From assembly GCF_018332695.1 (NCBI RefSeq), contig NZ_BOQN01000016.1, forward strand, positions 1 to 64,000: a stretch of 64,000 nucleotides of DNA, written 5' to 3'. A model generated the notes under the pieces. That model saw nothing but the letters and a program-made list of their open reading frames with translations. It searched no databases and was not told the DNA's origin. Below are positions 1 to 64,000 of the stretch, piece after piece (the stretch's first letter is position 1; every line of letters begins with the position of its first letter). A program made the position numbers and the translations under genes. Source of the DNA: Paractinoplanes toevensis (GTDB lineage Bacteria; Actinomycetota; Actinomycetes; Mycobacteriales; Micromonosporaceae).

Positions 1-286
1 CTCTGTCCGCACGCTAAGTCCACAAGATCACGTCCGACCGAGCCGGCAGCATCGGACATAGGCGATATGTCATGTCTTTCTGACCGCTCGGTGACCCAGA
101 GCGTGGAAGCACTGCTCATCAGGCGGGACTATGCCCGGGATCCGGGACGACGACCCAGTATCCGAGAGAAACGACCACCCTGCAGGAGCCGACGGCTGCC
201 GCCCGGGACTGTTCCCGCCGGCGGGCCGGTGGGCGGGTCGGGGTTGCGAGCTTGAGCCGGGCCCGCCCGCAGCGAGCGCGCGGAGG
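1..286. other. No gene recognised at left edge
   Basis: Open frames here are GC-rich shadows with no recognisable motif. The stretch lies directly upstream of an N-terminally incomplete acetyltransferase, so it may hold unrelated or rearranged DNA that replaced the front half of that gene. Confidence 0.4.
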
Positions 287-613
287 GTGAGTTGCACCTG
301 CCGGGACCGCGTGCCACGAGAGCGAGCCGGCGCGTACCGAAAGCGCGCGGCCTGGCTCCTCGTCGCGGAACGGGTGCCCGGAGACGAGTCGATGGACCGG
401 CGATACGGCGACGTCCAGTCGGTCATGGTCCGCGAGGAGTACCGCAATCGGGGCATCGGCGCCGCACTGATGGCCGCGATCCTGGCCGAGGCCGGCGCCC
501 GGGACCTGTTGCACGTGACCGTCCACTCCGGCCGCCGCGCGGTCGAGTTCTACCTGCGCAACGGCTTCCGCCACCACCGCCAGATCCTGCTCTGGGAACC
601 GGCCGACCGCTGA
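287..613 (+). pseudogene. GNAT acetyltransferase, C-terminal part only
   Basis: The last ~85 residues carry the GNAT acetyl-CoA-binding motif A (VMVREEYRNRGIGAALMA) followed by the usual motif-B region (VEFYLRNGFRHHR). A complete GNAT domain is about 140-150 residues. The frame stays open upstream to about position 131, but its translation is arginine/proline-rich and does not look like the first GNAT strands and helices. The GTG at 287 is the first in-frame start near the recognisable part, but no convincing ribosome binding site precedes it. I therefore call it a truncated acetyltransferase. It converges on the ROK gene with about 4 bases between stop codons. The substrate cannot be inferred. 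Confidence 0.6.
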
Positions 614-617
614 GGAA

Positions 618-1820
618 TCAGGCGCGGGCCAGCCAGGAGTTCGGGTCCTGGCGGACTCGGTCGATCGCGCTCAGGGCGGCGCCGATCACCGCCGCGTCCG
701 GGCCCAGCGGGGCCGGGCGCACCGACACCGGGGCCCAGCTCGCGGTCAGGACGCGGCGGTTCAGTTCGCGTTCTACGCCCTCGGTCAGCCAGGATGCCAG
801 CAGTGAGTAGCTGCCGCCCAGCAGGACCGTGTCGACGTCGATGATGTTGATCAGGGCGGAGAGGGCCACGCCCAGCGCCGTGCCGGCCCGGTCCAGAGCG
901 GCCAGGGTGTCGCGGTCACCCGAGGAGGCCAGGATGTCGATGGCGACGGCCGGAGCGGGGGCGGCCGCCGGTGCAGCGGGGGCGAGGATCTGTTGCAGGC
1001 CGGCGTAGTGCTGCAGGCACCCGGTGGCGCCGCACGCGCACACCGGGCCGTCGGCGGTCACCGCGACGTGCCCGAGTGAACCGCTCCAGCCGCGGGCGCC
1101 CCGCAGCAGGGCGCCTTCCAGAACTATCCCGGCGCCGATGTCGAACTCTCCGCTGACGCAGACGAAGTTGCGCAGCGCCGGCGCGCTCGCGTACAGCTCG
1201 CCGAGTGCGGCCAGGCCGGCGTCGTTGTCCACCATGACCTCGCCGAGCGCGTGCCGCAGTGCCGCCGCGGCGTCGACGTCCCGCCAGCCCAGCACCGGTG
1301 CGAACCGGACGACGCCGGCGTTCTCGACCGGGCCGGGCGCGGCGAGGGTCGTACCCACGACGGTCAGTTTTTCGGCGGCGGCCGCCGCCATCGCCGCGCG
1401 GCCCATGTCGGCCAGCCGGGCCAGCGTGTCGGCCGCGGCCGGCGGCCGTGGGGCGAAGGCCAGGTGCCGCACGGTTCCGGTCAGGTCGACCACGCAGGCC
1501 GACAGGGCGTCGACGCGGATGTCCAGGCCGAGCCCGGCCGGGCCGGTCGGGGCGAGGCTGAGCCCGACGCGGGGGCGGCCGCTGTTGCCGGAGCGGGCCG
1601 GGCCGGCCTCGACGATCAGGCCGCCGGCCAGCAACTCGTCGACGATGCGGGTGATGGTCGGCCGGGTCAGGCCGGTCGCGACGGCGAGCTCGATCCGGGA
1701 GATCGGCGCGGGCGCGCCGACGATCTGCCGGAACGTCAGGGAGAGGTTGTGGGCCCGCAGGCTTTCCTGCCGTACGGGGGTGTCCGTGGCCGGCGCCACG
1801 CGATGCACCGGCCTTGTCAT
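618..1820 (-). CDS. ROK-family transcriptional regulator
   Basis: 400 residues. The N-terminal ~75 residues form a winged helix-turn-helix (FRQIVGAPAPISRIELAVATGLTRPTITRIVDELLAGGLI). The ROK sugar-kinase-like fold follows, with the zinc-binding signature GHVAVTADGPVCACGATGC and a downstream glycine-rich ATP-site-like segment (VLLGGSY). Members with an HTH (XylR/NagC type) are usually repressors that respond to sugars. The ATG was chosen because it overlaps the TGA of the upstream DUF6807 gene (ATGA), making this the last gene of a five-gene leftward operon of polysaccharide-utilisation genes; longer in-frame starts give low-complexity sequence. It probably controls this operon and the divergent transporter. 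Inducer unknown. Confidence 0.88.
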   Translation of the reverse strand: MTRPVHRVAPATDTPVRQESLRAHNLSLTFRQIVGAPAPISRIELAVATGLTRPTITRIVDELLAGGLIVEAGPARSGNSGRPRVGLSLAPTGPAGLGLDIRVDALSACVVDLTGTVRHLAFAPRPPAAADTLARLADMGRAAMAAAAAEKLTVVGTTLAAPGPVENAGVVRFAPVLGWRDVDAAAALRHALGEVMVDNDAGLAALGELYASAPALRNFVCVSGEFDIGAGIVLEGALLRGARGWSGSLGHVAVTADGPVCACGATGCLQHYAGLQQILAPAAPAAAPAPAVAIDILASSGDRDTLAALDRAGTALGVALSALINIIDVDTVLLGGSYSLLASWLTEGVERELNRRVLTASWAPVSVRPAPLGPDAAVIGAALSAIDRVRQDPNSWLARA

Positions 1821-2638
1821 GAAACCAGCTGCCCGGCGTACGCGGCGGCCCGCGCCCCGGACAGCGCACCGTCCGCGACCACGGTGACCACCCGCCGGGT
1901 CAGCGACGCACCGGGCGCGAGCACGAGCGGCGCGTCCCAGGCCAGCGCCGAGCCGACGCCCAGGTAGTCGCGGGTGCGCACGAACCACCGGTCGGCCCGG
2001 GTGGCGGCGTCCCCGGCGACGAACACCAGCGTCCAGCCGGCCGACTCGATCGACATCCAGGGCGCGGAGCGGCCGTGCACGTCGGCGGAGAGCCGGGACG
2101 GCCCGGCCGACGGCGCTCGCCAGAAGAACCCGCCGTAGCCGGCGCCGGCCCGGCCGTGGATGGCCGGGCTGCGGATCGGCAGGTCCCGTTCGGCCACGTT
2201 GGCCAGGGTGAACGCGAAGTCGAGGGCCCAGGCGGTGTCGTCCAGCGGGCGGGCCTCGATGGTTCGCCGTTCGGCGAGCAGCGACGCGCCGTCGATGGTG
2301 TCCCAGCGCAGCGCCTCGGCCAGTGCCGTGTCGCTGCGCCGCAGCCAGCGCACGTGCCGCTGGGTGCCCTGGTTGTCGAGCCAGGCGGGCCCGTGCTCGG
2401 GGGTGAAGGTGCGGCCGCCCCAGAAGTTGCCGCCGTCGACCTCGGCGACCGCGACGCTGACGCCGAGGTGGTGCCGGTGCGACGGCGGCATCAGCTCGGT
2501 GACGACCGCGCCGCCCAGCGTGCGGACGGGGTGCAGGTAGGGCCGGGGGGAGAGCCCGACGGGCAGGTCGGGCTGCCAGGCGTACTCGGCGACGGTCCGG
2601 TCGGCGACACGCAGGACAGCTGGGGCGTCACCGGTCAC
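1817..2638 (-). CDS. DUF6807 (PmoA-like) protein
   Basis: 273 residues of the DUF6807 family, often mislabelled 'methane oxygenase PmoA'. Diagnostic stretches are RPYLHPVRTLGG, the histidine cluster PPSHRHHLGVSVA, NFWGG, and GAGYGGFFWRAP. The family is soluble and frequent in carbohydrate-utilisation loci; its activity is not established here. The GTG at 2638 is preceded by a good GGAGG with ~7-base spacing and gives the same length as the paralogue at 5934-6752 (272 residues). A GTG at 2683, abutting the upstream stop, is the longer alternative. Its stop overlaps the ROK start. Confidence 0.85.
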   Translation of the reverse strand: MTGDAPAVLRVADRTVAEYAWQPDLPVGLSPRPYLHPVRTLGGAVVTELMPPSHRHHLGVSVAVAEVDGGNFWGGRTFTPEHGPAWLDNQGTQRHVRWLRRSDTALAEALRWDTIDGASLLAERRTIEARPLDDTAWALDFAFTLANVAERDLPIRSPAIHGRAGAGYGGFFWRAPSAGPSRLSADVHGRSAPWMSIESAGWTLVFVAGDAATRADRWFVRTRDYLGVGSALAWDAPLVLAPGASLTRRVVTVVADGALSGARAAAYAGQLVS

Positions 2639-2683
2639 GCGTGCCTCCGGGCCAGGGGATCCGTACGCCAGCAGGATAGCCAC

Positions 2684-4414
2684 CTATCGCAGGTAGGCGG
2701 CGACGGTGAAGGCCGTCGCCCGCGCGGCGGTCAGTTGCGGCCGGTCGGGGCCGGTTCCGACGCCGGGCCCGCGGTTGCGGTACTCGGCGAAGCGTCCGGA
2801 GCCGGTCCAGGGCGCGGCGGCGATCTGTGCGCCGAGCACCGAGTCACGCACGACGATCTGGCCGGACTCGCCGAGGTGAACCGTTCCGGCGGGGGCGGCA
2901 CCGTCGAAGACGCAGCGGCTGAACAGGAATCCGTAGCGCTCGCGGGCCGGGGTGGTGGGCGCGGCGATCGTGCCGGGCGTGTCGGTCAGCACGGTGCACC
3001 GGTCGAGGACGGCGACGGCGGCACCGGCGGCCCGGCCGGCCAGGGTGCAGTCGCGAAGATGGGTGCGGCCACCGTCGGCCTGGTAGCCGCCGTCGATCCG
3101 GACCCGGTCGAGGACGGCCCGGTCGCCGGCGGTGCGCACGGCCACGCTGCCGGCCACGGTCAGCCCGCGCACGGTGTTGCCGTCGCCGAGCAGCCCGAGC
3201 GTCGCGGCGCCGCCGGCTCCCCAGGTGCCGCCGTAGAACTTGGTCCCGTCCGGGCTCAGGTCGTAGGTGAGCACCGTTTCCGCGGTGCCGGTCACGGTCA
3301 CCGGCACCCGGGCCGGCCACACCCGCACGATCTCCCGGAAGACGCCCGGTCCGACCGCGATGGTCACCGGCCCGGTGGCGTCCCGCACCGCACCCAGGGC
3401 CGCGAGCAGGCTGCCGTAGTCGCCCGACCCGTCCAGGGCCACGGTGATCCGGCGGGGTGTGACCGCGGCCCGGCGGTGTGGTCCGGCGAACTGCCGCGTG
3501 TTCCGCGCGGCGACATCGGCCGGCTCCGACGCGTACGGGTAATAGCTCGCCGGATCGAACGCCGCGCCCCCGGAGTCGGTGCGACCGGAGGTCGCGCTGA
3601 AGCGATTGCCCCGCTGCACCAGCCCGGCCGTCGGGGACAGCACCACCAGGGGATCGTTGACGTGCTCGAACGTGCTGTCCTCCACGACCACCCGGGCGTA
3701 GTTGCGGGCCATCGTGCCGTATTGGGCGACATCGCTCAGGTAGTTGTCGTAGAGGTGCGCGGCGAGCGTGTTGTCGAGACTCCAGTTGCGCTGCACCGTG
3801 TTGCGGATCCAGTTGTGGTGCGCGGTGAGCCGGGTGACCACGTTGGCGGTCCAGCCGACGCCGAGAGCCTTGTTGATGTCGCTGATGATGTTCCAGGACA
3901 GCGTGATGTGGTCGGAGTCCTTGCGGATGTCGATGCCGCCGTCACCGACCCGCTCGATGAGGGTGTGGTCGATCCAGACGTGGTCGGCGGTGTCGAGGCG
4001 GATGCCGTCGTTGTCGTTGTCGGCGGTCTTGCCGTCGAAGTCGCCGGGGATGTAGGAGTCCCGGATGGTCAGGTTCCGGATGATCACGTTGTGGGTTCCA
4101 TCGAGGAACAGCCCGCCCCCGACGAGTTCCGCACCCGCGCCCTCACCGGTGATGGTCTTGTCCGACCCCACCCGGATCATGTCGCCGAACGGGTCGACAA
4201 GGATGCTCCCGGCGACCCGGATGGTCAGCGGTTCGGCAGCCGCCGCGTACGCCCGCAGCTCGGCGAGCGTGGTGGCCCGCACCACCGCTCCCCCGCTCCC
4301 GCCGGTGGTTCCGGCGGCGAAGCCGACGGCCTGATCGGCCCAGACCTCGGCGGCCGGGTGGTGGGCCGGCGCCACGAGACCGGACGCGGCGAGGATGAGT
4401 GCCAGAAGTTTCAT
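2684..4414 (-). CDS. Secreted pectate lyase (PL1) fused to degenerate pectinesterase-like domain
   Basis: 576 residues with a short signal peptide (MKLLALILAASGLVAPA). Residues ~25-330 form a parallel beta-helix pectate lyase: FAAGTTGGSGG near the start, DNDGIRLDTADHVWIDH, GIDIRKDSDHITLSWN, and HHNWIRNTVQRNWSLDN, where the arginine is in the catalytic-Arg position of PL1. After a linker, residues ~345-576 begin like a CE8 pectin methylesterase (ITVALDGSGDYGSLLAAL, GVFREIV) but lack the CE8 motifs QDTL, DFIFG and LGRPW, which the CE8 enzyme at 10002-11414 retains. The lyase half should act extracellularly on polygalacturonate; the second half may be a binding or structural domain. Start ATG overlaps the GH43 stop by one base (TGATG). 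Confidence 0.85.
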   Translation of the reverse strand: MKLLALILAASGLVAPAHHPAAEVWADQAVGFAAGTTGGSGGAVVRATTLAELRAYAAAAEPLTIRVAGSILVDPFGDMIRVGSDKTITGEGAGAELVGGGLFLDGTHNVIIRNLTIRDSYIPGDFDGKTADNDNDGIRLDTADHVWIDHTLIERVGDGGIDIRKDSDHITLSWNIISDINKALGVGWTANVVTRLTAHHNWIRNTVQRNWSLDNTLAAHLYDNYLSDVAQYGTMARNYARVVVEDSTFEHVNDPLVVLSPTAGLVQRGNRFSATSGRTDSGGAAFDPASYYPYASEPADVAARNTRQFAGPHRRAAVTPRRITVALDGSGDYGSLLAALGAVRDATGPVTIAVGPGVFREIVRVWPARVPVTVTGTAETVLTYDLSPDGTKFYGGTWGAGGAATLGLLGDGNTVRGLTVAGSVAVRTAGDRAVLDRVRIDGGYQADGGRTHLRDCTLAGRAAGAAVAVLDRCTVLTDTPGTIAAPTTPARERYGFLFSRCVFDGAAPAGTVHLGESGQIVVRDSVLGAQIAAAPWTGSGRFAEYRNRGPGVGTGPDRPQLTAARATAFTVAAYLR

Positions 4415-5937
4415 CAGGCCTCCCGGGAACGCAACGGCAGGAGTTCCGCATCGCCGGGTCCGGCGACGCGGAACGGTTCGAACTCGGCCCGTCCGCCACC
4501 GGCCCCGGGCCGGGCGGTGGCGAACAGGCCGAGGGTGGCGCCGATCCAACCGCCCGGGACGGCGGCGAAGGATGCTTCGATCCCCTCGGCTTCGAGGTGG
4601 ACGACGGCGCCGTCGGTAACGGTCACGGTGAGGCGGACCTCGGCGTCGGCGGCGACCGGGACCGGCGTCACCAGATCCCGTTCCGGCCCGCCGGGGGCGT
4701 CGGCGGTGCGGCAGACGAGAACGGTTCCGCCGGGCCGGTGGTCCAGCCCGATCCAGGCGTACGCCTTGCCGCGCACCACCATCCCGGCGCGGGAGCCGGC
4801 CGGCGCGTCGAGGCGCAGCGTGGTCTCCGCCCGGAAGCGCGGCCCCGGCAGCCGCTGGCCGAGCACGGTGGGCACGTCCCGCAGATCCGCCGACGGCCAG
4901 GGCACGCAGGCCATCCGGAGCCCGTCATCCCCGGGCGGCAGCAGCCAGCCCGGCTGGGGATTGGCCGGCCAGGTCCACTGTGGGCCGGGCCGGCCGCCGA
5001 CGAAGCGGTCGCCGCTCGGCGGGGCGCACACCGGGCCGCCCTGCAGCGGCTTGCGGTGCCGGATGACCGGGACCCCCCGATCCCCGATCACCGGCCAGCC
5101 CTCGTCGTCGGTGGTCACCGGCTGCAGGTGCACCACCCGGCCGTAGGCGCCACGGTCCTGGAAGTGAACGAACCAGTCGTCCACCCAGGCGCCCTGGTGC
5201 GGGCCGTTGATCTCGGTGTCGCCCTGGGCCAGGACGACCCGCGGCTCGTAGTGGCCGAGGACGCTGCGCGAGCGCATCGCGTACTGCCAGCCGTTCGCGA
5301 CGCCGCCGGCCGGGGCGAAGATCCAGTACCAGCCGTCGCGCCGGTACCACTTGGGGCCCTCGAGGGTGTAGCACCCGGGGACGGCGTCGCCGTCCACCAG
5401 GACCATGCCGGTGTCGAGCGGGCGGGTCAGGTCCGGCGTCATCCGGTACGCGGTGAGCCGGTTGTTGAATCCGCATCGGCTCTTGGCCCAGGCGTGCACG
5501 AGGTAGGCGTTCCCGTCGTCGTCCCACAGCGGGCACGGGTCGATGAGCCCCCTACCGGCCAGGATCAGGCGGGGCGGCGTCCACGGTCCGCGCGGATCGG
5601 CCGCCGTCGTGACGTAGATGCCGTGATCGGGATCGGGGTAGACGATCCAGAACCGCCCGGCGTGATACCGCAGCGCCGGCGCCCACACCCCGCACCCGTG
5701 CCGGGGCGTGGCATAGACGGCCTCCGGCACGAGCCGTTGCAGGGCGTGCCCGACGAACCGCCAGTTCACCAGGTCGGTGGAGTGCAGCACGGGCAGCCCC
5801 GGCACCCGGTTGAAGCTGGACGCGATCAGGTAGAAGTCCCGCCCGGCCCGTGCGACGTCGGGGTCCGACCAGTCGCCGAACAGCACCGGGTTGCGGTAAC
5901 ACCCGTCCCCGGTGTCGGCGCTCCACACCTCGGTCAT
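4414..5937 (-). CDS. Glycoside hydrolase family 43 (beta-xylosidase / arabinofuranosidase type)
   Basis: 507 residues, no signal peptide, so probably cytoplasmic. A five-bladed propeller occupies residues ~1-300 and a beta-sandwich ~315-500. The three GH43 acidic residues are visible: base Asp25 in DWSDPDV, a pKa-modulating Asp near 134 in GLIDPCPLWDDDG, and the acid Glu near 193 in YTLEGPKWY. The layout resembles the exo-acting beta-xylosidase / alpha-L-arabinofuranosidase branch with a C-terminal beta-sandwich domain. It likely trims oligosaccharides imported by a co-regulated transporter. ATG overlaps the upstream DUF6807 stop (ATGA), and its own stop overlaps the pectate lyase start. Exact substrate undetermined. 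Confidence 0.87.
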   Translation of the reverse strand: MTEVWSADTGDGCYRNPVLFGDWSDPDVARAGRDFYLIASSFNRVPGLPVLHSTDLVNWRFVGHALQRLVPEAVYATPRHGCGVWAPALRYHAGRFWIVYPDPDHGIYVTTAADPRGPWTPPRLILAGRGLIDPCPLWDDDGNAYLVHAWAKSRCGFNNRLTAYRMTPDLTRPLDTGMVLVDGDAVPGCYTLEGPKWYRRDGWYWIFAPAGGVANGWQYAMRSRSVLGHYEPRVVLAQGDTEINGPHQGAWVDDWFVHFQDRGAYGRVVHLQPVTTDDEGWPVIGDRGVPVIRHRKPLQGGPVCAPPSGDRFVGGRPGPQWTWPANPQPGWLLPPGDDGLRMACVPWPSADLRDVPTVLGQRLPGPRFRAETTLRLDAPAGSRAGMVVRGKAYAWIGLDHRPGGTVLVCRTADAPGGPERDLVTPVPVAADAEVRLTVTVTDGAVVHLEAEGIEASFAAVPGGWIGATLGLFATARPGAGGGRAEFEPFRVAGPGDAELLPLRSREA

Positions 5938-6752
5938 CGGGCGGCCGCCTCAAGGATGTGGTCGGTGGGCGGCCCGTCGGCGACCAGGACGGACAGGCGC
6001 CGGGTCAGGACGCCGCCCGCCGCAACGGTCACCGGGCGGTCCCAGGCGATCGCCGAGCACACCCCGGCGTAGTCGGAGGCCCGCACGAACCACGGGTCGG
6101 CGTGCGCGCCGGTCCGGAAGACGAGGGTCCACGCGGCGGCCTGCGACTCGCTGCCGGTCAGGACGACCCACGGTTCGCGGCTGCCGTGCGGGTCGCCGGC
6201 CGACCCGTACGCCCGGACCTGCGCGAGCCCGGCCGGAGCGCGCCAGAAGAACCCGCCGTACCCCGCGCCGGGCCGGCCCCGGGCACCGGGGCTGTCGATC
6301 ACCAGGGTCTCGCCGTCGATCCCGCTCAGCGCATACCCGACCCGCAGCCGCCACGAGGTGTCACCGACCGCCCGCACCGACAGTGACCGCACCTCGCGGG
6401 CCAGTGGCGCACCGTCGCGCCCGACCCAGCAGATCTCCTGCACCAGGCGGTCCCCGGAGCGGTGCAGCCAGCGCGCGTGCTGCTGGCGGCCGTGGTTGTC
6501 CAGGCGCACCGGGCCGCGACCGGCCACATAGGTGCTTCCGCCCCAGAAGTTGGCCTGGTTGAGCACCGGGATGGCCACGCTCGCGCCCAGGTGGTGCCGG
6601 TGGTCGGCGGGCATGAAGCCGGTGACGGTGGTGCCGGCCAGGGTCGTCACCGGATGCAGGTAGGGCCGGGGCGAGACGGCGGCCGGCAGGTCCGGATCCC
6701 ACACGTAGCGGGCAACCACGCGCCCGGCGCAGGTCAGGTTCACGGACGACAT
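5934..6752 (-). CDS. DUF6807 (PmoA-like) protein, first gene of leftward operon
   Basis: 272 residues, paralogous to the protein at 1817-2638: shared RPYLHPVTTLAGT, ADHRHHLGASVA, NFWGG, and GAGYGGFFWRAP. It leads the operon DUF6807, GH43, PL1 fusion, DUF6807, ROK, all coupled by overlaps except the gap before the second DUF6807 gene. It diverges from the sugar ABC transporter across a ~145-base intergenic region. The conserved histidines suggest metal or sugar binding, but the reaction is not known. Two copies in one operon suggest they handle different sugars or act on different steps. Confidence 0.85.
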   Translation of the reverse strand: MSSVNLTCAGRVVARYVWDPDLPAAVSPRPYLHPVTTLAGTTVTGFMPADHRHHLGASVAIPVLNQANFWGGSTYVAGRGPVRLDNHGRQQHARWLHRSGDRLVQEICWVGRDGAPLAREVRSLSVRAVGDTSWRLRVGYALSGIDGETLVIDSPGARGRPGAGYGGFFWRAPAGLAQVRAYGSAGDPHGSREPWVVLTGSESQAAAWTLVFRTGAHADPWFVRASDYAGVCSAIAWDRPVTVAAGGVLTRRLSVLVADGPPTDHILEAAAR

Positions 6753-6794
6753 GGTCGGTCAAGCTACCCGCGTCGAGAGAGTTACGTCAATGTC

Positions 6795-6882
6795 TGTAAC
6801 AAATTCGCATTACCTGAATACGTCCAGGTGGGAGAGCTGTTGACATGGACGGCACTCGATAGATAAAACACTGAAACAAATT
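6795..6882. promoter_or_regulatory. Candidate ROK half-sites in divergent intergenic region
   Basis: TGTAACAAATT (6795-6805) and TGAAACAAATT (6872-6882) are near-identical AT-rich direct repeats 77 bases apart in otherwise GC-rich DNA. Their AACAAATT core resembles half-sites bound by XylR/NagC-type ROK repressors. One lies near the leftward operon start, the other just upstream of the transporter ribosome binding site, so a looped or dual repression of both transcripts is plausible. Assignment to the ROK protein at 618-1820 is inference. Confidence 0.4.
6840..6868 (+). promoter_or_regulatory. Putative sigma-70-type promoter of the sugar ABC operon
   Basis: TTGACA at 6840-6845 is followed after 16-17 bases by GATAAAA (6862-6868). 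It lies 31 bases upstream of the GTG of the solute-binding protein, and the second AACAAATT repeat directly follows it, a position where a bound repressor would block initiation. Confidence 0.5.
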
Positions 6883-6898
6883 GACGAAGGGATCGATC

Positions 6899-8206
6899 GT
6901 GAACACTGTTGACCGGCGCGGGGCGCTGAAGCTCGCCGGCCTGGCCGGGTTGGCCGCCACCCTCCCCGCCTGTGGGCGTGGGTTCGGCGGGGGCGGCGAC
7001 CAGAAGGGTGACGCGGTCGAGCTGAACATGGTCTGGTGGGGTGACGCCGCGCGGGCCGAGAAGACCCAGAAAGCCCTCGACCTGTTCCACACCGCCAATC
7101 CCGGCATCCGGGTGCGCACCGAGTACCAGGACTCCTCGCCGTACAAGGACAAGCTGGTCACCCGGTTCGCCGCCGGCGATCCGCCGGATCTGATGGCGAT
7201 GCGCACCGACAGCCTCCGCGAGTACGCGAACCGCGGCGCCCTGCTGGATCTCGCCCAGCAGGGCGGCAAGCTCGACCTGTCCGGCCTGACCGATTCCGCC
7301 CGCGGCCTGGGCGTGGTCGGCCGGCAGAACTTCGGGGTGCCGTCCGGTCTGAACGCCATCGGCTTCGTCGTCGACAAGGCGCTGACCGACAAGTTCGGGG
7401 TGCAGATCCCGGACGGCGACACCTGGTCCTGGGAGGACCTGGCCACGTTCGCCAAGCAGGTCACGACGGCCAGCGGCGGCAAGGTCTACGGCACGAACTT
7501 CGAGGTCTGGACGATCGCCAACCTCATCGTCTGGACCCGCCAGCACGGCGAGGATTTCTACACCGCCGACGGCAAGCTCGGGATCACCGCTGCCACGATG
7601 ACCGGCTGGCTGGCGATGGTGCAGAAGATGCGGGCCGACAAGGCCTTCCCACCGGCCGGCTTCATCGACCCGAACGGCGGCGCGTCGGCCGCCCAGTCCT
7701 ACATCGCCAAGAAGGCGATCGCGTCGCAGATCATCCCGACCAACAACTTCCTCACCTTCGACAAGGTCTGCGGCGGGCAGTTGCAGCTGCTGCGGATCCC
7801 CGGCGAGACGCAGGGCGCGCGGCGCGGCCAGTCGATCGACACGCCCGCGCTGTGGTCGGTGGCGGCGAAGTCGAAGCACCCGGCCGAGACGCTCACCCTG
7901 CTGAACTTCCTGGTCAACGACGTGGCCGGGGCGAAGGCGGCGGGCACGACGCGGGGCGTTCCGGCCAGCCGGCCGGTGGCGACCGCGATCACCCCCGGGC
8001 TGGAGACCGACGATCAGCGGGCCTCGGCGTACCTGGCGGAGTTGCAGAACGAGAAGCTGCCGCCGTCGTACTCGTATCCGATCGGCGCCTCCAAACTCAC
8101 CAACATCCTCAAGTCGATCAGTACGGAGGTGGAGTTCGGCCGCAAGACCCCGGCGGCCGGGGCAGCCGAGTTCGTCGACGCGGGCCAGAAGGCTCTGTCG
8201 GCGTGA
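6899..8206 (+). CDS. Sugar ABC transporter substrate-binding lipoprotein
   Basis: 435 residues. The N-terminus (NTVDRRGALKLAGLAGLAAT then LPAC) shows a twin-arginine-like start and a lipobox, so the protein is a membrane-anchored lipoprotein. The body is a type-1 extracellular sugar-binding protein: NMVWWGDAARAEKTQKAL, YQDSSPYKDKLVTRFAAGDPP, and WSWEDLATFAKQV. The GTG at 6899 is chosen because GAAGGG sits 7 bases upstream; a TTG at 6881 would add six residues. Its stop overlaps the permease start (GTGA). Context with GH43 and pectinolytic enzymes suggests uptake of plant cell-wall oligosaccharides; which one is not determined. Confidence 0.92.
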   Translation: MNTVDRRGALKLAGLAGLAATLPACGRGFGGGGDQKGDAVELNMVWWGDAARAEKTQKALDLFHTANPGIRVRTEYQDSSPYKDKLVTRFAAGDPPDLMAMRTDSLREYANRGALLDLAQQGGKLDLSGLTDSARGLGVVGRQNFGVPSGLNAIGFVVDKALTDKFGVQIPDGDTWSWEDLATFAKQVTTASGGKVYGTNFEVWTIANLIVWTRQHGEDFYTADGKLGITAATMTGWLAMVQKMRADKAFPPAGFIDPNGGASAAQSYIAKKAIASQIIPTNNFLTFDKVCGGQLQLLRIPGETQGARRGQSIDTPALWSVAAKSKHPAETLTLLNFLVNDVAGAKAAGTTRGVPASRPVATAITPGLETDDQRASAYLAELQNEKLPPSYSYPIGASKLTNILKSISTEVEFGRKTPAAGAAEFVDAGQKALSA

Positions 8207-9069
8207 GGAAGGACCGGGCCGCCTACCTCTTCCTGCTGCCGTGGCTGGTCGGCATCCTCTTCACGGTCGGCCCGTTCGTCGTCTCGCTGTACCTCGCCTT
8301 CACCGACTACAACCTGCTCACTCCCCCGCACTGGTCCGGTCTGGCCAACGTCCGGGAGATGATCGGCGACGTCCACCTGCATCAGTCGCTGAAGGTCACC
8401 TTCATCTACACGCTGGTCTCGGTGCCACTCTCGCTGGGTGCGGCCCTCGCGGTCGCGATGGTCCTGCACCGGGGCGTACGGGGACTGGCCGTCTACCGCA
8501 GCATCTACTACCTGCCGTCGCTGCTGGGCAGCAGCGTCGCCATCGTCATGCTGTGGCGCTACCTGTTCGGCTACCAGGGCGTGGTCAACCAGTTCCTCGG
8601 CCGGCTCGGCATCCAGGGGCCGGGCTGGACGTCCGATCCGCACTTCGCGCTGAGCACGCTGATCCTGCTGCACGTGTGGACGTTCGGCGCGCCGATGGTG
8701 ATCTTCCTGGCCGGGCTGAAGCAGATCCCGGCGATGTATTACGAGGCCGCCGCGATGGACGGCGCGTCCGGGTGGCGGCAGTTCCGGTCGGTCACGTTGC
8801 CGCTGCTCAGCCCGATCATCTTCTTCAACCTGGTGCAGTCGATGATCGCGTCGTTCCAGACCTTCACCCAGGGCTACGTGATGAGTGGCGGCACCGGCGG
8901 CCCGGCCGAGTCGACCCTGTTCTCCAACCTCTACCTCTATCAAAAGGGGTTCGGGGAGCTGGACATGGGCTACGCGTCGTCCCTGGCCTGGCTGCTGCTG
9001 ATCATCATCGCCGGCTTCACGGCCGTCAACTTCCTGGCCGCCCGCTACTGGGTCTTCTACGAGAACTAG
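8203..9069 (+). CDS. Sugar ABC transporter permease (MalF-type)
   Basis: 288 residues, six hydrophobic segments starting with AYLFLLPWLVGILFTVGPFV. The EAA loop that contacts the ATPase is EAAAMDGASGWRQFRSVTLP. The GTG at 8203 overlaps the TGA of the binding protein; a longer open frame upstream merely shadows the binding-protein gene. It forms the importer with the next gene. No ATPase gene occurs in the window, as is usual in actinomycetes where one MsiK-type ATPase serves many sugar importers. Confidence 0.92.
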   Translation: MRKDRAAYLFLLPWLVGILFTVGPFVVSLYLAFTDYNLLTPPHWSGLANVREMIGDVHLHQSLKVTFIYTLVSVPLSLGAALAVAMVLHRGVRGLAVYRSIYYLPSLLGSSVAIVMLWRYLFGYQGVVNQFLGRLGIQGPGWTSDPHFALSTLILLHVWTFGAPMVIFLAGLKQIPAMYYEAAAMDGASGWRQFRSVTLPLLSPIIFFNLVQSMIASFQTFTQGYVMSGGTGGPAESTLFSNLYLYQKGFGELDMGYASSLAWLLLIIIAGFTAVNFLAARYWVFYEN

Positions 9070-9076
9070 GACTGCC

Positions 9077-9949
9077 ATGACGCTGACGTTGAGCCGTTTG
9101 GTTGCCGCGCGGCGGGAGAAACTGCCGCGCCGGGTGCGGTGGCTGCGCCATCTCGGGCTGACCGCGGTCGGTGCGCTGATGATGTACCCGCTGATCTGGC
9201 TGGTCTCCAGCTCGCTGAAGTCCAGCAACACGGTCTTCACCGACGAGGGGCTGTGGCCGCACGCCTGGGCGCCCGGCAACTACCCGCGCGGCTGGACGTC
9301 GCTGCCGGAGTCGTTCGACGTCTACCTGATCAACTCGCTGATCATCGTGACGCTGAGCATCGCCGGCAATCTGATGTCCTGCTCCCTCGCCGCGTACGCC
9401 TTCGCCCGGTTGAGGTTCACCGGCCGCCGGCTGTTCTTCGCGCTGATGCTGGGCACGATGATGCTGCCCGGGCACGTGCTGACCATTCCCCGGTACGTGC
9501 TGTTCGACAAGCTGGGCTGGCTCAACACGTACTACCCGCTGCTGGTGCCGCACTTCCTGGCCACCAACGGGTTCTACATCTTCCTGATGGTGCAGTTCAT
9601 GCGGTCGCTGCCGACCGAACTGGACGACGCGGCCCGGATCGACGGCTGCGGCCCGTTCCGCACCTTCTGGAAAGTGATCATGCCGCTGTGCCTGCCCGCG
9701 TTCGCCACCACCGCCATCTTCACCTTCATCGCGGTGTGGAACGAATTCTTCGAACCGCTGCTCTACCTCACCGACCCGCAGCTCTACACGGTGCCGCTGG
9801 CCCTGCGGCAGTTCATGGACTCCGAGGGCCAGAGCCAGTGGGGCGAGATGTTCGCGATGTCGTTCGTCTCCCTCGCCCCGGTGATCGGCTTCTTCATCGC
9901 CGGTCAGAAGTACCTGGTGAAGGGCATCGCCACGACCGGACTCCGGTGA
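9077..9949 (+). CDS. Sugar ABC transporter permease (MalG-type)
   Basis: 290 residues. After a basic N-terminus there is a first membrane span (GLTAVGALMMYPLIWLVSS), a periplasmic-type loop, then five more spans. The EAA-type loop is DDAARIDGCGPFRTFWKVIM. It starts 7 bases after the first permease and completes the heterodimeric channel. The 52-base gap to the downstream CBM13-pectinesterase gene and common orientation suggest cotranscription, which would couple secreted depolymerases with uptake. Confidence 0.92.
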   Translation: MTLTLSRLVAARREKLPRRVRWLRHLGLTAVGALMMYPLIWLVSSSLKSSNTVFTDEGLWPHAWAPGNYPRGWTSLPESFDVYLINSLIIVTLSIAGNLMSCSLAAYAFARLRFTGRRLFFALMLGTMMLPGHVLTIPRYVLFDKLGWLNTYYPLLVPHFLATNGFYIFLMVQFMRSLPTELDDAARIDGCGPFRTFWKVIMPLCLPAFATTAIFTFIAVWNEFFEPLLYLTDPQLYTVPLALRQFMDSEGQSQWGEMFAMSFVSLAPVIGFFIAGQKYLVKGIATTGLR

Positions 9950-10001
9950 CTCACGCGTCGGCCGCCTGCCACCGGGCGGCTCGAACGAAAGGACCCCTCT
10001 C

Positions 10002-11414
10002 ATGGGAAGGCTGAGTCTCAAAAGGCAAGGGTTGCTTCTGGCGATCCTGGCACTGGTCATTCCCGGTGCCGCAATCGCGCTGTCCTCCCCGGCAGCCGCC
10101 GCCCCCGCCACAGGTACCGCGTATCAACTGAAGGTCACCAAGAGCGGCATGTGCATCGACGTCCCCGGTGCCTCCACCGCCAACGGTGCGCTGCTGCAGC
10201 AATGGGGCTGCACGGCCGATTCGAAGTGGCAGCAGTTCACGCTGACCGCGAGCGGCTCGAACTACCTGCTCGTCAACGCGAACAGCGGCAAGTGTGTCGA
10301 CGTGCCGGACTGGTCCACCACCTCCGGCGTCCAGCTGCAGCAGTACACCTGCGTCGCCTCGCAGGCCAACCAGAACTGGAAACTGGTGGCCAGCGGCTCC
10401 GGCACCTACCAGATCGTCAACGTCAACAGCGGGCTCTGCATCAGCGACAAGGACGCCTCGACCACCTCGGGCACGGCGATCATCCAGGAGACCTGCACGG
10501 CCAACACCAACAAGCAGTGGGCGTTCGCCACGGCCGGCTCCAGCACCGGTGCGGTCGTCGCTTCCGACGGCACCGGTCAGTACACGACCATCCAGGCCGC
10601 GATCGACGCCGTCCCGGCCGGCAACACCACCCGGCGGACCATCACCGTCAAGGCCGGCACCTACCGCGAGATCGTGACGATCCCGTCGACCAAGCCCTAC
10701 GTCACGCTGCAGGGTCTCGGCTCCTCGGCGTCGCAGACGGTGATCGTGAACAACCACAGCTCGGCCGGCGGTTACGGCACGTCGGGCAGCGCGACCGTCT
10801 TCGTCAACGGCCACGACTTCGCCGCCACCAACATCACCCTGTCCAACGACTACGGCGAAGGCAGCCAGGCCGTCGCGGTCAACGTCAACGCCGACCGGTC
10901 GGTCTTCACCAACGTCCGCTTCCTCGGCGCGCAGGACACCCTGCTGGTCAACGCCTACCGCTCCTACTACGTCAACTCGTACGTCGAGGGCACCGTCGAC
11001 TTCATCTTCGGCGGCGGCACCGCGGTCTTCAACACCTCCTCGATCTACCAGAAGCGCTCGACCGGCGGGCCGATCACCGCCGCGAAGACCGACGCCGGCG
11101 TCACCTACGGTTTCCTGTTCGCCAAGTGCACGATCACCGGCGCCACCAACAACACCACCCAGCTGGGCCGGCCGTGGGGCGCCGACGCCCAGGTCCTCTA
11201 CCGCGAGTCCTCGCTGAGCGCGACGATCGCGACCGCGCAGCCGTGGACCGACATGTCCAGCAACTCGTGGAAGAACGCCCGCTTCTACGAATACAAGAAC
11301 ACCGGCTCGGGCGCGACCACCAACAGCAACCGGCCGCAGATGTCCGACTCGACCGCCACCAACTACACCCCGCAGAAGTACCTCGCCGGCACGGACGGAT
11401 GGAACCCGCTATGA
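10002..11414 (+). CDS. Secreted CBM13-pectinesterase (CE8)
   Basis: 470 residues. A signal peptide ends near AAAA-APATG (residue ~33). Residues ~37-180 are a ricin-type CBM13 trefoil with three QW-like repeats (NQNWKLV, NKQWAF). Residues ~185-460 are a CE8 pectin methylesterase beta-helix with all hallmarks: QAVAV (~288), AQDTLLV with catalytic Asp (~310), VDFIFGG with the second Asp (~332), and QLGRPWG with the arginine (~390). It removes methyl esters from pectin outside the cell, preparing substrate for the pectate lyase encoded next. The stop overlaps the lyase ATG (ATGA). Confidence 0.94.
   Translation: MGRLSLKRQGLLLAILALVIPGAAIALSSPAAAAPATGTAYQLKVTKSGMCIDVPGASTANGALLQQWGCTADSKWQQFTLTASGSNYLLVNANSGKCVDVPDWSTTSGVQLQQYTCVASQANQNWKLVASGSGTYQIVNVNSGLCISDKDASTTSGTAIIQETCTANTNKQWAFATAGSSTGAVVASDGTGQYTTIQAAIDAVPAGNTTRRTITVKAGTYREIVTIPSTKPYVTLQGLGSSASQTVIVNNHSSAGGYGTSGSATVFVNGHDFAATNITLSNDYGEGSQAVAVNVNADRSVFTNVRFLGAQDTLLVNAYRSYYVNSYVEGTVDFIFGGGTAVFNTSSIYQKRSTGGPITAAKTDAGVTYGFLFAKCTITGATNNTTQLGRPWGADAQVLYRESSLSATIATAQPWTDMSSNSWKNARFYEYKNTGSGATTNSNRPQMSDSTATNYTPQKYLAGTDGWNPL
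10225..10526 (+). repeat. CBM13 coding repeat, copy 1 (partner 11607-11908)
   Basis: Comparing this stretch with 11607-11908 (offset 1382) I find only two differing bases, in the Ala/Val codon after CTCGTCAAC. Homology continues upstream at lower identity to the end of the signal-peptide region. Synonymous sites are also identical, so this points to recent duplication or ongoing gene conversion and not protein-level selection alone. Such direct repeats could recombine and delete the CE8 catalytic region. Confidence 0.92.
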
Positions 11415-12811
11415 GGAAAATTCTGGTACTCGTGCTCCTGGCGGCCGCTGTCCTGGTCGGCAGTTCCACCACGGCGTACGCCGCACCCGCCACCGGCGCG
11501 GCCTATCAACTGAAGGTCACCAAGAGCGGGATGTGCGTCGACGTCCCCGGTGCCTCGACCGCCAACGGCGCACTTCTCCAGCAGTGGGGCTGCACCGACA
11601 ACGCGAAGTGGCAGCAGTTCACGCTGACCGCGAGCGGCTCGAACTACCTGCTCGTCAACGTCAACAGCGGCAAGTGTGTCGACGTGCCGGACTGGTCCAC
11701 CACCTCCGGCGTCCAGCTGCAGCAGTACACCTGCGTCGCCTCGCAGGCCAACCAGAACTGGAAACTGGTGGCCAGCGGCTCCGGCACCTACCAGATCGTC
11801 AACGTCAACAGCGGGCTCTGCATCAGCGACAAGGACGCCTCGACCACCTCGGGCACGGCGATCATCCAGGAGACCTGCACGGCCAACACCAACAAGCAGT
11901 GGGCGTTCACCGCTCTGTCCGGCGGCCGCACCTGGTCCAACACGGCCGACGGCTTCGCCACCGGAACCACCGGTGGTGCGGGCGGCACGACGGTCACCGT
12001 CACGACCTATGCCGACCTCTTGAAATACGCGACATCAAGCTCCGCGTACGTCGTCAAGGTCAGCGGAACCATCACCGTCCCGACCTACGGCTACGAAATC
12101 CCGGTCACGTCGAACAAGACCATCATCGGGATCGGCACGACCGGGCGGATCAAGGCCGGCGGATTCTTCCTCGGCGCCGGGGTCAAGAACGTCATCATCC
12201 GGAACCTGACCATCGGTGACACCGCGGTGGCCTCGGACGACCCCGATGACAAGGACTTCGACTACGACGGCATCCAGATGGACACCGCCGACCACGTGTG
12301 GATCGACCACAACACCTTCACGAACATCAACGACGGTTACATCGACAGTCGCAAGGACACCAACTACGTCACCGTCTCGTGGAACCAGATGGGCAACCAC
12401 AACAAGACGTTCGGCATCGGCTGGACCGAGAACGTGATCGCCCGGATGACCATCCACCACAACTGGATCTACAACAGCAACCAGCGCAATCCCAGTGCTG
12501 ACAATCTGTTGTACGCGCATCTCTACAACAACTACCTGCAGAACGTCACGTCATACGGCAACTACGCGCGTGGCAGCACCAAGATGGTCATCGAGAACAG
12601 CTACTTCGAGAACGTGGTGAACCCCTACTACCCCGACTCGACGGCCCAGCTCAAGCAGAGCGGCAGCGTTCTGACGGGCTGCAGCGGCAGACAGGAGACG
12701 CTCGGTTCCGCGTTCACGCCGAGCAGTTTCTACTCGTACACCTTGGACGCGGCCTCCGCCGTACCGTCGGTAGTCAAGACCTACTCCGGCCCGCAGGCCG
12801 GCATTTCCTGA
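11411..12811 (+). CDS. Secreted CBM13-pectate lyase (PL1)
   Basis: 466 residues. Signal peptide MRKILVLVLLAAAVLVGSST with cleavage near AYA-APATG. Residues ~28-170 are a CBM13 almost identical to that of the upstream pectinesterase. Residues ~175-466 are a PL1 lyase: FATGTTGGAGG, DYDGIQMDTADHVWIDHN, YIDSRKDTNYVTVSWNQM, HHNWIYNSNQRNPSADN with the catalytic-position Arg (~358), and AHLYNNYLQNV. It should cleave de-esterified polygalacturonan by beta-elimination. The ATG at 11411 overlaps the preceding stop; the much longer open frame upstream is a shadow. A strong terminator follows at 12817. Confidence 0.94.
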   Translation: MRKILVLVLLAAAVLVGSSTTAYAAPATGAAYQLKVTKSGMCVDVPGASTANGALLQQWGCTDNAKWQQFTLTASGSNYLLVNVNSGKCVDVPDWSTTSGVQLQQYTCVASQANQNWKLVASGSGTYQIVNVNSGLCISDKDASTTSGTAIIQETCTANTNKQWAFTALSGGRTWSNTADGFATGTTGGAGGTTVTVTTYADLLKYATSSSAYVVKVSGTITVPTYGYEIPVTSNKTIIGIGTTGRIKAGGFFLGAGVKNVIIRNLTIGDTAVASDDPDDKDFDYDGIQMDTADHVWIDHNTFTNINDGYIDSRKDTNYVTVSWNQMGNHNKTFGIGWTENVIARMTIHHNWIYNSNQRNPSADNLLYAHLYNNYLQNVTSYGNYARGSTKMVIENSYFENVVNPYYPDSTAQLKQSGSVLTGCSGRQETLGSAFTPSSFYSYTLDAASAVPSVVKTYSGPQAGIS

Positions 12812-12816
12812 CCGGC

Positions 12817-12846
12817 GCCGGCCGGAGCCGAACGGCTCCGGCCGGC
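12817..12846. terminator. Bidirectional intrinsic terminator
   Basis: A perfect 13-base-pair stem (arms 12817-12829 and 12834-12846) with a GAAC loop is followed by CCCTTTT on the + strand. It lies between the convergent ends of the pectate lyase (12811) and the lipoprotein (12855). Confidence 0.9.
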
Positions 12847-12854
12847 CCCTTTTC

Positions 12855-13331
12855 TCAGGCCCCGCAGGCCTTGTCCAGATCCTTGCTGAGGGTCTGGAAG
12901 TCCTTCGCCAGGAAGTCGTCCGGCTTGCTGCTCTTGGCGCCCTGCGCCAGCTCGGCGGCGGTCTTCTCGACGGCCGCCTTCAGCTCGGGGTCGGCCACCG
13001 CCTCGGCCTGCGCCCGCACCTTCTTGGCCATGTCGCCGAAGCTCGTGCGCAGGTGGTCGTTGACCTCCTTGGTGCTCCAGCGCTCATCGATCGACTTCAC
13101 CGCGTTGTCGGCGATCTGCACGCTGCCGTCGATCACCACCTTGGTGACCTCGGTGCAGACCTCGTTCCTGGTCGGCCCGGCCGGCGTGGCCGACGTGGCC
13201 GGCGCCGCCGCGGTGGTGGCGCTGGTCGCCGGGGCGGCCGCCGTCGGCGTGGCCTGGTCATCGCAGCCGGCGGCCAGTGCGGTGACGGTTATCAAAGCAA
13301 GCGGCAGGAAGCCGCGAAAACGTCGAGACAC
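12855..13331 (-). CDS. Small secreted lipoprotein, unknown function
   Basis: 158 residues. Signal sequence with lipobox (ALAAGC) followed by an Ala/Thr/Pro linker (~30 residues) and a charged, mainly helical domain bounded by two cysteines: NEVCTEVTKVV at the front and LDKACGA at the end. I chose the GTG at 13331 because GGGGGAG lies five bases upstream; the longer ATG at 13370 lacks one. Length, linker, helical domain and terminal cysteine match the protein at 51818-52294, so the two belong to one design. It diverges from the SMP-30 gene. Not recognised as a named family. Confidence 0.75.
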   Translation of the reverse strand: MSRRFRGFLPLALITVTALAAGCDDQATPTAAAPATSATTAAAPATSATPAGPTRNEVCTEVTKVVIDGSVQIADNAVKSIDERWSTKEVNDHLRTSFGDMAKKVRAQAEAVADPELKAAVEKTAAELAQGAKSSKPDDFLAKDFQTLSKDLDKACGA

Positions 13332-13405
13332 TTCAACTCCCCCGTGGGTGGATCTTTCGGCGGGCAGCATAGCCGCGCCGGTCGATGTCTCGCCGCCCCA
13401 TAACC

Positions 13406-13435
13406 TTGACAGCCGGGCCCGCAGCTGGTGACTAT
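13406..13435 (+). promoter_or_regulatory. Putative promoter of SMP-30 gene
   Basis: TTGACA at 13406-13411, 18-base spacer, then GACTAT at 13430-13435. The element overlaps the alternative upstream ATG at 13428, which supports translation from ATG 13461. Confidence 0.5.
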
Positions 13436-13460
13436 GCGTTCACTTATGAGGAGGATCTCC

Positions 13461-14327
13461 ATGGTCGCGGATCCGTCAACCGTCATCTCCGAGCTGCACT
13501 TCGCCGAGGCCCCACGCTGGCACGAAGATCGTCTCTGGTTCTCCGACTTCTACGCCGGCGTGGTCCGCTCGGCCCGCGCCGACGGTTCCGACCTGCGGGT
13601 CGAGGCCACGGTTCCGGAGCAGCCGTCCGGCCTGGGCTGGCTGCCCGACGGCCGCCTGCTGGTCGTGTCGATGCGCGACCGGAAGATCCTCCGCCGCGAG
13701 CCGGACGGCTCCCTGGTCGTCCACGCCGACCTGGGCGAACACGCCACCGGCCACCTCAACGACATGGTCGTCGACGCGGCCGGCCGGGCGTACGCCGGCA
13801 ACTTCGGCTACGACCTGATGGCCGGCGCCCCGATGGCCGCGGCCGCCCTGCACCGGGTCGACCCGGACGGCACGGTCACCGAGGTGGCCGCGGACCTGTG
13901 GTTCCCCAACGGGGTAGTCATCACCGACGACAACGTCCTGCTGGTGAACGAGACCTTCGGCAACCGGGTGACCGCCTTCGACGTGACCCCAGCCGGCGAC
14001 CTGACGAACCGCCGGGTGTGGGCCGAGTTCGGCCCGGTCCCGACCGAGCGCGAGTTCGAGAAGGTCATGCCGCAACTGGTGGTGGCCCCGGACGGCGCCT
14101 GCCTGGCCCCCGACGGCGCCCTGTGGATAGCCGACGCGATCGGCGCCCGCCTGCTGCGCCTGGTGGACGGCGAGATCGCCGGCGAGGTGCATCCCGGCAC
14201 CCCGGTCTACGCCTGCGCGCTGGGCGGCCCCACCGGCCGGACGCTGTTCGCCTGCGCCGCCCCCGACTTCTTCGAACACGCCCGCCGAGCCGCCACCGAG
14301 GGCCGAATAATCGCCATCCCCACCTAG
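13461..14327 (+). CDS. SMP-30/gluconolactonase-like protein
   Basis: 288 residues of the six-bladed SMP-30/regucalcin fold. The metal ligands are in place: Glu in FAEAPRWH near the N-terminus, Asn in LWFPNGVVI, and Asp in GALWIADAIG; TGHLNDMVVD is a further family motif. The family hydrolyses sugar lactones with Ca, Zn or Mn. ATG 13461 is chosen because GAGGAGG lies about 6 bases upstream; ATG 13428 would add 11 residues but overlaps the predicted promoter. It stands alone, so its lactone is unknown. Confidence 0.85.
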   Translation: MVADPSTVISELHFAEAPRWHEDRLWFSDFYAGVVRSARADGSDLRVEATVPEQPSGLGWLPDGRLLVVSMRDRKILRREPDGSLVVHADLGEHATGHLNDMVVDAAGRAYAGNFGYDLMAGAPMAAAALHRVDPDGTVTEVAADLWFPNGVVITDDNVLLVNETFGNRVTAFDVTPAGDLTNRRVWAEFGPVPTEREFEKVMPQLVVAPDGACLAPDGALWIADAIGARLLRLVDGEIAGEVHPGTPVYACALGGPTGRTLFACAAPDFFEHARRAATEGRIIAIPT

Positions 14328-14419
14328 GCTCCGCCCCGACGGCCACTATGCGGGAGGTCGCCGGCAGCGCCGCTCGGGCAGAGGCCTCCGCAGGGACTGC
14401 GTAGTTCTGCGCTGGGGTC

Positions 14420-14445
14420 CGGGCCCGGCCGCGCGACCGGGCCCG
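14420..14445. terminator. Hairpin between convergent genes
   Basis: Arms CGGGCCCGG (14420-14428) and CCGGGCCCG (14437-14445) with an 8-base loop separate the SMP-30 gene (ends 14327) from the cellulase gene (ends 14452). There is no clear T-tract, as is common in actinomycete terminators. Confidence 0.55.
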
Positions 14446-14451
14446 AACCGG

Positions 14452-15840
14452 TCAGCGGGTGGTGCAGGTGAGGGACGGGGTGGTGGCGTTGCCGTTGGCC
14501 AGGAAGCCGAACTGGGCGGTGCCGCCGGCGGCGAGGGCGCCGTTCCAGGACACGTTGCGGACGGTTACCGCCGAGCCGCTGGTCGACAGTTCGCCGTTCC
14601 ACACCTGGGTGATGGTCTGGCCGCTGCCGAGCGTCCAGGTGGCGGTCCAGCCCGCGATCGCGCTGCTGCCGGCCTTGACCGTGACCTGGCCCTGGAAGCC
14701 GCCGGACCACGTACTGGTGGTCTGGTAGGTCGCGGTGCACCCGGCCGTCGCCGGCGGGGTGGTCGGCGCCGTCGTGGGGGCGGTGGTCGGCGGGGTCGTC
14801 GGAGCCGTCGTCGGAGCCGTGGTGGGCACCGTCGTCGGCGGGGTGGTGGTCGGCGGGTTCGGGGCCGAACTGGCCAGGCTGTAGGCCAGGTTCGGCTGGA
14901 ACGATCCGGCGGCGTAGGCGCAGCCGTCGGCCTCACCCGGGGGCTTCACCCACAGGTACGCGTCGATGTTGGCGTCGTTGGTCGCGGTCGTCGGGTAGGC
15001 CCCGATCCGCCGGTCGGTGTTGTCGTCGCCGCACCAGTCGCCGGCCGCCCCGCCGTTGCGGCTGGTGTCGATGATCTGGTGCTTGCCGGACACGCCCTGG
15101 CCGGACAGCGCCGACAGGATCGACCGGCCGTAGGCGGCCTCGCTCGAGGTCGGCTGGAAGTTCGAGACGTTGGTGTAGAAGCCGTCGGCGACGGCCACCC
15201 CGGCCGCGACGAGCCGGCCGGCCTGGTCGCCGGCCGTGTTCCAGGCCGAGTGACCGGCGTCGAGGTAGACCTTGGCGTTCGGGTTCGCGCCCTTGAGGGT
15301 CTGGGTGGCGGTGCGCAGGGCGGCGTCGCGGGCCGACCGTTCACTGCTGCTCAGGCAGGTCTGCAGCGCGAGGGAGTCGGGTTCCAGCAGGATCAGCACG
15401 GTCGAGCCGCCCAGCCCGCGGGCGATGTTGCCGATCCAGGTCTGATAGGTGGCCAGGTCGGGCGCGCCGCCCGCGCTGGCACCGCCGCAGTCCCGGTTGG
15501 GAATGCCGTACAGGGTGAGCTGCGGGATCTGCCCGACCGCGTTGGCCGCGCCGACGTAACCGGCGACCTCGGCCTGGACGGTGCCGACGTTGAAGTTCGA
15601 CAACCACCGCGAGGACGGCTGGCTGGCGACCTTGTCGCGGATGACGGCCGTACGGGAATCGTTGGGGTTGGCCGCCACCCAGCGGGCGACGGCGGTGTCG
15701 GGGTCGCGGTAGAGGGCACCGCTGATGGTGCCGGCGGAGGCGGTTCCGCCGGCCAGAGCCCAGGCGCCGGCCGCTGCGGTGGCGCAGGCGGTGGCGAGAA
15801 CGGCGGTGGTCAGCCGCCGTCGGGGGGATGTGGGGGACAC
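14452..15840 (-). CDS. Secreted GH6 cellulase with C-terminal CBM2
   Basis: 462 residues. Signal peptide (SPRRRLTTAVLATACATAAA, cleavage near ASA-GTI), GH6 catalytic domain (~45-325), a PTT-rich linker of ~45 residues, and a C-terminal CBM2 (~100 residues, starting GCTATYQTTSTWSGGFQG and ending LTCTTR). GH6 residues visible are Asp in IPNRDCGGASAGG (~117), Asp in LILLEPDSLAL, and the Asp in WVKPPGEADG. The enzyme cleaves beta-1,4-glucan with inversion; endo versus exo mode cannot be settled by eye. GTG 15840 has AAGGAA about seven bases upstream. A CebR operator lies 41 bases upstream, so expression should be induced by cello-oligosaccharides. Confidence 0.93.
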   Translation of the reverse strand: MSPTSPRRRLTTAVLATACATAAAGAWALAGGTASAGTISGALYRDPDTAVARWVAANPNDSRTAVIRDKVASQPSSRWLSNFNVGTVQAEVAGYVGAANAVGQIPQLTLYGIPNRDCGGASAGGAPDLATYQTWIGNIARGLGGSTVLILLEPDSLALQTCLSSSERSARDAALRTATQTLKGANPNAKVYLDAGHSAWNTAGDQAGRLVAAGVAVADGFYTNVSNFQPTSSEAAYGRSILSALSGQGVSGKHQIIDTSRNGGAAGDWCGDDNTDRRIGAYPTTATNDANIDAYLWVKPPGEADGCAYAAGSFQPNLAYSLASSAPNPPTTTPPTTVPTTAPTTAPTTPPTTAPTTAPTTPPATAGCTATYQTTSTWSGGFQGQVTVKAGSSAIAGWTATWTLGSGQTITQVWNGELSTSGSAVTVRNVSWNGALAAGGTAQFGFLANGNATTPSLTCTTR

Positions 15841-15880
15841 GGAATTTCCTTCCGGGGAGAGGGAGAGAGACATCCGTCAA

Positions 15881-15894
15881 TGGGAGCGCTCCCA
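15881..15894. promoter_or_regulatory. CebR operator
   Basis: The perfect 14-base palindrome TGGGAGCGCTCCCA is identical to the CebR box described in Streptomyces, the LacI-family repressor site released by cellobiose/cellotriose. It sits 41 bases upstream of the cellulase GTG. I saw no second copy in the window, and no cebR gene: the LacI protein at 35657-36559 is too distant to assign. Confidence 0.9.
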
Positions 15895-16005
15895 GAAGGT
15901 AACCCGCCGGGAACGGGAGGGCAACACAGGTCCCGTACGCCAGGGCCGTTCGGCCCTGACCCGGCGCCTCGGGCAGCGGAAGGCTGGAACCCGAGGAGGC
16001 CGAGA

Positions 16006-16271
16006 ATGAAAGCGCTCGTCGTCTACGAATCCTGGGTGCCAAGCACACCGGCGCCGGCCTGCGTGAATATCTCGACCACTCGCCCCCGCCGGCGGGCCTG
16101 GCCGCGGCCGCGTTCTGCAGCCGGATGGACAAGCCGCTGGCCGGCTCGGCGGCACCCAAGGCCGACAAACGCCTGCGCCGGCTGGGCTGCCGCGTGGCCG
16201 CGGCCCTACTCGGGTCGACCGTTCTGCAGTTGCTGCACCGCGCCGGCTGCCCGGTGATGGTCGTCCGTTGA
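16006..16271 (+). pseudogene. Flavodoxin-like / universal-stress-protein hybrid remnant
   Basis: After a good GAGGAGG, ATG opens with KALVVYES, the first strand of flavodoxin-domain proteins. The frame then shifts by one base at ~16035, and the new frame reads AKHTGAGLREYLDHSPPP and SRMDKPLAGSAAPKADKRLR, which is the C-terminal third of the same flavodoxin family. Its last ~20 residues (LGSTVLQLLHRAGCPVMVVR) instead match the C-terminal end of universal stress proteins. Thus an internal deletion plus fusion between two neighbouring genes is the simplest reading. Its 3' end overlaps the NADH dehydrogenase gene on the other strand. Confidence 0.7.
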
Positions 16272-17555
16272 GAGGTGGTGCAAGGCGTTCCGGGCGTTGA
16301 TCTGCTGCGTCGTGGCGATCCGCTCGGAACGCCCTCGCCCTAGGAAGCTGACCGTCCAGTGCATCAGCGTGGTCACCTTGTTCTTGAACCCGATCAGGTA
16401 GAACAGGTGCACGCCGAGCCAGGCGAACCAGCCGAGCAGCCCGGAGAGATGCAGCTTGCCGACGTTCGCGACGGCCGAGAACCGCGAGATGGTCGCCATG
16501 TTGCCCTTGTCGAAGTACTTGAACGGCTTGGTCACCGGCTTCCCGGCCAGCCGTCCCTTGATCACCTGGGCGGCGTAACGGCCGCCCTGCATGGCGACCT
16601 GGGCGACGCCGGGCAGGTTCTGCGCGGCCATGTCACCGACCACGAAGATCTCGGGGTGGCCGGGGACGGTGCAGTCCGGCTCGACGACGATCCGGCCGGC
16701 CCGGTCGGTGGGTGCGCCGGTGCTCTCGGCGAGGCGCTGGGCCAGGCCCGGCGCCGCAACACCGGCAGCCCAGATCTTGGTGTACGCCTCCACGCGCTCG
16801 CCACCCGCGACGGTCACGCCGGACGCGTCGACGTCCACGACACGCGTTCCCAGCCGTACGTCGACATGCAGTTTCTTCAGGGTTTTCAAGGCGCTGACCG
16901 AGAGCGGCTCGTCGAACGCGGGCAGCACCCGGTCGACCGCATCCATCAGCACGATCTGGGTCCGGTCGAGGTCGGCGTGGTGGTACTGGCCCTTGAGCGA
17001 CCGCAGCGCCAGCTCGGCGATCTGCCCGGCCAGCTCCACGCCGGTCGGGCCGGCCCCGACGATGACGAAGGTCAGCCAGCGGTTCCGCTCCTCCGGGTCG
17101 TCGGCGAGTTCGGCCATCTCGAAGGCGTGGAAGATCCGGCTGCGCACCTCGAGCGCGTCGTCGATGTTCTTCAGCGAGGGCGCGTGCTCGGCGAACTTGT
17201 CGTTGCCGAAATACGAGTTCTGCGCGCCGGCCGCCACGATCAGCGAGTCGTACGGCACCCGCCGCACCCGCCCGTCGGCCCCGTTCACGACGACCTCGCG
17301 GGCCTCGACGTCGACGTCGGTGGCCCAGCCGAGCTGGATGTCGAGGTCGCGGCGGCCCTTGAAGATCTCCCGGATGGGCGGTGCGACCTCGCCCTCGGAC
17401 AGGATGCCGGTCGCGACCTGGTAGAGCAGCGGCTCGAACAGGTGGTAGGTGGTTCCGTTGATCAGGGTAACTTTCGCGGGCACGTGGCGCAGCGTCCTGG
17501 TGGCGAAGAGCCCACCGAACCCGGCGCCGACGACCACGACACGATGCTCAGTCAT
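16206..17555 (-). CDS. ndh: Type II NADH:quinone dehydrogenase
   Basis: 449 residues. Two Rossmann motifs: FAD-binding VVVGAGFGGLFATRTL at the N-terminus and NAD-binding FVIVGAGPTGVELAGQIAEL (~170). FVVGDMAAQ is the second FAD motif. A C-terminal hydrophobic/amphipathic region (GLLGWFAWLGVHLFYLIGFK) attaches it to the membrane. It oxidises NADH and reduces menaquinone without pumping protons. ATG 17555 starts right at the family N-terminus (TEHRVVVVGAG); no strong ribosome site is seen. The last ~25 residues (from LHHLSTDDHHRAAG) are read antisense through the universal-stress-protein remnant and are probably not ancestral. Confidence 0.92.
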   Translation of the reverse strand: MTEHRVVVVGAGFGGLFATRTLRHVPAKVTLINGTTYHLFEPLLYQVATGILSEGEVAPPIREIFKGRRDLDIQLGWATDVDVEAREVVVNGADGRVRRVPYDSLIVAAGAQNSYFGNDKFAEHAPSLKNIDDALEVRSRIFHAFEMAELADDPEERNRWLTFVIVGAGPTGVELAGQIAELALRSLKGQYHHADLDRTQIVLMDAVDRVLPAFDEPLSVSALKTLKKLHVDVRLGTRVVDVDASGVTVAGGERVEAYTKIWAAGVAAPGLAQRLAESTGAPTDRAGRIVVEPDCTVPGHPEIFVVGDMAAQNLPGVAQVAMQGGRYAAQVIKGRLAGKPVTKPFKYFDKGNMATISRFSAVANVGKLHLSGLLGWFAWLGVHLFYLIGFKNKVTTLMHWTVSFLGRGRSERIATTQQINARNALHHLSTDDHHRAAGAVQQLQNGRPE

Positions 17556-17633
17556 GCAATAAGGACAGGCCGGCCCACCGGTTCGTGACAACCACGTCCC
17601 GGGCTGTGACACAGCTCCCAGCCGGGGTGGCTC

Positions 17634-17670
17634 TTGTCACCGGCGATCGACGCTGGTAGACATCCGATGT
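17634..17670 (+). promoter_or_regulatory. Promoter and candidate GntR operator of the fuconate operon
   Basis: TTGTCA (17634-17639), 17-base spacer, TAGACA (17657-17662). Overlapping the -10 is the inverted repeat ACATC-C-GATGT (17660-17670). ACATCCGAT occurs again at 17723-17731 just before the ATG of the dehydratase. FadR-type GntR repressors usually bind short palindromes over the promoter, so the regulator at 20845-21531 is the natural candidate; this is inference. Confidence 0.5.
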
Positions 17671-17732
17671 ATGAGGCTGAAACAGCGCACTCCGATGCCC
17701 CGTACCGTGTCAATCGACGGATACATCCGATC

Positions 17733-19028
17733 ATGACGGGGTGGTCGAGCATCACAGCGGTCGACACCCATGACATCCGGTTCCCCACCTCGCGGGAGCT
17801 CGACGGGTCCGACGCGATGAACCCCGACCCCGACTACTCGGCCGCCTACGTCGTGCTGCGCACCGACGACCCGGACGGTCACGAGGGGCACGGGTTCGCG
17901 TTCACCATCGGGCGCGGCAACGACGTGCAGACCGCGGCGATCGGGGCGCTGCGGCCGTACCTGATCGGGCGGCCGGTCTCCGCGACCCTCGCCGACCTGG
18001 GCGGCCTGTGGCGGGAGCTCGTGCACGACTCGCAGCTGCGGTGGCTCGGGCCGGAGAAGGGCGTCATGCACATGGCGATCGGCGCGGTCGTCAACGCGCT
18101 GTGGGACCTGGCCGCGAAACGGGCCGGCCTGCCGCTGTGGCGCCTGCTGTCCCGCATGTCGCCGGAGGAACTCGTCGACCTGGTCGACTTCCGGTACCTG
18201 ACCGACGCGCTCACCCGGGACGAGGCGCTGGAGATCCTGCGGCAGGGTGTGCCGGGGCGCGCGGAACGCGAGGCCGAGATCCTGCGCGACGGCTACCCGG
18301 CCTACACGACCTCGCCGGGGTGGCTCGGCTACGACGACGACAAGCTGCGGCGGCTCTGCCGGGAAGCGGTCGACGACGGGTTCACGCAGATCAAGCTCAA
18401 GGTCGGGGCCGATCTCGACGACGACCGGCGGCGGCTGCGGATCGCCCGGGACGAGTGCGGCCCGGACATCCGCATCGCGGTCGACGCCAACCAGCGGTGG
18501 GACGTGCCCGACGCGATCGCCTGGGTCGGTGCGCTCAGCCCGTACGAAATCTGGTGGGTGGAGGAACCGACCAGCCCGGACGACGTCCTCGGCCATGCGG
18601 CGATCGCGAAAGCGATCGCGCCGATCCGGGTCGCCACCGGCGAACACGTGCAGAATCGCATCGTGTTCAAGCAACTGCTCCAGCTCGGCGGGCTCTCGTT
18701 CCTGCAGATCGACGCGGCGCGGGTCGCCGGGGTCAACGAGAACATCGCCATCCTGCTGCTCGCGGCGAAGTTCGGGGTGCCGGTCTGCCCGCACGCCGGT
18801 GGGGTCGGCCTGTGCGAGCTGGTCCAGCATCTGTCCATGTTCGACTACGTCGCGGTTTCCAGATCCCAGCAGGACCGCACCATCGAGTACGTCGATCACC
18901 TGCACGAACATTTCGCCGATCCGGCGGTCGTGCGCGGCGGGCGGTATCGGGCGCCGACCGCTCCCGGGTTCAGTTCCACCATGCTGCCGGCGTCTCTGGC
19001 CGCGTACTCGCACATCGAGCTGCCATGA
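17733..19028 (+). CDS. L-fuconate dehydratase (enolase superfamily)
   Basis: 431 residues. Family-specific N-terminus ([20 protein letters not shown] and [17 protein letters not shown]), [13 protein letters not shown], then the mandelate-racemase-type barrel: [11 protein letters not shown] (second Lys of KxK as base), [10 protein letters not shown] (first metal Asp), [11 protein letters not shown] (Glu), [11 protein letters not shown] (Glu), and [11 protein letters not shown] with the catalytic His. It dehydrates L-fuconate to 2-keto-3-deoxy-L-fuconate. ATG 17733 matches the family start; an in-frame upstream extension is non-homologous. Its stop overlaps the aldo/keto reductase start (ATGA). 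First gene of a four- or five-gene operon. Confidence 0.92.
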
Positions 19029-19999
19029 CGCTTCCCTTCGGCCGGCTCGGGCTCGGGTGCGCGCAGCTCGGCAACCTCTATCAGGCGATCGATGACGACG
19101 AGGCCACCGCCACGGTCGAGGCCGCGTGGACGGCCGGCGTCCGATACTTCGACACCGCCCCGCACTACGGGCTCGGGCTCTCCGAGCGGCGGCTGGGCGC
19201 CGCCCTGCGAGAACACCACCGCGATGAGTACGTCGTGAGCACCAAGGTGGGCCGCCTCCTGGTGCCGAACCCCTCCCCCACCGGCCACGACGACGAGCTC
19301 TTCGACGTGCCGGACACGCTGCGGCGGGTGTGGGACTTCAGTGCCGACGGGGTCCGCCGGTCGCTCGCCGACAGCCTGGAGCGGCTCGGTCTGGACCGGG
19401 TCGACCTGGTGCTGATCCACGATCCGGAGGGGCACGCGGACGAGGCGCTGGACACCGCCTACCCGGCGCTCGAACGGCTGCGGGCCGACGGGGTGGTGCG
19501 CGCGATCGGGGTCGGCTCGATGGACGTCGGCGTGCTCACCCGCTTCGCCGCCGACACCGACATCGACGTGGTGATGTCAGCGGGCCGATACACCCTTCTG
19601 GACCAGCCGGCCCTCGACACGCTGCTGCCGCTGTGTTCGCGGCGGGGCATCACGGTGCTGAACGCGGCGGTGTTCAACGGCGGACTGCTCGCCGAGGACC
19701 GCCCGCACGGAACCCTCCGCTACAACTATCAGAACTCTCCCGACACGGTCCTGGAACTCGCTTCGGCCATGGCCGCCGTCTGCGAGCGGCACGGCACCAC
19801 GCTGCCGGCCGCCGCTCTGCATTTCGCCGCCGGCAATCCCGCCATCAGTACGGTCGTGGCCGGCGCCCAGGGCCCGGAGCAGGCGAGCCGGAACGCCGCC
19901 CTGGCCTTCGGACCGCCACCGCCGGCCGCCCTCTGGGCCGACCTGATCCGCAACGGCCTGCTGCGCCCGGACGCCCCGACCCCGCCCGGTGCCGCATGA
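19025..19999 (+). CDS. Aldo/keto reductase, probable L-fucose (galactose-type) dehydrogenase
   Basis: 324 residues, (beta/alpha)8 aldo/keto reductase. Catalytic tetrad positions are visible: Asp in [10 protein letters not shown], Tyr in HYG, Lys in VVSTKVGR, His in VLIHDPEG. The sequence style ([19 protein letters not shown] and LGLSERRLG) matches the D-threo-aldose/L-fucose 1-dehydrogenase branch. Between a fuconate dehydratase and a fuconolactonase, the best role is oxidation of L-fucose to its lactone with NAD(P). Start and stop both overlap neighbours by ATGA, indicating tight translational coupling. Confidence 0.85.
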
Positions 20000-20835
20000 C
20001 CGCGCCGATCATCGACGCCCACCAGCACCTGTGGCGGGTGGACGACGGGTACACCTGGCTCGACGATCCGGCGCTGACCCCGATCCGGCGCACCTTCACC
20101 CCGGCCGACCTGCGCTCGCAGCTAGCGGCCAACGGCGTCGACCGCTCGATCCTGGTCGAGGGCGGCCGATGCGATCCCGGCGAGGCGGCCGTGCTGCTGA
20201 GCCACGCCGCCGCGACACCGGAGATCGCCGGGGTGGTCGCCTGGGCCGATCCCGAGGATCCCGCGCTGGCCGAGACGATCGCGGGCTATCGCCGATTGCC
20301 GGGCGGACACCTCCTGGTCGGGATCCGGTCCCAGGTCCAGTCCGAACCGGACCCGCTCTACCTGGACCGGCCGTCGGTCCGGCACGGCCTGCGGGTCGTC
20401 GGGTCGCTCGGGCTGGCCTTCGACCTGGTCATCCGGGCCGACCAGTTGCCCGCCGCGGCCCGGTGCGCGCGGGCGCTGCCGTCCGTCCGGTTCGCGCTGG
20501 ATCACCTGGGCAAGCCGCCGATCCGGTCCGGCGACATCACCCGCTGGGCGGCCGGCCTGGCCGAACTGGCCGCCTGCCCGAACGTGACGGCCAAGGTGTC
20601 CGGGCTGGTCACCGAGGCCGACTGGGAGTCGTGGACGGTCGGCGTGCTCAGCCCGTACATCAGCAAGGCCGTTGATCTTTTTGGGGTCGACCGGTTGATG
20701 TTCGGGTCGGACTGGCCGGTCTGCGAACTGGCCGGCGGCTACCGCAGGTGGGTGTCCGCGCTGCGCGAGTGCCTGCCCGACGGTGCGGTGTTCGGGCCGG
20801 TGGCGGCTCGCACCTACGATCTGGGCCGGGAGTAG
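19996..20835 (+). CDS. Amidohydrolase, probable L-fuconolactonase
   Basis: 279 residues of the amidohydrolase-2 (COG3618) family. The metal-binding HxH is in IIDAHQHLWRV at the N-terminus, a barrel His is in FALDHLGKPPI, and the terminal Asp is in LMFGSDWPVCELAGG. Family members hydrolyse sugar lactones such as L-fucono-1,5-lactone. Its ATG overlaps the reductase stop. With the dehydratase and reductase it gives three consecutive steps of the non-phosphorylating fucose route. Confidence 0.88.
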   Translation: MTAPIIDAHQHLWRVDDGYTWLDDPALTPIRRTFTPADLRSQLAANGVDRSILVEGGRCDPGEAAVLLSHAAATPEIAGVVAWADPEDPALAETIAGYRRLPGGHLLVGIRSQVQSEPDPLYLDRPSVRHGLRVVGSLGLAFDLVIRADQLPAAARCARALPSVRFALDHLGKPPIRSGDITRWAAGLAELAACPNVTAKVSGLVTEADWESWTVGVLSPYISKAVDLFGVDRLMFGSDWPVCELAGGYRRWVSALRECLPDGAVFGPVAARTYDLGRE

Positions 20836-20844
20836 GGAGACCGC

Positions 20845-21531
20845 GTGGCCGTCACCGACGAGGCGATCGAGAAGATCAAGGCGATGATCGTCGCCGGTGA
20901 GCTGCGGCCCGGCGACCGCCTGCCCCGGGAGGCCGACCTGGCCGAACGCCTCGGGCTGTCCCGCAATTCGCTGCGCGAGGCGGTGAAGGCGCTGTCGCTG
21001 ATCCGGGTGCTGGACGTGCGGCAGGGCGACGGCACCTTCGTCACCAGCCTCGCACCGCAACTGTTGCTGGACGCCCTGAACTTCATCGTCGACTTCCACC
21101 GCGACGACACGGTGCTGGAATTCTTCGAGGTGCGCCGCATCCTGGAACCGGCCGCGACGGCGCTGGCCGCCCAGCGCATGCCCGACGACCGGATCGAGGA
21201 GCTGCGCAAGGTCCTCACCAGCCTCCCCGAGGACGCCACGATCGACGAACTGGTCGCCAACGACCTGGAGTTCCACCACCGCATCGCCGCCGGCGCCGGC
21301 AACGGCCTGCTCTGCTCCCTGATCGACAGTCTGTCCGGCCCGACGACCAGGGCCCGCATCTGGCGCGGGCTCACCCAGGCGGGAGCGGTGGAGAAGACTC
21401 GCGAACAGCACGCCGCCATCCTCGACGCCGTCGCCAACCGGCGGCCCGAGCTGGCCCGCTCCTGGGCGACGGTGCACGTGGCCGGCGTCGAGGACTGGCT
21501 ACGCCTCGCCCTCCAGGCCGGCCGGCCGTGA
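20845..21531 (+). CDS. FadR-type GntR regulator (FCD domain)
   Basis: 228 residues. The N-terminal ~70 residues are the GntR winged helix (ELRPGDRLPREADLAERLGL, SRNSLREAVKALSLI, VRQGDGTFV). The C-terminal all-helical FCD domain has the metal-binding histidines in DLEFHHRIAAG, REQHAAILDAV and TVHVAGVEDW. It starts with GTG after GTAGGGAG, ten bases behind the lactonase, and is likely the autoregulated repressor of the fuconate operon, released by a pathway acid. The candidate operator is at 17660. Confidence 0.9.
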   Translation: MAVTDEAIEKIKAMIVAGELRPGDRLPREADLAERLGLSRNSLREAVKALSLIRVLDVRQGDGTFVTSLAPQLLLDALNFIVDFHRDDTVLEFFEVRRILEPAATALAAQRMPDDRIEELRKVLTSLPEDATIDELVANDLEFHHRIAAGAGNGLLCSLIDSLSGPTTRARIWRGLTQAGAVEKTREQHAAILDAVANRRPELARSWATVHVAGVEDWLRLALQAGRP

Positions 21532-22355
21532 CGCCGGCGCTGTACGTGGCGCACGACGACAGGCTGGTCATCGCGTCCCGGCTGCCGCTCGGGGTGGTCG
21601 GCGGGCGGGGGCTCTCGTTCCGCTGGGGCAGCGTCGTCGAGATCACCCCGGCGGACCGGCCCGGTGATCCCGGGCCGCTGACCGGCGTGCTCTACGGTCT
21701 CGGGTTCATCCTCGGCCTGGCCGGCGTGCTGCTGGTGGTGGGCGGTGCGCTCGGGGGCGGCCTGCTGGTCCTGGCCGGGATGGCCACCGGTGGTGGGCCG
21801 GCGCTGCACCGCTATCGGCAGCGGCCGGGCGTGATCTCGGCACCGCGCCTGTCCGGTGACCGCGAGCAGCACCATGTGCTCATCGACGAGCGGGACCGGA
21901 AGGTGTTCTCGGACGCCATCGACGTGTGCCAGCGAGCGTCGGAGACGTGGCCGGCGCTCGGGGCCCTCATCGACGTCCCGATCGCGGAGCGGCAGTTGGC
22001 GCACGCCCTCTTCGATCTGGCCGGAGCACTGGAGCGGCGGCAGGAACTGCGGGAGCTGCACGCCGAGCTGACCGAGCACGACGGCGCGTTCGAGCTGGCA
22101 GCGCGGACGATCCGGGCCACCGCGGCGCTGGCCGAGCTGGACGACGAGGTGAGCCGGCGCCTCGCGACATTGGACACGGTGGCGGTGGCCGGCGAGGAAC
22201 TGATCCGCGACCAGGAGATCGCCGCGCTGGCCCGGGAGGCCGACGAAACCCTGGCCCGGCTGACCTCGACCGGGCCGGCGAACGAGACGGACGCCGGGTC
22301 CGAACTCGCCGAGCGCACCGAGGCGGTGCTGCGCGCCTACCGCGAGCTGACCTGA
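21528..22355 (+). CDS. Membrane protein with coiled-coil-like domain, unknown
   Basis: 275 residues, not recognised. Residues ~55-85 form a glycine-rich hydrophobic hairpin (GVLYGLGFILGLAGVLLVVG and GALGGGLLVLAGMATGGG), likely two membrane passes. The remaining ~175 residues are Ala/Glu/Arg-rich and helical, probably coiled coil and cytoplasmic. GTG 21528 overlaps the GntR stop (GTGA), so it is cotranscribed with the fuconate operon, yet nothing in it suggests sugar metabolism. It is convergent with the WD40 gene with no base between the two stop codons and no terminator. Confidence 0.7.
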   Translation: MTPALYVAHDDRLVIASRLPLGVVGGRGLSFRWGSVVEITPADRPGDPGPLTGVLYGLGFILGLAGVLLVVGGALGGGLLVLAGMATGGGPALHRYRQRPGVISAPRLSGDREQHHVLIDERDRKVFSDAIDVCQRASETWPALGALIDVPIAERQLAHALFDLAGALERRQELRELHAELTEHDGAFELAARTIRATAALAELDDEVSRRLATLDTVAVAGEELIRDQEIAALAREADETLARLTSTGPANETDAGSELAERTEAVLRAYRELT

Positions 22356-25300
22356 TCAGAGCCGGTCGACGGTCAGGGTGAGCAGACCCTGATCCAGGCC
22401 GATCACCAGGTATCCGCCGATCCATCGGCACGTCCGGGCACGGTGGTGGACGTGAATGGTGCGCAGCCGGCGGCCGGTACGCGGATCCCACAGCCGGATC
22501 GTCCGGTCCAGGCTCGCGGACGCGAGGACCTGCCGGTCGCCGACAACGCCGGGCGCCAGACCGGTGACCTCGGCGGTGTGGCCGGAGAGCACCCGGATCG
22601 GGCGGCCGTCCGGTGGTTCCCACAGCCGGATCGTCCGGTCGGCGCCGGCGGAGATCAGCGTCGGCCGGCCGTCGACGGTTGCCGTGCTCAGCGCGTTCAC
22701 GGCGCTCTGGTGGCCGAGTCGTTCCCAGAGCAGCGTGCCGTCGGCGGCCCAGAACCGAACCACACCGCTCTTGTCGGCGGACGCCAGCGCCTCGGTCCCG
22801 TCCCGGTCGACCACCACGAGGGAGGTGACCCAGGCGCGGTGCCCGACGAGACGCCCGATCACCTCGGCATTGTGCGGGCGCCACAGGCGCACCGTCTCGT
22901 CGTCGCCGGCCGAGGCCACCACGAGGCCGCCGGTGGTCCGCAGGACGGCGACCGCGTTGACCGGCTCCAGGTGCTCGCGAAACTCACGGATCGGGCTCGG
23001 GTCGGCCGAGTCCCAGAGATGCACCATCGCGTCGGCACCCGCGGTCGCCAGCAGCGCGGGCTCTTCGTCCTCGATGACGCAGATCGCGTTCACCGGGCTG
23101 GCGCCGGCTCGCAGTTCCGTGCGGGCAGCGCCGGTCGTCAGGTCCCAGAGCCGTACGGCACCGTCGTTTCCGCCGGTCGCCACGAGCGGTCCCGCCTCTC
23201 CCGCGACGGCGCAGACGGCGCCGATCGAGCCGGGCAGCACGCTCTCGGCGAAGGCCTGGGGCCGCTCTCCAGCCGGATCCCACAGCCGCACGGTGCCGTC
23301 GTCGCCGGCGGTCGCGAGCATGTGCCGGCCGGGCAGCGGCAGTTCGCAGACGGCCCGGATCCAGCTGGCCTGGCCGCGCAGGACCTGTCGTTCGGTCCCG
23401 GTCTCGGTCTCCCACAGCCGGATCGTGCCGTCCTCGCCGGTCGATGCGAGGAGGTCGCCGTCGCGGGTCCGTACGGTGCACAGGTCGGTGATCGGTCCGC
23501 CGCCGGTGTCGAGGCAACGGACCGCCTCGCCGGCGACCGGGTCCCACAGGCGGACGGTTCCGTCGTAGCCGCCGGACGCGAGCAGCACTCGGCCGCCGGC
23601 CCGCAGGGCGTACAGGGTGGTCACCCATCCGTTGTGTCCGCGCAGGACACCTCGGCGAACGCCGTGGACGGGATCCCACAGGCGGATGTATCCGTCGTAA
23701 CCGGTCGACGCGATCAGCCCGTACGGCCCGACCGGGACGTGGGTGACCGCGGTGACCCAGCCGGAGTGGCCGGTCAGGGTGTGCAGCAGGGTGCCACCGG
23801 TCACGTCCCACACCCGCACCGTCCGGTCGTCGCCCGCCGAGACCAGCAGATCGCCGCCGGGGCCCATCGGAACGGCGCAGATGTTGCGGACCCAGTCGTG
23901 GTGTCCGGTGAAACTGTGCAGCTGAACGCCGGATCTGGGATCCCAGATGCCGATCGTGCCGTCGTGGCCGGCGGTGGCGAGCAGCGTGCGGCCGCCTGCG
24001 ACGACCGCGCAGACGCCGCGGATGCAGTCGTCGTGGCAGCTGAACACGCGGACGGTCTGGTTGGTGAGCGGATCCCAGAGGCGTACGGTGCCGTCCTCGC
24101 CGGCCGAGGCGAGCAGGTTTCGCCCGTCGACCGCGATCGGACACACGTCGTAGACGCCGAGCGAGTGCCCCTCGAAGACGGTGCGTTCCAGCCGGGGCGG
24201 AGTGTGTGCCCATCGGGCCTGATACGGCCCTGTGGAGGCGTCGATGCCGGCACTCAGGCCGTCGATCCGGTCGACCACCGAGAACATCGCGGCCCGTTCG
24301 GCCGGTTCCGCGCCCACCGCCCGCGGCGTCCGCTGGAGAAGTAGCCGGCGGGCCCGTCCGGATGCGGTCCGGGCGGTGTCGGCGACCGGTAGCAGCCGGT
24401 CGAGGTGAGCGTGCAGCAGATAGCCGTCGTCGTTGAGCAGATCGTCGACCGCGCCGACCCGGGCGGCGTGCGGGGAGAGGGAGCGCAGCAGGTAGTCGGG
24501 TGCCGCGCCCCAGCCGACGCTCCGGCCATGCTGGATCCAGGCGGTCACCAGTCGTTGCTCGTCCGTCTCGCGACGGCCGAGCTCCCGGCGGTGCGCGAGC
24601 AGGGCGTCGTTGAGGGCCTGATGGAAGAGCCGGTACGTCGGGCGGGCCGGGTCACCGGTCTCTACCAGGAAGTTGGCGGCCGATGAACGCGCGAAGTCGT
24701 CCAGCTGCTCGCCGGTGACGAGGACGCCGAGCGCCTGGATCGCCCCCTGCCACAGCGAGATGGGCAGTCCCGGTGTCTCGGCGTAGGCGAGCGCGGTCAG
24801 CACGAGCCGGGCCGGTGCGGTGCCGGCGTCGGGAAGGTACTGAAGGTAGTCGTTGAGCGTGTCGCCGACGGTCGGCGTGAACGAGACGTGCCGGGGGTCG
24901 GCCGGCTCCAGGTCGCGCAGGGCACGGGTGCGGGCCACCAGGCCGGCAATGAGGAAGTTCCGGTCGGCGAGGGCGGCGATGCTCGCGGCCACCGGTGCGG
25001 CGACGGCCGGATCCGAGTACGCCCCGGGACCGCGCGGCCCGCCGAGCTGGAGCGTCGCCTGTGCGTAGTCGGCAAGGTCCTCCGGCGAGAAGAACTCCGG
25101 CGAGTCCAGGTCGATAGTGCTCGCGTCCGATCCGAAGGTTCCGAGCAGGTCACCGAGATCGTCCGTACGCCGGGTGCCGACGACGACCTGCACGCCCAGG
25201 GTGGCACAGGTGCGGGCGAGCGGGACCAGGACGTCGTCGATCAGGGCGCGGGTCTGGTCGGGACCGGCGGCCTCGTCGAGGGCGTCGACCACGAGGTTGA

Positions 25301-26393
25301 AGCGGGCCGGCCGGGACGTGAGCCGGTCACGCAGGGCCGGCATGAGGTCGACGGTGGCCTTGGGCAGGCCCACCCCGGCACCACGGGCGATCTCGGTGGC
25401 GACCTCGAGCGCGGTCTTGCCCTTGACGTGGACCGCACACGCCACCGAGCCGACGGTGGCTCGCTCGGCGACGTCGTCCGGCGGCAGGGCCGCACTGATC
25501 TCCGGGTCGGCGGTGGTCACGATCCGGCCCAGCACGGCGGATTTTCCCACGCCCGGCGAGCCGGTGACGATCATCGGCCGTCCGGCCGGCTCGGCCCGGT
25601 CGAGGAACTGGCGCAACCGCCGCAGGGCAGCGACCCGGCCGCGGAACCGGGAGCCGGTCTCGGCGCTCGACGCGACCCCGCGGGCGCGGGGCAGCCAGTG
25701 CCGGTGCGCCTCGTCGTCGGTGGCCAGCGTCCAGCCCCAGGCGGCGTGGGTCGGCTCGTCGGCGTCACCCACCCGCCAGGTGTCGAGAGTCGAGAGTTTC
25801 AGGCCGGGCAGGTGCTCATCGGCATAGGCCAGGGTGAGCGCGAGCCCGGAGCCGGTGTTGGCATCGGCCTTGACGATGATTCCGACGACGGCGTCGTAGT
25901 CGGGCGACCACAGCGCGGCGCCGCTGAAACCCTGCGCGACACCTTCCCGGACGTCGGCGGTGAGCCGCACGCAGCCGTAACTGCCCTCGTCACCGATTAC
26001 TCCGGCGGCGGGGCGACCGCCGTCGCCGTACCGCGGGAAACCGTAGGCACGCCAAGGCAGGCCGACCAGGTCCGGCCCCGGCGGGCGGCGCAGCCGGGCC
26101 GGGACGACCGACGGTGGCACCGGTTCGTCCAGATCCAGCAGGACGACGTCGAGGCCCTGTTCGTCGTGGCCGTCGAAACGACACGCGCGGACCCGCCGGC
26201 GCACTCCGGGCGGCACGTGGAAATCGCGCGGGAAGGCGACCCACAGCTCGCGGAGCGTGCCGGCCGGGAACGCGACATGGTGGCAGGCGAGAACCAGGGT
26301 GTCGGCGACGACCAGGCCCGCGCCCACCGGTTCCTCATCGGTGGGCGTCGCATGCAGTGCGACCGCCCAGGTTTCCGGCGGTGAGCCGGTCAC
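22356..26393 (-). CDS. Trypsin-like protease / STAND-type NTPase / 14-repeat WD40 protein
   Basis: 1345 residues, no signal peptide. Residues ~10-190 are a trypsin-like protease with an intact-looking triad: His in LACHHVAFPAG (~37), Asp in GLDVVLLDLDE (~82), Ser in QGFSGAALWS (~157). Residues ~240-560 are a P-loop NTPase with Walker A TGSPGVGKSAVLGRI (~276) and Walker B FNLVVDALDEAAG (~368), of STAND/NACHT type. Residues ~560-720 are helical. From ~735 there are thirteen clear WD repeats (LLASAGEDGTVRLWDP and variants) and a degenerate fourteenth, enough for two seven-bladed propellers. This is the architecture of a signal-sensing switch: WD40 senses, NTPase oligomerises, protease cuts. The upstream Trypco1 gene supports this. 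GTG start follows GAGGG. Confidence 0.9.
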   Translation of the reverse strand: MTGSPPETWAVALHATPTDEEPVGAGLVVADTLVLACHHVAFPAGTLRELWVAFPRDFHVPPGVRRRVRACRFDGHDEQGLDVVLLDLDEPVPPSVVPARLRRPPGPDLVGLPWRAYGFPRYGDGGRPAAGVIGDEGSYGCVRLTADVREGVAQGFSGAALWSPDYDAVVGIIVKADANTGSGLALTLAYADEHLPGLKLSTLDTWRVGDADEPTHAAWGWTLATDDEAHRHWLPRARGVASSAETGSRFRGRVAALRRLRQFLDRAEPAGRPMIVTGSPGVGKSAVLGRIVTTADPEISAALPPDDVAERATVGSVACAVHVKGKTALEVATEIARGAGVGLPKATVDLMPALRDRLTSRPARFNLVVDALDEAAGPDQTRALIDDVLVPLARTCATLGVQVVVGTRRTDDLGDLLGTFGSDASTIDLDSPEFFSPEDLADYAQATLQLGGPRGPGAYSDPAVAAPVAASIAALADRNFLIAGLVARTRALRDLEPADPRHVSFTPTVGDTLNDYLQYLPDAGTAPARLVLTALAYAETPGLPISLWQGAIQALGVLVTGEQLDDFARSSAANFLVETGDPARPTYRLFHQALNDALLAHRRELGRRETDEQRLVTAWIQHGRSVGWGAAPDYLLRSLSPHAARVGAVDDLLNDDGYLLHAHLDRLLPVADTARTASGRARRLLLQRTPRAVGAEPAERAAMFSVVDRIDGLSAGIDASTGPYQARWAHTPPRLERTVFEGHSLGVYDVCPIAVDGRNLLASAGEDGTVRLWDPLTNQTVRVFSCHDDCIRGVCAVVAGGRTLLATAGHDGTIGIWDPRSGVQLHSFTGHHDWVRNICAVPMGPGGDLLVSAGDDRTVRVWDVTGGTLLHTLTGHSGWVTAVTHVPVGPYGLIASTGYDGYIRLWDPVHGVRRGVLRGHNGWVTTLYALRAGGRVLLASGGYDGTVRLWDPVAGEAVRCLDTGGGPITDLCTVRTRDGDLLASTGEDGTIRLWETETGTERQVLRGQASWIRAVCELPLPGRHMLATAGDDGTVRLWDPAGERPQAFAESVLPGSIGAVCAVAGEAGPLVATGGNDGAVRLWDLTTGAARTELRAGASPVNAICVIEDEEPALLATAGADAMVHLWDSADPSPIREFREHLEPVNAVAVLRTTGGLVVASAGDDETVRLWRPHNAEVIGRLVGHRAWVTSLVVVDRDGTEALASADKSGVVRFWAADGTLLWERLGHQSAVNALSTATVDGRPTLISAGADRTIRLWEPPDGRPIRVLSGHTAEVTGLAPGVVGDRQVLASASLDRTIRLWDPRTGRRLRTIHVHHRARTCRWIGGYLVIGLDQGLLTLTVDRL

Positions 26394-26403
26394 GCCGCCG
26401 CCC

Positions 26404-26727
26404 TCAGCTCGCGGGATGCGACGCGGTGTCGGGCTGCCAGGTCAGCGTGACCTCGAAGCTCGCCTCGCTGGCGGCCTTGGCCACGACCCAGTTCGCCGCG
26501 CCGGTGACCTTGAGACCGAACTTGACCTGCACGGTGTCGGGAGCCAGCCGCTTCACGTCGTCGAGCACGGCGCGGGCCGCCTCGATCGACGGCCCAGCGG
26601 CCTCCCGGACCCACCCCGCGACGTCGCCGACGCCGGCCGGCTGGAAGCCGGGCAGCGGGTCGAACTCGAAAGCCGCCACGGTCTTCTCGTCCACCTGGTA
26701 ACGCACGACCTCGGACGGCACCGTCAT
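26404..26727 (-). CDS. Trypsin-co-occurring protein (Trypco1 / CU044_2847 type)
   Basis: 107 residues. The order of the conserved blocks (VVRYQVDEKTVAAFEFDPLP, GDVAGWVREAAGPSIEAARA, VQVKFGLKVTGAANWVVAKA, ASFEVTLTW) matches the Trypco1 family, small beta-rich proteins found next to trypsin-like peptidase genes in actinobacterial conflict loci. It ends 10 bases before the protease-NTPase-WD40 gene and is surely cotranscribed with it. The role is proposed to be a partner or regulator of the protease, not established. Start ATG 26727 follows a close GGAGG; GTG 26721 gives a more usual spacing. Confidence 0.82.
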   Translation of the reverse strand: MTVPSEVVRYQVDEKTVAAFEFDPLPGFQPAGVGDVAGWVREAAGPSIEAARAVLDDVKRLAPDTVQVKFGLKVTGAANWVVAKAASEASFEVTLTWQPDTASHPAS

Positions 26728-27048
26728 CAACCTCCATCGAGCCGCGCCGGACGCACACGAAAGACGGCGGGCCGCACAGCCGCCTCGCCTCGGGACATGC
26801 TTCCCGGCGATCCGGTAATGCGCAATGGCCCATCGGCTGATCAATTCGAGACACCTGGCGGGTCTGCGGAAATATGGCCGCCGAGCTGCGGAGTCGAAGA
26901 TCAGAATTGTGCTTTGTCGGGTTTTTGCGGCAACTCGCGGGCTCTTGCGCCCCTTCGGAAGCGTCGGCAGAATCGGCCCGAGAACTCACCTTTCATGATC
27001 GAATTTCCTGGGCATCGGCGCATTCACGCGCCGGAAAGAGGCATCCAC
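26728..27048. promoter_or_regulatory. Divergent regulatory region of the conflict island
   Basis: 321 bases separate the leftward Trypco1-protease unit from the rightward winged-helix-ATPase unit. The centre (about 26860-26930) is AT-richer than the surroundings (GAAATATGG, ATCAGAATTGTGCTTT, GGGTTTTTGCGG), as expected of promoters, but I could not settle on -35/-10 pairs or an operator palindrome. The ribosome site of the rightward unit is GGAAAGAGG at ~27033. No gene seen. Confidence 0.5.
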
Positions 27049-27678
27049 ATGCCGGCAAAGGCACTCACCTCAGTGCAGCGCGCGACGCTGCTCGCCCTCA
27101 TGGTCAAGGCCGGCCCGACGCCGCTCGCGGTCCTGTCCAACGAGGTGAAGATCAGCCTCAAGCCGGATAAACGCAACGAACTGGTCGACCTGAAACTGAT
27201 CACAGTCGCCGGGAAACCGATGACCCTCGAACTCACCGAACAGGGCTGGGCGGAATCGATCAAGGAGTTCCGGGCGGAGGTTCCACCCCGCGCCGGCTCC
27301 CTGGGCGGGGTGCTCTATCTACTGCTCGGTTTCCTTCGCGATTATCTCGAACGACACGAATTGTCGGCGGGTGAGTTCTTCGCGTCGGCCGCCCCGAAGG
27401 CGACAATTCCCGACGGCACCATAGAAGATCAAATTCGGAAGGCGTACGCCGACCTGGCCGCCGAGCCGGGGGCGTACCTGATGCTCGAGGATCTGCGCGC
27501 CGCCCTGCCTCGAGCCGACCGGCCGAGTGTCGACGCCGCCCTGCTCCGGCTGGACCGCACGTCCGCCGCCCACCTGATCCCGGAGTCCAACCAGAAGGTC
27601 CTGACGCCGGGCCAGCGTGCCGCGGCAATTCGCATCGGCAACCAGGACATGCATCTCGTCGCCATCTCGCCGGGATGA
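27049..27678 (+). CDS. Tandem winged-helix protein preceding AAA-HerA gene
   Basis: 209 residues. The N-terminal ~70 residues are a winged helix (LTSVQRATLLALMVKAGPTP, EVKISLKPDKRNELVDLKLI, MTLELTEQGWAE). The C-terminal ~75 residues look like a second winged-helix unit (AYLMLEDLRAALP, PSVDAALLRLDR, LIPESNQKVLTPGQRAAA). No catalytic motif. ATG 27049 follows GGAAAGAGG by 7 bases; the open frame extending upstream is not homologous. The stop overlaps the start of the ATPase gene (ATGA), so the two proteins probably work as a complex, with this one recognising DNA or modulating the ATPase. Confidence 0.78.
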   Translation: MPAKALTSVQRATLLALMVKAGPTPLAVLSNEVKISLKPDKRNELVDLKLITVAGKPMTLELTEQGWAESIKEFRAEVPPRAGSLGGVLYLLLGFLRDYLERHELSAGEFFASAAPKATIPDGTIEDQIRKAYADLAAEPGAYLMLEDLRAALPRADRPSVDAALLRLDRTSAAHLIPESNQKVLTPGQRAAAIRIGNQDMHLVAISPG

Positions 27679-30600
27679 GGGACGAGGAGCGGCGCGCGCT
27701 TGCCGCCCTGCGCTTCAACTGGGCACCCACCCCGGACGACGTGTGGCAGCCCAGCCCGTTCCATGTGGAGGGCCTGCACCGCAACGTGGTGCAAACCGTG
27801 CTGGACGGTGTGCGCGAGGCGGCCCGGAGCACCGAGTCCAGCCCGATCGGGGTGGCCATCCTCGGCCAGCGCGGAACCGGCAAGACCCACCTGCTCGGCG
27901 CGGTACGCGAGAAGGTGCAGGCCGAGGGTGGATATTTCTTCCTCGTCAGCCTGCTGGAGACCAAGGCCTTCTGGCAGAGCACCGCGCTGTCGGTGCTCGA
28001 CGGCCTGGCCCGGCGGTCGGCCGACGGCGGCACCCAGCTCACCACGTTCCTGCGGCGGATCGGCGACCTCGTCAAGGCACCCCGGACGGTGCGCCGGGCG
28101 ATCGCCGGCGAGACCGAGTTGACCCGGCCCGCCGTCGACGCGTTCGTCGACCTCATCCGCAAGCACCACCGTCAGGTCGGTATGGAGTGCCAGGACACCG
28201 CCCGGGCGCTCGCCCTGTACGCCGCCGAGGAGTCGCGGGTGTCGTACATCGGCTACCACTTCCTCTGTTCCAACGACGAGGAGGAGCCCGGCGACCGCGC
28301 CGCCTGGGGGATGCGCCGCGGCAAGCGGTCCGCGCAGGAGGTGGTCCGGGACATCTCCCGGCTGCTCGCTCTCACCGGGCCGACGCTGATCGCCGTCGAC
28401 CAGATCGACCTGCTCATCGCCCAGTCGGCGAAGGCCTCCGATCCCCGGCACGGTCAGGAGAACGACTGGCAGCAGGCGTTGCTGCTGGAGCAGATCGCCG
28501 GTGGACTCATGGCGCTGCGGGAAACGACACGCCGGTCCCTGTCGGTGGTGACGTGCCTGCCGAAGACCTGGAACGACATCGCCACCGAGGCCACCGACAC
28601 GGTGCCGGATCGTTTTCACAAGGCGGAACCGTTGCGGCGGCTGCCGACCGCGGCGATCGCCCGGGAGTTGGTGGAGCGGCGGTTCGCGTCGCTGTTCGAC
28701 GACGACTTCACGCCGCCCTACCCGACCTGGCCGATCCGGCCGGCGGCGTTCGCGCAGGCGGTCGATTTCACCCCGCGGGAACTCCTGAAGATCATCGACA
28801 ATCATGTCCGGGCCTGCCTGGCGAGCGGCACCGTCGCCGAGCTCACCCATCTCGGCCCCGCGTCCACCGGCCCGACCGACGCCGCGGCGGTTCCCGCCCG
28901 GCCGCCCGCCGACGACCAGCTCCGCGACATGGACGCCCTCTTCGCCAAGCTGGTGGGTGACGCCGATCCTGGCCCGGCGCTCGACCACGGGCGCGAGGAC
29001 ACCGAGGTTCCCGTCCTGCTCGCGGCCGGCCTCACGGCGTGGATCGCCGAACAGGGCGCGGCGGGCGAGGCGTTCAGCATCGACCCGCAGGCGGGCGGCA
29101 AACCGGCCCTGCACGCCCGGCTACGCCGGAGTCTCGGCAGCGATGACGCCGATGACGTCCGGGGCGAGGACGAGGAGCACTGGGCCTTCCGGGCGATCGG
29201 CGCTGCGCACCACATCGCCGTGCTGAACCGCATCAAGAACGCGGTGACCACGGCCGGGCTGACCAAGGGCATCACCAAGCGGCGGCTGTTCCTGCTGCGC
29301 AACGTCGAGACGAATCCGTGGTCGAAGGGCACCCGCACCCAGGAGGTGATCCGCGACTTCGGCGACGCCGACGGCGAGACACTGCCCTTCACCGATGACG
29401 ACATCCGCCGGCTCATGGCGCTGTCGAGGCTGATCGCGGACTACGGCGCGGAACAGCTGCTCGGGTGGTTCCGCGAGCGGCGGCCCACCGCCTCGATCGG
29501 CCTTCTGCGACACGCACTGCGCGCGGCCACCGCGCCACCACCGTCGGCTGCCGAGCCACCGGAGTCCCGGGGCGTGCCGCTCGGCCTGGCGCTGGACGGC
29601 AGTGGTCCGGTGACGATCGACCTCGAGGCACTGCGGCGGCACACCGCGATCTTCGCCGGATCCGGCTCCGGCAAGACCGTGCTCATCCGGCGCCTGGTGG
29701 AGGAGTGTGCGCTGCGAGGTGTCTCCGCCATCGTGCTCGACCCCAACAACGACCTGGCCCGGCTCGGCGATGCCTGGCCCGACCCACCGGGGGCCTGGAC
29801 CGGCGACGACCCAGACCGGGCCGCCGAATATCTCCGCACCACCGAAGTCGTCGTCTGGACGCCCAACCGGGAGAGCGGCCGGCCGCTCAGCTTCCAGCCC
29901 ATCCCCGACTTCGCCGGCATCCTCGACGACCCGGACGCCTTCACCGCGGGCATCGACGCCGCCGTGGCCGCGCTGGCGCCGCACGCCAAGGCCGACGGCA
30001 AGACCGACAAGGCCGTCCTCGGCCGCGCGGTCCTGCGCGAGGCCATGCTCAGCTTCGCCCGCAGCGGCGGCAACGATCTGCGCGGCTTCGTCAACCTGCT
30101 CAACGCGCTGCCGGAGGGCGTCAGCCTGCTCGACGACGCCACCAAGCTCGCCACCAGCATGGCTCAGCTACTGAAGGCCGCCATGGTCAACGACCCGATG
30201 TTCGGTGGCAACGGCGCACCGGTCGATCCGGGTGAGCTGCTCACCCCGGCGGCCGGTTATCGCGCCCGGGTGTCGGTGATCAGCTTCGTCGGTCTGCCCG
30301 ACGACCAGCAGCGGCAGAACTTCGTCAACCAGGTGCAGATCGCGCTGTTCGCCTGGATCAAGCGGAACCCGGCCGGCGACCGCCCGCTCGGCGGGCTGTT
30401 CGTGATGGACGAGGCGCAGACGCTCGCGCCGTCCGGCGCGATGACCGCGTGTACGCACAGCACGCTCGCCCTCGCCTCGCAGGCCCGGAAATACGGTCTT
30501 GGCCTGGTGTTCGCCACCCAGGCACCGAAGGCGCTGCACAACCGGATCCCCGGCAACGCGGCCACCCAAATGTTCGGCCTGCTCAACAGTCCGACGCAGA

Positions 30601-30809
30601 TCGCGGCGGCCCAGGAGATGGCGCGGGCCAAGGGCAGCGGGATCGACGATGTGGGCCGCCTGCGGACCGGTCAGTTCTACACGACGGTGGAGGGCGGCCC
30701 GTTCGTGAAGCTACAGGCGCCGCTGTGCCTGACCCATCACCCGCGAAGCCCGCTGTCCACCGAGGAAGTGCTGGAGCGAGCCGTACGCGAGGGCGATAGC
30801 CGGGTCTGA
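27675..30809 (+). CDS. Fused AAA-type ATPase and HerA-like DNA translocase
   Basis: 1044 residues with two separate P-loop modules. Module 1 (~1-390): Walker A AILGQRGTGKTHLLGAV (~65) and Walker B TLIAVDQIDLLIA (~238), of ORC/STAND-like AAA type. A linker region (~390-640) is helical and charged. Module 2 (~640-1030) is HerA/VirB4-like: Walker A FAGSGSGKTVLIRRLV (~661), Walker B GGLFVMDEAQTLAP (~908), LGLVFATQAPKALHNRIPG and NAATQMFGLLNSP in the hexameric-translocase order. HerA relatives pump DNA and usually pair with a NurA, Sir2 or other nuclease; none is encoded here. It overlaps the winged-helix gene and ends ~90 bases before an unrelated acyltransferase. I read it as the motor of a defence-type system. 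Confidence 0.88.
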   Translation: MRDEERRALAALRFNWAPTPDDVWQPSPFHVEGLHRNVVQTVLDGVREAARSTESSPIGVAILGQRGTGKTHLLGAVREKVQAEGGYFFLVSLLETKAFWQSTALSVLDGLARRSADGGTQLTTFLRRIGDLVKAPRTVRRAIAGETELTRPAVDAFVDLIRKHHRQVGMECQDTARALALYAAEESRVSYIGYHFLCSNDEEEPGDRAAWGMRRGKRSAQEVVRDISRLLALTGPTLIAVDQIDLLIAQSAKASDPRHGQENDWQQALLLEQIAGGLMALRETTRRSLSVVTCLPKTWNDIATEATDTVPDRFHKAEPLRRLPTAAIARELVERRFASLFDDDFTPPYPTWPIRPAAFAQAVDFTPRELLKIIDNHVRACLASGTVAELTHLGPASTGPTDAAAVPARPPADDQLRDMDALFAKLVGDADPGPALDHGREDTEVPVLLAAGLTAWIAEQGAAGEAFSIDPQAGGKPALHARLRRSLGSDDADDVRGEDEEHWAFRAIGAAHHIAVLNRIKNAVTTAGLTKGITKRRLFLLRNVETNPWSKGTRTQEVIRDFGDADGETLPFTDDDIRRLMALSRLIADYGAEQLLGWFRERRPTASIGLLRHALRAATAPPPSAAEPPESRGVPLGLALDGSGPVTIDLEALRRHTAIFAGSGSGKTVLIRRLVEECALRGVSAIVLDPNNDLARLGDAWPDPPGAWTGDDPDRAAEYLRTTEVVVWTPNRESGRPLSFQPIPDFAGILDDPDAFTAGIDAAVAALAPHAKADGKTDKAVLGRAVLREAMLSFARSGGNDLRGFVNLLNALPEGVSLLDDATKLATSMAQLLKAAMVNDPMFGGNGAPVDPGELLTPAAGYRARVSVISFVGLPDDQQRQNFVNQVQIALFAWIKRNPAGDRPLGGLFVMDEAQTLAPSGAMTACTHSTLALASQARKYGLGLVFATQAPKALHNRIPGNAATQMFGLLNSPTQIAAAQEMARAKGSGIDDVGRLRTGQFYTTVEGGPFVKLQAPLCLTHHPRSPLSTEEVLERAVREGDSRV

Positions 30810-30902
30810 GCTCACCGGGTGCTGACCTGATCGACGCTGGCCGTGCTGAGGTAAATTGGCTCGGCCCATTCCGCCTGCCGTCCGACCGGGGAGTAATCAC
30901 GG

Positions 30903-33020
30903 ATGTCTGGTCCCGTCCGTGATCGGGCCGTCCGGTTCGATATTCAGGCGTTGCGGGCGTTCGCCGTGGCTACGGTCGTGTGCGCCCACCTGTGGCCGCG
31001 CGGATGGCTGCCGGGCGGGTTCGTCGGGGTCGACGTCTTCTTCGTCATCTCCGGCTTCCTGATCACCTCGCACCTGATGGAGCACGTCCGGCCGGACTTT
31101 CGCGGGCTGCTGGACTTCTGGGGCCGGCGGGTGCGCCGGCTGCTGCCGGCTTCGCTGGCCGTGCTGGCGGTCACCGCCGTGGCCGGGTGGGTGTGGCTTC
31201 CGGAATCGCAGTGGGCGCAGACTGCCCGGCAGATCCGGGCGGCGGCCACCTATTGGATCAACTGGCAGCTCGCCGGCGACTCGGTCGACTACTTCGCGGC
31301 CGGGACGCCGGAATCTCCGGTGCAGCATTACTGGTCGCTCGCCGTGGAGGAGCAGTTCTACCTGGTGTGGCCGCTGTTCCTGCTGGCGCTGACCTGGCTC
31401 GGGTGGCGGCTGCGGGATCGGCGAAAGCTCTACTTCACCGGTCTGCTCGTGGTGGCCGGCGCCTCGCTGTGGTGGTCGATCCGGTACACCGACACCACTC
31501 CGTCGGCCGCGTATTTCGTGTCCACCACCCGGATCTGGGAGTTGGGCGCCGGCAGCCTGCTGGCCGTCGTCTATCCGGCACTGGTGCGGGCCCGGTCGCG
31601 ATCGCGGACCAGGGGCAAACGGATCCGGATCGCCACGGCGTACGCGGGCTGGTTGTTGATGGGTTTCGCGGTGCTGCGATTCAGCGCCGACACCCCGATC
31701 CCGGGCTGGCACGCGCTCGTGCCGGTCGCCGGAGCGACGATGGTGATCGCGACGAACGCGCACCTCGTCTGGTACCCCGCTCGGGTGCTGCAGTGGCTCG
31801 GGGACCACTCCTACTCGATCTATCTCTGGCACTGGCCGCTGCTGCTGATCGAGCCGGCCGTCTTCGACAACACGTCCAGGGGATGGGCGGACAACGCGGG
31901 GATCGTCCTGGCCACGCTGGGACTGGCGGCGCTGACCAAGCGTTACCTCGAGGATCCCGTACGGATGCTGGCGTGGTGGCGTCCGCTGGTGCGGACGTAC
32001 GCGCTGGGCGCGGCCGGAATGGTGATCGTGATCGCCCTCGCCGCCACCTGGAGTGGCGCGGAGAACCGCCGGCAGGACGTCTACCAGCGTCATCTGACCG
32101 AGGCGGTCGCGCGAGGGGACCGCTGCTTCGGAGCCGGTGCCCTCGATCCCGGCCTGGACTGCGGCCGTTCCCTCCAGGGGCCGTACTACCCGCAAACCTC
32201 CACCTGGCAGGTCGGCGCCATCTACGCCGACCAACCGGGACTCGACGGCCAGAAGTGCAACAGCGTCGGTGACCAGTGGCCGGTCGTCCGCTGCGACGCC
32301 GGCGAACTGTCGTCACCGACGACGGTGGTGCTGGCCGGTAACTCCCACGCATTCCAGTGGCTCGAAGCGGTGTCCAACATCGCCGAGGCGGAGCGCTGGC
32401 ACCTCGTCACCTACTACGCCACCGGTTGCCCTCTCACCGACATACCCCGGACGGTGTTCCAGCCCGCCACGGTCCACTGCGCCGACTGGCAGCAGGGAGT
32501 CCTGAACAGCATCATCGAGCTGAAGCCGGCCATGATGGTCACCTCCAACCTCAGCTACGAGAATCGGTACGCCAACTGGTTCACCGTGGACATGGGCCGC
32601 CAGCAGCTCGCCGACGCGTACACCGTCACCTACCAGCGACTGCGCGACGCCGGCATCCGGACCGTCGTCATCAACGACACCCCTTCGCCGTCGGGCGGGA
32701 ACAAGCTCGAACTCCCCCAGTACCCGAACGCCGACCCGATCGGCTGCCTCAACGACAACCGCGAGAACTACGAGGCGTGCTCCGCGCCCAGGTCCGACTG
32801 GGAATACCACGACCCCGCCCTGGACGCCGTGAGCCGGATCGGCTCCCCGAAAATCACGTCGGTCGACCTCAACAACCACATCTGCGGCCCCGAGGTGTGC
32901 GACGCCGTGGTGGGCGGTGTCCGGGTCCGGCAGGACGACTCGCACCTCACCGCGACGTACGTCCACACCCTGATCCCGTACCTACGACCAGCCCTGATGG
33001 CAGCGATAGCAGGACCCTGA
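30903..33020 (+). CDS. Acyltransferase-3 / SGNH two-domain membrane O-acyltransferase
   Basis: 705 residues, OafA/YrhL type. Residues ~10-385 are the ten-span acyltransferase-3 domain: RFDIQALRAFAVATVVCAHL with the first conserved His, FFVISGFLIT, RRVRRLLPA, and HYWSLAVEEQFYLVWPLF. Residues ~400-700 are an extracytoplasmic SGNH-like domain with VVLAGNSHAFQW (~478), Asn replacing the usual Asp after Gly but keeping Ser, and DDSHLTATYV near the end with the Asp-x-x-His. It transfers acetyl or similar groups to a cell-surface glycan. ATG follows GGGGAGT. Convergent with the TetR gene. Confidence 0.88.
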   Translation: MSGPVRDRAVRFDIQALRAFAVATVVCAHLWPRGWLPGGFVGVDVFFVISGFLITSHLMEHVRPDFRGLLDFWGRRVRRLLPASLAVLAVTAVAGWVWLPESQWAQTARQIRAAATYWINWQLAGDSVDYFAAGTPESPVQHYWSLAVEEQFYLVWPLFLLALTWLGWRLRDRRKLYFTGLLVVAGASLWWSIRYTDTTPSAAYFVSTTRIWELGAGSLLAVVYPALVRARSRSRTRGKRIRIATAYAGWLLMGFAVLRFSADTPIPGWHALVPVAGATMVIATNAHLVWYPARVLQWLGDHSYSIYLWHWPLLLIEPAVFDNTSRGWADNAGIVLATLGLAALTKRYLEDPVRMLAWWRPLVRTYALGAAGMVIVIALAATWSGAENRRQDVYQRHLTEAVARGDRCFGAGALDPGLDCGRSLQGPYYPQTSTWQVGAIYADQPGLDGQKCNSVGDQWPVVRCDAGELSSPTTVVLAGNSHAFQWLEAVSNIAEAERWHLVTYYATGCPLTDIPRTVFQPATVHCADWQQGVLNSIIELKPAMMVTSNLSYENRYANWFTVDMGRQQLADAYTVTYQRLRDAGIRTVVINDTPSPSGGNKLELPQYPNADPIGCLNDNRENYEACSAPRSDWEYHDPALDAVSRIGSPKITSVDLNNHICGPEVCDAVVGGVRVRQDDSHLTATYVHTLIPYLRPALMAAIAGP

Positions 33021-33027
33021 GCCCCGT

Positions 33028-33771
33028 CTACGACGGTCCGCGATGGCTCAGCAGTCCGTCGATGATGACGCTGAGTTTCCAGTTGGCGTACGCGTGGCTG
33101 TCGCGGCCGGCGGTGGTCATGGCCGGGCGCAGGGCGTGGATGGTCGGGTAGGTGTCCGCCGGCAGGTCGCCGTAGACGGCGTCGAGTTCGGATCCGGCGG
33201 CTTCGGACATGGCTTCCTCGGTGGCCCCGGCCGCACCCTCGGCCGCGGTCAGGGCGCGCTGGTCACGCAGCCGGGCGGCGAGTTCCAGGGCCGACGAGGT
33301 CACGAACTGGTCGAGCAGGTCGGCTGCCCACGGGCAGAGGTTGTCGTCGATGCCGCCGGCGCGTAGCAGGGTCAGCGTCGCTTCGAGGATGCGCAGCGCG
33401 TGCGGCCCGGTCGGCACTCGGGTGATCGCGACCGAGGCGATGTCGTCGTGGCCGGCGAGGGTGGTGATGGCCCGGCTGATGAGCAGTTCCAGGCGGGCCC
33501 GCCAGTCCCCGTCGGCCGGGCCGGGCAGGTGGACACCGGCCAGCGCAAGGTCGTAGACCTCGGCCATCAACTCGTCCCGGTCGGCCACGTAGACGTAGAG
33601 CGACGCCGGGCCGGTGTCCAGGGCCTGGGCGACGCGGCGCATGGTCACCGCGGTGCAGCCGACCTCGTCGACCAGTTGCAGTGCGGCTGTTACGACGGCC
33701 TGGCGGCTCAGCGGCGCTTTGGCCGGGCGGGTCCGCGGGGTGTCTCGGAGCCGGGCGGTGCTGTCAGTCAC
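33028..33771 (-). CDS. TetR/AcrR-family repressor
   Basis: 247 residues. HTH at ~25-70 (LSRQAVVTAALQLVDEVGCT, AVTMRRVAQALDTGPASLYV, YVADRDELMAEV), then an all-helical ligand domain of TetR_C type. It diverges from an NAD(P)-binding oxidoreductase gene, and the intergenic region contains two matching 13-base palindromes over the oxidoreductase promoter. This is a typical one-repressor/one-target pair; ligand unknown. Confidence 0.88.
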   Translation of the reverse strand: MTDSTARLRDTPRTRPAKAPLSRQAVVTAALQLVDEVGCTAVTMRRVAQALDTGPASLYVYVADRDELMAEVYDLALAGVHLPGPADGDWRARLELLISRAITTLAGHDDIASVAITRVPTGPHALRILEATLTLLRAGGIDDNLCPWAADLLDQFVTSSALELAARLRDQRALTAAEGAAGATEEAMSEAAGSELDAVYGDLPADTYPTIHALRPAMTTAGRDSHAYANWKLSVIIDGLLSHRGPS

Positions 33772-33787
33772 CGCATCAGCCTACCCC

Positions 33788-33820
33788 TTGACGAACACCG
33801 TTCGCCACGAACATAGTTCG
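33788..33820. promoter_or_regulatory. Paired TetR operators over a promoter
   Basis: Two perfect inverted repeats with the same arms, CGAAC-ACC-GTTCG (33792-33804) and CGAAC-ATA-GTTCG (33808-33820), 16 bases centre to centre. They overlap a -35 TTGACG (33788-33793) and a -10-like CATAGT (33812-33817) with 18-base spacing. Binding of the adjacent TetR would occlude the promoter and, lying between both genes, could autoregulate. Confidence 0.8.
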
Positions 33821-33847
33821 TAGCGACCCTGAAAGGAACGCAGCAGC

Positions 33848-34474
33848 ATGAGCCTCAACGTCGTAGTTCTCGGGGCCGCCGGCCGCACCGGACGCCTGAT
33901 CGTCGCGGCGGCTTTGCGCGGCGGACACCAGGTCACCGCCGCCGTCCGTGACCCGGCAAGTGTCCCGGCGGCCCCGGGCCTGCGCGTGGAACGGGCCGAC
34001 GTCCGCGACGCGGACAGCTTGCGCGCCGTGATCCGAGGTCACGACGCTGTCGTCTCCGCCATCGGTGCCTCCGGCCGCAAGGCCGGCAACCTCTACTCCG
34101 ACGGCGCCCGCGCCACCGTGTCGGCGATGCAGGCCACCGGGGTGAAGCGGCTGCTGGCCATCACCTCCGTCGGCGTCCGGCCCGACGATCCCCACCACGC
34201 CTGGTGGTACCGCGGTCTGATCCGCCCCATCGGCGCGGACCTGTACGCCGACATGGCCCGGATGGAGCACATCGTGCGTGCCAGCGACCTCGACTGGACC
34301 TTCGTGCGACCCACCTACCTCCAGGACCGCGAACCCACCGGCGGCTACCGCGCCACCGACAACAGCACACCCCCGGGCGGCTGGCGCATCACGCGCACCG
34401 ACGTCGCAGGCTTCATCGTCGAAGAGCTCGACGCGCACCGCTGGTCCCGCCAGGCACCCAGCCTCGCCGAATAA
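33848..34474 (+). CDS. NAD(P)H-binding SDR-like oxidoreductase
   Basis: 208 residues of the atypical SDR / NAD(P)H-binding-10 family. Rossmann motif VVVLGAAGRTGRLIV at the N-terminus, VERADVRDADSL for the first acidic position, and VVSAIGASG. It resembles NmrA/azoreductase-like quinone or flavin reductases such as biliverdin-reductase-B-type proteins. Divergent TetR plus double operator implies induction by a small molecule, perhaps a reactive carbonyl or quinone, which is inference. Confidence 0.82.
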   Translation: MSLNVVVLGAAGRTGRLIVAAALRGGHQVTAAVRDPASVPAAPGLRVERADVRDADSLRAVIRGHDAVVSAIGASGRKAGNLYSDGARATVSAMQATGVKRLLAITSVGVRPDDPHHAWWYRGLIRPIGADLYADMARMEHIVRASDLDWTFVRPTYLQDREPTGGYRATDNSTPPGGWRITRTDVAGFIVEELDAHRWSRQAPSLAE

Positions 34475-34565
34475 CCGGACGGGTCGCGCAACCCGTACCG
34501 GACAGGGCATAGTGGCCCGCGGTCCATCGACCGGTGCTGTTCGCCCTCGGAGAAGGTGGTTGGAA

Positions 34566-35639
34566 ATGACGACGCGCTTACGTGGCCGATGGGCCCGGGC
34601 CGCCGCATTGATCGCGCTGGCCGGGGGGACGCTCGCGGTGTCGGCGGCACCCGCGACGGCCGCCCCGCAGACCGTCCGCATCCTGAGCGTGTCGGCGGAG
34701 AACGTGAAGCCCGGCGAGACGGTGCGCGTGCGGTTCCGCGTCACGAACAACGGGAGCGGGGCCGAAACGGCCATCGTGGTGGTCGGCGGTGGCCTGCGAT
34801 GCACCACCGGATGCCGGGCCGAGCCGAACCTCGGACCGGGTCAGAGCCAGACCTTCGACGCGGCGCTCGTCGCCCCCGACGCACACCCGGGTGAGACCAC
34901 CGGCCTCAACATCTCGATCGGCGTACGGCTCGGCGAGCAGAACAGCTTCGACTACAAGATGGTCTACGTCCACGGCCCGGGCACGTCGTCGCCCGGCGAG
35001 GACAAGCCGGCGGCCGGGGTGAGCCGCGTTTCCGGCCGGGTCCGCGACACCGGAGGAAAGGCGATCGGCGGTGTGGCCCTGGCCATCCGGGACAGCGCCG
35101 GGCACGAATTCCGGGCGACCAGTGACCGCGGCGGCCAGTTCTCGATCACGCCGAGCGCCGGCAGGACGATCGCCGCGGGCCCCATCACGGTCGCCGCCAC
35201 CATGGACGGTTACCGCACCGCTCGCACGACCGTACGGGGCAAGGCCGGTTCCACCGCGACCGTCCGGCTGACCCTGTCGGCCGTGGCCGCGCCGGCCACG
35301 ACGCCGCCGTCGCCGTCACCCGCGGCGGCGGAAAGCCCTGTCGCCGCGGACGGCACCCCCGAGGCGGCACCGCCGACCCTCAAGACCGTCGGCGATGAGG
35401 GCAGCAGCTCACACCTGTCGTTCATCCTGGGCGGCCTGCTGATCGCCGCCGGCCTGGGGGCGCTCGCGCTGGTGGTGATGCGCCGGAGGAACGCATCGGA
35501 CGAGACGGCGGCGGCCGGTGGAAGCGTGGCCGACGCTCCGACCGCGGTACTGCGTACCGTGCCGGCGGCGCGCGGCCTCCCCGATCCGTACGGACCGGTC
35601 CTACCGGGCGACATCCCGCGGAACGGCTACCGAGGCTGA
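34566..35639 (+). CDS. Cell-surface protein with CARDB-like and carboxypeptidase-regulatory-like domains
   Basis: 357 residues. Signal peptide (RWARAAALIALAGGTLAVSA, cleavage near TAA-PQT), a beta-sandwich resembling CARDB (VKPGETVRVRFRVTNNGSGA, residues ~35-140), a carboxypeptidase-regulatory-like Ig fold (VSGRVRDTGGKAIGGVALAI, ~155-240), a Pro/Ala linker, one transmembrane span (LSFILGGLLIAAGLGALALV) and a ~45-residue cytoplasmic tail. ATG 34566 follows GGAGAAGG; the longer frame upstream shadows the preceding gene. It is probably displayed on the cell surface; ligand unknown. Confidence 0.78.
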   Translation: MTTRLRGRWARAAALIALAGGTLAVSAAPATAAPQTVRILSVSAENVKPGETVRVRFRVTNNGSGAETAIVVVGGGLRCTTGCRAEPNLGPGQSQTFDAALVAPDAHPGETTGLNISIGVRLGEQNSFDYKMVYVHGPGTSSPGEDKPAAGVSRVSGRVRDTGGKAIGGVALAIRDSAGHEFRATSDRGGQFSITPSAGRTIAAGPITVAATMDGYRTARTTVRGKAGSTATVRLTLSAVAAPATTPPSPSPAAAESPVAADGTPEAAPPTLKTVGDEGSSSHLSFILGGLLIAAGLGALALVVMRRRNASDETAAAGGSVADAPTAVLRTVPAARGLPDPYGPVLPGDIPRNGYRG

Positions 35640-35656
35640 CGGCGGTTCCGGCACCG

Positions 35657-36559
35657 TCATCGAGCTGACCCTCGAGTGCTCTCGCGCGGCAGGACCACGT
35701 GCGGGACGACAACGCGGGCGGGCTCCGCGGAGGGGCGTGCCAGGCGAGCCTCGGTCAGATCGAGGGCCTGCCGGGCGATGTCGGCCGGATCGGCGGCCAC
35801 CGTCGTCAACGACGGCCGTGCGTAGCGGCCTTCGTCGCTGTCGCCGACACCGACGACGGCCACATCATCCGGCACACGTAGCCCGGCGTCCGTGACGGCC
35901 CTGATGACGCCCAGTGCCAGCCGGTCGTCATCGCAGAAGATCGCATCAGGACGGTGCTCGAGCAACGCGCGGGCCGCCTGGTAGCCCTCCACCGGCCGGC
36001 GCCCGGCCGTGGTTCTCACATATTCGGCGGACACGCTCCAGCCGGCTCGGTGCAGGGATTCTCCCGGGTGGGCGCCTACGGCGGCGATGCGCTGGCGGCC
36101 GATGCTGAGCAGATGCGCGACGGCGGCGCCGGCCGGGGCGAAGGCTACGTGGTCACAGCGCCGGTCCGGCGCCTCGCCGAGCAGGACCAGCGGGGTTCCG
36201 GAGGCCAGGTACGCGTCGAGCGTTCCGGCCGGCAGCACGTCGGCGCACAGCAGAGCGGCGTCGATCGGAAGCGCGAGGAATTGCGGAACGATGACGACCC
36301 GCATTTTTCGTGAGGCGGCCTGACTGATGACGTGCTCGGCCAGGCCGGGCGGGAAAGGCGCCACCAGGGCGAGCAGTCCGCTGCGACCGCTTCTCAGCGC
36401 GCGGGCCGCGAGGTTGGGCCGGTAATCGAGTTGCTGGATCGCCTCGGTGACCCGGCGCCGCACGTGATCGCTGACGTGGGGGTAGTCGTTCACGACATTG
36501 GACACCGTACGTATCGAAACCTGAGCGAGCTCGGCCACATCCTTCAGCCTGGCAGTCAT
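35657..36559 (-). CDS. LacI-family transcriptional regulator
   Basis: 300 residues. HTH RLKDVAELAQVSIRTVSNVV and hinge helix LAARALRSGRSG, then a periplasmic-binding-protein fold of ~240 residues with PDAIFCDDDRLALGVIRAV and VAVVGVGDSDEGRYARPSLT. ATG 36559 matches the family N-terminus; two upstream starts extend it by up to 12 residues. It is divergent from a CGNR-type gene, not next to a transporter or glycosidase, so the target is unclear. The inverted repeat at 36582-36616 is a candidate binding site. Confidence 0.88.
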   Translation of the reverse strand: MTARLKDVAELAQVSIRTVSNVVNDYPHVSDHVRRRVTEAIQQLDYRPNLAARALRSGRSGLLALVAPFPPGLAEHVISQAASRKMRVVIVPQFLALPIDAALLCADVLPAGTLDAYLASGTPLVLLGEAPDRRCDHVAFAPAGAAVAHLLSIGRQRIAAVGAHPGESLHRAGWSVSAEYVRTTAGRRPVEGYQAARALLEHRPDAIFCDDDRLALGVIRAVTDAGLRVPDDVAVVGVGDSDEGRYARPSLTTVAADPADIARQALDLTEARLARPSAEPARVVVPHVVLPRESTRGSAR

Positions 36560-36581
36560 GGCACGTCCGTGAGATCGAAGG

Positions 36582-36616
36582 CGTGTCACCATCAAAAGGT
36601 CTTCGGTGGTGACACG
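36582..36616. promoter_or_regulatory. Inverted repeat between LacI and CGNR-type genes
   Basis: Perfect 10-base arms CGTGTCACCA (36582-36591) and TGGTGACACG (36607-36616) separated by 15 bases. A second smaller palindrome, CTTGAC-CGGT-GTCAAG, lies at 36631-36646. Both are in the short divergent promoter region and could be operators for either neighbour. The first would also fold as an RNA hairpin in the LacI leader. Confidence 0.5.
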
Positions 36617-36681
36617 ACACTCTCAAACGGCTTGACCGGTGTCAAGGCGATACGCTCAGGGTCGGACAGGGGAGATTGACG

Positions 36682-37251
36682 GTGAGTGACGAGATAGCGG
36701 TTCCAGCCGCCGCGCTGCTGGTGCGCGACTTCGTCAACACGTACGAGCCGCAAATCGATGAAGAGTCCTTGACCTCTGCGAACTCGCTGGCGCACTGGTT
36801 CGCCGAGCGGGGATTGCTGCGGGCCGGAGCGCGGTTGAAGGCGGCGGATCTGGCCGTCGCCATCGCTTTCCGTGAGGGATTGCGCGCGGTGCTGCTCGGC
36901 CACGCAAGCCACCCCACCGACCCGGAACCACTCCAGCGTCTCGAAGAAGTCCTGGCCGTGGTCCCGGTGCGGCTCAGTTTCGCCGCGGGCCGCCCGCAAC
37001 TGGTCCCGGCCGGCGACCAGCCGCTCGACCGGGCTCTGGCCGGCCTGATCGAGGCAATCCGGCAATGCACGGAGGACGGGATCTGGGGCCGGCTCAAAGC
37101 GTGCGACCGCGACACCTGCCGGTGGGCCTACTACGACGCTTCCCGCAACCAGGCCCGCCGCTGGTGCACCATGGCCACGTGCGGCAGCGTCATCAAGACG
37201 CGCCGCGCACGGCGGAAAGCCGCGGTGGCGCCCGTTGGTGACCAGCCGTGA
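36682..37251 (+). CDS. CGNR-type zinc-finger (ABATE-domain) regulator with variant motif
   Basis: 189 residues. The N-terminal ~125 residues are an ABATE-like helical ligand domain (LLVRDFVNTYEPQIDEESLT, SANSLAHWFAERGL). The C-terminal zinc finger has four cysteines (LKACDRDTCRWAYYD, RRWCTMATCGS) in the family spacing, but the namesake CGNR reads CGSV, followed by the normal basic tail IKTRRARRK. GTG 36682 has AGGGGAG about 7 bases upstream; a TTG lies two codons earlier. Such proteins are presumed DNA-binding regulators. It diverges from LacI. Confidence 0.8.
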   Translation: MSDEIAVPAAALLVRDFVNTYEPQIDEESLTSANSLAHWFAERGLLRAGARLKAADLAVAIAFREGLRAVLLGHASHPTDPEPLQRLEEVLAVVPVRLSFAAGRPQLVPAGDQPLDRALAGLIEAIRQCTEDGIWGRLKACDRDTCRWAYYDASRNQARRWCTMATCGSVIKTRRARRKAAVAPVGDQP

Positions 37252-37318
37252 ATGATGCGGTCGGCACTCCGGCCCCGCCTCCCGCGCCGACGGAACCGTA
37301 GCCGGACCCCGGGTACGG

Positions 37319-38767
37319 TCAGGCCCGCGCCGGGTCGAGCAGGGGCAGTGCGAGCCGGAAGCAGGCGCCCGCGCCGGGTGACGTCTCCAGTTCGAGGTCG
37401 CCGCCGTGCGCGCGGGCGAGCGACAGCGCGATCGCCAGCCCGAGCCCGGCGTTCGCGCCGCCCGCGCGGGTCCGGGAGCGATCGGTGCGATAGAAGCGGT
37501 CGAAGACCCGGCCGGCCTGCTCGGCCGTCAACCCCGGGCCCCGGTCGGCGACCTCCAGCACGGCGCGGCCGTCCGCCGTGCCGACCCCGATGCGTACGCC
37601 GGTGCCCGCCGGAGTGTGCGCGACCGCGTTGCCGACCAGGTTGGTGACGACCTGCCGCAGCCGGGCCTCGTCGGCGTCGACGGGGGCCGGGCCGGGCGGG
37701 CCGATCCCGCCGGGACCGGTCAGCTCGACCGGGCGGGCCGGGTCGAGGGCGTGCAGGTCGTGCCGGGCGTCGGTGGCCAGCGTGCGCAGGTCCATCGGGG
37801 CCCGGTCGAGCTGGCCCTCGGGCGCGTCGTCCAGTTCGGCCAGCAGCAGCAGGTCCTCGGTGAGCGCGGTCAGCCGGGTCGCCTCGCGTTCGATCCGGCG
37901 CATCGCGTCGTCGACGTCGGCCGGGCCGGCCAGCGCGCCCATCCGGTGCAGGTCGGTCGAGCCCTTGATGACGAAGAGCGGCGTACGCAGCTCGTGGCTC
38001 ACGTCCGACACGAACGTGCGCATCCTCGCCTCCGAGGCGGCCCGGTCGGCGAAGGCCCGTTCGAGCTGGCCGAGCATGGTGTTGAGGGACGCCGCGAGGT
38101 CACCGATCTCGGTGCCCGGCGGGGCCAGGCCGGGCACCCGCCGGGTCAGGTCGCCGGCGGCGATCGCGGCCGCGGTCTGGTCGATCCGGCGCAACGGGCG
38201 CAGGCCCCGGCCGAGCGCGAGCCAGCCCACCGCGGTCAGGATGACCAGCAGCACTCCCCCGCTGATCAGGCTGGTCGTCCGCAGCTGGGCGAGGGTGTCG
38301 TCGGCCGTGTTCATCGGCGCCGCGGCGATCACCGTACCGTTCCAGCCGGTGGTCCGGCGGGCGACGGCCCGCCACCGTCCCGAGTCGTCGGCGGCGTGCA
38401 GGAAGACCCCGGACCCGTCGGTGGGGACCGTCCGCAGCCCGTCCCCCGGCGGCAGGGTCGCGGCACTCATCCGCGAGGAGAGCACGCCCTCGGCGACCGT
38501 GCCGTTCGCGTCCAGATAGACCAGGTAGGGCGCCCCGACCAGGTCGAGGGCGGGGTCGAGCAGCTCGGGACGGGGGGCGGTGGTGGCGGCGTCACGCGGC
38601 CCGCTGACCGGCAGGCTCGAGATCAGCTCGGTCAGCGACCGCAACTGGCTGTCCAGCCGGTCGACCTGGTAGTGCTCCACGCGATCGGAGACGACCGTGC
38701 CGACTAGGCCCAGCCCGGCCAGCAGGAGGGCCGCCGTGATCAGGAGCAGCCGGACGCGCAGGCTCAT
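37319..38767 (-). CDS. Two-component sensor histidine kinase
   Basis: 482 residues. First span RVRLLLITAALLLAGLGLVG, extracytoplasmic sensor ~30-165, second span ISGGVLLVILTAVGWLALG, HAMP (~190-245), H-box VSDVSHELRTPLFVIKG (His ~257), N box LVGNAVAHTPAG, G boxes VADRGPGLTAEQ and GGANAGLGLAIA. It autophosphorylates and passes phosphate to the regulator encoded upstream, whose stop overlaps this ATG (ATGA). Last gene of the operon ATPase, permease, regulator, kinase, so it probably senses the substrate of that ABC exporter or the damage it counters. Confidence 0.92.
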   Translation of the reverse strand: MSLRVRLLLITAALLLAGLGLVGTVVSDRVEHYQVDRLDSQLRSLTELISSLPVSGPRDAATTAPRPELLDPALDLVGAPYLVYLDANGTVAEGVLSSRMSAATLPPGDGLRTVPTDGSGVFLHAADDSGRWRAVARRTTGWNGTVIAAAPMNTADDTLAQLRTTSLISGGVLLVILTAVGWLALGRGLRPLRRIDQTAAAIAAGDLTRRVPGLAPPGTEIGDLAASLNTMLGQLERAFADRAASEARMRTFVSDVSHELRTPLFVIKGSTDLHRMGALAGPADVDDAMRRIEREATRLTALTEDLLLLAELDDAPEGQLDRAPMDLRTLATDARHDLHALDPARPVELTGPGGIGPPGPAPVDADEARLRQVVTNLVGNAVAHTPAGTGVRIGVGTADGRAVLEVADRGPGLTAEQAGRVFDRFYRTDRSRTRAGGANAGLGLAIALSLARAHGGDLELETSPGAGACFRLALPLLDPARA

Positions 38768-39453
38768 CGCCGCGGCTCGCGCATCACGTACCCCACGCCG
38801 TGGACGGTGTGGATCAGCTTCGGCTCCTCGACGTCGACCTTGCGCCGCAGGTACGAGATGTACGTGTCGACGATGCTGGCGTCCCCGCCGAAGTCGTAGT
38901 GCCACACCCGGTCGAGGATCTGCGCCTTGGTCACCACCCGCCCGGCGTTCTCCATGAGATGGCGAAGCAGCCGGAACTCGGTGGCCGACACCCGCACCGG
39001 CCGGCCGCGCCGGGTCACCTGGTGTCCCTCGACGTCCAGGGCGAGCACGCCGACGGTCAGCACGTCGGCGTGGTGCCCTCCGGTGCGGCGGAGGATCGCC
39101 CGGATGCGGGCGATCAGCTCCTCCAGGTCGAAGGGCTTCGTCACGTAGTCGTCGGCGCCGAGCGACAGCCCGGTGACCTTGTCGGCCGGCCGGTCGCGGG
39201 CGGTGAGGAACAGGACCGGCGTCCGCTGCCCGCGCAGTTGCCGGACCACCTCGAAGCCGTCCATGTCCGGCAGCATGACGTCGAGCAGCACCAGGTCGGG
39301 CGGGTCGGCGGTGGCCGACGCGATCGCCTCGCCGGCGGTGGCCGCCGAGGTCACCCGGAAGCCGGCGAACCGCAGCGTCGCCGCGAGCAACTCCCGCACG
39401 GTGGCCTCGTCGTCCACCACCAGGAGCCGCTCCGCGTCGTCCCGGCCTGTCAT
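38764..39453 (-). CDS. OmpR-type response regulator
   Basis: 229 residues. Receiver domain: LLVVDDEATVREL, phospho-acceptor Asp ~55 in DLVLLDVMLPDMDG, Thr in LFLTARD, Lys in YVTKPFDLEEL. C-terminal winged helix: VSATEFRLLRHLMENAGRVV, DASIVDTYISYLRRKVD, HTVHGVGYVMR. ATG 39453 follows GGTGG; 13 bases separate it from the ABC permease stop. It likely activates its own operon. The long upstream frame is a shadow of the permease gene. Confidence 0.93.
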   Translation of the reverse strand: MTGRDDAERLLVVDDEATVRELLAATLRFAGFRVTSAATAGEAIASATADPPDLVLLDVMLPDMDGFEVVRQLRGQRTPVLFLTARDRPADKVTGLSLGADDYVTKPFDLEELIARIRAILRRTGGHHADVLTVGVLALDVEGHQVTRRGRPVRVSATEFRLLRHLMENAGRVVTKAQILDRVWHYDFGGDASIVDTYISYLRRKVDVEEPKLIHTVHGVGYVMREPRR

Positions 39454-39466
39454 GGTCACCACCCAA

Positions 39467-40222
39467 TCACACGTCGCGCCGGCGCAGGACCACGAACGCG
39501 GCGGCCAGCACCGCGGCGACCCCGACGGCCAGGCCGGCCAGGTTCCACCACGGGTGCGGGAAGTCCGGGTCCGGGACCGTCCCGAGAGCGGCCGCGGCGC
39601 CGAGCGTCGGCCAGAAATCGAACAGACCCCGCATCCACGACGGGAAGAGGCCGGCCAGCGCGGGCACCAGGAAGACAATGCCGACCAGGGTGGCGAGCGC
39701 ACCCGCGGTGGCCCGCATGATGGTGCCGAGACCGACCGACAGCAGCGCGATGAGGGCGAGGTACAACCCGCCGCCGAACACCGCGCGGAGCACGCCGGGG
39801 TCGCCGAGCCCGGCATTCGGCACCCCTTGCCGGGCCAGCAGCGGCTGCCCGATGAGGAACGCCGCGAACATCAGCGCCTGCCCGGCCACCACGGCGACAC
39901 CCGCGGCGAGCACCACCTTGGCCGCCAGCACGCGATGCCGCCGCGGCGTAGCGGTCAAGGTCGTCCGGATCAGTCCGGTCGCGAACTCCGACGTCACCAC
40001 CAGGATGCCCAAAACCCCGACAATCAACTGCGCGACGATGTACGTGGTCAGGCTGTGCGCGGTCGGATCCCACGCGTCACCGGCGTCCGCGTACGCCTGC
40101 TGGGCCGCGTTCGAGGACAGGGCGGTGATGCCCAGTCCGACGAAGAAGAGGCAGCCCAGCGCGTACCAGGTGGACCGCAGGCTGCGAAGTTTGATCCACT
40201 CGGCCAGCAACGCCCGGCTCAT
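39467..40222 (-). CDS. ABC-2-type transporter permease
   Basis: 251 residues, about six membrane spans: a first span near LGCLFFVGLGITALSS, SLTTYIVAQLIVGVLGILVV, VLAAGVAVVAGQALMFAAFL, GLYLALIALLSVGLGTIM, LATLVGIVFLVPALAGL, and LAGLAVGVAAVLAAAFVVL. The cytoplasmic loop TSEFATGLIRTTLTATPRR is characteristic of ABC-2 exporters. Paired with the ATPase whose stop overlaps its start. Confidence 0.9.
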   Translation of the reverse strand: MSRALLAEWIKLRSLRSTWYALGCLFFVGLGITALSSNAAQQAYADAGDAWDPTAHSLTTYIVAQLIVGVLGILVVTSEFATGLIRTTLTATPRRHRVLAAKVVLAAGVAVVAGQALMFAAFLIGQPLLARQGVPNAGLGDPGVLRAVFGGGLYLALIALLSVGLGTIMRATAGALATLVGIVFLVPALAGLFPSWMRGLFDFWPTLGAAAALGTVPDPDFPHPWWNLAGLAVGVAAVLAAAFVVLRRRDV

Positions 40223-41133
40223 GCGGCCACCCCCTGATACTCGACGCTGTCTTTGGTCAGTGCCATGAAGGCGTCCTCCAGTGACGCCCGCTGCGGGGTG
40301 AGTTCGCTCAGCGCCAGACCGTGATAGGCGGCGAGTTTGCCGATGTCCTCGGCGGTCATGCCGGAGACCAGAAGGGAAGACTCGAGCCCTTCCCGTACGG
40401 TGGCTCCGGCGGTGGAAAGCCGAAGCGCGAGGGTGACCGGATCGCCCGCCCGGACCTGCACCGAGCCTTCGCCCGCGGCCCGCATGAGCTCGCTCACCGA
40501 CGTGTCGGCGATGAGCCGGCCGCGGCCGACGACGACCAGGCGATCGGCGGTCTGCGCCATCTCGCTCATCAGGTGGCTGGAGACCAGCACCGCACGGCCC
40601 TCGGCGGCCAGCGAGCGCATGAGCTCCCGCGCCCAGCGGATACCCTCCGGGTCGAGGCCGTTCACCGGCTCGTCGAAGATCAGCACCCGGGGATCGCCGA
40701 GCAGGGTCGCCGCGATGCCGAGCCGTTGCCGCATGCCGAGCGAGAACCCACCGGCCCGCTTGCCCGCAACCGCATCCATTCCCGTACGGGCGAGGACCTC
40801 GCCGACCCGGCGGCGCGGCAGGCCGTTGCTGGCGGCAAGCGCGCGAAGATGGTCGTACGCCGTCCGCCCGGGATGCACCGCGCCGGCGTCGAGGAGCGCG
40901 CCCACCTCGGTCAGCGGCACCGGGAAGTCGGCGTAGCGGCGGCCGTCGACGGTGACCGAGCCCCGGTCCGGCGCGGCCAGCCCGACGATCATCCGCATGG
41001 TGGTGGTCTTCCCGGCACCGTTCGGCCCGAGAAAGCCGGTGACCTGCCCGGCCTCGACGGTGAACGACAGGTCGTCCACCACGGTGGCGGGCCCGTACCG
41101 TTTGGTCAGTCCGCGTACATCAATCATTGCCAT
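40219..41133 (-). CDS. ABC transporter ATP-binding protein (exporter type)
   Basis: 304 residues. Walker A FLGPNGAGKTTTM, Q-loop MIVGLAAPD, signature FSLGMRQRLGIA, Walker B RVLIFDEPVNGLDPEG, and H-switch VLVSSHLMSEM, followed by ~80 C-terminal residues typical of drug/bacitracin-type exporters. ATG 41133 or the ATG two codons later (IDVRGLTKRYGP) both fit. With the permease, regulator and kinase it forms a self-regulated export or resistance module. Confidence 0.92.
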   Translation of the reverse strand: MAMIDVRGLTKRYGPATVVDDLSFTVEAGQVTGFLGPNGAGKTTTMRMIVGLAAPDRGSVTVDGRRYADFPVPLTEVGALLDAGAVHPGRTAYDHLRALAASNGLPRRRVGEVLARTGMDAVAGKRAGGFSLGMRQRLGIAATLLGDPRVLIFDEPVNGLDPEGIRWARELMRSLAAEGRAVLVSSHLMSEMAQTADRLVVVGRGRLIADTSVSELMRAAGEGSVQVRAGDPVTLALRLSTAGATVREGLESSLLVSGMTAEDIGKLAAYHGLALSELTPQRASLEDAFMALTKDSVEYQGVAA

Positions 41134-41353
41134 GCCGGTGATGCTGGTCGCCCGGGCTGGCCGGTTTCGCAGAGCTTCTGGGAGAACTCTGTGAGATCCG
41201 CCGGTCGGATCACTCCGGCGGCCGGCCCTCACCGGGAACTCTCAGCGACGACCGAACGGCAGTGCCGCGCGGATCGCGGTAGATGCGGATGCATGCGACG
41301 GCCAGATATCGCCTAACATGGCCGCGTTTGTGGCAACAGCGAGACGAGGCGAC

Positions 41354-42055
41354 ATGCGATGGTTCCGGCGGACACGTGACGAGCGGCTCGGCCAGCAGGA
41401 CGTGGCCCGGCGGGTGATGATCGACGACGTCCGGCAGCGCTTCGGTGTCGGTCGGCCGGGATCGTTCCACCAGCAGGCGGCTGCGGTCGCCGAGGCGCTG
41501 ACCGGCCCGGACGGCGTCGCGGCGGCGGCCGGCATCGTGCACGAGTTCGCCGATTCGGCGCATGCGGAGATTCAGCGGCTGGCCGCCGAGCTCTCCCGCC
41601 AGGTCCGCTACCAGTTCGTGGTGGACCGCGCCAACTACCGGCCGATGTGGCGGGAGGCCACGCCGGATCTGCGGTGGCCGCTGTTCGACCTGCCCTGCGG
41701 GTTGTTCCCCTACATCCACGTCGCCGGGGCCGTCCAGGCGATCAGCGCCCAAGTGAAGTCCACGACCGACCAGAATCGGCTGCACGACCATCTCTTCGAG
41801 ATCCTCGATCTGACCATCGCGGGCTGGGAGTTCGGCTCGGTCCGGGTCGACACCGACGGCGCGGCGCTGGCCGGCCTGCTGATCAGCACCGCCCGCGACC
41901 TGCGCACGACGATGAGCAAGGAGCCACCCCTCCCGCCTCCGGTCCGCGAGCTGATGCGCCGCAACAACACCATTGACGTGTACGCACCGGACGCGCACCG
42001 GATCGTCGGCGGCATCAACCCCGGCCGGGAGTTGCGCGAAATACTCCTGGCCTGA
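41354..42055 (+). CDS. Conserved-looking protein of unknown function
   Basis: 233 residues, no signal peptide or membrane span, no catalytic motif recognised. Helical N-terminal half (RVMIDDVRQRFGVGRPGSFH, HAEIQRLAAELSRQVRYQFV), and an aromatic-rich centre (WPLFDLPCGLFPYIHVAGAV). Codon use matches its neighbours. ATG 41354 has GACGAGG just upstream; a longer start at 41318 adds 12 residues. Confidence 0.6.
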   Translation: MRWFRRTRDERLGQQDVARRVMIDDVRQRFGVGRPGSFHQQAAAVAEALTGPDGVAAAAGIVHEFADSAHAEIQRLAAELSRQVRYQFVVDRANYRPMWREATPDLRWPLFDLPCGLFPYIHVAGAVQAISAQVKSTTDQNRLHDHLFEILDLTIAGWEFGSVRVDTDGAALAGLLISTARDLRTTMSKEPPLPPPVRELMRRNNTIDVYAPDAHRIVGGINPGRELREILLA

Positions 42056-42077
42056 CGCGCGGCGCCTGGCGAATTCC

Positions 42078-42821
42078 TCAGCGTGTTCCCGCGTCGCGCA
42101 TACGATCGAGATCCCGTCGGATGTAGCGCAGGTGGGCCCATTCCTCCTCCAGGATCACCCGAATGCAATCACCGACGCTGGGGCGCCAGTCACCGCCCCA
42201 CGGGTTCTCGCGTTCCTCGGCGAGCAGCTCCGTCGTGGCCGTGGCCAGGAAGTCGGTCACCAGCCGCTGCCGCTCGGCACGCACCGCGAGAATCTCGGCG
42301 TAATCCGGTGGGTCCACGCGGAAGATCGACATGTCGAAGCCCATCTCGTCGGCACCGGTGAAGATCTGGCCGATCTCGTGAAACGGCTGTTGTGTTCGCA
42401 GGATCGCGCCGCGAAGCCAGGCGTCGGTCGCCAGGATGAGGTGCCGCAGGGTCTGGGCCAAGGACCACTCGTCCTCGACGTGAGCGTCCACCAGGTCCGG
42501 CGGCGTGCCCGCCACCGTCGTCTGCCACGCGGTCTGCACGGCCACCCAGCCCCCGCGCAGCCCCTCGGGCGTCCGCGCCTTCCGCAGCTCGCGGCCCGGG
42601 AACTGCCGGTTGAGCTCGGCTTCCACCAGGGGCACCACGTCGACCCCGTTGACGAGGAGGCTGCCGAAGAGCAGGTCGTGGCTGTCGATGTCGAGTCCGT
42701 CCACATCGACACCGCGCATCGTGACACCACTGACATCGGAGAATCGCAGAGTGGCACCCTTGAAGCTGGCCTTGACGAAGGTCGCGCCTTCGAACTCCTG
42801 CGTGCCGGAATAGGTCGTCAT
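42078..42821 (-). CDS. Pentapeptide-like / DinB-type four-helix protein
   Basis: 247 residues. The first ~60 residues have short-period repeats (GATFVKASFKGATLRFSDVS, GVTMRGVDVDGLDIDSHDLL) resembling a pentapeptide-repeat segment. The remainder is a DinB-like four-helix bundle with candidate metal His residues in DEWSLAQTLRHLILATDAWL and EEEWAHLRYIRRDLD. DinB-like proteins include thiol-dependent transferases. ATG 42821 follows GGAGCG. Convergent with the preceding gene. Confidence 0.78.
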   Translation of the reverse strand: MTTYSGTQEFEGATFVKASFKGATLRFSDVSGVTMRGVDVDGLDIDSHDLLFGSLLVNGVDVVPLVEAELNRQFPGRELRKARTPEGLRGGWVAVQTAWQTTVAGTPPDLVDAHVEDEWSLAQTLRHLILATDAWLRGAILRTQQPFHEIGQIFTGADEMGFDMSIFRVDPPDYAEILAVRAERQRLVTDFLATATTELLAEERENPWGGDWRPSVGDCIRVILEEEWAHLRYIRRDLDRMRDAGTR

Positions 42822-43003
42822 CGCTCCATGGTGACGGTGCCTTCGGCGTGGCGGGTTATCGGTATCCGTCGGCGGTTGAGCGGTGGCGTCCGGCCGGTGG
42901 AAGCACAAAGATCAGGGTGTTAGCGGCACGCTATGGCTGAAGAACCTGGAGTCAGACAATTACCGGACTATCCGAACGGCTGGCCGACTTTGCCGGCGGC
43001 GTA

Positions 43004-43669
43004 ATGTTCGACACTGTCGGCGTCACCGGGTGCGACCGCCTCTCGCGCCAGTTCGTCCGGCTGGAGCTGTCGGCCGAGGCGTTCCGGAAGCCGACGTGGG
43101 TGCCCGGGGCCAAATTGCAGCTCCGGCCACGACGCGGCTCATTGAGTCTGCGCACCTATACGCCCATCAGCTGGGATGCCGGCCGGGGCGCGACGGAACT
43201 CATCGCGTACACGCATGGGACCGGTCCGGCCGCGCAGTGGTTCGAGCAGGTCACCGAAGGCCAGGCGTGCGAGGTCTTCGGGCCGCGCCGCTCGATCGAC
43301 CTGCGCGAGGCCACCGGTCCGGTGCTCTTCATCGGGGACGAGTCCAGCGTTGCGCTCGCCTGCGCGCTGCACGGCATCACCGATGACGTGGCGTACGTCT
43401 TCGAGGCGCGCGATCCGGCCGGACTCACCGGCGTCCTCGCCCAGTTGGGGATCGCCGAACGGGTCACGGTGGTCGCGAAGTCCACCGACCGTGCCGACCT
43501 GCTCCGCCAGGCCCGTCACGATGCTGCGCCGACGCCGTACACCCTCTTGGTCACCGGTGATGCGGCGACGGTGCACGCGGTCCGGCGAGACAACCGGGGG
43601 TGGGAGCGAAGCCCCCGCCGGGTGACGGGCAAGGCATATTGGGCCGAGGGCCGCACCGGCCTCGACTGA
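43004..43669 (+). CDS. Siderophore-interacting FAD protein (SIP family)
   Basis: 221 residues. FAD-binding signature SLRTYTPISWDAGRG, isoalloxazine-side HGTGPAAQWFEQV, NAD(P)-binding-like GPVLFIGDESSVALACAL, and the family C-terminus KAYWAEGRTGLD. SIPs reduce ferric siderophores in the cytoplasm to release iron. Slightly shorter at the N-terminus than typical members; the frame is open for ~20 codons upstream, but no start codon is seen there. No siderophore transport or synthesis genes adjoin it. Confidence 0.83.
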   Translation: MFDTVGVTGCDRLSRQFVRLELSAEAFRKPTWVPGAKLQLRPRRGSLSLRTYTPISWDAGRGATELIAYTHGTGPAAQWFEQVTEGQACEVFGPRRSIDLREATGPVLFIGDESSVALACALHGITDDVAYVFEARDPAGLTGVLAQLGIAERVTVVAKSTDRADLLRQARHDAAPTPYTLLVTGDAATVHAVRRDNRGWERSPRRVTGKAYWAEGRTGLD

Positions 43670-43710
43670 GCCGCCGAAGCCGACGATGCGGCAGTGAACG
43701 ACGGCCGGGC

Positions 43711-43869
43711 TTATCCGGGTTGCCGGACGCGACGGATGATCACCAGGCCGTTCCAGCCCTTCGAACCCACCGTCTGCAGGGCGGTCGCCTCCAGCCTCGG
43801 GTCCTTGGCGATGTCTTCCAGCACCCGGCGGACGCCGCGGACCATCGGGTTTCCGACTCGTACACGCAC
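43711..43869 (-). pseudogene. O-methyltransferase C-terminal remnant
   Basis: About 50 codons reading RVGNPMVRGVRRVLEDIAKD then RLEATALQTVGSKGWNGLVI and a stop. This matches the last helix and strand of class I SAM-dependent O-methyltransferases (…ADPRxxATAxQTVGSKGxDGF… pattern). The SAM-binding part is absent, and upstream sequence belongs to the PadR neighbourhood. Gene fragment left by deletion. Confidence 0.6.
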
Positions 43870-44004
43870 CCTCCATTCGAATCCGGACGGAGTATGTCAG
43901 GGCCGAAGGCCCTGCGTCTTACCGCTGACAACCCGAGCCGGGCATCCTCATCTCCAGCGGACTCTCGAAGGTGCAAGCCGAGCGCGTCATGGACAGCGGC
44001 TATC

Positions 44005-44316
44005 TCAACCGGCAGGGCTGGCCGCTGCCTCGGCCAGAGCCAGCCGGGCGGATTCGGCTCCCTCGTCGGTGAGCCGGTAATAGATTCGCGTTGCCCGGCC
44101 GGCACCGGCCGCGTCCGGGGTCTCGACCCGCTTGTTCACCCAACCAGCCTGGTCGTGCAGCCGGGCCAGAATGCGATAGACGGTCCCGAACCCCAGACCG
44201 AGCCGTTCGCACAGCTGAAGCCCATAGACCTCCCGAGCCGGGTCCACCCGGTAGGCATCGAGCAGGACACGCAGCACTGCCTGCATCGGTGCCGTCATCC
44301 GGGGTATCGCGGCCAT
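44005..44316 (-). CDS. PadR-family transcriptional regulator
   Basis: 103 residues, one winged helix. MQAVLRVLLDAYRVDPAREV, YGLQLCERLGLGFGTVYRIL, ARLHDQAGWVNKRVET and RIYYRLTDEGAESARLALAE match short PadR proteins lacking the long C-terminal domain. It lies beside a methyltransferase remnant that may have been its former target and is divergent from the sigma-factor gene. Confidence 0.85.
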   Translation of the reverse strand: MAAIPRMTAPMQAVLRVLLDAYRVDPAREVYGLQLCERLGLGFGTVYRILARLHDQAGWVNKRVETPDAAGAGRATRIYYRLTDEGAESARLALAEAAASPAG

Positions 44317-44525
44317 CCATCGAGACTAAGCGATCTTGAGGGCGTATCAAGTCAATCGCCGGCACTTATTGTCACACCGTCAACGAGGCGGTGCCTCCTC
44401 AGCCAAGCAGCGGGGGCCGCTGCGGCCAGCGCCGGAAGCTCCCGCCGCGGGCTCCGGTGCGCCGCACCGGTCGCTCATTCCCGGCGGATGACGCCGCTGC
44501 CGCCCGGAACCTGGAGCGTCGAGGC

Positions 44526-45281
44526 ATGATCGCCGCTCTTTCTCCGGAACAGCTCGTCACCACGCTCGCCGCCTGCCCGCCGGACGATCCCGGCCGCCCG
44601 GCCCTGCGGGAACGGGCCATCACGGCCTGGCTGCCGCTCGCCCGGAATCTGGCCCGGCGCTACCGCCGGCGGGGCGAGAACCCCGATGACCTCACGCAGG
44701 TTGCCATCGCGGGCCTGATCGAGTCGGTCGACCGATTCGAGCCCGCCCGCGGCACCGAGTTCGCGTCCTACGCGATCCCGACCGTCCTGGGCGAGATCAA
44801 AAGACACTTCCGCGACCGCTGCTGGGCGGTCCGTGTCCCCCGGCGCCAGCAGGAGCTGTGGCTGATGATCCTGTCCACCAACGACGCCCTCACCCAGGAC
44901 CTCGCCCGATCGCCGCGCCTGCCGGACATCGCCTCCCGGCTGCAGGTGAGTGAGGACGATGTACGGCAGGGCTTGCTGAGCGCACACGCCTACCGCGCGA
45001 TCAGCCTGTCCCCGCCGACCGACCGGTGCCGTGACTTCGAATTCGGTGAGGCTCTGGCCGCCTGCGATCGCGGCTACGAGCTTGTCGAGCTCCGCATGGC
45101 GCTGCGTGACAGCCTCGACCGCCTCGGCGAGCGCGATCGGTTCGTCCTGCACCTGCGTTTTGACGAAAACCTCACCCAACGGCAGATCGGCGTACGCCTC
45201 GGCACCTCCCAGATGCAGGTGTCCCGGCTGCTGTCCGGCGCGCTGGGCCGGCTGCGCCACTTCATGCTCGAGGCGGACTGA
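44526..45281 (+). CDS. SigB/F/G-type RNA polymerase sigma factor
   Basis: 251 residues. Region 2: RRRGENPDDLTQVAIAGLIE and FASYAIPTVLGEIKRHFRD, typical of the sigma-37 (B/F/G) group. Region 3: RSPRLPDIASRLQVSEDDVR. Region 4: RFVLHLRFDENLTQRQIGVR with LGTSQMQVSRLLSGAL. Such sigmas govern stress or developmental genes and are held by anti-sigma kinases released by STAS antagonists. No anti-sigma gene adjoins; an STAS protein lies at 55122-55448. ATG 44526 is the start nearest region 1; longer frames upstream look spurious. Confidence 0.88.
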   Translation: MIAALSPEQLVTTLAACPPDDPGRPALRERAITAWLPLARNLARRYRRRGENPDDLTQVAIAGLIESVDRFEPARGTEFASYAIPTVLGEIKRHFRDRCWAVRVPRRQQELWLMILSTNDALTQDLARSPRLPDIASRLQVSEDDVRQGLLSAHAYRAISLSPPTDRCRDFEFGEALAACDRGYELVELRMALRDSLDRLGERDRFVLHLRFDENLTQRQIGVRLGTSQMQVSRLLSGALGRLRHFMLEAD

Positions 45282-45343
45282 CCGTCGCGGTGCCCACACC
45301 GGCGCCCCGAACGGCGTGGGTGTGTGCTGGACGGAGGCGCAGC

Positions 45344-45469
45344 ATGCCGGGCAAGAGCGACATCGGCGATGGCCTCGTCGTCTCGCCTGGCAAGGGTCCT
45401 CCGGCGAGTCCGGCAACAGCGTCAAGGGTCAGCGGGCAGCCTGGCTGCTCTCCCACCGGCTCGGACTGA
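45344..45469 (+). CDS. Possible 41-residue small protein
   Basis: ATG at 45344 has GGAGG six bases upstream and opens a 41-codon frame (PGKSDIGDGLVVSPGKGPPA, ending PTGSD) just after the sigma factor. Gly/Pro/Ser-rich, no recognised family. Included only because of the ribosome site; could be chance. Confidence 0.2.
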   Translation: MPGKSDIGDGLVVSPGKGPPASPATASRVSGQPGCSPTGSD

Positions 45470-45504
45470 CGCTGTTCGCCTCGAAGTCGGCGACCTCTGC
45501 GTCG

Positions 45505-45924
45505 CTATGCGACCGGCGACGCTGCGCCGGATGTCAAGGCGTCGGCCTTCAACCGCTCGAACTCCGCGGCGTTGATCGCACCGGAGTCGAGCAGCGTCTT
45601 GGCCGAGGCGATCTCCTCGGTGGGCGTGCGCCTGCCGTTGCTCGGCGCCGCGACCGAGCGTATGTAGGCCTCCTGCCGCTTCTGCATGCCGGCCGCCGAG
45701 GCCGCGGCGCGCTCGTTCATACCGGATCCCCGCGCGATCAGGTAGATGAGCATGCCGAGCAACGGCAGAAAGACCAGGAAAATTGTCCACAACGTCTTGC
45801 CCCAGCCACCGATGTCCCTGCTGCGGAACAGATCCCCGAAGATCCAGAAAAGGCACATGAACCAGGCGCAGAAGATGAAGAACTCGAAAACCGCCAAGAG
45901 GAATGACCCGTTGTCGTCGAACAT
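45505..45924 (-). CDS. PLDc_N / SHOCT-domain membrane protein
   Basis: 139 residues. Two membrane spans (FLLAVFEFFIFCAWFMCLFW and WTIFLVFLPLLGMLIYLIAR) form a PLDc_N-type hairpin. The C-terminal ~30 residues are an SHOCT motif (IASAKTLLDSGAINAAEFER then LKADAL). Small proteins of this design are common in actinobacteria; SHOCT mediates oligomerisation. ATG 45924 is preceded by AAGGACG. Confidence 0.82.
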   Translation of the reverse strand: MFDDNGSFLLAVFEFFIFCAWFMCLFWIFGDLFRSRDIGGWGKTLWTIFLVFLPLLGMLIYLIARGSGMNERAAASAAGMQKRQEAYIRSVAAPSNGRRTPTEEIASAKTLLDSGAINAAEFERLKADALTSGAASPVA

Positions 45925-46013
45925 GGGAACGTCCTTCCAGACTGCGGTCGATGTCAACGGCATTTGATGTGAGTACATCGCGGGCCGGCCTTTCCGACCT
46001 CATCCGCAACGGG

Positions 46014-46820
46014 TTACTGAGCCGGTACGACGCCCGGCTGGTCCGGGTCTCCGGTGGTGACCTCGCCATCGAGCCAGCGGCCGATCACCTGGGCGAGTTC
46101 GGCCGGATGGCTGTAGTTCATCGCGTGCGCAGCGCCGTCGATCACCGCGACCGTCAGATGCGACGGCCCCAGCCGCTCGAGCTCCCGCACCCGCCACGGA
46201 GGCGGCATCAACGGGTCGCGGCCGCCGATCACGGCGAGCGTGGGCACCGGCGTGCGCAGCAGACGTTCGAGCGACGGAAACCGCACGAGCTCACCGAACA
46301 GGTGCAGGCCGTTGATCGGCCCGAAGCGTACGTAGTCCGGAAGCACGACGGGAATCATGTGACGGCTCTCCCGGCGCACGTCGCGAGCGAGCTGCACGAG
46401 AGCCCGCGACAGCGGCTGGTTGTGCATGCCTCCAGCGGGCGAGGTGAGGACGACTCCCGCCACTCGCTCGGGCGCGCGGTGCGCCACTTCGAGCGACACC
46501 GGTCCGCCCATCGAGTTGCCGATCAGATACACCCGATCGAGACCGAGAGCGTCGAGAACGTCGAGCAGCGCCCAGGCCAGCGACGGGATCCCGAGTGCAT
46601 GTCCCCAGGCCGCGCTCCGGCCGTAACCCGGCAGGTCCGGCACCACCGTGGTCGCGCGAGCGGCCAGTGCCCTGGCGGTCGGCAGCAGATAGTGGCCGGA
46701 CACCGCGAATCCGTGCACGTGTACCAGTGGTATCGAGCCGGGCACGTCGGGACCCATGCGGACGAACACCGGACGTCCCTGGACGGCTATCCGGAGCTCA
46801 CGCCAGCCCGTCTGCACCAC
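46014..46820 (-). CDS. Alpha/beta hydrolase
   Basis: 268 residues from GTG 46820. Oxyanion-hole HVHGFAVSG, nucleophile elbow YLIGNSMGGPVSLEVAHRAP with Ser, Asp in AVIGGRDPLMPP, His in IDGAAHAMNYSHP. The cap region is moderate in size. Family members include esterases, lipases and C-C hydrolases; substrate not predictable. The frame remains open upstream to 46955 but is arginine-rich and probably untranslated. Confidence 0.82.
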   Translation of the reverse strand: MVQTGWRELRIAVQGRPVFVRMGPDVPGSIPLVHVHGFAVSGHYLLPTARALAARATTVVPDLPGYGRSAAWGHALGIPSLAWALLDVLDALGLDRVYLIGNSMGGPVSLEVAHRAPERVAGVVLTSPAGGMHNQPLSRALVQLARDVRRESRHMIPVVLPDYVRFGPINGLHLFGELVRFPSLERLLRTPVPTLAVIGGRDPLMPPPWRVRELERLGPSHLTVAVIDGAAHAMNYSHPAELAQVIGRWLDGEVTTGDPDQPGVVPAQ

Positions 46821-47003
46821 CTCGCCATCGTCCTGCCGGCGCCGCGTGCGGCACCCATCCCGTACGGATGACAGGCGTCGACCGGCACACCGGCGCCGGC
46901 GGACGCACCGCGTCATCCGCGACAGGTGATGCCGGTACGCGCCCGCGCCGCGCACCTTGGTAGGCGTGGATCTGACGGTGAGACGACGTGCGGGGCCCGC
47001 TCC

Positions 47004-47722
47004 GTGGTAGAGGCGTTCCTCTGGGGTGCCGTCAGCGCCTCGGCGCTTTTGGCGGGTGCCATCGTCGCGTATCAGCTGCGCCCCGGACGCCGGCTGATCG
47101 CGTCGGCGATGGCGTTCGGCACCGGTCTGCTCCTCGGCTCGGTTTCCTTCGAGCTGATCGACGAGGCGCTGAACACGCGTACGGTGGCGGCAGTCAGCCT
47201 GCTGGTGCTGATCGGCGCGGGCGTCTTCGCCGTCGGCGACTGGCTGCTGAGCCGCCGTGGCGCCGGCGACGGCGCGCAGGCGGCGGGTTCGCCCCTGGCG
47301 ATCGTGCTCGGCTCCGTGCTGGACGGCATTCCGAGTCGTTCGTGCTCGGCCTCACCATCATGCAGGGTCAGCTCAGCGTCGCGTTGCTGGCCGGGATCGT
47401 GCTTTCCAACTTCCCGGAAGGTATGGCGTCTTCCAGCGGTCTCCGCGCTGCGAAATGGCGGGAACGTCGGGTTCTGCTGATGTGGTTCGTGGTGATCGTC
47501 GTGTCCGGGGTGGCCGCCGTCGCCGGCTATTCGCTGCTGGACCCGGCCCACGACCGCACCGGCGCGCTGGTTCAGGCGTTTGCGGCGGGCGCCCTGCTCG
47601 CCATGCTCTCCAACACACTGCTGCCGGAGGCGTACGAGGTGGAGGGGCCGCTCACCGGTCCGTTGGTGGTGGCCGGTTTCGCCACCTCGCTGTGGCTGTC
47701 TTCCCTGCCACTGGCGGCGTGA
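47004..47722 (+). pseudogene. ZIP-family metal transporter, one-base frameshift
   Basis: The first frame reads VEAFLWGAVSASALLAGAIV through PLAIVLGSVLDGIP, then must shift by one base at ~47331 to continue ESFVLGLTIMQGQLSVALLA, GIVLSNFPEGMASSSGLRAA and the last spans to GFATSLWLSSLPLAA. VLGSVLDGIPES and LSNFPEGMASS are the paired metal-binding helices of ZIP permeases. The expected CCC at the junction has only CC. Apart from this base the protein (~239 residues) is complete, so either the gene is newly broken or the base is a sequence error. Start codon uncertain. Confidence 0.75.
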
Positions 47723-47794
47723 CCGGTCTCGTGAACGGAAGCACGGCCCGCCTCACGCCGCCCGGCCGCCAGCATGACTGACCGGCGCAGGTGA

Positions 47795-48015
47795 CCACCT
47801 CGTCGAGAGTGAACCCGAGCCGCTGCGCTGCTTTGATCACCTTCAGCACCGTCACCGCTTCGGGCGGATAGAGCCGGTGACCGCCGAAGCTACGGTCCGG
47901 TTCCGCCAGCAGGCCCCGGCACTCGTAGTAGCGCAGGGTTTGCCGGTTGACCCCGGGCCACGTCGGCGATCCGCGGCAGCACCCGCCGGCGGATCTCCCG
48001 GGTCTCGCCGATCAC
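47795..48015 (-). pseudogene. MerR-family regulator, frameshifted and truncated
   Basis: The first frame gives VLPRIADVAR; a second frame continues NRQTLRYYECRGLLAEPDRS, FGGHRLYPPEAVTVLKVIKA and AQRLGFTLDEV, then similarity stops. About three residues of the turn between the HTH helices are missing together with the frame, consistent with an ~8-base deletion near 47955, and the C-terminal half is gone. It faces away from the aldo/keto reductase gene at 48102, probably its former target. Confidence 0.7.
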
Positions 48016-48101
48016 AGCAACGCATCCGGCCGAACCGGTGGATCGGCCCGCTCAGCGGGTATGGCTCGGGTAGGGCACCCCTGCCGAGCACGAGGAGAAC
48101 C

Positions 48102-48956
48102 ATGAGTTCCACGATCCCGACCATCTCGCTCAACGACGGCCGTACCATCCCGCAGCTGGGCTTCGGCGTCTTCCAGGTGCCGCCGGAGGAGACCCGTGCG
48201 GCGGTCGAGACGGCCATCGAGATCGGTTACCGGCATATCGACACCGCCCAGATGTACGGCAACGAGGCCGGCGTGGGCGAGGCCGTGAACAACTCCGGCC
48301 TGGACCGCAGCGAGTTCTTCATCACCAGCAAACTCAACAACGGCTTCCACGAGCCCGACGACGCCCGCAGCGCGTTCGACGACACCCTCAAGGCGCTCGG
48401 CACCGACTACGTCGACCTGTTCCTGATCCACTGGCCGATGCCGGCCAGCTACGGCGGTGACTTCGTGCAAACCTGGAACACCCTCGAGGAGTTCTACCGC
48501 GAGGGCCGGGCCCGCTCGATCGGCGTCTCGAACTTCACCCAGCACCACCTGGGCCGGCTGCGCGCCGAAACCCAGGTCCGCCCGGCGGTCAACCAGATCG
48601 AGGTGCACCCGTACCTGACCAACGACGCTCTGCGTGCCTACAACGCGGACAACGAGATCGCGACGGAGGCGTACTCCCCGATCGCCCAGGGCGAGGTCCT
48701 CACCGACCCGGTGATCACCGAGATCGCCCGCCAGGCGGGCAAGACTCCGGCGCAGGTCGTCCTGCGCTGGCACATCCAGCGCGGCGACATCATCTTCCCG
48801 AAGTCGAAGACGGCCGAGCGGGTACGCGAGAACTTCGAGATCTTCGACTTCGAGCTCGACGGCGGCGCAATGGGCAGCATCACCGCCCTCGACCGCGGCG
48901 ACAAGGGACGTACGGGAGCAAATCCGGACACCATGAACTACGGCGCCAAGAGCTGA
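48102..48956 (+). CDS. Aldo/keto reductase (2,5-diketo-D-gluconate reductase-like)
   Basis: 284 residues. Signature GYRHIDTAQMYGNEAGVGEA contains the catalytic Asp and Tyr, Lys is in FFITSKLNN, His in LFLIHWPMP. C-terminal IIFPKSKTAERVRENFEIFD is the NADPH-binding block. Reduces aldehydes or ketones; precise substrate unknown. ATG 48102 follows GAGGAG; the longer frame upstream is antisense to the MerR remnant. Followed by a strong hairpin. Confidence 0.9.
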   Translation: MSSTIPTISLNDGRTIPQLGFGVFQVPPEETRAAVETAIEIGYRHIDTAQMYGNEAGVGEAVNNSGLDRSEFFITSKLNNGFHEPDDARSAFDDTLKALGTDYVDLFLIHWPMPASYGGDFVQTWNTLEEFYREGRARSIGVSNFTQHHLGRLRAETQVRPAVNQIEVHPYLTNDALRAYNADNEIATEAYSPIAQGEVLTDPVITEIARQAGKTPAQVVLRWHIQRGDIIFPKSKTAERVRENFEIFDFELDGGAMGSITALDRGDKGRTGANPDTMNYGAKS

Positions 48957-49056
48957 CCATCGCCTCGCTTTGGCCGGCCGACCAATTTCTTGAACGTTCC
49001 GACCTGGCCGAACCGCCCGGATTGACCAGGCCTATCCGGCGGACCACCCAGCAGAG

Positions 49057-49090
49057 CCCCGCGGTCCCGCACGAATGTGGGCCCGCGGGG
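49057..49090. terminator. Bidirectional terminator hairpin
   Basis: CCCCGCGG (49057-49064) pairs with CCGCGGGG (49083-49090), with additional GC pairing inside, between the convergent aldo/keto reductase and surface-protein genes. No T-tract. Confidence 0.65.
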
Positions 49091-49106
49091 CGTCGTGGCG
49101 AGGTGA

Positions 49107-50456
49107 TCAGGCGGCGGAGCCGGCCCGCCGCCGGCGGGTCAGGACGATAGCGAGCATGCCGGCGAGCAGCAGGCCGCCGCCGATGGCCCCGATCGACAGG
49201 GCGGAGGGCCCGGTGATCGGGAGACCGCCGCCGGTGCCACCCTCGCCGCCGCTGCCGTCGTCACCGGCGGGCATCGACGTGGTCGGGGACGGCGACGCGC
49301 TGCCGGACGGAGACGGGCTCGAGCTCCCGTCGTCCTCCCCCAACTCGATGGTCGTCACGAAGGACCGCTTGGGGTCGCGCGGCGTCGGCAGGCTGGTGGC
49401 GACGAGGTGGACATCCGGCCCGGATCCATCGCCCCGCCCCGCCGCGGTGCCGGGGCCGCGCGACGGGCGGGCGAGGGTCTCCAGCCCTCCACTCCAGTCC
49501 GTCCAGTGCGGATCGTGCCACGTCACCGTGAAGCTGGTCGCCTCGGTGGAGGCGTATCCGGCTAGCTTCAACGGCTCGATCGCGTAGGTCTTGTTCGGCA
49601 GGATCGGCTCATTGATCTCGCACCAGGCGCCCGACCACCGTGACGTGTTCTCGTAGGAGACACAGTTCTTCGAGGGGCTCGAGGACAGTCGTCCTCTGCC
49701 GCCACGCACCTCGACGTGCACGACGGCCTTCGAGATCGTGGTCGACCCCGTGTTGACCACGCCAACCACGACGGGCCGCCACTCACCGATCTCCGACGCC
49801 GGCACGCGGATAACCGCCGGATCGCCCTGGGCGTCGAGTTTGCCGAGCGGAACGAGTGGCAGGTTGTCGGGCGGCGCGATCAGGTCCAGCCCGACGTCGC
49901 CCCAGGAGTTTTCATACGGAGCCGGGAGCTGCTTCGCCACCAGAGACACGGTGCCGGGACCGCCGGGCTCGTCCCCCTTGGTGATCGCGTCAAAGCCCCC
50001 TTGGGCGTCCGCCCAGGCCTTCGAGTACCACCGGATCCTCAGCGGCTCCAAGGTTGGGTAAGCGGCGTCCGCGCTGGCGGTCACGTGGAACGAATCCACC
50101 GCGTAGGTCTCGCCGGGCGCCAGCGTCCGGTCGAACTCGCACCACGCCAGACTGGCGGCCCCGCCATAGCTGGTGTAACGGCAGTTGGCGAACTCTTTGG
50201 GCAGGCTGAGGTGTCTTCCGACAAAGGCTTCGAGCACCACGCCGTCGACCGGCTCGGTGCCCCGGTTGACCACGCCGAATGTCAGGGGCGCGGTCTCGCC
50301 CTGATGGATCGGATAGTTGACGGGGTGCCCGGCGGCGTCCCGCTCGTTCAGCGCCGTCAGCTTGGCGGTGTCCGCGGCGGCGTGGGCCACCGATGGCACC
50401 GCGAGCACGCCCATCGTAAGAATTGCGGCGCCGAGCACACGCACAAACAGCCTCAT
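49107..50456 (-). CDS. Sortase-anchored surface protein (LPITG)
   Basis: 449 residues. Signal peptide (VRVLGAAILTMGVLAVPSVA, cleavage near AHA-AAD). Two similar beta-sandwich modules (~30-170 and ~190-330) each hold a Cys pair (NCRYTSYGGAASLAWCEF and NCVSYENTSRWSGAWCEI), so the protein is an internal duplication with likely disulfides. Then a Ser/Pro/Gly-rich spacer, LPITG, a hydrophobic span (ALSIGAIGGGLLLAGMLAIV) and LTRRRRAG: a complete cell-wall sorting signal. No sortase gene adjoins. Function unknown, perhaps a stalk-like adhesin. Confidence 0.82.
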   Translation of the reverse strand: MRLFVRVLGAAILTMGVLAVPSVAHAAADTAKLTALNERDAAGHPVNYPIHQGETAPLTFGVVNRGTEPVDGVVLEAFVGRHLSLPKEFANCRYTSYGGAASLAWCEFDRTLAPGETYAVDSFHVTASADAAYPTLEPLRIRWYSKAWADAQGGFDAITKGDEPGGPGTVSLVAKQLPAPYENSWGDVGLDLIAPPDNLPLVPLGKLDAQGDPAVIRVPASEIGEWRPVVVGVVNTGSTTISKAVVHVEVRGGRGRLSSSPSKNCVSYENTSRWSGAWCEINEPILPNKTYAIEPLKLAGYASTEATSFTVTWHDPHWTDWSGGLETLARPSRGPGTAAGRGDGSGPDVHLVATSLPTPRDPKRSFVTTIELGEDDGSSSPSPSGSASPSPTTSMPAGDDGSGGEGGTGGGLPITGPSALSIGAIGGGLLLAGMLAIVLTRRRRAGSAA

Positions 50457-50504
50457 CCAAACCCCCCGATTCGTGGCTGCGAGACCATATCGAGGGATCG
50501 CGAA

Positions 50505-50855
50505 TCAGGCTGCCCCGGGTGGAGGATTGGTGATCATCCGGGCACCCGCGCCACGACCCGCCAGCCGGTCGGACGGGTTGATCAGCCTGCAACGCTGGAG
50601 CGACAGGCAGCCACAGCCGATGCAGCCCGTCAGCTGATCACGCAACCGCTCCGTCAGCGCGATCCGTTCGTCAAGCTTGTGCCGCCAGTGCGCGGACAAC
50701 CGGGCCCGGTCCCCCTCCGTCGGCGTGCGGCTCTCCGGCAGCTCGGCACGTCCCGCGACAAGATCGTGGTCGCCACCCTGATCGGGTGACCCGGCCGGAC
50801 AGATCGACCGGATCTTCGCCGAGCGGATCAACAAGCGACGGGCAGCACGGTTCAC
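50505..50855 (-). pseudogene. SoxR-type MerR regulator remnant
   Basis: The C-terminal part is well preserved: ESRTPTEGDRARLSAHWRHK, LDERIALTERLRDQL, and the [2Fe-2S] cluster motif CIGCGCLSLQRC followed by LINPSDRLAGRGAGARMI. Upstream, residues corresponding to the linker helix (LIRSAK) are recognisable only in pieces, and the HTH cannot be read in any one frame to ~51060. SoxR senses redox-cycling compounds; this copy has lost DNA binding. Confidence 0.72.
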
Positions 50856-51309
50856 CCACTGTTCACTAGCCCACCGAGTCGATGACTCTCGGATCGATGA
50901 ACAAGGACAGAGATCGCGGCGACGACCGCACCAGCGAACGCGCCGAACCGCCCGCGGCGACGACCGAAGCGTCCGGCGCGGCTGTGGCGACCCTGGCGAT
51001 CCCGCAGATCGGACGGCTGGACCAGGCGCTCGAGCTCAACTGTCGAAGTCATAGGCACCAACCTATGAACCGGCCATCGCCTGCCGCGTGAGCCGCCGTA
51101 CTCAACCGTGCCTGAGCATGTTGAGCGGGGACTGCGGTGCCACGATCGAGGACAGGATGAGCTAAACGGGAGCGATGGCCCTCCCTCTCATCGCTACAGC
51201 GTGCGCAGCCGGCAACCCACCTTGGGCATGAAGCCGTGTGACCACCCTCCGCAGGCCGGCGGCAGATCCGTGCACGGCCTCCTCGTGAACCGCACGCTAC
51301 GGTGGCGCG
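50856..51309. other. No intact gene; possible decayed SoxR N-terminus
   Basis: Open frames overlap on both strands but none has family motifs. The first ~200 bases are probably the degraded front of the SoxR gene (minus-strand VELERLVQPSDL resembles the residues before a MerR HTH). The rest shows nothing recognisable. Confidence 0.4.
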
Positions 51310-51588
51310 ATGGGCGGCACCTGGGAAGAGTCGATGGCTGCCCGCGCTCACGCGCGGGCCAACGAGCTCATCAAGCGCCGGCATCAGCCGCTCACGCAGG
51401 ACCGGCCAGGACACCTCGATCATCACCTCCATCGAGGCCCGAGCGGCACCGAATGTTCGTGCGGAGCCGACTTCCAGGACGCTTGCTACGTCGACCAAGG
51501 CGAAGACACTGCTTGGTGGGGTGCGCAGAGATGTTCGGTATGCGGGCGAACGGGTGTGCTCTTGGACGGAACCGCGCCTACGCCCTGA
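51310..51588 (+). CDS. Small Cys-rich protein, possible zinc ribbon
   Basis: 92 residues. Helical N-terminus (WEESMAARAHARANELIKRR) followed by cysteine pairs in TECSCGADFQDACYVD and QRCSVCGRTGVLL, which could chelate zinc. The composition and cysteine spacing look selected, unlike neighbouring spurious frames. ATG follows GGTGG. Not assigned to a family. Confidence 0.5.
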   Translation: MGGTWEESMAARAHARANELIKRRHQPLTQDRPGHLDHHLHRGPSGTECSCGADFQDACYVDQGEDTAWWGAQRCSVCGRTGVLLDGTAPTP

Positions 51589-51817
51589 CGGTGTGTTCCT
51601 GCGCCCCTCGCCGAGCAGGTATCCGACCGCGCGTTATCAGCGGCAGATCAGTGCACGTGATTTGAATGGCGATTCGATCTGCGCCTGGGCAGATGAGTTG
51701 GATTCACCGCGGATGGATGGATGTCGACATTTTGCGACGGTGGTTGCGCTGGTTCCCGCGGCCGCCGGAGGTGACGGACCCGGCGTGCCACATGGCGCAC
51801 GGGCGTCGGGACTTCGG

Positions 51818-52294
51818 TCAGGCATTGGTACAGGCGTTGTCGAGTTCCTGACCCGCTGAGTCGAAGGAGGTACTCGTCGCTGCCCGCACCGGGTCGGCGG
51901 CCTTGGCTGCCTTCGAAGCCTCGGCCGCGAGTGCGTCGAGCGCGTCGCGTAGCTCGCCGTCGCCGGAGGCGGCGAGATCGCTTAACGCGGAGGCGAGGGC
52001 GGTCATCACCCTCTTTCCCTCGGCCGGCGGCACTTTCCCGTCGGGACCGGCTACCCGTCTGAGCTCCTCATTCAATGCCCTTTTCGCTGCGGCCACCTTC
52101 TCGCACAGCGCCGCGTCACCTCCCTTCGCGGCGGCCGAAGCCGACGCCACAGGCCCACCAGTAGGGGCGGAGCTGGGCACGGCGGACGCTGCGGGCGTGG
52201 CCGTGCCCGCTTCGGTGGATTCGTCCGAGGAGCACCCGCTGAGGAGCGCGAGGGCGACCGCGCATACGGCCGATGAGATCGTCAGTCGGGTCAC
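51818..52294 (-). CDS. Small secreted lipoprotein, paralogous in design to 12855-13331
   Basis: 158 residues. Signal and lipobox (VCAVALALLSGC), Ala/Ser/Pro/Thr linker of ~35 residues, then a helical domain with cysteines in ALCEKVAAAKRAL and at the end (LDNACTNA). Same length, lipobox, linker, first Cys at the domain start and C-terminal Cys as the protein at 12855-13331. The conserved Cys pair could tie the helical bundle. Function unknown. Confidence 0.75.
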   Translation of the reverse strand: MTRLTISSAVCAVALALLSGCSSDESTEAGTATPAASAVPSSAPTGGPVASASAAAKGGDAALCEKVAAAKRALNEELRRVAGPDGKVPPAEGKRVMTALASALSDLAASGDGELRDALDALAAEASKAAKAADPVRAATSTSFDSAGQELDNACTNA

Positions 52295-52515
52295 AGAACC
52301 CGACTCTACTGATAAACGTCAATGTCTGCTGGTTGCCCGGCTCCATCGACACCACCGTGGCTGCGACCTCAGTGCCCTGCTCGCTAGTCATAACTCACGG
52401 TGCGTCACTGTCGCCAAGAGCGCCAACGCCCTTGATGCGACAAGTCTGGATGTGCCGTGGCGGGCCGCGCGTGATGACCATCAGGCGTCGGTAGCCGCGA
52501 GAAGGGGGGCACTGC

Positions 52516-53553
52516 TCACGCGGGGAAGACCCGCCTGACGACCGCTCCCAGCCCTACCAGCAGGAGCGCGGCCTCGAGGCCGGCCGAGACGCGGGCCAGC
52601 GACACGGTTTCGGCGGACAGGTACGAGGTGACTTTGAGGTCGAAGACGGCGGCCGAGTCCGGGACGGGGGCGGCCCACGTCCAGACGGGGAAGCGATCCC
52701 CGGTTAGGAACGGTACGGAAAGGTCAACGTTCCACATGCTTGACGTCGGGATATCGAGTTCGCCGCTCACGTCGTCCATGGCGCGGAGGATCTCCTTGAC
52801 GCCGCTTCTGGTCAGCGGCGGACCCTCCGGGGTTTCGAGGAAACGGGTGACCGCCGCCCGCAGACGTTCGCTGCCTCCCGCTCGCTCGGCGAACGAGCGC
52901 ATGTCATCCAACAACCTCGTACGGTCGCCGGTGGCGACGAACTGCCGCAAGCTGTCGTCCATCCGGGGCTCCGGCCGCGCGGGGCCGGTAACGAGCACCG
53001 CCAACGGGGGCACGGCGCACGGCGTACGCGTCGAAACGCACACCACGACAGGGGCTTCCGCGGTTCGCATCGGTATACCGGCAGCCGCACCGATCAGGCC
53101 GACGGCGAGCACAAACCCGGACCAGACAGCGGCCTTCGCCGGACGCGGTAACTGGCGCGGTACGGATGCCATACCCACGGCGCCCTGGATCGCGCCGATG
53201 ACCGAGACCGGCAACAGTACGGCAGCACACACCGCCGGCACGGTCGCCTCCGCCCCCGCGGCGGGGCCGAAGGCGACCGGCCAGCCGTAACCACCGTTAC
53301 GGTGGTCGAGCACAGCCGCCGCTGTCATGAGGAACGCCAGGCCGCCGAGCCCGACCAGTTGCGGCTCACCAAAGCCCGGAAGCGGGTTCAAGACCCCGCT
53401 ACCCCCGGAAACGACGTGGCCGAGCAACGCGACGAGGGCCAGCGTGCCGACGTACGGGACGGCCTCCCAGCCCTGCAGAAGCTGTGCGACCTGGACCAGC
53501 GCGGCCACCAGGAACAGCCACAGCCATCTAGAGACTCGCGCTCCCACGCTCAT
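52516..53553 (-). CDS. Polytopic membrane protein, unknown
   Basis: 345 residues. Five or so hydrophobic segments in the first 165 residues (WLWLFLVAALVQVAQLLQGW, VGTLALVALLGHVVSGG, GGLAFLMTAAAVL, AVCAAVLLPVSVIGAIQGAV, GFVLAVGLIGAAAGI), a ~150-residue soluble loop probably outside the cell (FVATGDRTRLLDDMRSFAER), and a last span (LEAALLLVGLGAVV). No family recognised. Confidence 0.65.
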   Translation of the reverse strand: MSVGARVSRWLWLFLVAALVQVAQLLQGWEAVPYVGTLALVALLGHVVSGGSGVLNPLPGFGEPQLVGLGGLAFLMTAAAVLDHRNGGYGWPVAFGPAAGAEATVPAVCAAVLLPVSVIGAIQGAVGMASVPRQLPRPAKAAVWSGFVLAVGLIGAAAGIPMRTAEAPVVVCVSTRTPCAVPPLAVLVTGPARPEPRMDDSLRQFVATGDRTRLLDDMRSFAERAGGSERLRAAVTRFLETPEGPPLTRSGVKEILRAMDDVSGELDIPTSSMWNVDLSVPFLTGDRFPVWTWAAPVPDSAAVFDLKVTSYLSAETVSLARVSAGLEAALLLVGLGAVVRRVFPA

Positions 53554-53901
53554 CCCGGACTTACGTCCACCGCTCGATCACGGCGTAGTCACCGTCATCG
53601 CACCATTATCAGCCGATCAGCCCACCCGATGGCCGGTTATCGCACGGTGCCGATATCAGCGGGTACAACCCGGTGTCGAACTGATGCAGCGAGCTGACTC
53701 TTAGCACGTGCTACGCCGTCGCGCCCGTGATTCAGAACCAGGTCCAGGGCCGAACCAGCAGACGCTTCACGCGCCACAACCAGCGTGCCCGTCGCGGATG
53801 CAAGTAGTACTTGAGGCCCTCGATGGCGTCTTAACAACCTGAACCAGCACGGCGCATGAGTTCGATCCGGTAGCGCGCCGACTTCAGCCGTCACAGGCAC
53901 A
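53554..53901. other. No gene recognised
   Basis: 348 bases with only short shadow frames, lower apparent coding bias than neighbours, and in-frame stops throughout. No tRNA fold, repeat or IS end seen. Confidence 0.4.
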
Positions 53902-54606
53902 TCATGGAAATTCTGTCATTGGTGTATCTCGATGGAAGGACAACAAATCCCTCACTTCGGCCAGTTCGTCAAACAATGCCGGGTTAGTGACGCGATCGCG
54001 AATGACGGAGGATGCATCGTTTCGTAGCCATTGGTCGACTTCGGCCGTAAACCGAGCGGACCCCGAACTGCCGAGCATCCAGTCCTCGATGAAGTCCGCC
54101 ATATGCCGAACGGCGGCGGCTCCCGCGTTATTTGACCACGCGTCGAGGTAGAGCTTCGCAGGCATCCCGCAGCCATCGATCACCTCCAGGACGTCCTGCG
54201 GGCGGCATGGACTGTCCCGATGCGAGACGGTCGCTGACCACCATGCCGACAGGAAGCGGCTCAGGGCGCCTCGCTCTTCCTCCGTTCCATCGGTCCAGCA
54301 CCGCGCCAAGGGACCCGGCAGGAATGAGCTGTAGCTCCAATCCTCCATGGCGCCACTCGCCACCAGCTCCAGCAGTCGAGGAAGGAAGTGTCTGAAGTAG
54401 GCCACGTCACCCCAGGTAGTGACAGCATTGAACAAGAATGGCCCGAGCTGCTCCGGCGTCAGCTGCCGCAACGGAGTAACTCGCAAGGCGTCGACCTGCT
54501 CCGCGTCGACGCAGTGATCGCAGTAGTCGACATGTTCGCTCAACCGAGCGTCCTGGAACGCCTGGAAAAGTCCGGCAACGGCCGCGTCCAGATCATCGCG
54601 CACCAC
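53902..54606 (-). CDS. Conserved-looking soluble protein, unknown
   Basis: 234 residues, no signal peptide. N-terminal HVDYCDHCVDAEQVDAL has a Cys-x-x-Cys-like pair with His, followed by ALRVTPLRQLTPEQLGPFLF and DVAYFRHFLPRLLELVASG. Helical throughout. The pattern resembles small standalone proteins found in diverse bacteria, but I cannot name a family. GTG 54606 or the adjacent GTG 54603. Codon use has less extreme third-position GC than the left half. Confidence 0.68.
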   Translation of the reverse strand: MVRDDLDAAVAGLFQAFQDARLSEHVDYCDHCVDAEQVDALRVTPLRQLTPEQLGPFLFNAVTTWGDVAYFRHFLPRLLELVASGAMEDWSYSSFLPGPLARCWTDGTEEERGALSRFLSAWWSATVSHRDSPCRPQDVLEVIDGCGMPAKLYLDAWSNNAGAAAVRHMADFIEDWMLGSSGSARFTAEVDQWLRNDASSVIRDRVTNPALFDELAEVRDLLSFHRDTPMTEFP

Positions 54607-55121
54607 TTCAGGCTAGCCGGGCCGCCCGACCTGCCGGTCGACCAATCCAACGGCTTTGCGCCCTCACCCATCCACCCAATGCCGGCCAAACGCGACATCC
54701 TCACACTTGGCGAGGACTGCGGCCTTGCGACCGACTCACCGTCAACTGCCGGTTAACGGGCTGTTCCCGTGACCACCCACCCGGCCCCGCACGGACGGGC
54801 ACGGCGCCCACCCGGGTCTACGTCTACCTGAAGGACGGCGGCGACTCAATGGTGAACAAATGTACGGTCGCGCCGGCTTCGCTCTCCTACGCCAACGAAT
54901 CCTGCTCGCATAGCCCGGTCAACACGACACCGTTTCTGCGCCAGAGCCGTTTTCTTGATAGTCCCGGTAAAAGCCGCTGAGCAGCAGTCGGCGCGCCGTC
55001 CGAGACCAGAGCGAGGGGCACGTGGCGCCGGTGTTCAAGGGCCTGGGCTGGCGAGATACGAGGCAGGCAAGCTGGACTCGCCACCGGGCAGTAGTCGGCA
55101 CCCCAGGATTCGCTTGGCGAA
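54607..55121. other. No gene recognised
   Basis: 515 bases with overlapping low-quality frames on both strands. A minus-strand frame (RRLLLSGFYRDYQENGSGAE) has no recognisable family. Nothing else seen; probably eroded DNA. Confidence 0.4.
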
Positions 55122-55448
55122 TCAGGACGTGCCAGGTGTTGGCGGGCGCAGCAGGTCGAGCATGCCGACGATCTCGAGTACCCGACGCACGGGTGGAGCG
55201 ACGTTGATGAGCTGGAACGCCACACCGCGAGCATGCGCGGCGGCGTGGGCGCGTTCTAGTGCGTCAAGCCCGGAATGATCGCAGAACGCCACGTCGTGGA
55301 AATCGACGACGACCGCGGTGACCCCGTCGCGGGTTACCGCCTCGTACATGGCGGCGTCCAGCGGCTCGACAGTGGCGATGTCGATCTCGCCCACAACCGT
55401 CACGCTGATCAATCGGTCATGGAGAACTGGGGCGCTGATAGTCAGCAT
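55122..55448 (-). CDS. STAS-domain anti-sigma-factor antagonist
   Basis: 108 residues, a single STAS domain: ISVTVVGEIDIATVEPLDAA, VTAVVVDFHDVAFCDHSGLD with the phosphorylatable Ser, and FQLINVAPPVRRVLEIVGML. In its dephospho form such a protein binds an anti-sigma kinase and frees a SigB/F-type sigma. A possible client is the sigma factor at 44526-45281; no kinase gene is nearby. ATG follows GGGGAGA by six bases. Confidence 0.88.
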   Translation of the reverse strand: MLTISAPVLHDRLISVTVVGEIDIATVEPLDAAMYEAVTRDGVTAVVVDFHDVAFCDHSGLDALERAHAAAHARGVAFQLINVAPPVRRVLEIVGMLDLLRPPTPGTS

Positions 55449-55674
55449 TCATCTCCCCATCGACGTGGTGGGCGGCATGCCGAATAGGTGTTGAGGATAT
55501 GGAATGCATCGCCTCGGTGGGCGAAAAGGTATCGCCTCGACCCGACCGAGGGACGCCAGCCACGGTGCCGTAACAGGTCAGAAATGTGCCTGCCCTCCGC
55601 GATCCGCTTTCCCGGTGCTGGCAGCCGGGCCGTCCAGGCGATAGCGGCCCGGAACAAGACCAGGAAACTCTCGA

Positions 55675-57311
55675 TCAGATGCGGAAGGTGGCGACCAGGC
55701 CGCTGAGTTCGGTGGACATGCGAGCGAGTTCGGTGGTGGCCTGCTGGGTTTCGGTGACGCCCTGGCTGGTCATCCGGGCGGCCTCGGCCACCCCGGTGAT
55801 GTTCTGGGCGATCTCCCCCGCCCCGCCGGCCGCTTCGCTGACGCTGCGGTTCATCTCCGCGGTGGTAGCCGTCTGTTCCTCCACAGCCGAGGCGATCGTG
55901 GTCTGGAACTCGCTGATCCGCTCGATCACCACCGAGATCTCATCGATCGCGGCCACCGCGCCGCTGGTATCTTGCTGGATCGCCTGGACCCGGCGGGAGA
56001 TGTCTTCGGTGGCCCGGGCGGTCTCCTGCGCCAAATCCTTGACCTCGGACGCCACTACCGCGAAGCCTTTACCCATCTCCCCGGCACGAGCCGCTTCGAT
56101 GGTGGCGTTGAGCGCGAGAAGGTTCGTCTGCTCGGCGATCGCGGTGATCACCTTGATGACGTTGCCGATCTCCGCGGACGAATCACCGAGTTTGTTCATC
56201 GTGGCCGACGTGTTCGCGGTGATCGTGACCGCCTCCGAGGCGACCCGGGCAGCTTCCGCGGCGTTCTGGGAGATCTCCCGGATCGAGGCACCCATCTGCT
56301 CACTGCCCGAGGACACTGTCTCGACGCTACGGGAAACTTCTTCCGCGGCAGCCGAGACCGCGAGGGCCTGCGCCGAGGTTTGCTCCGCCGACGCGGCGAT
56401 GTTCGCCGCGGTGCTACTCATCTGCTCGGACGCCCCGGCCAGCGAGGTAGCTGACCCCTCGATCGTGGTGATCGTCTGCCGCAGCCGGCTCAGCGCGCCG
56501 TCGAGGGCACGGCCCATCTGGCCGGGCTCGTCGCGGGTGTCCAGGCCGGTGTGGCGGGTCAGGTCCCCGTCGGCGAGCCCGTCACACACGTAGGTGACCT
56601 TGTTCAGCGACTGCACGATCTTGCGGGCGACGATGACACCGATCGCCAGTGCGAGAACGAGCCGACGGTCAGGGTGATGATCGAGGTGGTCAGGCTGGAT
56701 TCATACCCGGACTTCGCGGCGTCGGCCTTTTTCACCGCGTCCGCGGTTTCGACGCCGTCCACCGTGGCGAGGGTGTCGAAGAGGCTTGTCACGAGCGGCA
56801 GGGCTTCGGTGTCGCGGATCCTGGCCCACTCGACCAGCGCGTTGCGGGCGCCGGCCGGCAGGAGTTTGGTGGTCGAGATGTCGGCGTAGGCGTCCCAGTC
56901 GGTCTGCAGCTTGTCGGTCAGGGCGGCGTCCGACGCCGGCTGGCTGGCCCGGTAAGCAGCCATCGCCGTGGTGAAATTCTGCAGGTCGGCGGTGAAGGAC
57001 TCGGCATACTTCTCGGTGGAGGCCGCATCCACCGACAACGCCTGATTCGCGGCATCCACCCGGGCCTGCAACACGACCGCCTTCAGCTGCCCCACGGCTT
57101 TGATGCTGGGGACGGTGCTGTTCGAGATCAGCTGAGCCGAGTTGCTGGCATCGCGCAACGCCAACAGGCCGACGATCCCGACGATCAACGCGACCAGCGC
57201 GGCGGTGCCGACCGCAGCGACAACCTTCACGCTGACACTCAGATCAGCAAAAGATCGCCGCCGTGAACCTGCCTCGGTCTCGGCCTGTGCAGAAAGAGTC
57301 ATCGCTGCCAT
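55675..57311 (-). pseudogene. Methyl-accepting chemotaxis receptor split by one-base frameshift
   Basis: Reading from ATG 57311 (after GAGGGAC): first span VVAAVGTAALVALIVGIVGL, a four-helix-bundle sensor (~45-200), and the start of the second span SIITLTVG. There the frame breaks at ~56660; adding one base restores [20 protein letters not shown]. The other frame continues with HAMP and the signalling domain, with tip [20 protein letters not shown] and [18 protein letters not shown], to VATFRI. Restored length ~545. GAGCC is found where GAGGCC would be expected. Everything else is intact, so a sequence error or very recent mutation is likely. Confidence 0.85.
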
Positions 57312-57449
57312 AACAGTCCCTCTTTTCGACTCAAGCCAGAGTTTCTGCCCCCGCCGGGCGTCCTCTTACCGCACCTCACTATCCGAGCATCTGGCAGCTG
57401 ATGTGTCCCGTTTCGATCGATTCCACCGCACCCGTCCGGGGAAACGCTC

Positions 57450-57710
57450 ATGACCGTCAGAGGACGCGCCTACCGTGAAGGCGTGGTGGTCACCAAACAG
57501 GAGCATGCCCTGATATTCCTGCAGGCCAGAACGTCAGCGGCGTTCGCCGACCTGCAGGTGGTCCTCTTGCGGGACCTCGCCGCGCGACTTAAAGCGCACG
57601 GAGCGTCTGCCGGTTGCGCCGTGCGGGTGGATGCCGCAGCTGACCAACTCGAGGCAGCCACCCGCGAAACCTGGCGCGCCTTGCAATCCGGGCCACCGCC
57701 CCGATGCTGA
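57450..57710 (+). CDS. Small helical protein, unknown
   Basis: 86 residues, divergent from the chemoreceptor. Helical and Ala-rich (KQEHALIFLQARTSAAFADL, QVVLLRDLAARLKAHGA, DAAADQLEAATRETWRALQS). ATG follows GGGGAAA; GTG 57483 gives a shorter version. No family recognised. Confidence 0.4.
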   Translation: MTVRGRAYREGVVVTKQEHALIFLQARTSAAFADLQVVLLRDLAARLKAHGASAGCAVRVDAAADQLEAATRETWRALQSGPPPRC

Positions 57711-58230
57711 CTCGCTTGTCGACCGACAACAGTTGCGTCTCGGAATACTCCATTTAGAAGAATCGCCTCCGGCTGCCTGTACCCAGGCCCTGCTCACTAC
57801 CCCTCAGCCGACCGCCGGGCGCCTGCAGCGGACAGACCGAGCCGTCGTTGCGCGCAGGTGGCACGGACGGGGCCGGCGTTCAGCCTCAGTGTCCTACGGC
57901 ACGCGCTGGTCTTGTCGGTGAGACCGAGAGCCACCTGTCGCTGACCACCGGCGGCAGCCCGCGCCGACCCGGCATGGTGCTACTGAGGTTCAGGTCACCC
58001 GCGTCCTAGCAGCTCACCTGGCTGCCGTCGATGTCCAGTGGCGCTCGAACTCAGCGATATTGACCTTGTTGCGTGGCGCTCGAACCGACCGATGTTCGGC
58101 GCTCGTAGTCGCCGCGAATCACCCGCAGTGTGCACGATCTGCCGGTGTCGCGGCTCAGCAGGTGAGCCGTGACGCCGATAGGACACTGGTGGACCTTGGG
58201 CCACCTCGCATCGTTGTAGGGGTAGAGCTG
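57711..58230. other. No gene; short direct repeat
   Basis: 520 bases without a convincing gene. GTGGCGCTCGAAC occurs twice, at 58038-58050 and 58073-58085 (35 bases apart), in an AT-richer patch. Could be a regulator site upstream of the GGDEF-EAL gene or a trace of a mobile element; neither is demonstrable. Confidence 0.4.
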
Positions 58231-60507
58231 ATGGGCGTGGAGCCGGGGACGGCCGGGCCAGTGGTGCCCGCTGGGTCACCACATCGTGTGTGGCCGATGG
58301 TGACGGTGGTCGTGCTGGTCGCCGCGGGGCAGACGACCTCCGTGCTCGCCCCGCACACGCGACCGTTGATTCTGGCCGCCTCCGTACTGCTGCTGGATGT
58401 GCTGGGCTTCATCTACAGCCGGAAGGCAGCCCGCCTGGCGGTCGCCAAGGCGACGCCGTGGCGGCTGGTCGCCTTCGGACGGGCCGCCTCCGGGATCGCC
58501 AATGTGGGGTTGACCGCCGCCGCGCTCAGCGGCGTGACGGGGTGGTGGTGGATCGGAACGCTGGCTCAGTTGTCGATGTACGTGCTGCTCGCGTCCGGTG
58601 TTCTGCTCGCCGCGACGCAATACCTGCGTGACCCCATCCGGCGCGCCGTACTCGCGGAGGCCGTTACCGTCCTGGCCGCCGGGTTCATGCTCATCTGGTA
58701 CTTCGTGCTGGAACCGATCGTCAACAACCAGCGTCCGTCCTACGTGTGGACCTCCACGATCGGCATCCCGCTGGGCGATCTGTTACTCATCGCGGCGGTC
58801 GCCACCGTGCTGCTGCGCAACGCCGAGATCCGTTTCGGCGTTCCCGCCATCGTGTTGACCGCCGGACTGGTCTGTTACCTGGTCTCCGACATGACCTGGG
58901 CGACTGCCGGCGTCAACGGCGAACAGGCAGCGACCTCGCTGTTCGCCACCGTGAGCGTCGTGACGGCCTGCCTGGTGCTGACCCTCGCCCCGATGCTGGT
59001 GGTCCACCGCCCGAGCCGGCCGAGTAGACCACGACGCAGTACTCCGCCGGCGTGGGCAGAGCATCTGTCGACCACGGCGATGGCGGTCGCCTGCACGCTG
59101 ATGATGACGGTCGCGGTGATCGAGCATCAGATGAGGCCGTGGGGTGGCCTCGTCGGCGGCCTCATCGTGATGACCGGCGCCGTCGCCGCCCGGCAGATGA
59201 TGTCGCTGCGCGAGAGCCGCAACCTGCTCGTCCACGATCCCCTGACCGGGCTGGCCAGCCGGACCGGCCTCGAATGGGCGGTCGACCGCGCCCTCAAACG
59301 CGCTAGGCCCGTTGCCTTACTGCTCATCGACGTCGACGGGTTCAAACTGATCAACGACGCCTACGGCCACGGCGCCGGCGACATCGTCCTGACCGAGTTC
59401 GCCCATCACCTGCGCTCAGCCGTTCGTGCCGGCCACACACCAGCGCGCCTCGGCGGCGACGAGTTCGCCGTTGTGCTCACCGACAGCACCGTCGAGAACG
59501 CCACCACCGCCGCCCGGCGGATCGTGTCCGCCGCGGCCGCAAACCCCGTACGGCTCGACAACGACCTCGTGCCCATCCGCATCAGCATCGGCATCGCGGT
59601 CGCCCAGCCCGGCGACACCGCCGACACACTGATGCGCCGCGCCGATGTGGCCGTGTATCACAGCAAACGCGCCGGCACCCACGCCTACACCGTGTACGAC
59701 CCCACCATGGTCGATCGCCGTGGTGAAGACGCCGCCCTGTCCGGCAGCCTCGACGGCGCCCTGGACCGTGGTGAACTGCACGTGCTGTATCAGCCCCTCG
59801 TCGACCTCAGCGACGAGTATCCCACCGCCGCGGAAGCCCTGATCCGCTGGCAGCATCCAACCAAGGGGCTCTTGTCACCCACGCAGTTCATCCCCATCGC
59901 CGAACGCTCCGGGGCCATCACCCGCATCGGGCTATGGGTCCTGGAACAAGCCCTCCAGCAACTGCAGATCTTCCAAAGCCATGCACCTGCCAGCCGGCCG
60001 ATGCACGTCAGCGTCAACCTCTCACCGCGACAACTGCAGGAACCCACGATCGTCCACGACGTCCTGGCCATCCTCGAACGCACCGGCACCGACCCGCGAC
60101 ACCTGGTCCTGGAGGTCACCGAGTCAGCTCTGGTCGACGAAACCAGCGGCATCGCCGCCCTACGAGCCCTGCGCGAACACGGCATCCGCATCGCGATCGA
60201 CGACTTCGGCACCGGCTATTCATCCCTGCAATACCTCACCCGCCTACCGGTCGACATCCTGAAGATCGACCGCAGCTTCGTCGCCGAACTCAACGGCACC
60301 CCCGAAGGCGCCTCGGTCACCGAAGCCATCATCCGGCTCGCCCAAGTCCTGCACCTGAGCACCGTCGCCGAAGGCATCGAAACACCACAACAAGCAACCG
60401 AACTCAAACAACTCGGCTGCGACACCGGCCAAGGCTACCTATTCGCCAAACCACTAGCCGCAACCGAGCTGACCAAAATGCTCACCAAGGCGCACACCCG
60501 ACCATGA
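58231..60507 (+). CDS. Membrane GGDEF-EAL cyclic-di-GMP enzyme
   Basis: 758 residues from ATG 58231 (earlier start 58060 possible; ribosome sites weak). Eight to ten hydrophobic spans in the first ~320 residues (VTVVVLVAAGQTTSVLA, LILAASVLLLDVLGFIY, LLLIAAVATVLL, and others), then GGDEF with DPLTGLASRTGLEW and active-site ARLGGDEFAVVLTD, then EAL with EALIRWQHPTKGLLSPTQFI, HVSVNLSPRQL, AIDDFGTGYSSLQYLTRLPV and KIDRSFVAEL. Both catalytic signatures are intact, so it could make and degrade c-di-GMP; no RxxD inhibitory site was verified. Codons in the EAL half are less GC-biased than elsewhere. Confidence 0.9.
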   Translation: MGVEPGTAGPVVPAGSPHRVWPMVTVVVLVAAGQTTSVLAPHTRPLILAASVLLLDVLGFIYSRKAARLAVAKATPWRLVAFGRAASGIANVGLTAAALSGVTGWWWIGTLAQLSMYVLLASGVLLAATQYLRDPIRRAVLAEAVTVLAAGFMLIWYFVLEPIVNNQRPSYVWTSTIGIPLGDLLLIAAVATVLLRNAEIRFGVPAIVLTAGLVCYLVSDMTWATAGVNGEQAATSLFATVSVVTACLVLTLAPMLVVHRPSRPSRPRRSTPPAWAEHLSTTAMAVACTLMMTVAVIEHQMRPWGGLVGGLIVMTGAVAARQMMSLRESRNLLVHDPLTGLASRTGLEWAVDRALKRARPVALLLIDVDGFKLINDAYGHGAGDIVLTEFAHHLRSAVRAGHTPARLGGDEFAVVLTDSTVENATTAARRIVSAAAANPVRLDNDLVPIRISIGIAVAQPGDTADTLMRRADVAVYHSKRAGTHAYTVYDPTMVDRRGEDAALSGSLDGALDRGELHVLYQPLVDLSDEYPTAAEALIRWQHPTKGLLSPTQFIPIAERSGAITRIGLWVLEQALQQLQIFQSHAPASRPMHVSVNLSPRQLQEPTIVHDVLAILERTGTDPRHLVLEVTESALVDETSGIAALRALREHGIRIAIDDFGTGYSSLQYLTRLPVDILKIDRSFVAELNGTPEGASVTEAIIRLAQVLHLSTVAEGIETPQQATELKQLGCDTGQGYLFAKPLAATELTKMLTKAHTRP

Positions 60508-60530
60508 CGACGCGTCGGAGGGGACTGTCA

Positions 60531-61022
60531 TTAGATCCTCTGCCAACGAGCGAGGAGAGAACGGCTCGATCGGGTGGCTTCGACGTCGGCGAGGTCCAGG
60601 CCGGCATTCCAGTCCAGTGGCGCGCAGACCTTGACGTGACCGCCGCTGTTGCGCTGGGCGCTCAGTGATCGGTTCACGCCGTAGACGGACACCGAACCGT
60701 CGCCGATCGGTCGGCCAAGTTCAGGGTAGCTGTCGTCGACGTCGTCGAGGGAGGTCTCGACCGTGGTGACGCCGGTGTAGTGCGGTGTCACCGGCGAGAC
60801 TGCTGGCCGGACCCGGGACCAGGCGCCGTCCGCGCCTACCACCAGATCGAACGTCTTCTGTCGCCCGTCCGCAAAAAGAACCAGTGGGCCATCGCCGGCC
60901 CTCGGCACCGCCTGCGTCACTTCCCTCCCCCACTGGACATCGAGTGGGCCGGACAGCGCCGCCCCGCCGCCGTCCACCGCGACCGACAGCGCTGACGCGA
61001 ATCCCGAACAGCCGATGCACAA
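60531..61022 (-). pseudogene. TetX-like FAD monooxygenase fragment
   Basis: The middle of a flavin monooxygenase is readable: DVQWGREVTQAVPRAGDGPL, TFDLVVGADGAWSRVRPAVS (the DG motif), and TGVTTVETSLDDVDDSYPEL. The N-terminal GxGxxG Rossmann strand and the C-terminal GDAAH motif are both missing, and the ends run into unrelated codons. It abuts an AraC gene in the divergent orientation, a common regulator/target layout. Confidence 0.68.
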
Positions 61023-61195
61023 CTCACGCGTCCCGAAATCTCGGCACTACTCCCGTAGGCGATCTCAGCAGTGAAGGGCCGCTCATCCCGCAACGGCACG
61101 ACGGCGACATCGTTCGGGGGACACCGGTAGCTTTCGTCGGCCTGTGCCAGATCCGGCGATAGTCCGGAGCCCGGTTCCTGTTTCATAATCGCGCT

Positions 61196-62194
61196 ATGTC
61201 TGTGGACGGGGAAAGGCACGGCGAGTTGTCCACTGCACCGGTGCGCTACCACGCGTCCAGCGTCGACGAGACGAACGCGATGTTCGACTGGTCCTACTGC
61301 CCGCTGACCGTCCAGCCCCGCGGCGCGGCCGACGCCTTCTCGTTCGATCTGACCGTCGTCCAGCTCGGCCCGCTGACGATCGGGGACCTGGCCTACGGCG
61401 TCGACGTGTCGACCGGGCTGGGATACCTGGACGCCTACCAGCTCAACCTGCCCCTCGCCGGGCACGTCCAAGCCCGCCAACACGGCACGCAGACCGCTGC
61501 CGGCCCCGGCTGGGCGACGCTGTTCCGACCCACCGGCGCCGTCGACCAACCCCTGATCAGCGGCGGCTGCCATCAGATCGCCACGAAGATCGACGCATCG
61601 GCACTCGAGGTCACGCTGGCCGAACTCCTCGGACACCCCATCCAAGGACCGCTGCGTATCCCGCTCGGCAACGACTTCACGACCGGCCCGGGCCGCAGCC
61701 TCATGCGCATGCTGCGCTTCCTGCACGCCGAACTGGACAACCGCAACGGACTCATCCACCAGCCACTGATCGCCAGCCGGTTATGGAGCTGCGTACTGAC
61801 CGGTGTACTGCTGGCCACCGACCACCAGTACCGCGCTGAGTTGGCCGGCTCGGTGACGGCGAGCCGGCCACGCCACGTCAAGCTCGCCATCGACGCCATG
61901 GAAGCCGACCCCGGACGAGCCATCACCGTCCACGACCTCGCGCGAACAGCAGGCGTGAGCGTGCGCTCGCTACAAGAGGGCTTCCAGCAGCATATCGGCA
62001 TGTCTCCCATGACCTACCTACGGCGACTACGGCTCACGAAAGCTCACGAAGACCTGCGCAGCCCGGACAGCGGCGGCCGGACCGTCACCGAAATCGCCAA
62101 CCAGTGGGGATTCCTGCACCTGGGCCGCTTCGCCGCCGCCTACCGCACCCAATACGGCAAACCACCCAGCCAAACCCTACGCACAGACGACTGA
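61196..62194 (+). CDS. AraC-family transcriptional regulator
   Basis: 332 residues. N-terminal ~190 residues are a cupin-like AraC ligand domain (DAYQLNLPLAGHVQARQHGT, GWATLFRPTGAVDQPL). The C-terminal ~100 residues are the double HTH: ITVHDLARTAGVSVRSLQEG, FQQHIGMSPMTYLRRLRLTK, VTEIANQWGFLHLGRFAAAY and RTQYGKPPSQTLR. It probably regulated the divergent monooxygenase, now decayed. ATG 61196 or GTG 61202. Confidence 0.9.
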   Translation: MSVDGERHGELSTAPVRYHASSVDETNAMFDWSYCPLTVQPRGAADAFSFDLTVVQLGPLTIGDLAYGVDVSTGLGYLDAYQLNLPLAGHVQARQHGTQTAAGPGWATLFRPTGAVDQPLISGGCHQIATKIDASALEVTLAELLGHPIQGPLRIPLGNDFTTGPGRSLMRMLRFLHAELDNRNGLIHQPLIASRLWSCVLTGVLLATDHQYRAELAGSVTASRPRHVKLAIDAMEADPGRAITVHDLARTAGVSVRSLQEGFQQHIGMSPMTYLRRLRLTKAHEDLRSPDSGGRTVTEIANQWGFLHLGRFAAAYRTQYGKPPSQTLRTDD

Positions 62195-62316
62195 CCAGAT
62201 ATCTGCTTCTGAGCCGCCTCCGCTCAGCACCACCGGAGAAACGCGCCGACCTGTTTCTGGTCGGTGTCTGCGGGCGTTTGGTCCCCTCCGCGGAAGAGCC
62301 GGCCGACACTGGTCTC

Positions 62317-63144
62317 ATGATCGAAGACGCGGACGGCATGGCTGAGGCGCTGAGCCAGACCGTTCTGACCGGCTTTGCTGTAGACGACGGGCCTGGCGGG
62401 ACGCTGGTGGTGCCGGACATCGACCCAGCCGGACTCCTCGAGGCGTGGCAGGCAGCGCGATCCGTGGTGCCGGTCACCGGCCGATGGCCGGTCATGATCA
62501 CAGCCGAGGACGAGATTCTCGACGGCGAAGACCCGTCAGACTTCGACGATCTGGACCGTGCCGCACGCAAGATCAACCCCTGGATGCCGCCCTGGCGAGT
62601 GGTCAACGACGACGAGCCGCTCATCCCAGCAAGAGACTTGGACAGCCGTCTACACGGATTTCCCGCCGATCTGATCGAGGCGGCTACCAGCGAACTGGCC
62701 ATGCCGACCACCGAACCCGTGCTGGGCCGGTGGATCTACGACCGGCTACTGGCCGACCCGGCCCTCGCCGCCGCGTTCCAAACGCAGGTCGACGCCATGA
62801 CCGGCACCCAGTACTGGTTCGTCCCCCCATCGGTGCAACTAGTCCTGCTGCCCACGCCACTACCGTGGCTTACGCCCTACTGGTTCGACTACTGGGGCAC
62901 CCAGGACAGCACCTGGCTCTCAGCCGTCGAGCAGCACTGGCACCATCAATGGGGCGCCGAACTGGTCGCCTCATGGGGCACGATGCTGCAATTCCTCACC
63001 AGCCGCCAACCCGAGCCCGGCGAGCAGGCATGGGAACTCGCCGGCCAGCTGAAGAAGGTCGGCACCAGCCTGCAAATGGACCAGTGGCTGCTCGCACTGG
63101 CACTGCCCCATACCGATGCCTGGTTCCTGCACGACCGACCCTGA
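62317..63144 (+). CDS. DUF4253-like protein
   Basis: 275 residues. The C-terminal ~100 residues fit the DUF4253 pattern: TWLSAVEQHWHHQWGAELVA, TMLQFLTSRQPEPGEQAWEL, and a final aromatic-rich tail. The N-terminal region (FAVDDGPGGTLVVPDIDPAG, LEAWQAARSVVPVTGRWPV) also matches such proteins, where a ligand-like domain precedes it. Function unknown; often found in polymorphic-toxin-like or stress contexts as an immunity-type protein. ATG 62317 has no strong ribosome site. Confidence 0.7.
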   Translation: MIEDADGMAEALSQTVLTGFAVDDGPGGTLVVPDIDPAGLLEAWQAARSVVPVTGRWPVMITAEDEILDGEDPSDFDDLDRAARKINPWMPPWRVVNDDEPLIPARDLDSRLHGFPADLIEAATSELAMPTTEPVLGRWIYDRLLADPALAAAFQTQVDAMTGTQYWFVPPSVQLVLLPTPLPWLTPYWFDYWGTQDSTWLSAVEQHWHHQWGAELVASWGTMLQFLTSRQPEPGEQAWELAGQLKKVGTSLQMDQWLLALALPHTDAWFLHDRP

Positions 63145-63241
63145 CGAACCACGACAGGGTCTCTCGAGATCGGCGCTCGGGCGTCACAGCCATAGACCTA
63201 AGCTTCGGGCGTGATCGAAGAAGAGCTGTTGTGAGTCGTCG

Positions 63242-63706
63242 ATGCCGACATCTCCCGTCGTGAGATTTCCGCCGCCCGCCGACCTCGCTGCAACCGTGGC
63301 GGCGTGCATAGACTTGATCAAGTCGCGCTTTCCTGATGACGAAGATCGTGGCGCCGCAGCGATGCTGCTCGCCGACGGGTCCATCCTCACCGGTACCTCG
63401 CCGGACGCCATGAATGCCTCCGTCGAGGTCTGCCACGAGATCGAGCCCTATTGCGGGGCTTTCCGCCTGAACCAGCGCGTCGTCGCGTCCGTCTGCCTGC
63501 ATCGACAGCCGAGCGGTCGCACCGTCGTTCTGAGTCCTTGCGGCGTGTGCAGGGAACGCCTCGCGGTCTACGGCCCGGGCGTCCTGGTGGCCGTGGCAGA
63601 TCGCCGCGACCCGACCGTCGTGGTGTGGAAGGCCCTCAAGGACGTCCTACCCGACTACTGGATGACGGCATTCCCCGACGAGATAGACGCTGGCTGGACC
63701 ACCTGA
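63242..63706 (+). CDS. Cytidine-deaminase-like zinc enzyme
   Basis: 154 residues. GAAAMLLADGSILTGTSPDA, then the zinc/proton-shuttle motif VEVCHEIEPYCGAF (Cys-His-Glu in place of the usual Cys-Ala-Glu) and VVLSPCGVCRERL with the PCxxC pair. This matches the small tetrameric cytidine/blasticidin deaminase fold. Substrate may be a nucleoside or a nucleoside antibiotic; the His next to the shuttle Glu is unusual. Downstream of DUF4253 by ~100 bases. Confidence 0.82.
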   Translation: MPTSPVVRFPPPADLAATVAACIDLIKSRFPDDEDRGAAAMLLADGSILTGTSPDAMNASVEVCHEIEPYCGAFRLNQRVVASVCLHRQPSGRTVVLSPCGVCRERLAVYGPGVLVAVADRRDPTVVVWKALKDVLPDYWMTAFPDEIDAGWTT

Positions 63707-63725
63707 TCAGTGGCGCTCTCATCGG

Positions 63726-64000
63726 CTACTGCCCCGTGGGCAGGAACAGTCCGGGCAGCGCGTCATCGACCAGCGTGCGCCAGCGCGGCACCCACTCCAG
63801 CCTTTGGACGCGACAGAGGTTAGGAAGCAGCACGTTCACCGACTCCGCGACGTCCCCCTCGATCAACGAACCGGTCGCGAGCACGCATGGTTGGCTTCTT
63901 CCAGCAGGTCGGCCAGCACCATCAGAGCATGGTTGATCATCTTGGGAACGGCGTCGATGCCTGCCCCCTGCGCGGCCTGCAACGATGACCAGTCGAAGCC
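63726..64000 (-). pseudogene. Hypothetical protein at right edge, frameshifted, incomplete
   Basis: From the right edge, one frame reads FDWSSLQAAQGAGIDAVPKM and INHALMVLADLLEEA; around 63886-63897 the reading must move to another frame to continue CVLATGSLIEGDVAESVNVL, LPNLCRVQRLEWVPRWRTLV and DDALPGLFLPTGQ before a stop at 63726. Both parts have coherent composition, so this is one gene with a small indel. Family not recognised; the N-terminus lies outside the window. Confidence 0.55.

Follow-up and report, generated by a model that had tools for sequence, protein, structure and literature searches.

A trypsin-STAND locus of Paractinoplanes toevensis, best read as a HerA-type anti-invader module with a variant effector

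In the window, i.e. the whole stretch of 64,000 nucleotides that was analysed from Paractinoplanes toevensis (contig NZ_BOQN01000016.1, positions 1 to 64,000), a four-gene locus was found that is best read as a variant, in its effector, of HerA-type anti-invader modules, with a mechanism that we infer. By comparison of homologous loci, it is a real, co-inherited unit of four genes. The fuller proposal, an anti-invader module in which a constant core has had its nuclease swapped for Trypco1 and a trypsin-STAND-WD40 protein that would act by STAND-triggered proteolysis, is given about an even chance of being correct. The features of the locus are as follows.

22356-30809, whole four-gene locus: Trypco1 and trypsin-STAND-WD40 genes diverging from a winged-helix gene and an AAA-HerA fusion gene
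22356-26393, minus strand: trypsin-STAND-WD40 protein, 1345 aa, GTG start
26404-26727, minus strand: Trypco1, 107 aa (PF19493, E=1.3e-17; NCBIfam NF041216, E=3.2e-17)
26728-27048, no strand: divergent intergenic region, 321 bases
27049-27678, plus strand: two-winged-helix protein, 209 aa, domains at about residues 8-75 and 125-206
27675-30809, plus strand: AAA-HerA fusion, 1044 aa
28401-28403, plus strand: codon of Gln243 in AAA-HerA, at the usual place of the Walker-B glutamate of AAA ATPases

The earlier note on this DNA had described two two-gene units facing outward over 321 bases. This architecture was confirmed by the gene coordinates and domain matches, and the protease-type arrangement was found again in 42 unique loci, 34 of which include Trypco1. 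Ten bases separate the Trypco1 stop from the protease start, the winged-helix stop and the HerA start overlap by 4 bases, and the 321-base region presumably contains the putative promoters for both directions. The distance from Trypco1 to the winged-helix gene was 232-378 bases in those 21 of 25 trypsin-STAND loci that have Trypco1. The genome of origin yielded a single Trypco1 match, adjoining its single full-length AAA-HerA gene (three further AAA-HerA matches were partial); since there is one of each, side by side, and the arrangement recurs, this neighbourhood exceeds chance. The flanks of the window locus consisted of metabolic and regulatory genes, and no defence island was indicated by Pfam analysis of eight flanking proteins.

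The domains of the trypsin-STAND-WD40 protein were assigned partly by reading the sequence. The protease domain covers about residues 1-215, with His39, Asp82 and Ser157 in place, and is followed by the STAND P-loop at 277-285 (GSPGVGKS) and a DALDE motif at 370-374, which were taken as the trypsin catalytic positions and the STAND motifs. C-terminal of the STAND part, WD40 was matched with E=1e-85 (Pfam), and about 14 repeats were counted by eye.

No Pfam family above the cut-off was obtained for the winged-helix protein. Its fold was visible only in the AlphaFold model (pLDDT 92.2, pTM 0.57) and in weak Foldseek matches to MarR/PadR-like proteins (E>=0.014, best 0.014). All 106 unique loci had the gene immediately ahead of AAA-HerA, at a distance of 20 bases or less in 105, and in some loci it was detected only with relatives as queries. 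The AAA-HerA protein was matched by Pfam to the DUF87/HerA central domain (E=1.4e-12) and, under the cut-off, to an ORC-CDC6-like domain (E=0.014). Its N-terminal AAA ATPase contains Walker A at residues 64-71 and Walker B as D242-Q243-x-D245; a middle alpha/beta region (410-608) and the HerA domain follow, the latter (about 630-1044) with Walker A at 662-668, D912-E913 and Q949. Walker A of the AAA domain as well as Walker A, Walker B and the Thr-Gln sensor of HerA were kept in all 106 unique homologues, and the AAA Walker B had the form D-Q-x-D, with glutamine, in every one of them. Gln243 occupies the usual position of the AAA Walker-B glutamate. With glutamine at this position ATP binding is usually possible and hydrolysis is blocked. 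Because of this replacement, the AAA domain of the fusion is likely to be locked in the ATP-bound state.

Foldseek analysis of the AAA-HerA model (mean pLDDT 83.8, pTM 0.61) gave HerA-NurA (8.7e-9) and the DndH C-domain (4.5e-7) as matches, along with SIR2-HerA, VirB4 and the T4 coupling protein. CDC6 (1fnn, 1.0e-3) and BrxC (1.2e-3) were also obtained, the CDC6 match being marginal and without a query range. The best PADLOC match of the HerA half was mad8 (E=2.3e-21).

Two candidate domains of the fusion protein were considered. An inactive nuclease (iREase) domain between AAA and HerA was without sequence support: the order of strands and helices in residues 441-571 would be compatible with it, but hhalign to three Mrr domains gave a probability of 0.1 and an unrelated control 0.3, and a search of the middle region from 31 members returned no nuclease family. 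Asanoa-type loci lacking Trypco1 have a long HerA linker, but the idea that it contains a new effector domain was discarded because the linker consists of low-complexity repeats; the expansion of the linker before HerA was observed in L186, L187, L190, L197 and L062, which belong to a Trypco1-less lineage with a degenerate protease.

Of 300 genomes from the same family, 184 contained relatives of AAA-HerA (E<=1e-20), and of 394 from the class, 45 did (E<=1e-60). A scan of public genomes resulted in 575 pattern matches, 551 of which were relatives. For the context analysis, the best 80 of these 551 were combined with 38 further regions and the window, and removal of 13 copies from the resulting 119 contexts left 106 unique loci. 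Among the best 80 of the 551 relatives, 49 were from Micromonosporaceae and 15 from Streptosporangiaceae; the named trypsin-STAND loci were from Micromonosporaceae without exception (13/13). No AAA-HerA was found in 50,697 phage records, the 37 pattern matches in viral contigs included no true relative, and 3 of 72,556 plasmid records contained a match. A relative from outside the actinobacteria, 37% identical over 95% of the query, is located on Methylobacterium aquaticum plasmid NZ_AP014705.1 (737835-741005). Trypco1 was present in 186 of the 300 genomes of the family, many of which had more than one copy, and thus has many other settings.

Partner genes of the core were determined by profile search in all six frames of the 6.5 kb upstream of the core in the 106 unique loci. 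The commonest partner was a DUF559 nuclease (51/106), designated c4, which occurred in 49 loci without and in 2 with c10, a P-loop protein that matched TPR weakly. c10 alone was found in 14 loci, trypsin-STAND in 25 (21 with and 4 without Trypco1), and 16 loci had other contents. c4 matches DUF559 at E=2e-12, and a purpose-written pattern recovered its D-x(n)-E-x-D-G-x-x-H motif in 47 of 48 cases. Nuclease and trypsin-STAND were never combined in one of the 106 loci, c4 being absent from all 25 trypsin-STAND contexts. c4 and c10 were always co-directional with the core and trypsin-STAND was always divergent, in 25/25 loci and in the 23/23 readable loci of a further set. Another 20 loci from the 45 class genomes contained c4 (14), c10 (1) or nothing (5), and trypsin-STAND in no case; gene calling there followed a GC3 heuristic that merges or misses genes, so that the winged-helix gene was tagged in only 15 of the 20. 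In L228 (1316-11001), tandem AAA-HerA genes flank a DUF559 nuclease gene.

Several of the remaining loci have neighbours of defence type. AIPR genes follow the core in L065, L069, L133 and L142; the L133 copy is AbiU according to PADLOC, and in that locus (5511-13885, Kibdelosporangium persicum) pPIWI-RE is situated just upstream of the pair. In L064 (72-14041), genes for CARF-HEPN, a DrmC-like PLD and a weakly CBS-like protein are transcribed away from the pair, with homologues in L070, and GajB-like helicase and DruE-like genes lie on the other side. In L132 (5825-8275), the pair is immediately preceded by a TIR gene and by a ParA-like gene that carries a CATASP domain, with homologues in L143. 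DUF4365 was found upstream in L126, with a homologue in L071. A DUF7159 gene, which is not a known effector, is common to L137 and L141, the oxidoreductase upstream in L149 is probably unrelated, L068 has no clear partner within the searched region, and L086 and L150 terminate at contig ends. The alternative partners DUF559, AIPR/AbiU, CARF-HEPN, DrmC-like PLD, pPIWI-RE and TIR place the core with anti-invader genes, which bears out the association with conflict and defence that the earlier note had suggested for the HerA core.

In a quick HerA tree (LG+G4, unrooted, 106 proteins), the 25 trypsin-STAND loci and the contig-truncated L086 formed one clade (SH-aLRT 99), nested among the c4 and c10 clades. 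The partner labels required 21 changes on this tree, compared with 57.2 in shuffles; the labels predate the recognition of DUF559 in nine loci, and the 16 changes counted for DUF559 are too high. Parsimony on this quick, unrooted tree makes the nuclease the older partner, and the best reading is that it was replaced once, in Micromonosporaceae, by the STAND protease. The 25 loci were found in 15 flanking contexts if two shared families were needed to join contexts, or in 9 with one. Protein distances correlated with those of HerA for trypsin (r 0.88), STAND (0.86), WD40 (0.91), Trypco1 (0.84) and the winged-helix protein (0.80), and after correction for RpoB the partial r values were 0.84, 0.81, 0.87, 0.76 and 0.82, respectively (n = 19 genomes, with 18 in the case of trypsin and 16 in that of Trypco1). 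HerA and RpoB distances correlated at r 0.56, and species with RpoB about 2% apart carry HerA and STAND copies 33-43% apart. At the level of sequence, this shows that the four genes are passed on together; linkage alone could yield such correlations, and contact between the proteins is not implied. The earlier view of the four genes as one unit was thus upheld as co-inheritance, with one HerA clade, fixed divergence, 9-15 contexts and correlated distances. The expected co-occurrence of AAA-HerA with Trypco1 and trypsin-STAND in varied flanking contexts held for this clade; most relatives of the HerA unit are without Trypco1 or trypsin, which counts in part against it.

It is unlikely that the unit governs host development or stress (in a filamentous actinomycete, this might be the handling of chromosomes or the turnover of proteins) and that only the nuclease-bearing relatives serve defence. 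The ordinary genes around the window locus, the frequency of the HerA family (184/300 at E<=1e-20) and its absence from the phage records and viral contigs would agree with such a role, but the single copy in its own genome and patchy presence in the family, the 9-15 contexts of the 25 loci, the divergence of 33-43% where RpoB differs by about 2%, and the defence-type alternative partners all argue against it.

The relationship of Trypco1 to protease integrity was analysed in the 25 loci plus the 23 readable ones of 24 fetched (L200 was cut), i.e. 48 loci, reduced to 42 by removal of copies. Trypco1 was present in 34 of the 42; His-Asp-Ser was intact in 33 of these, and in L038 the protease frame breaks near its start, so that His is unreadable and Asp and Ser are present. 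The frame break of L038 may be real decay or a sequencing error. An adjacent Trypco1 was absent in 8 of 42, all with a dead or missing protease: His is replaced by Pro, Gln or Arg and Ser by Thr, Ala, Gly or Val, and L062 has no protease domain. The association of Trypco1 with a live protease gave p 7.6e-8 (Fisher's test, kinship ignored). On the tree, the co-loss corresponds to two independent events, one in L037/L077 and one in a group of six Asanoa-type loci, for which a sign test gave p 0.5, significance being out of reach with two pairs. Trypco1 may occur elsewhere in such genomes; that of L037 (G204) has three matches, and other Trypco1-less genomes may have some too. These distributions suggest that Trypco1 is retained only as long as the protease is functional. 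All eight Trypco1-less loci still keep the protein at the trypsin position, the winged-helix gene and HerA; because these dead-protease lineages retain the rest of the unit, proteolysis would not always be needed.

This persistence of the HerA core with STAND-WD40 after loss of protease and Trypco1 could also be expected of two separate systems, one a Trypco1-trypsin-STAND sensor and the other a HerA module, that share an intergenic region and are linked by co-transfer only, and so could the predominance of other partners beside the HerA core and the many, often multicopy Trypco1 genes of the family (186/300). We consider this improbable in view of the fixed divergent order (25/25 and 23/23 readable loci), the mutual exclusion of nuclease and trypsin-STAND, and the correlated distances, though linkage alone gives the same. 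Very improbable is an addiction-like arrangement with the STAND protease as a suicide effector restrained by Trypco1 and HerA as a trigger that responds to entering plasmids or ICEs and not to phage: the loci that do without Trypco1 are just those with a dead protease, as for an inhibitor, and the HerA/FtsK relatives include conjugation ATPases (VirB4 and T4 coupling protein by Foldseek), but an adaptor or a substrate predicts the same Trypco1 pattern.

With respect to known systems, the core resembles the published HerA/FtsK capture systems, which, in the text available, comprise Orc/CDC6, nuclease and wHTH parts and 'usually' include an active nuclease partner (PMC10853773). Common to both are a HerA/FtsK translocase and a winged-helix protein, an AAA ATPase of CDC6 type may be a further shared part, and the nuclease-bearing relatives of the locus also have an active nuclease. 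The HerA/FtsK domain with intact ATPase motifs and the winged-helix protein in the operon (two winged helices in the model, MarR/PadR-like matches) are present here, and an active nuclease partner occurred in 51 of 106 relatives and in none of the 25 trypsin-STAND contexts. Unlike the capture systems as described there, the locus has Trypco1 and trypsin-STAND-WD40 in place of a nuclease effector, AAA and HerA are fused, and no inactive nuclease domain was recognised by sequence; the word 'trypsin' does not occur in the main text of that paper (PMC10853773).

Adjacency of Trypco1 and trypsin is shared with the NTP-dependent conflict systems, where Trypco1 stands beside trypsin in MoxR-vWA-VMAP ternary systems; the main text of that paper mentions HerA solely in the title of a reference (PMC7159879). 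The listed Pfam matches, for the four proteins as well as for eight flanking ones, included neither MoxR nor vWA. Trypco1 was also reported beside DGR targets, without HerA in the text available (PMC10907252). HerA-NurA, HerA-SIR2 and HerA-DUF4297 are alike in having a HerA-type motor and a partner enzyme, in line with the Foldseek matches, but contain a free-standing hexameric HerA, and the motor here is fused to AAA and has no SIR2, NurA or DUF4297 partner. Of MADS, only the mad8 profile was matched, by the HerA half, and no other MADS model was found in the four proteins (PADLOC). BREX-related capture (BRC), a BREX-related relative described in PMC12839542, has a wHTH protein, HerA and perhaps the ORC/CDC6 AAA in common with the locus, but neither PglZ nor DUF6079 was found in the four proteins (Pfam, PADLOC). 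A full-text literature search returned no description of a HerA core combined with Trypco1 and trypsin-STAND; supplements, which like subscription papers lay outside it, may contain one. The earlier note had likewise not recognised the combination as a named system, which stands with the amendment that it is one form, distinguished by its effector, of a wider HerA module and not a free-standing invention.

For the anti-invader module, the following course of events is proposed. The constant core would pair a DNA-binding protein of two winged helices with a motor of two ATPases, a putatively CDC6-like AAA domain joined to an intact translocase of the HerA/FtsK type. A DUF559 nuclease would act with the core in most relatives, in place of which one Micromonosporaceae clade has the divergent Trypco1 and trypsin-STAND-WD40 pair. 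The core may load onto invading DNA and pump it; either the engaged core or a ligand sensed by the WD40 propellers would turn on the STAND NTPase, and clustering of STAND would activate trypsin, leading to cleavage of a cellular or invader protein. Trypco1 would be a dedicated partner of the active protease, perhaps an adaptor, inhibitor or substrate. A narrower version, in which a translocase-gated immune protease arose when a HerA capture module exchanged its nuclease output once for a STAND-switched trypsin, so that the sensing of invading DNA would lead to protein cleavage, with Trypco1 obligate for protease catalysis and discarded with a dead protease, is regarded as less likely than not.

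HerA/FtsK capture modules and Trypco/trypsin-STAND systems, treated apart in the cited papers as far as their available text goes, are linked by this locus, and its family displays the exchange of effectors on a constant motor core. New is the finding that the presence of Trypco1 follows protease integrity among 42 unique loci, but through two independent events only. Trypco1, hitherto named for its neighbourhood only, thereby gains a role that can be tested: from the natural lineages with a dead protease, it would be predicted to be relevant only with an active one.
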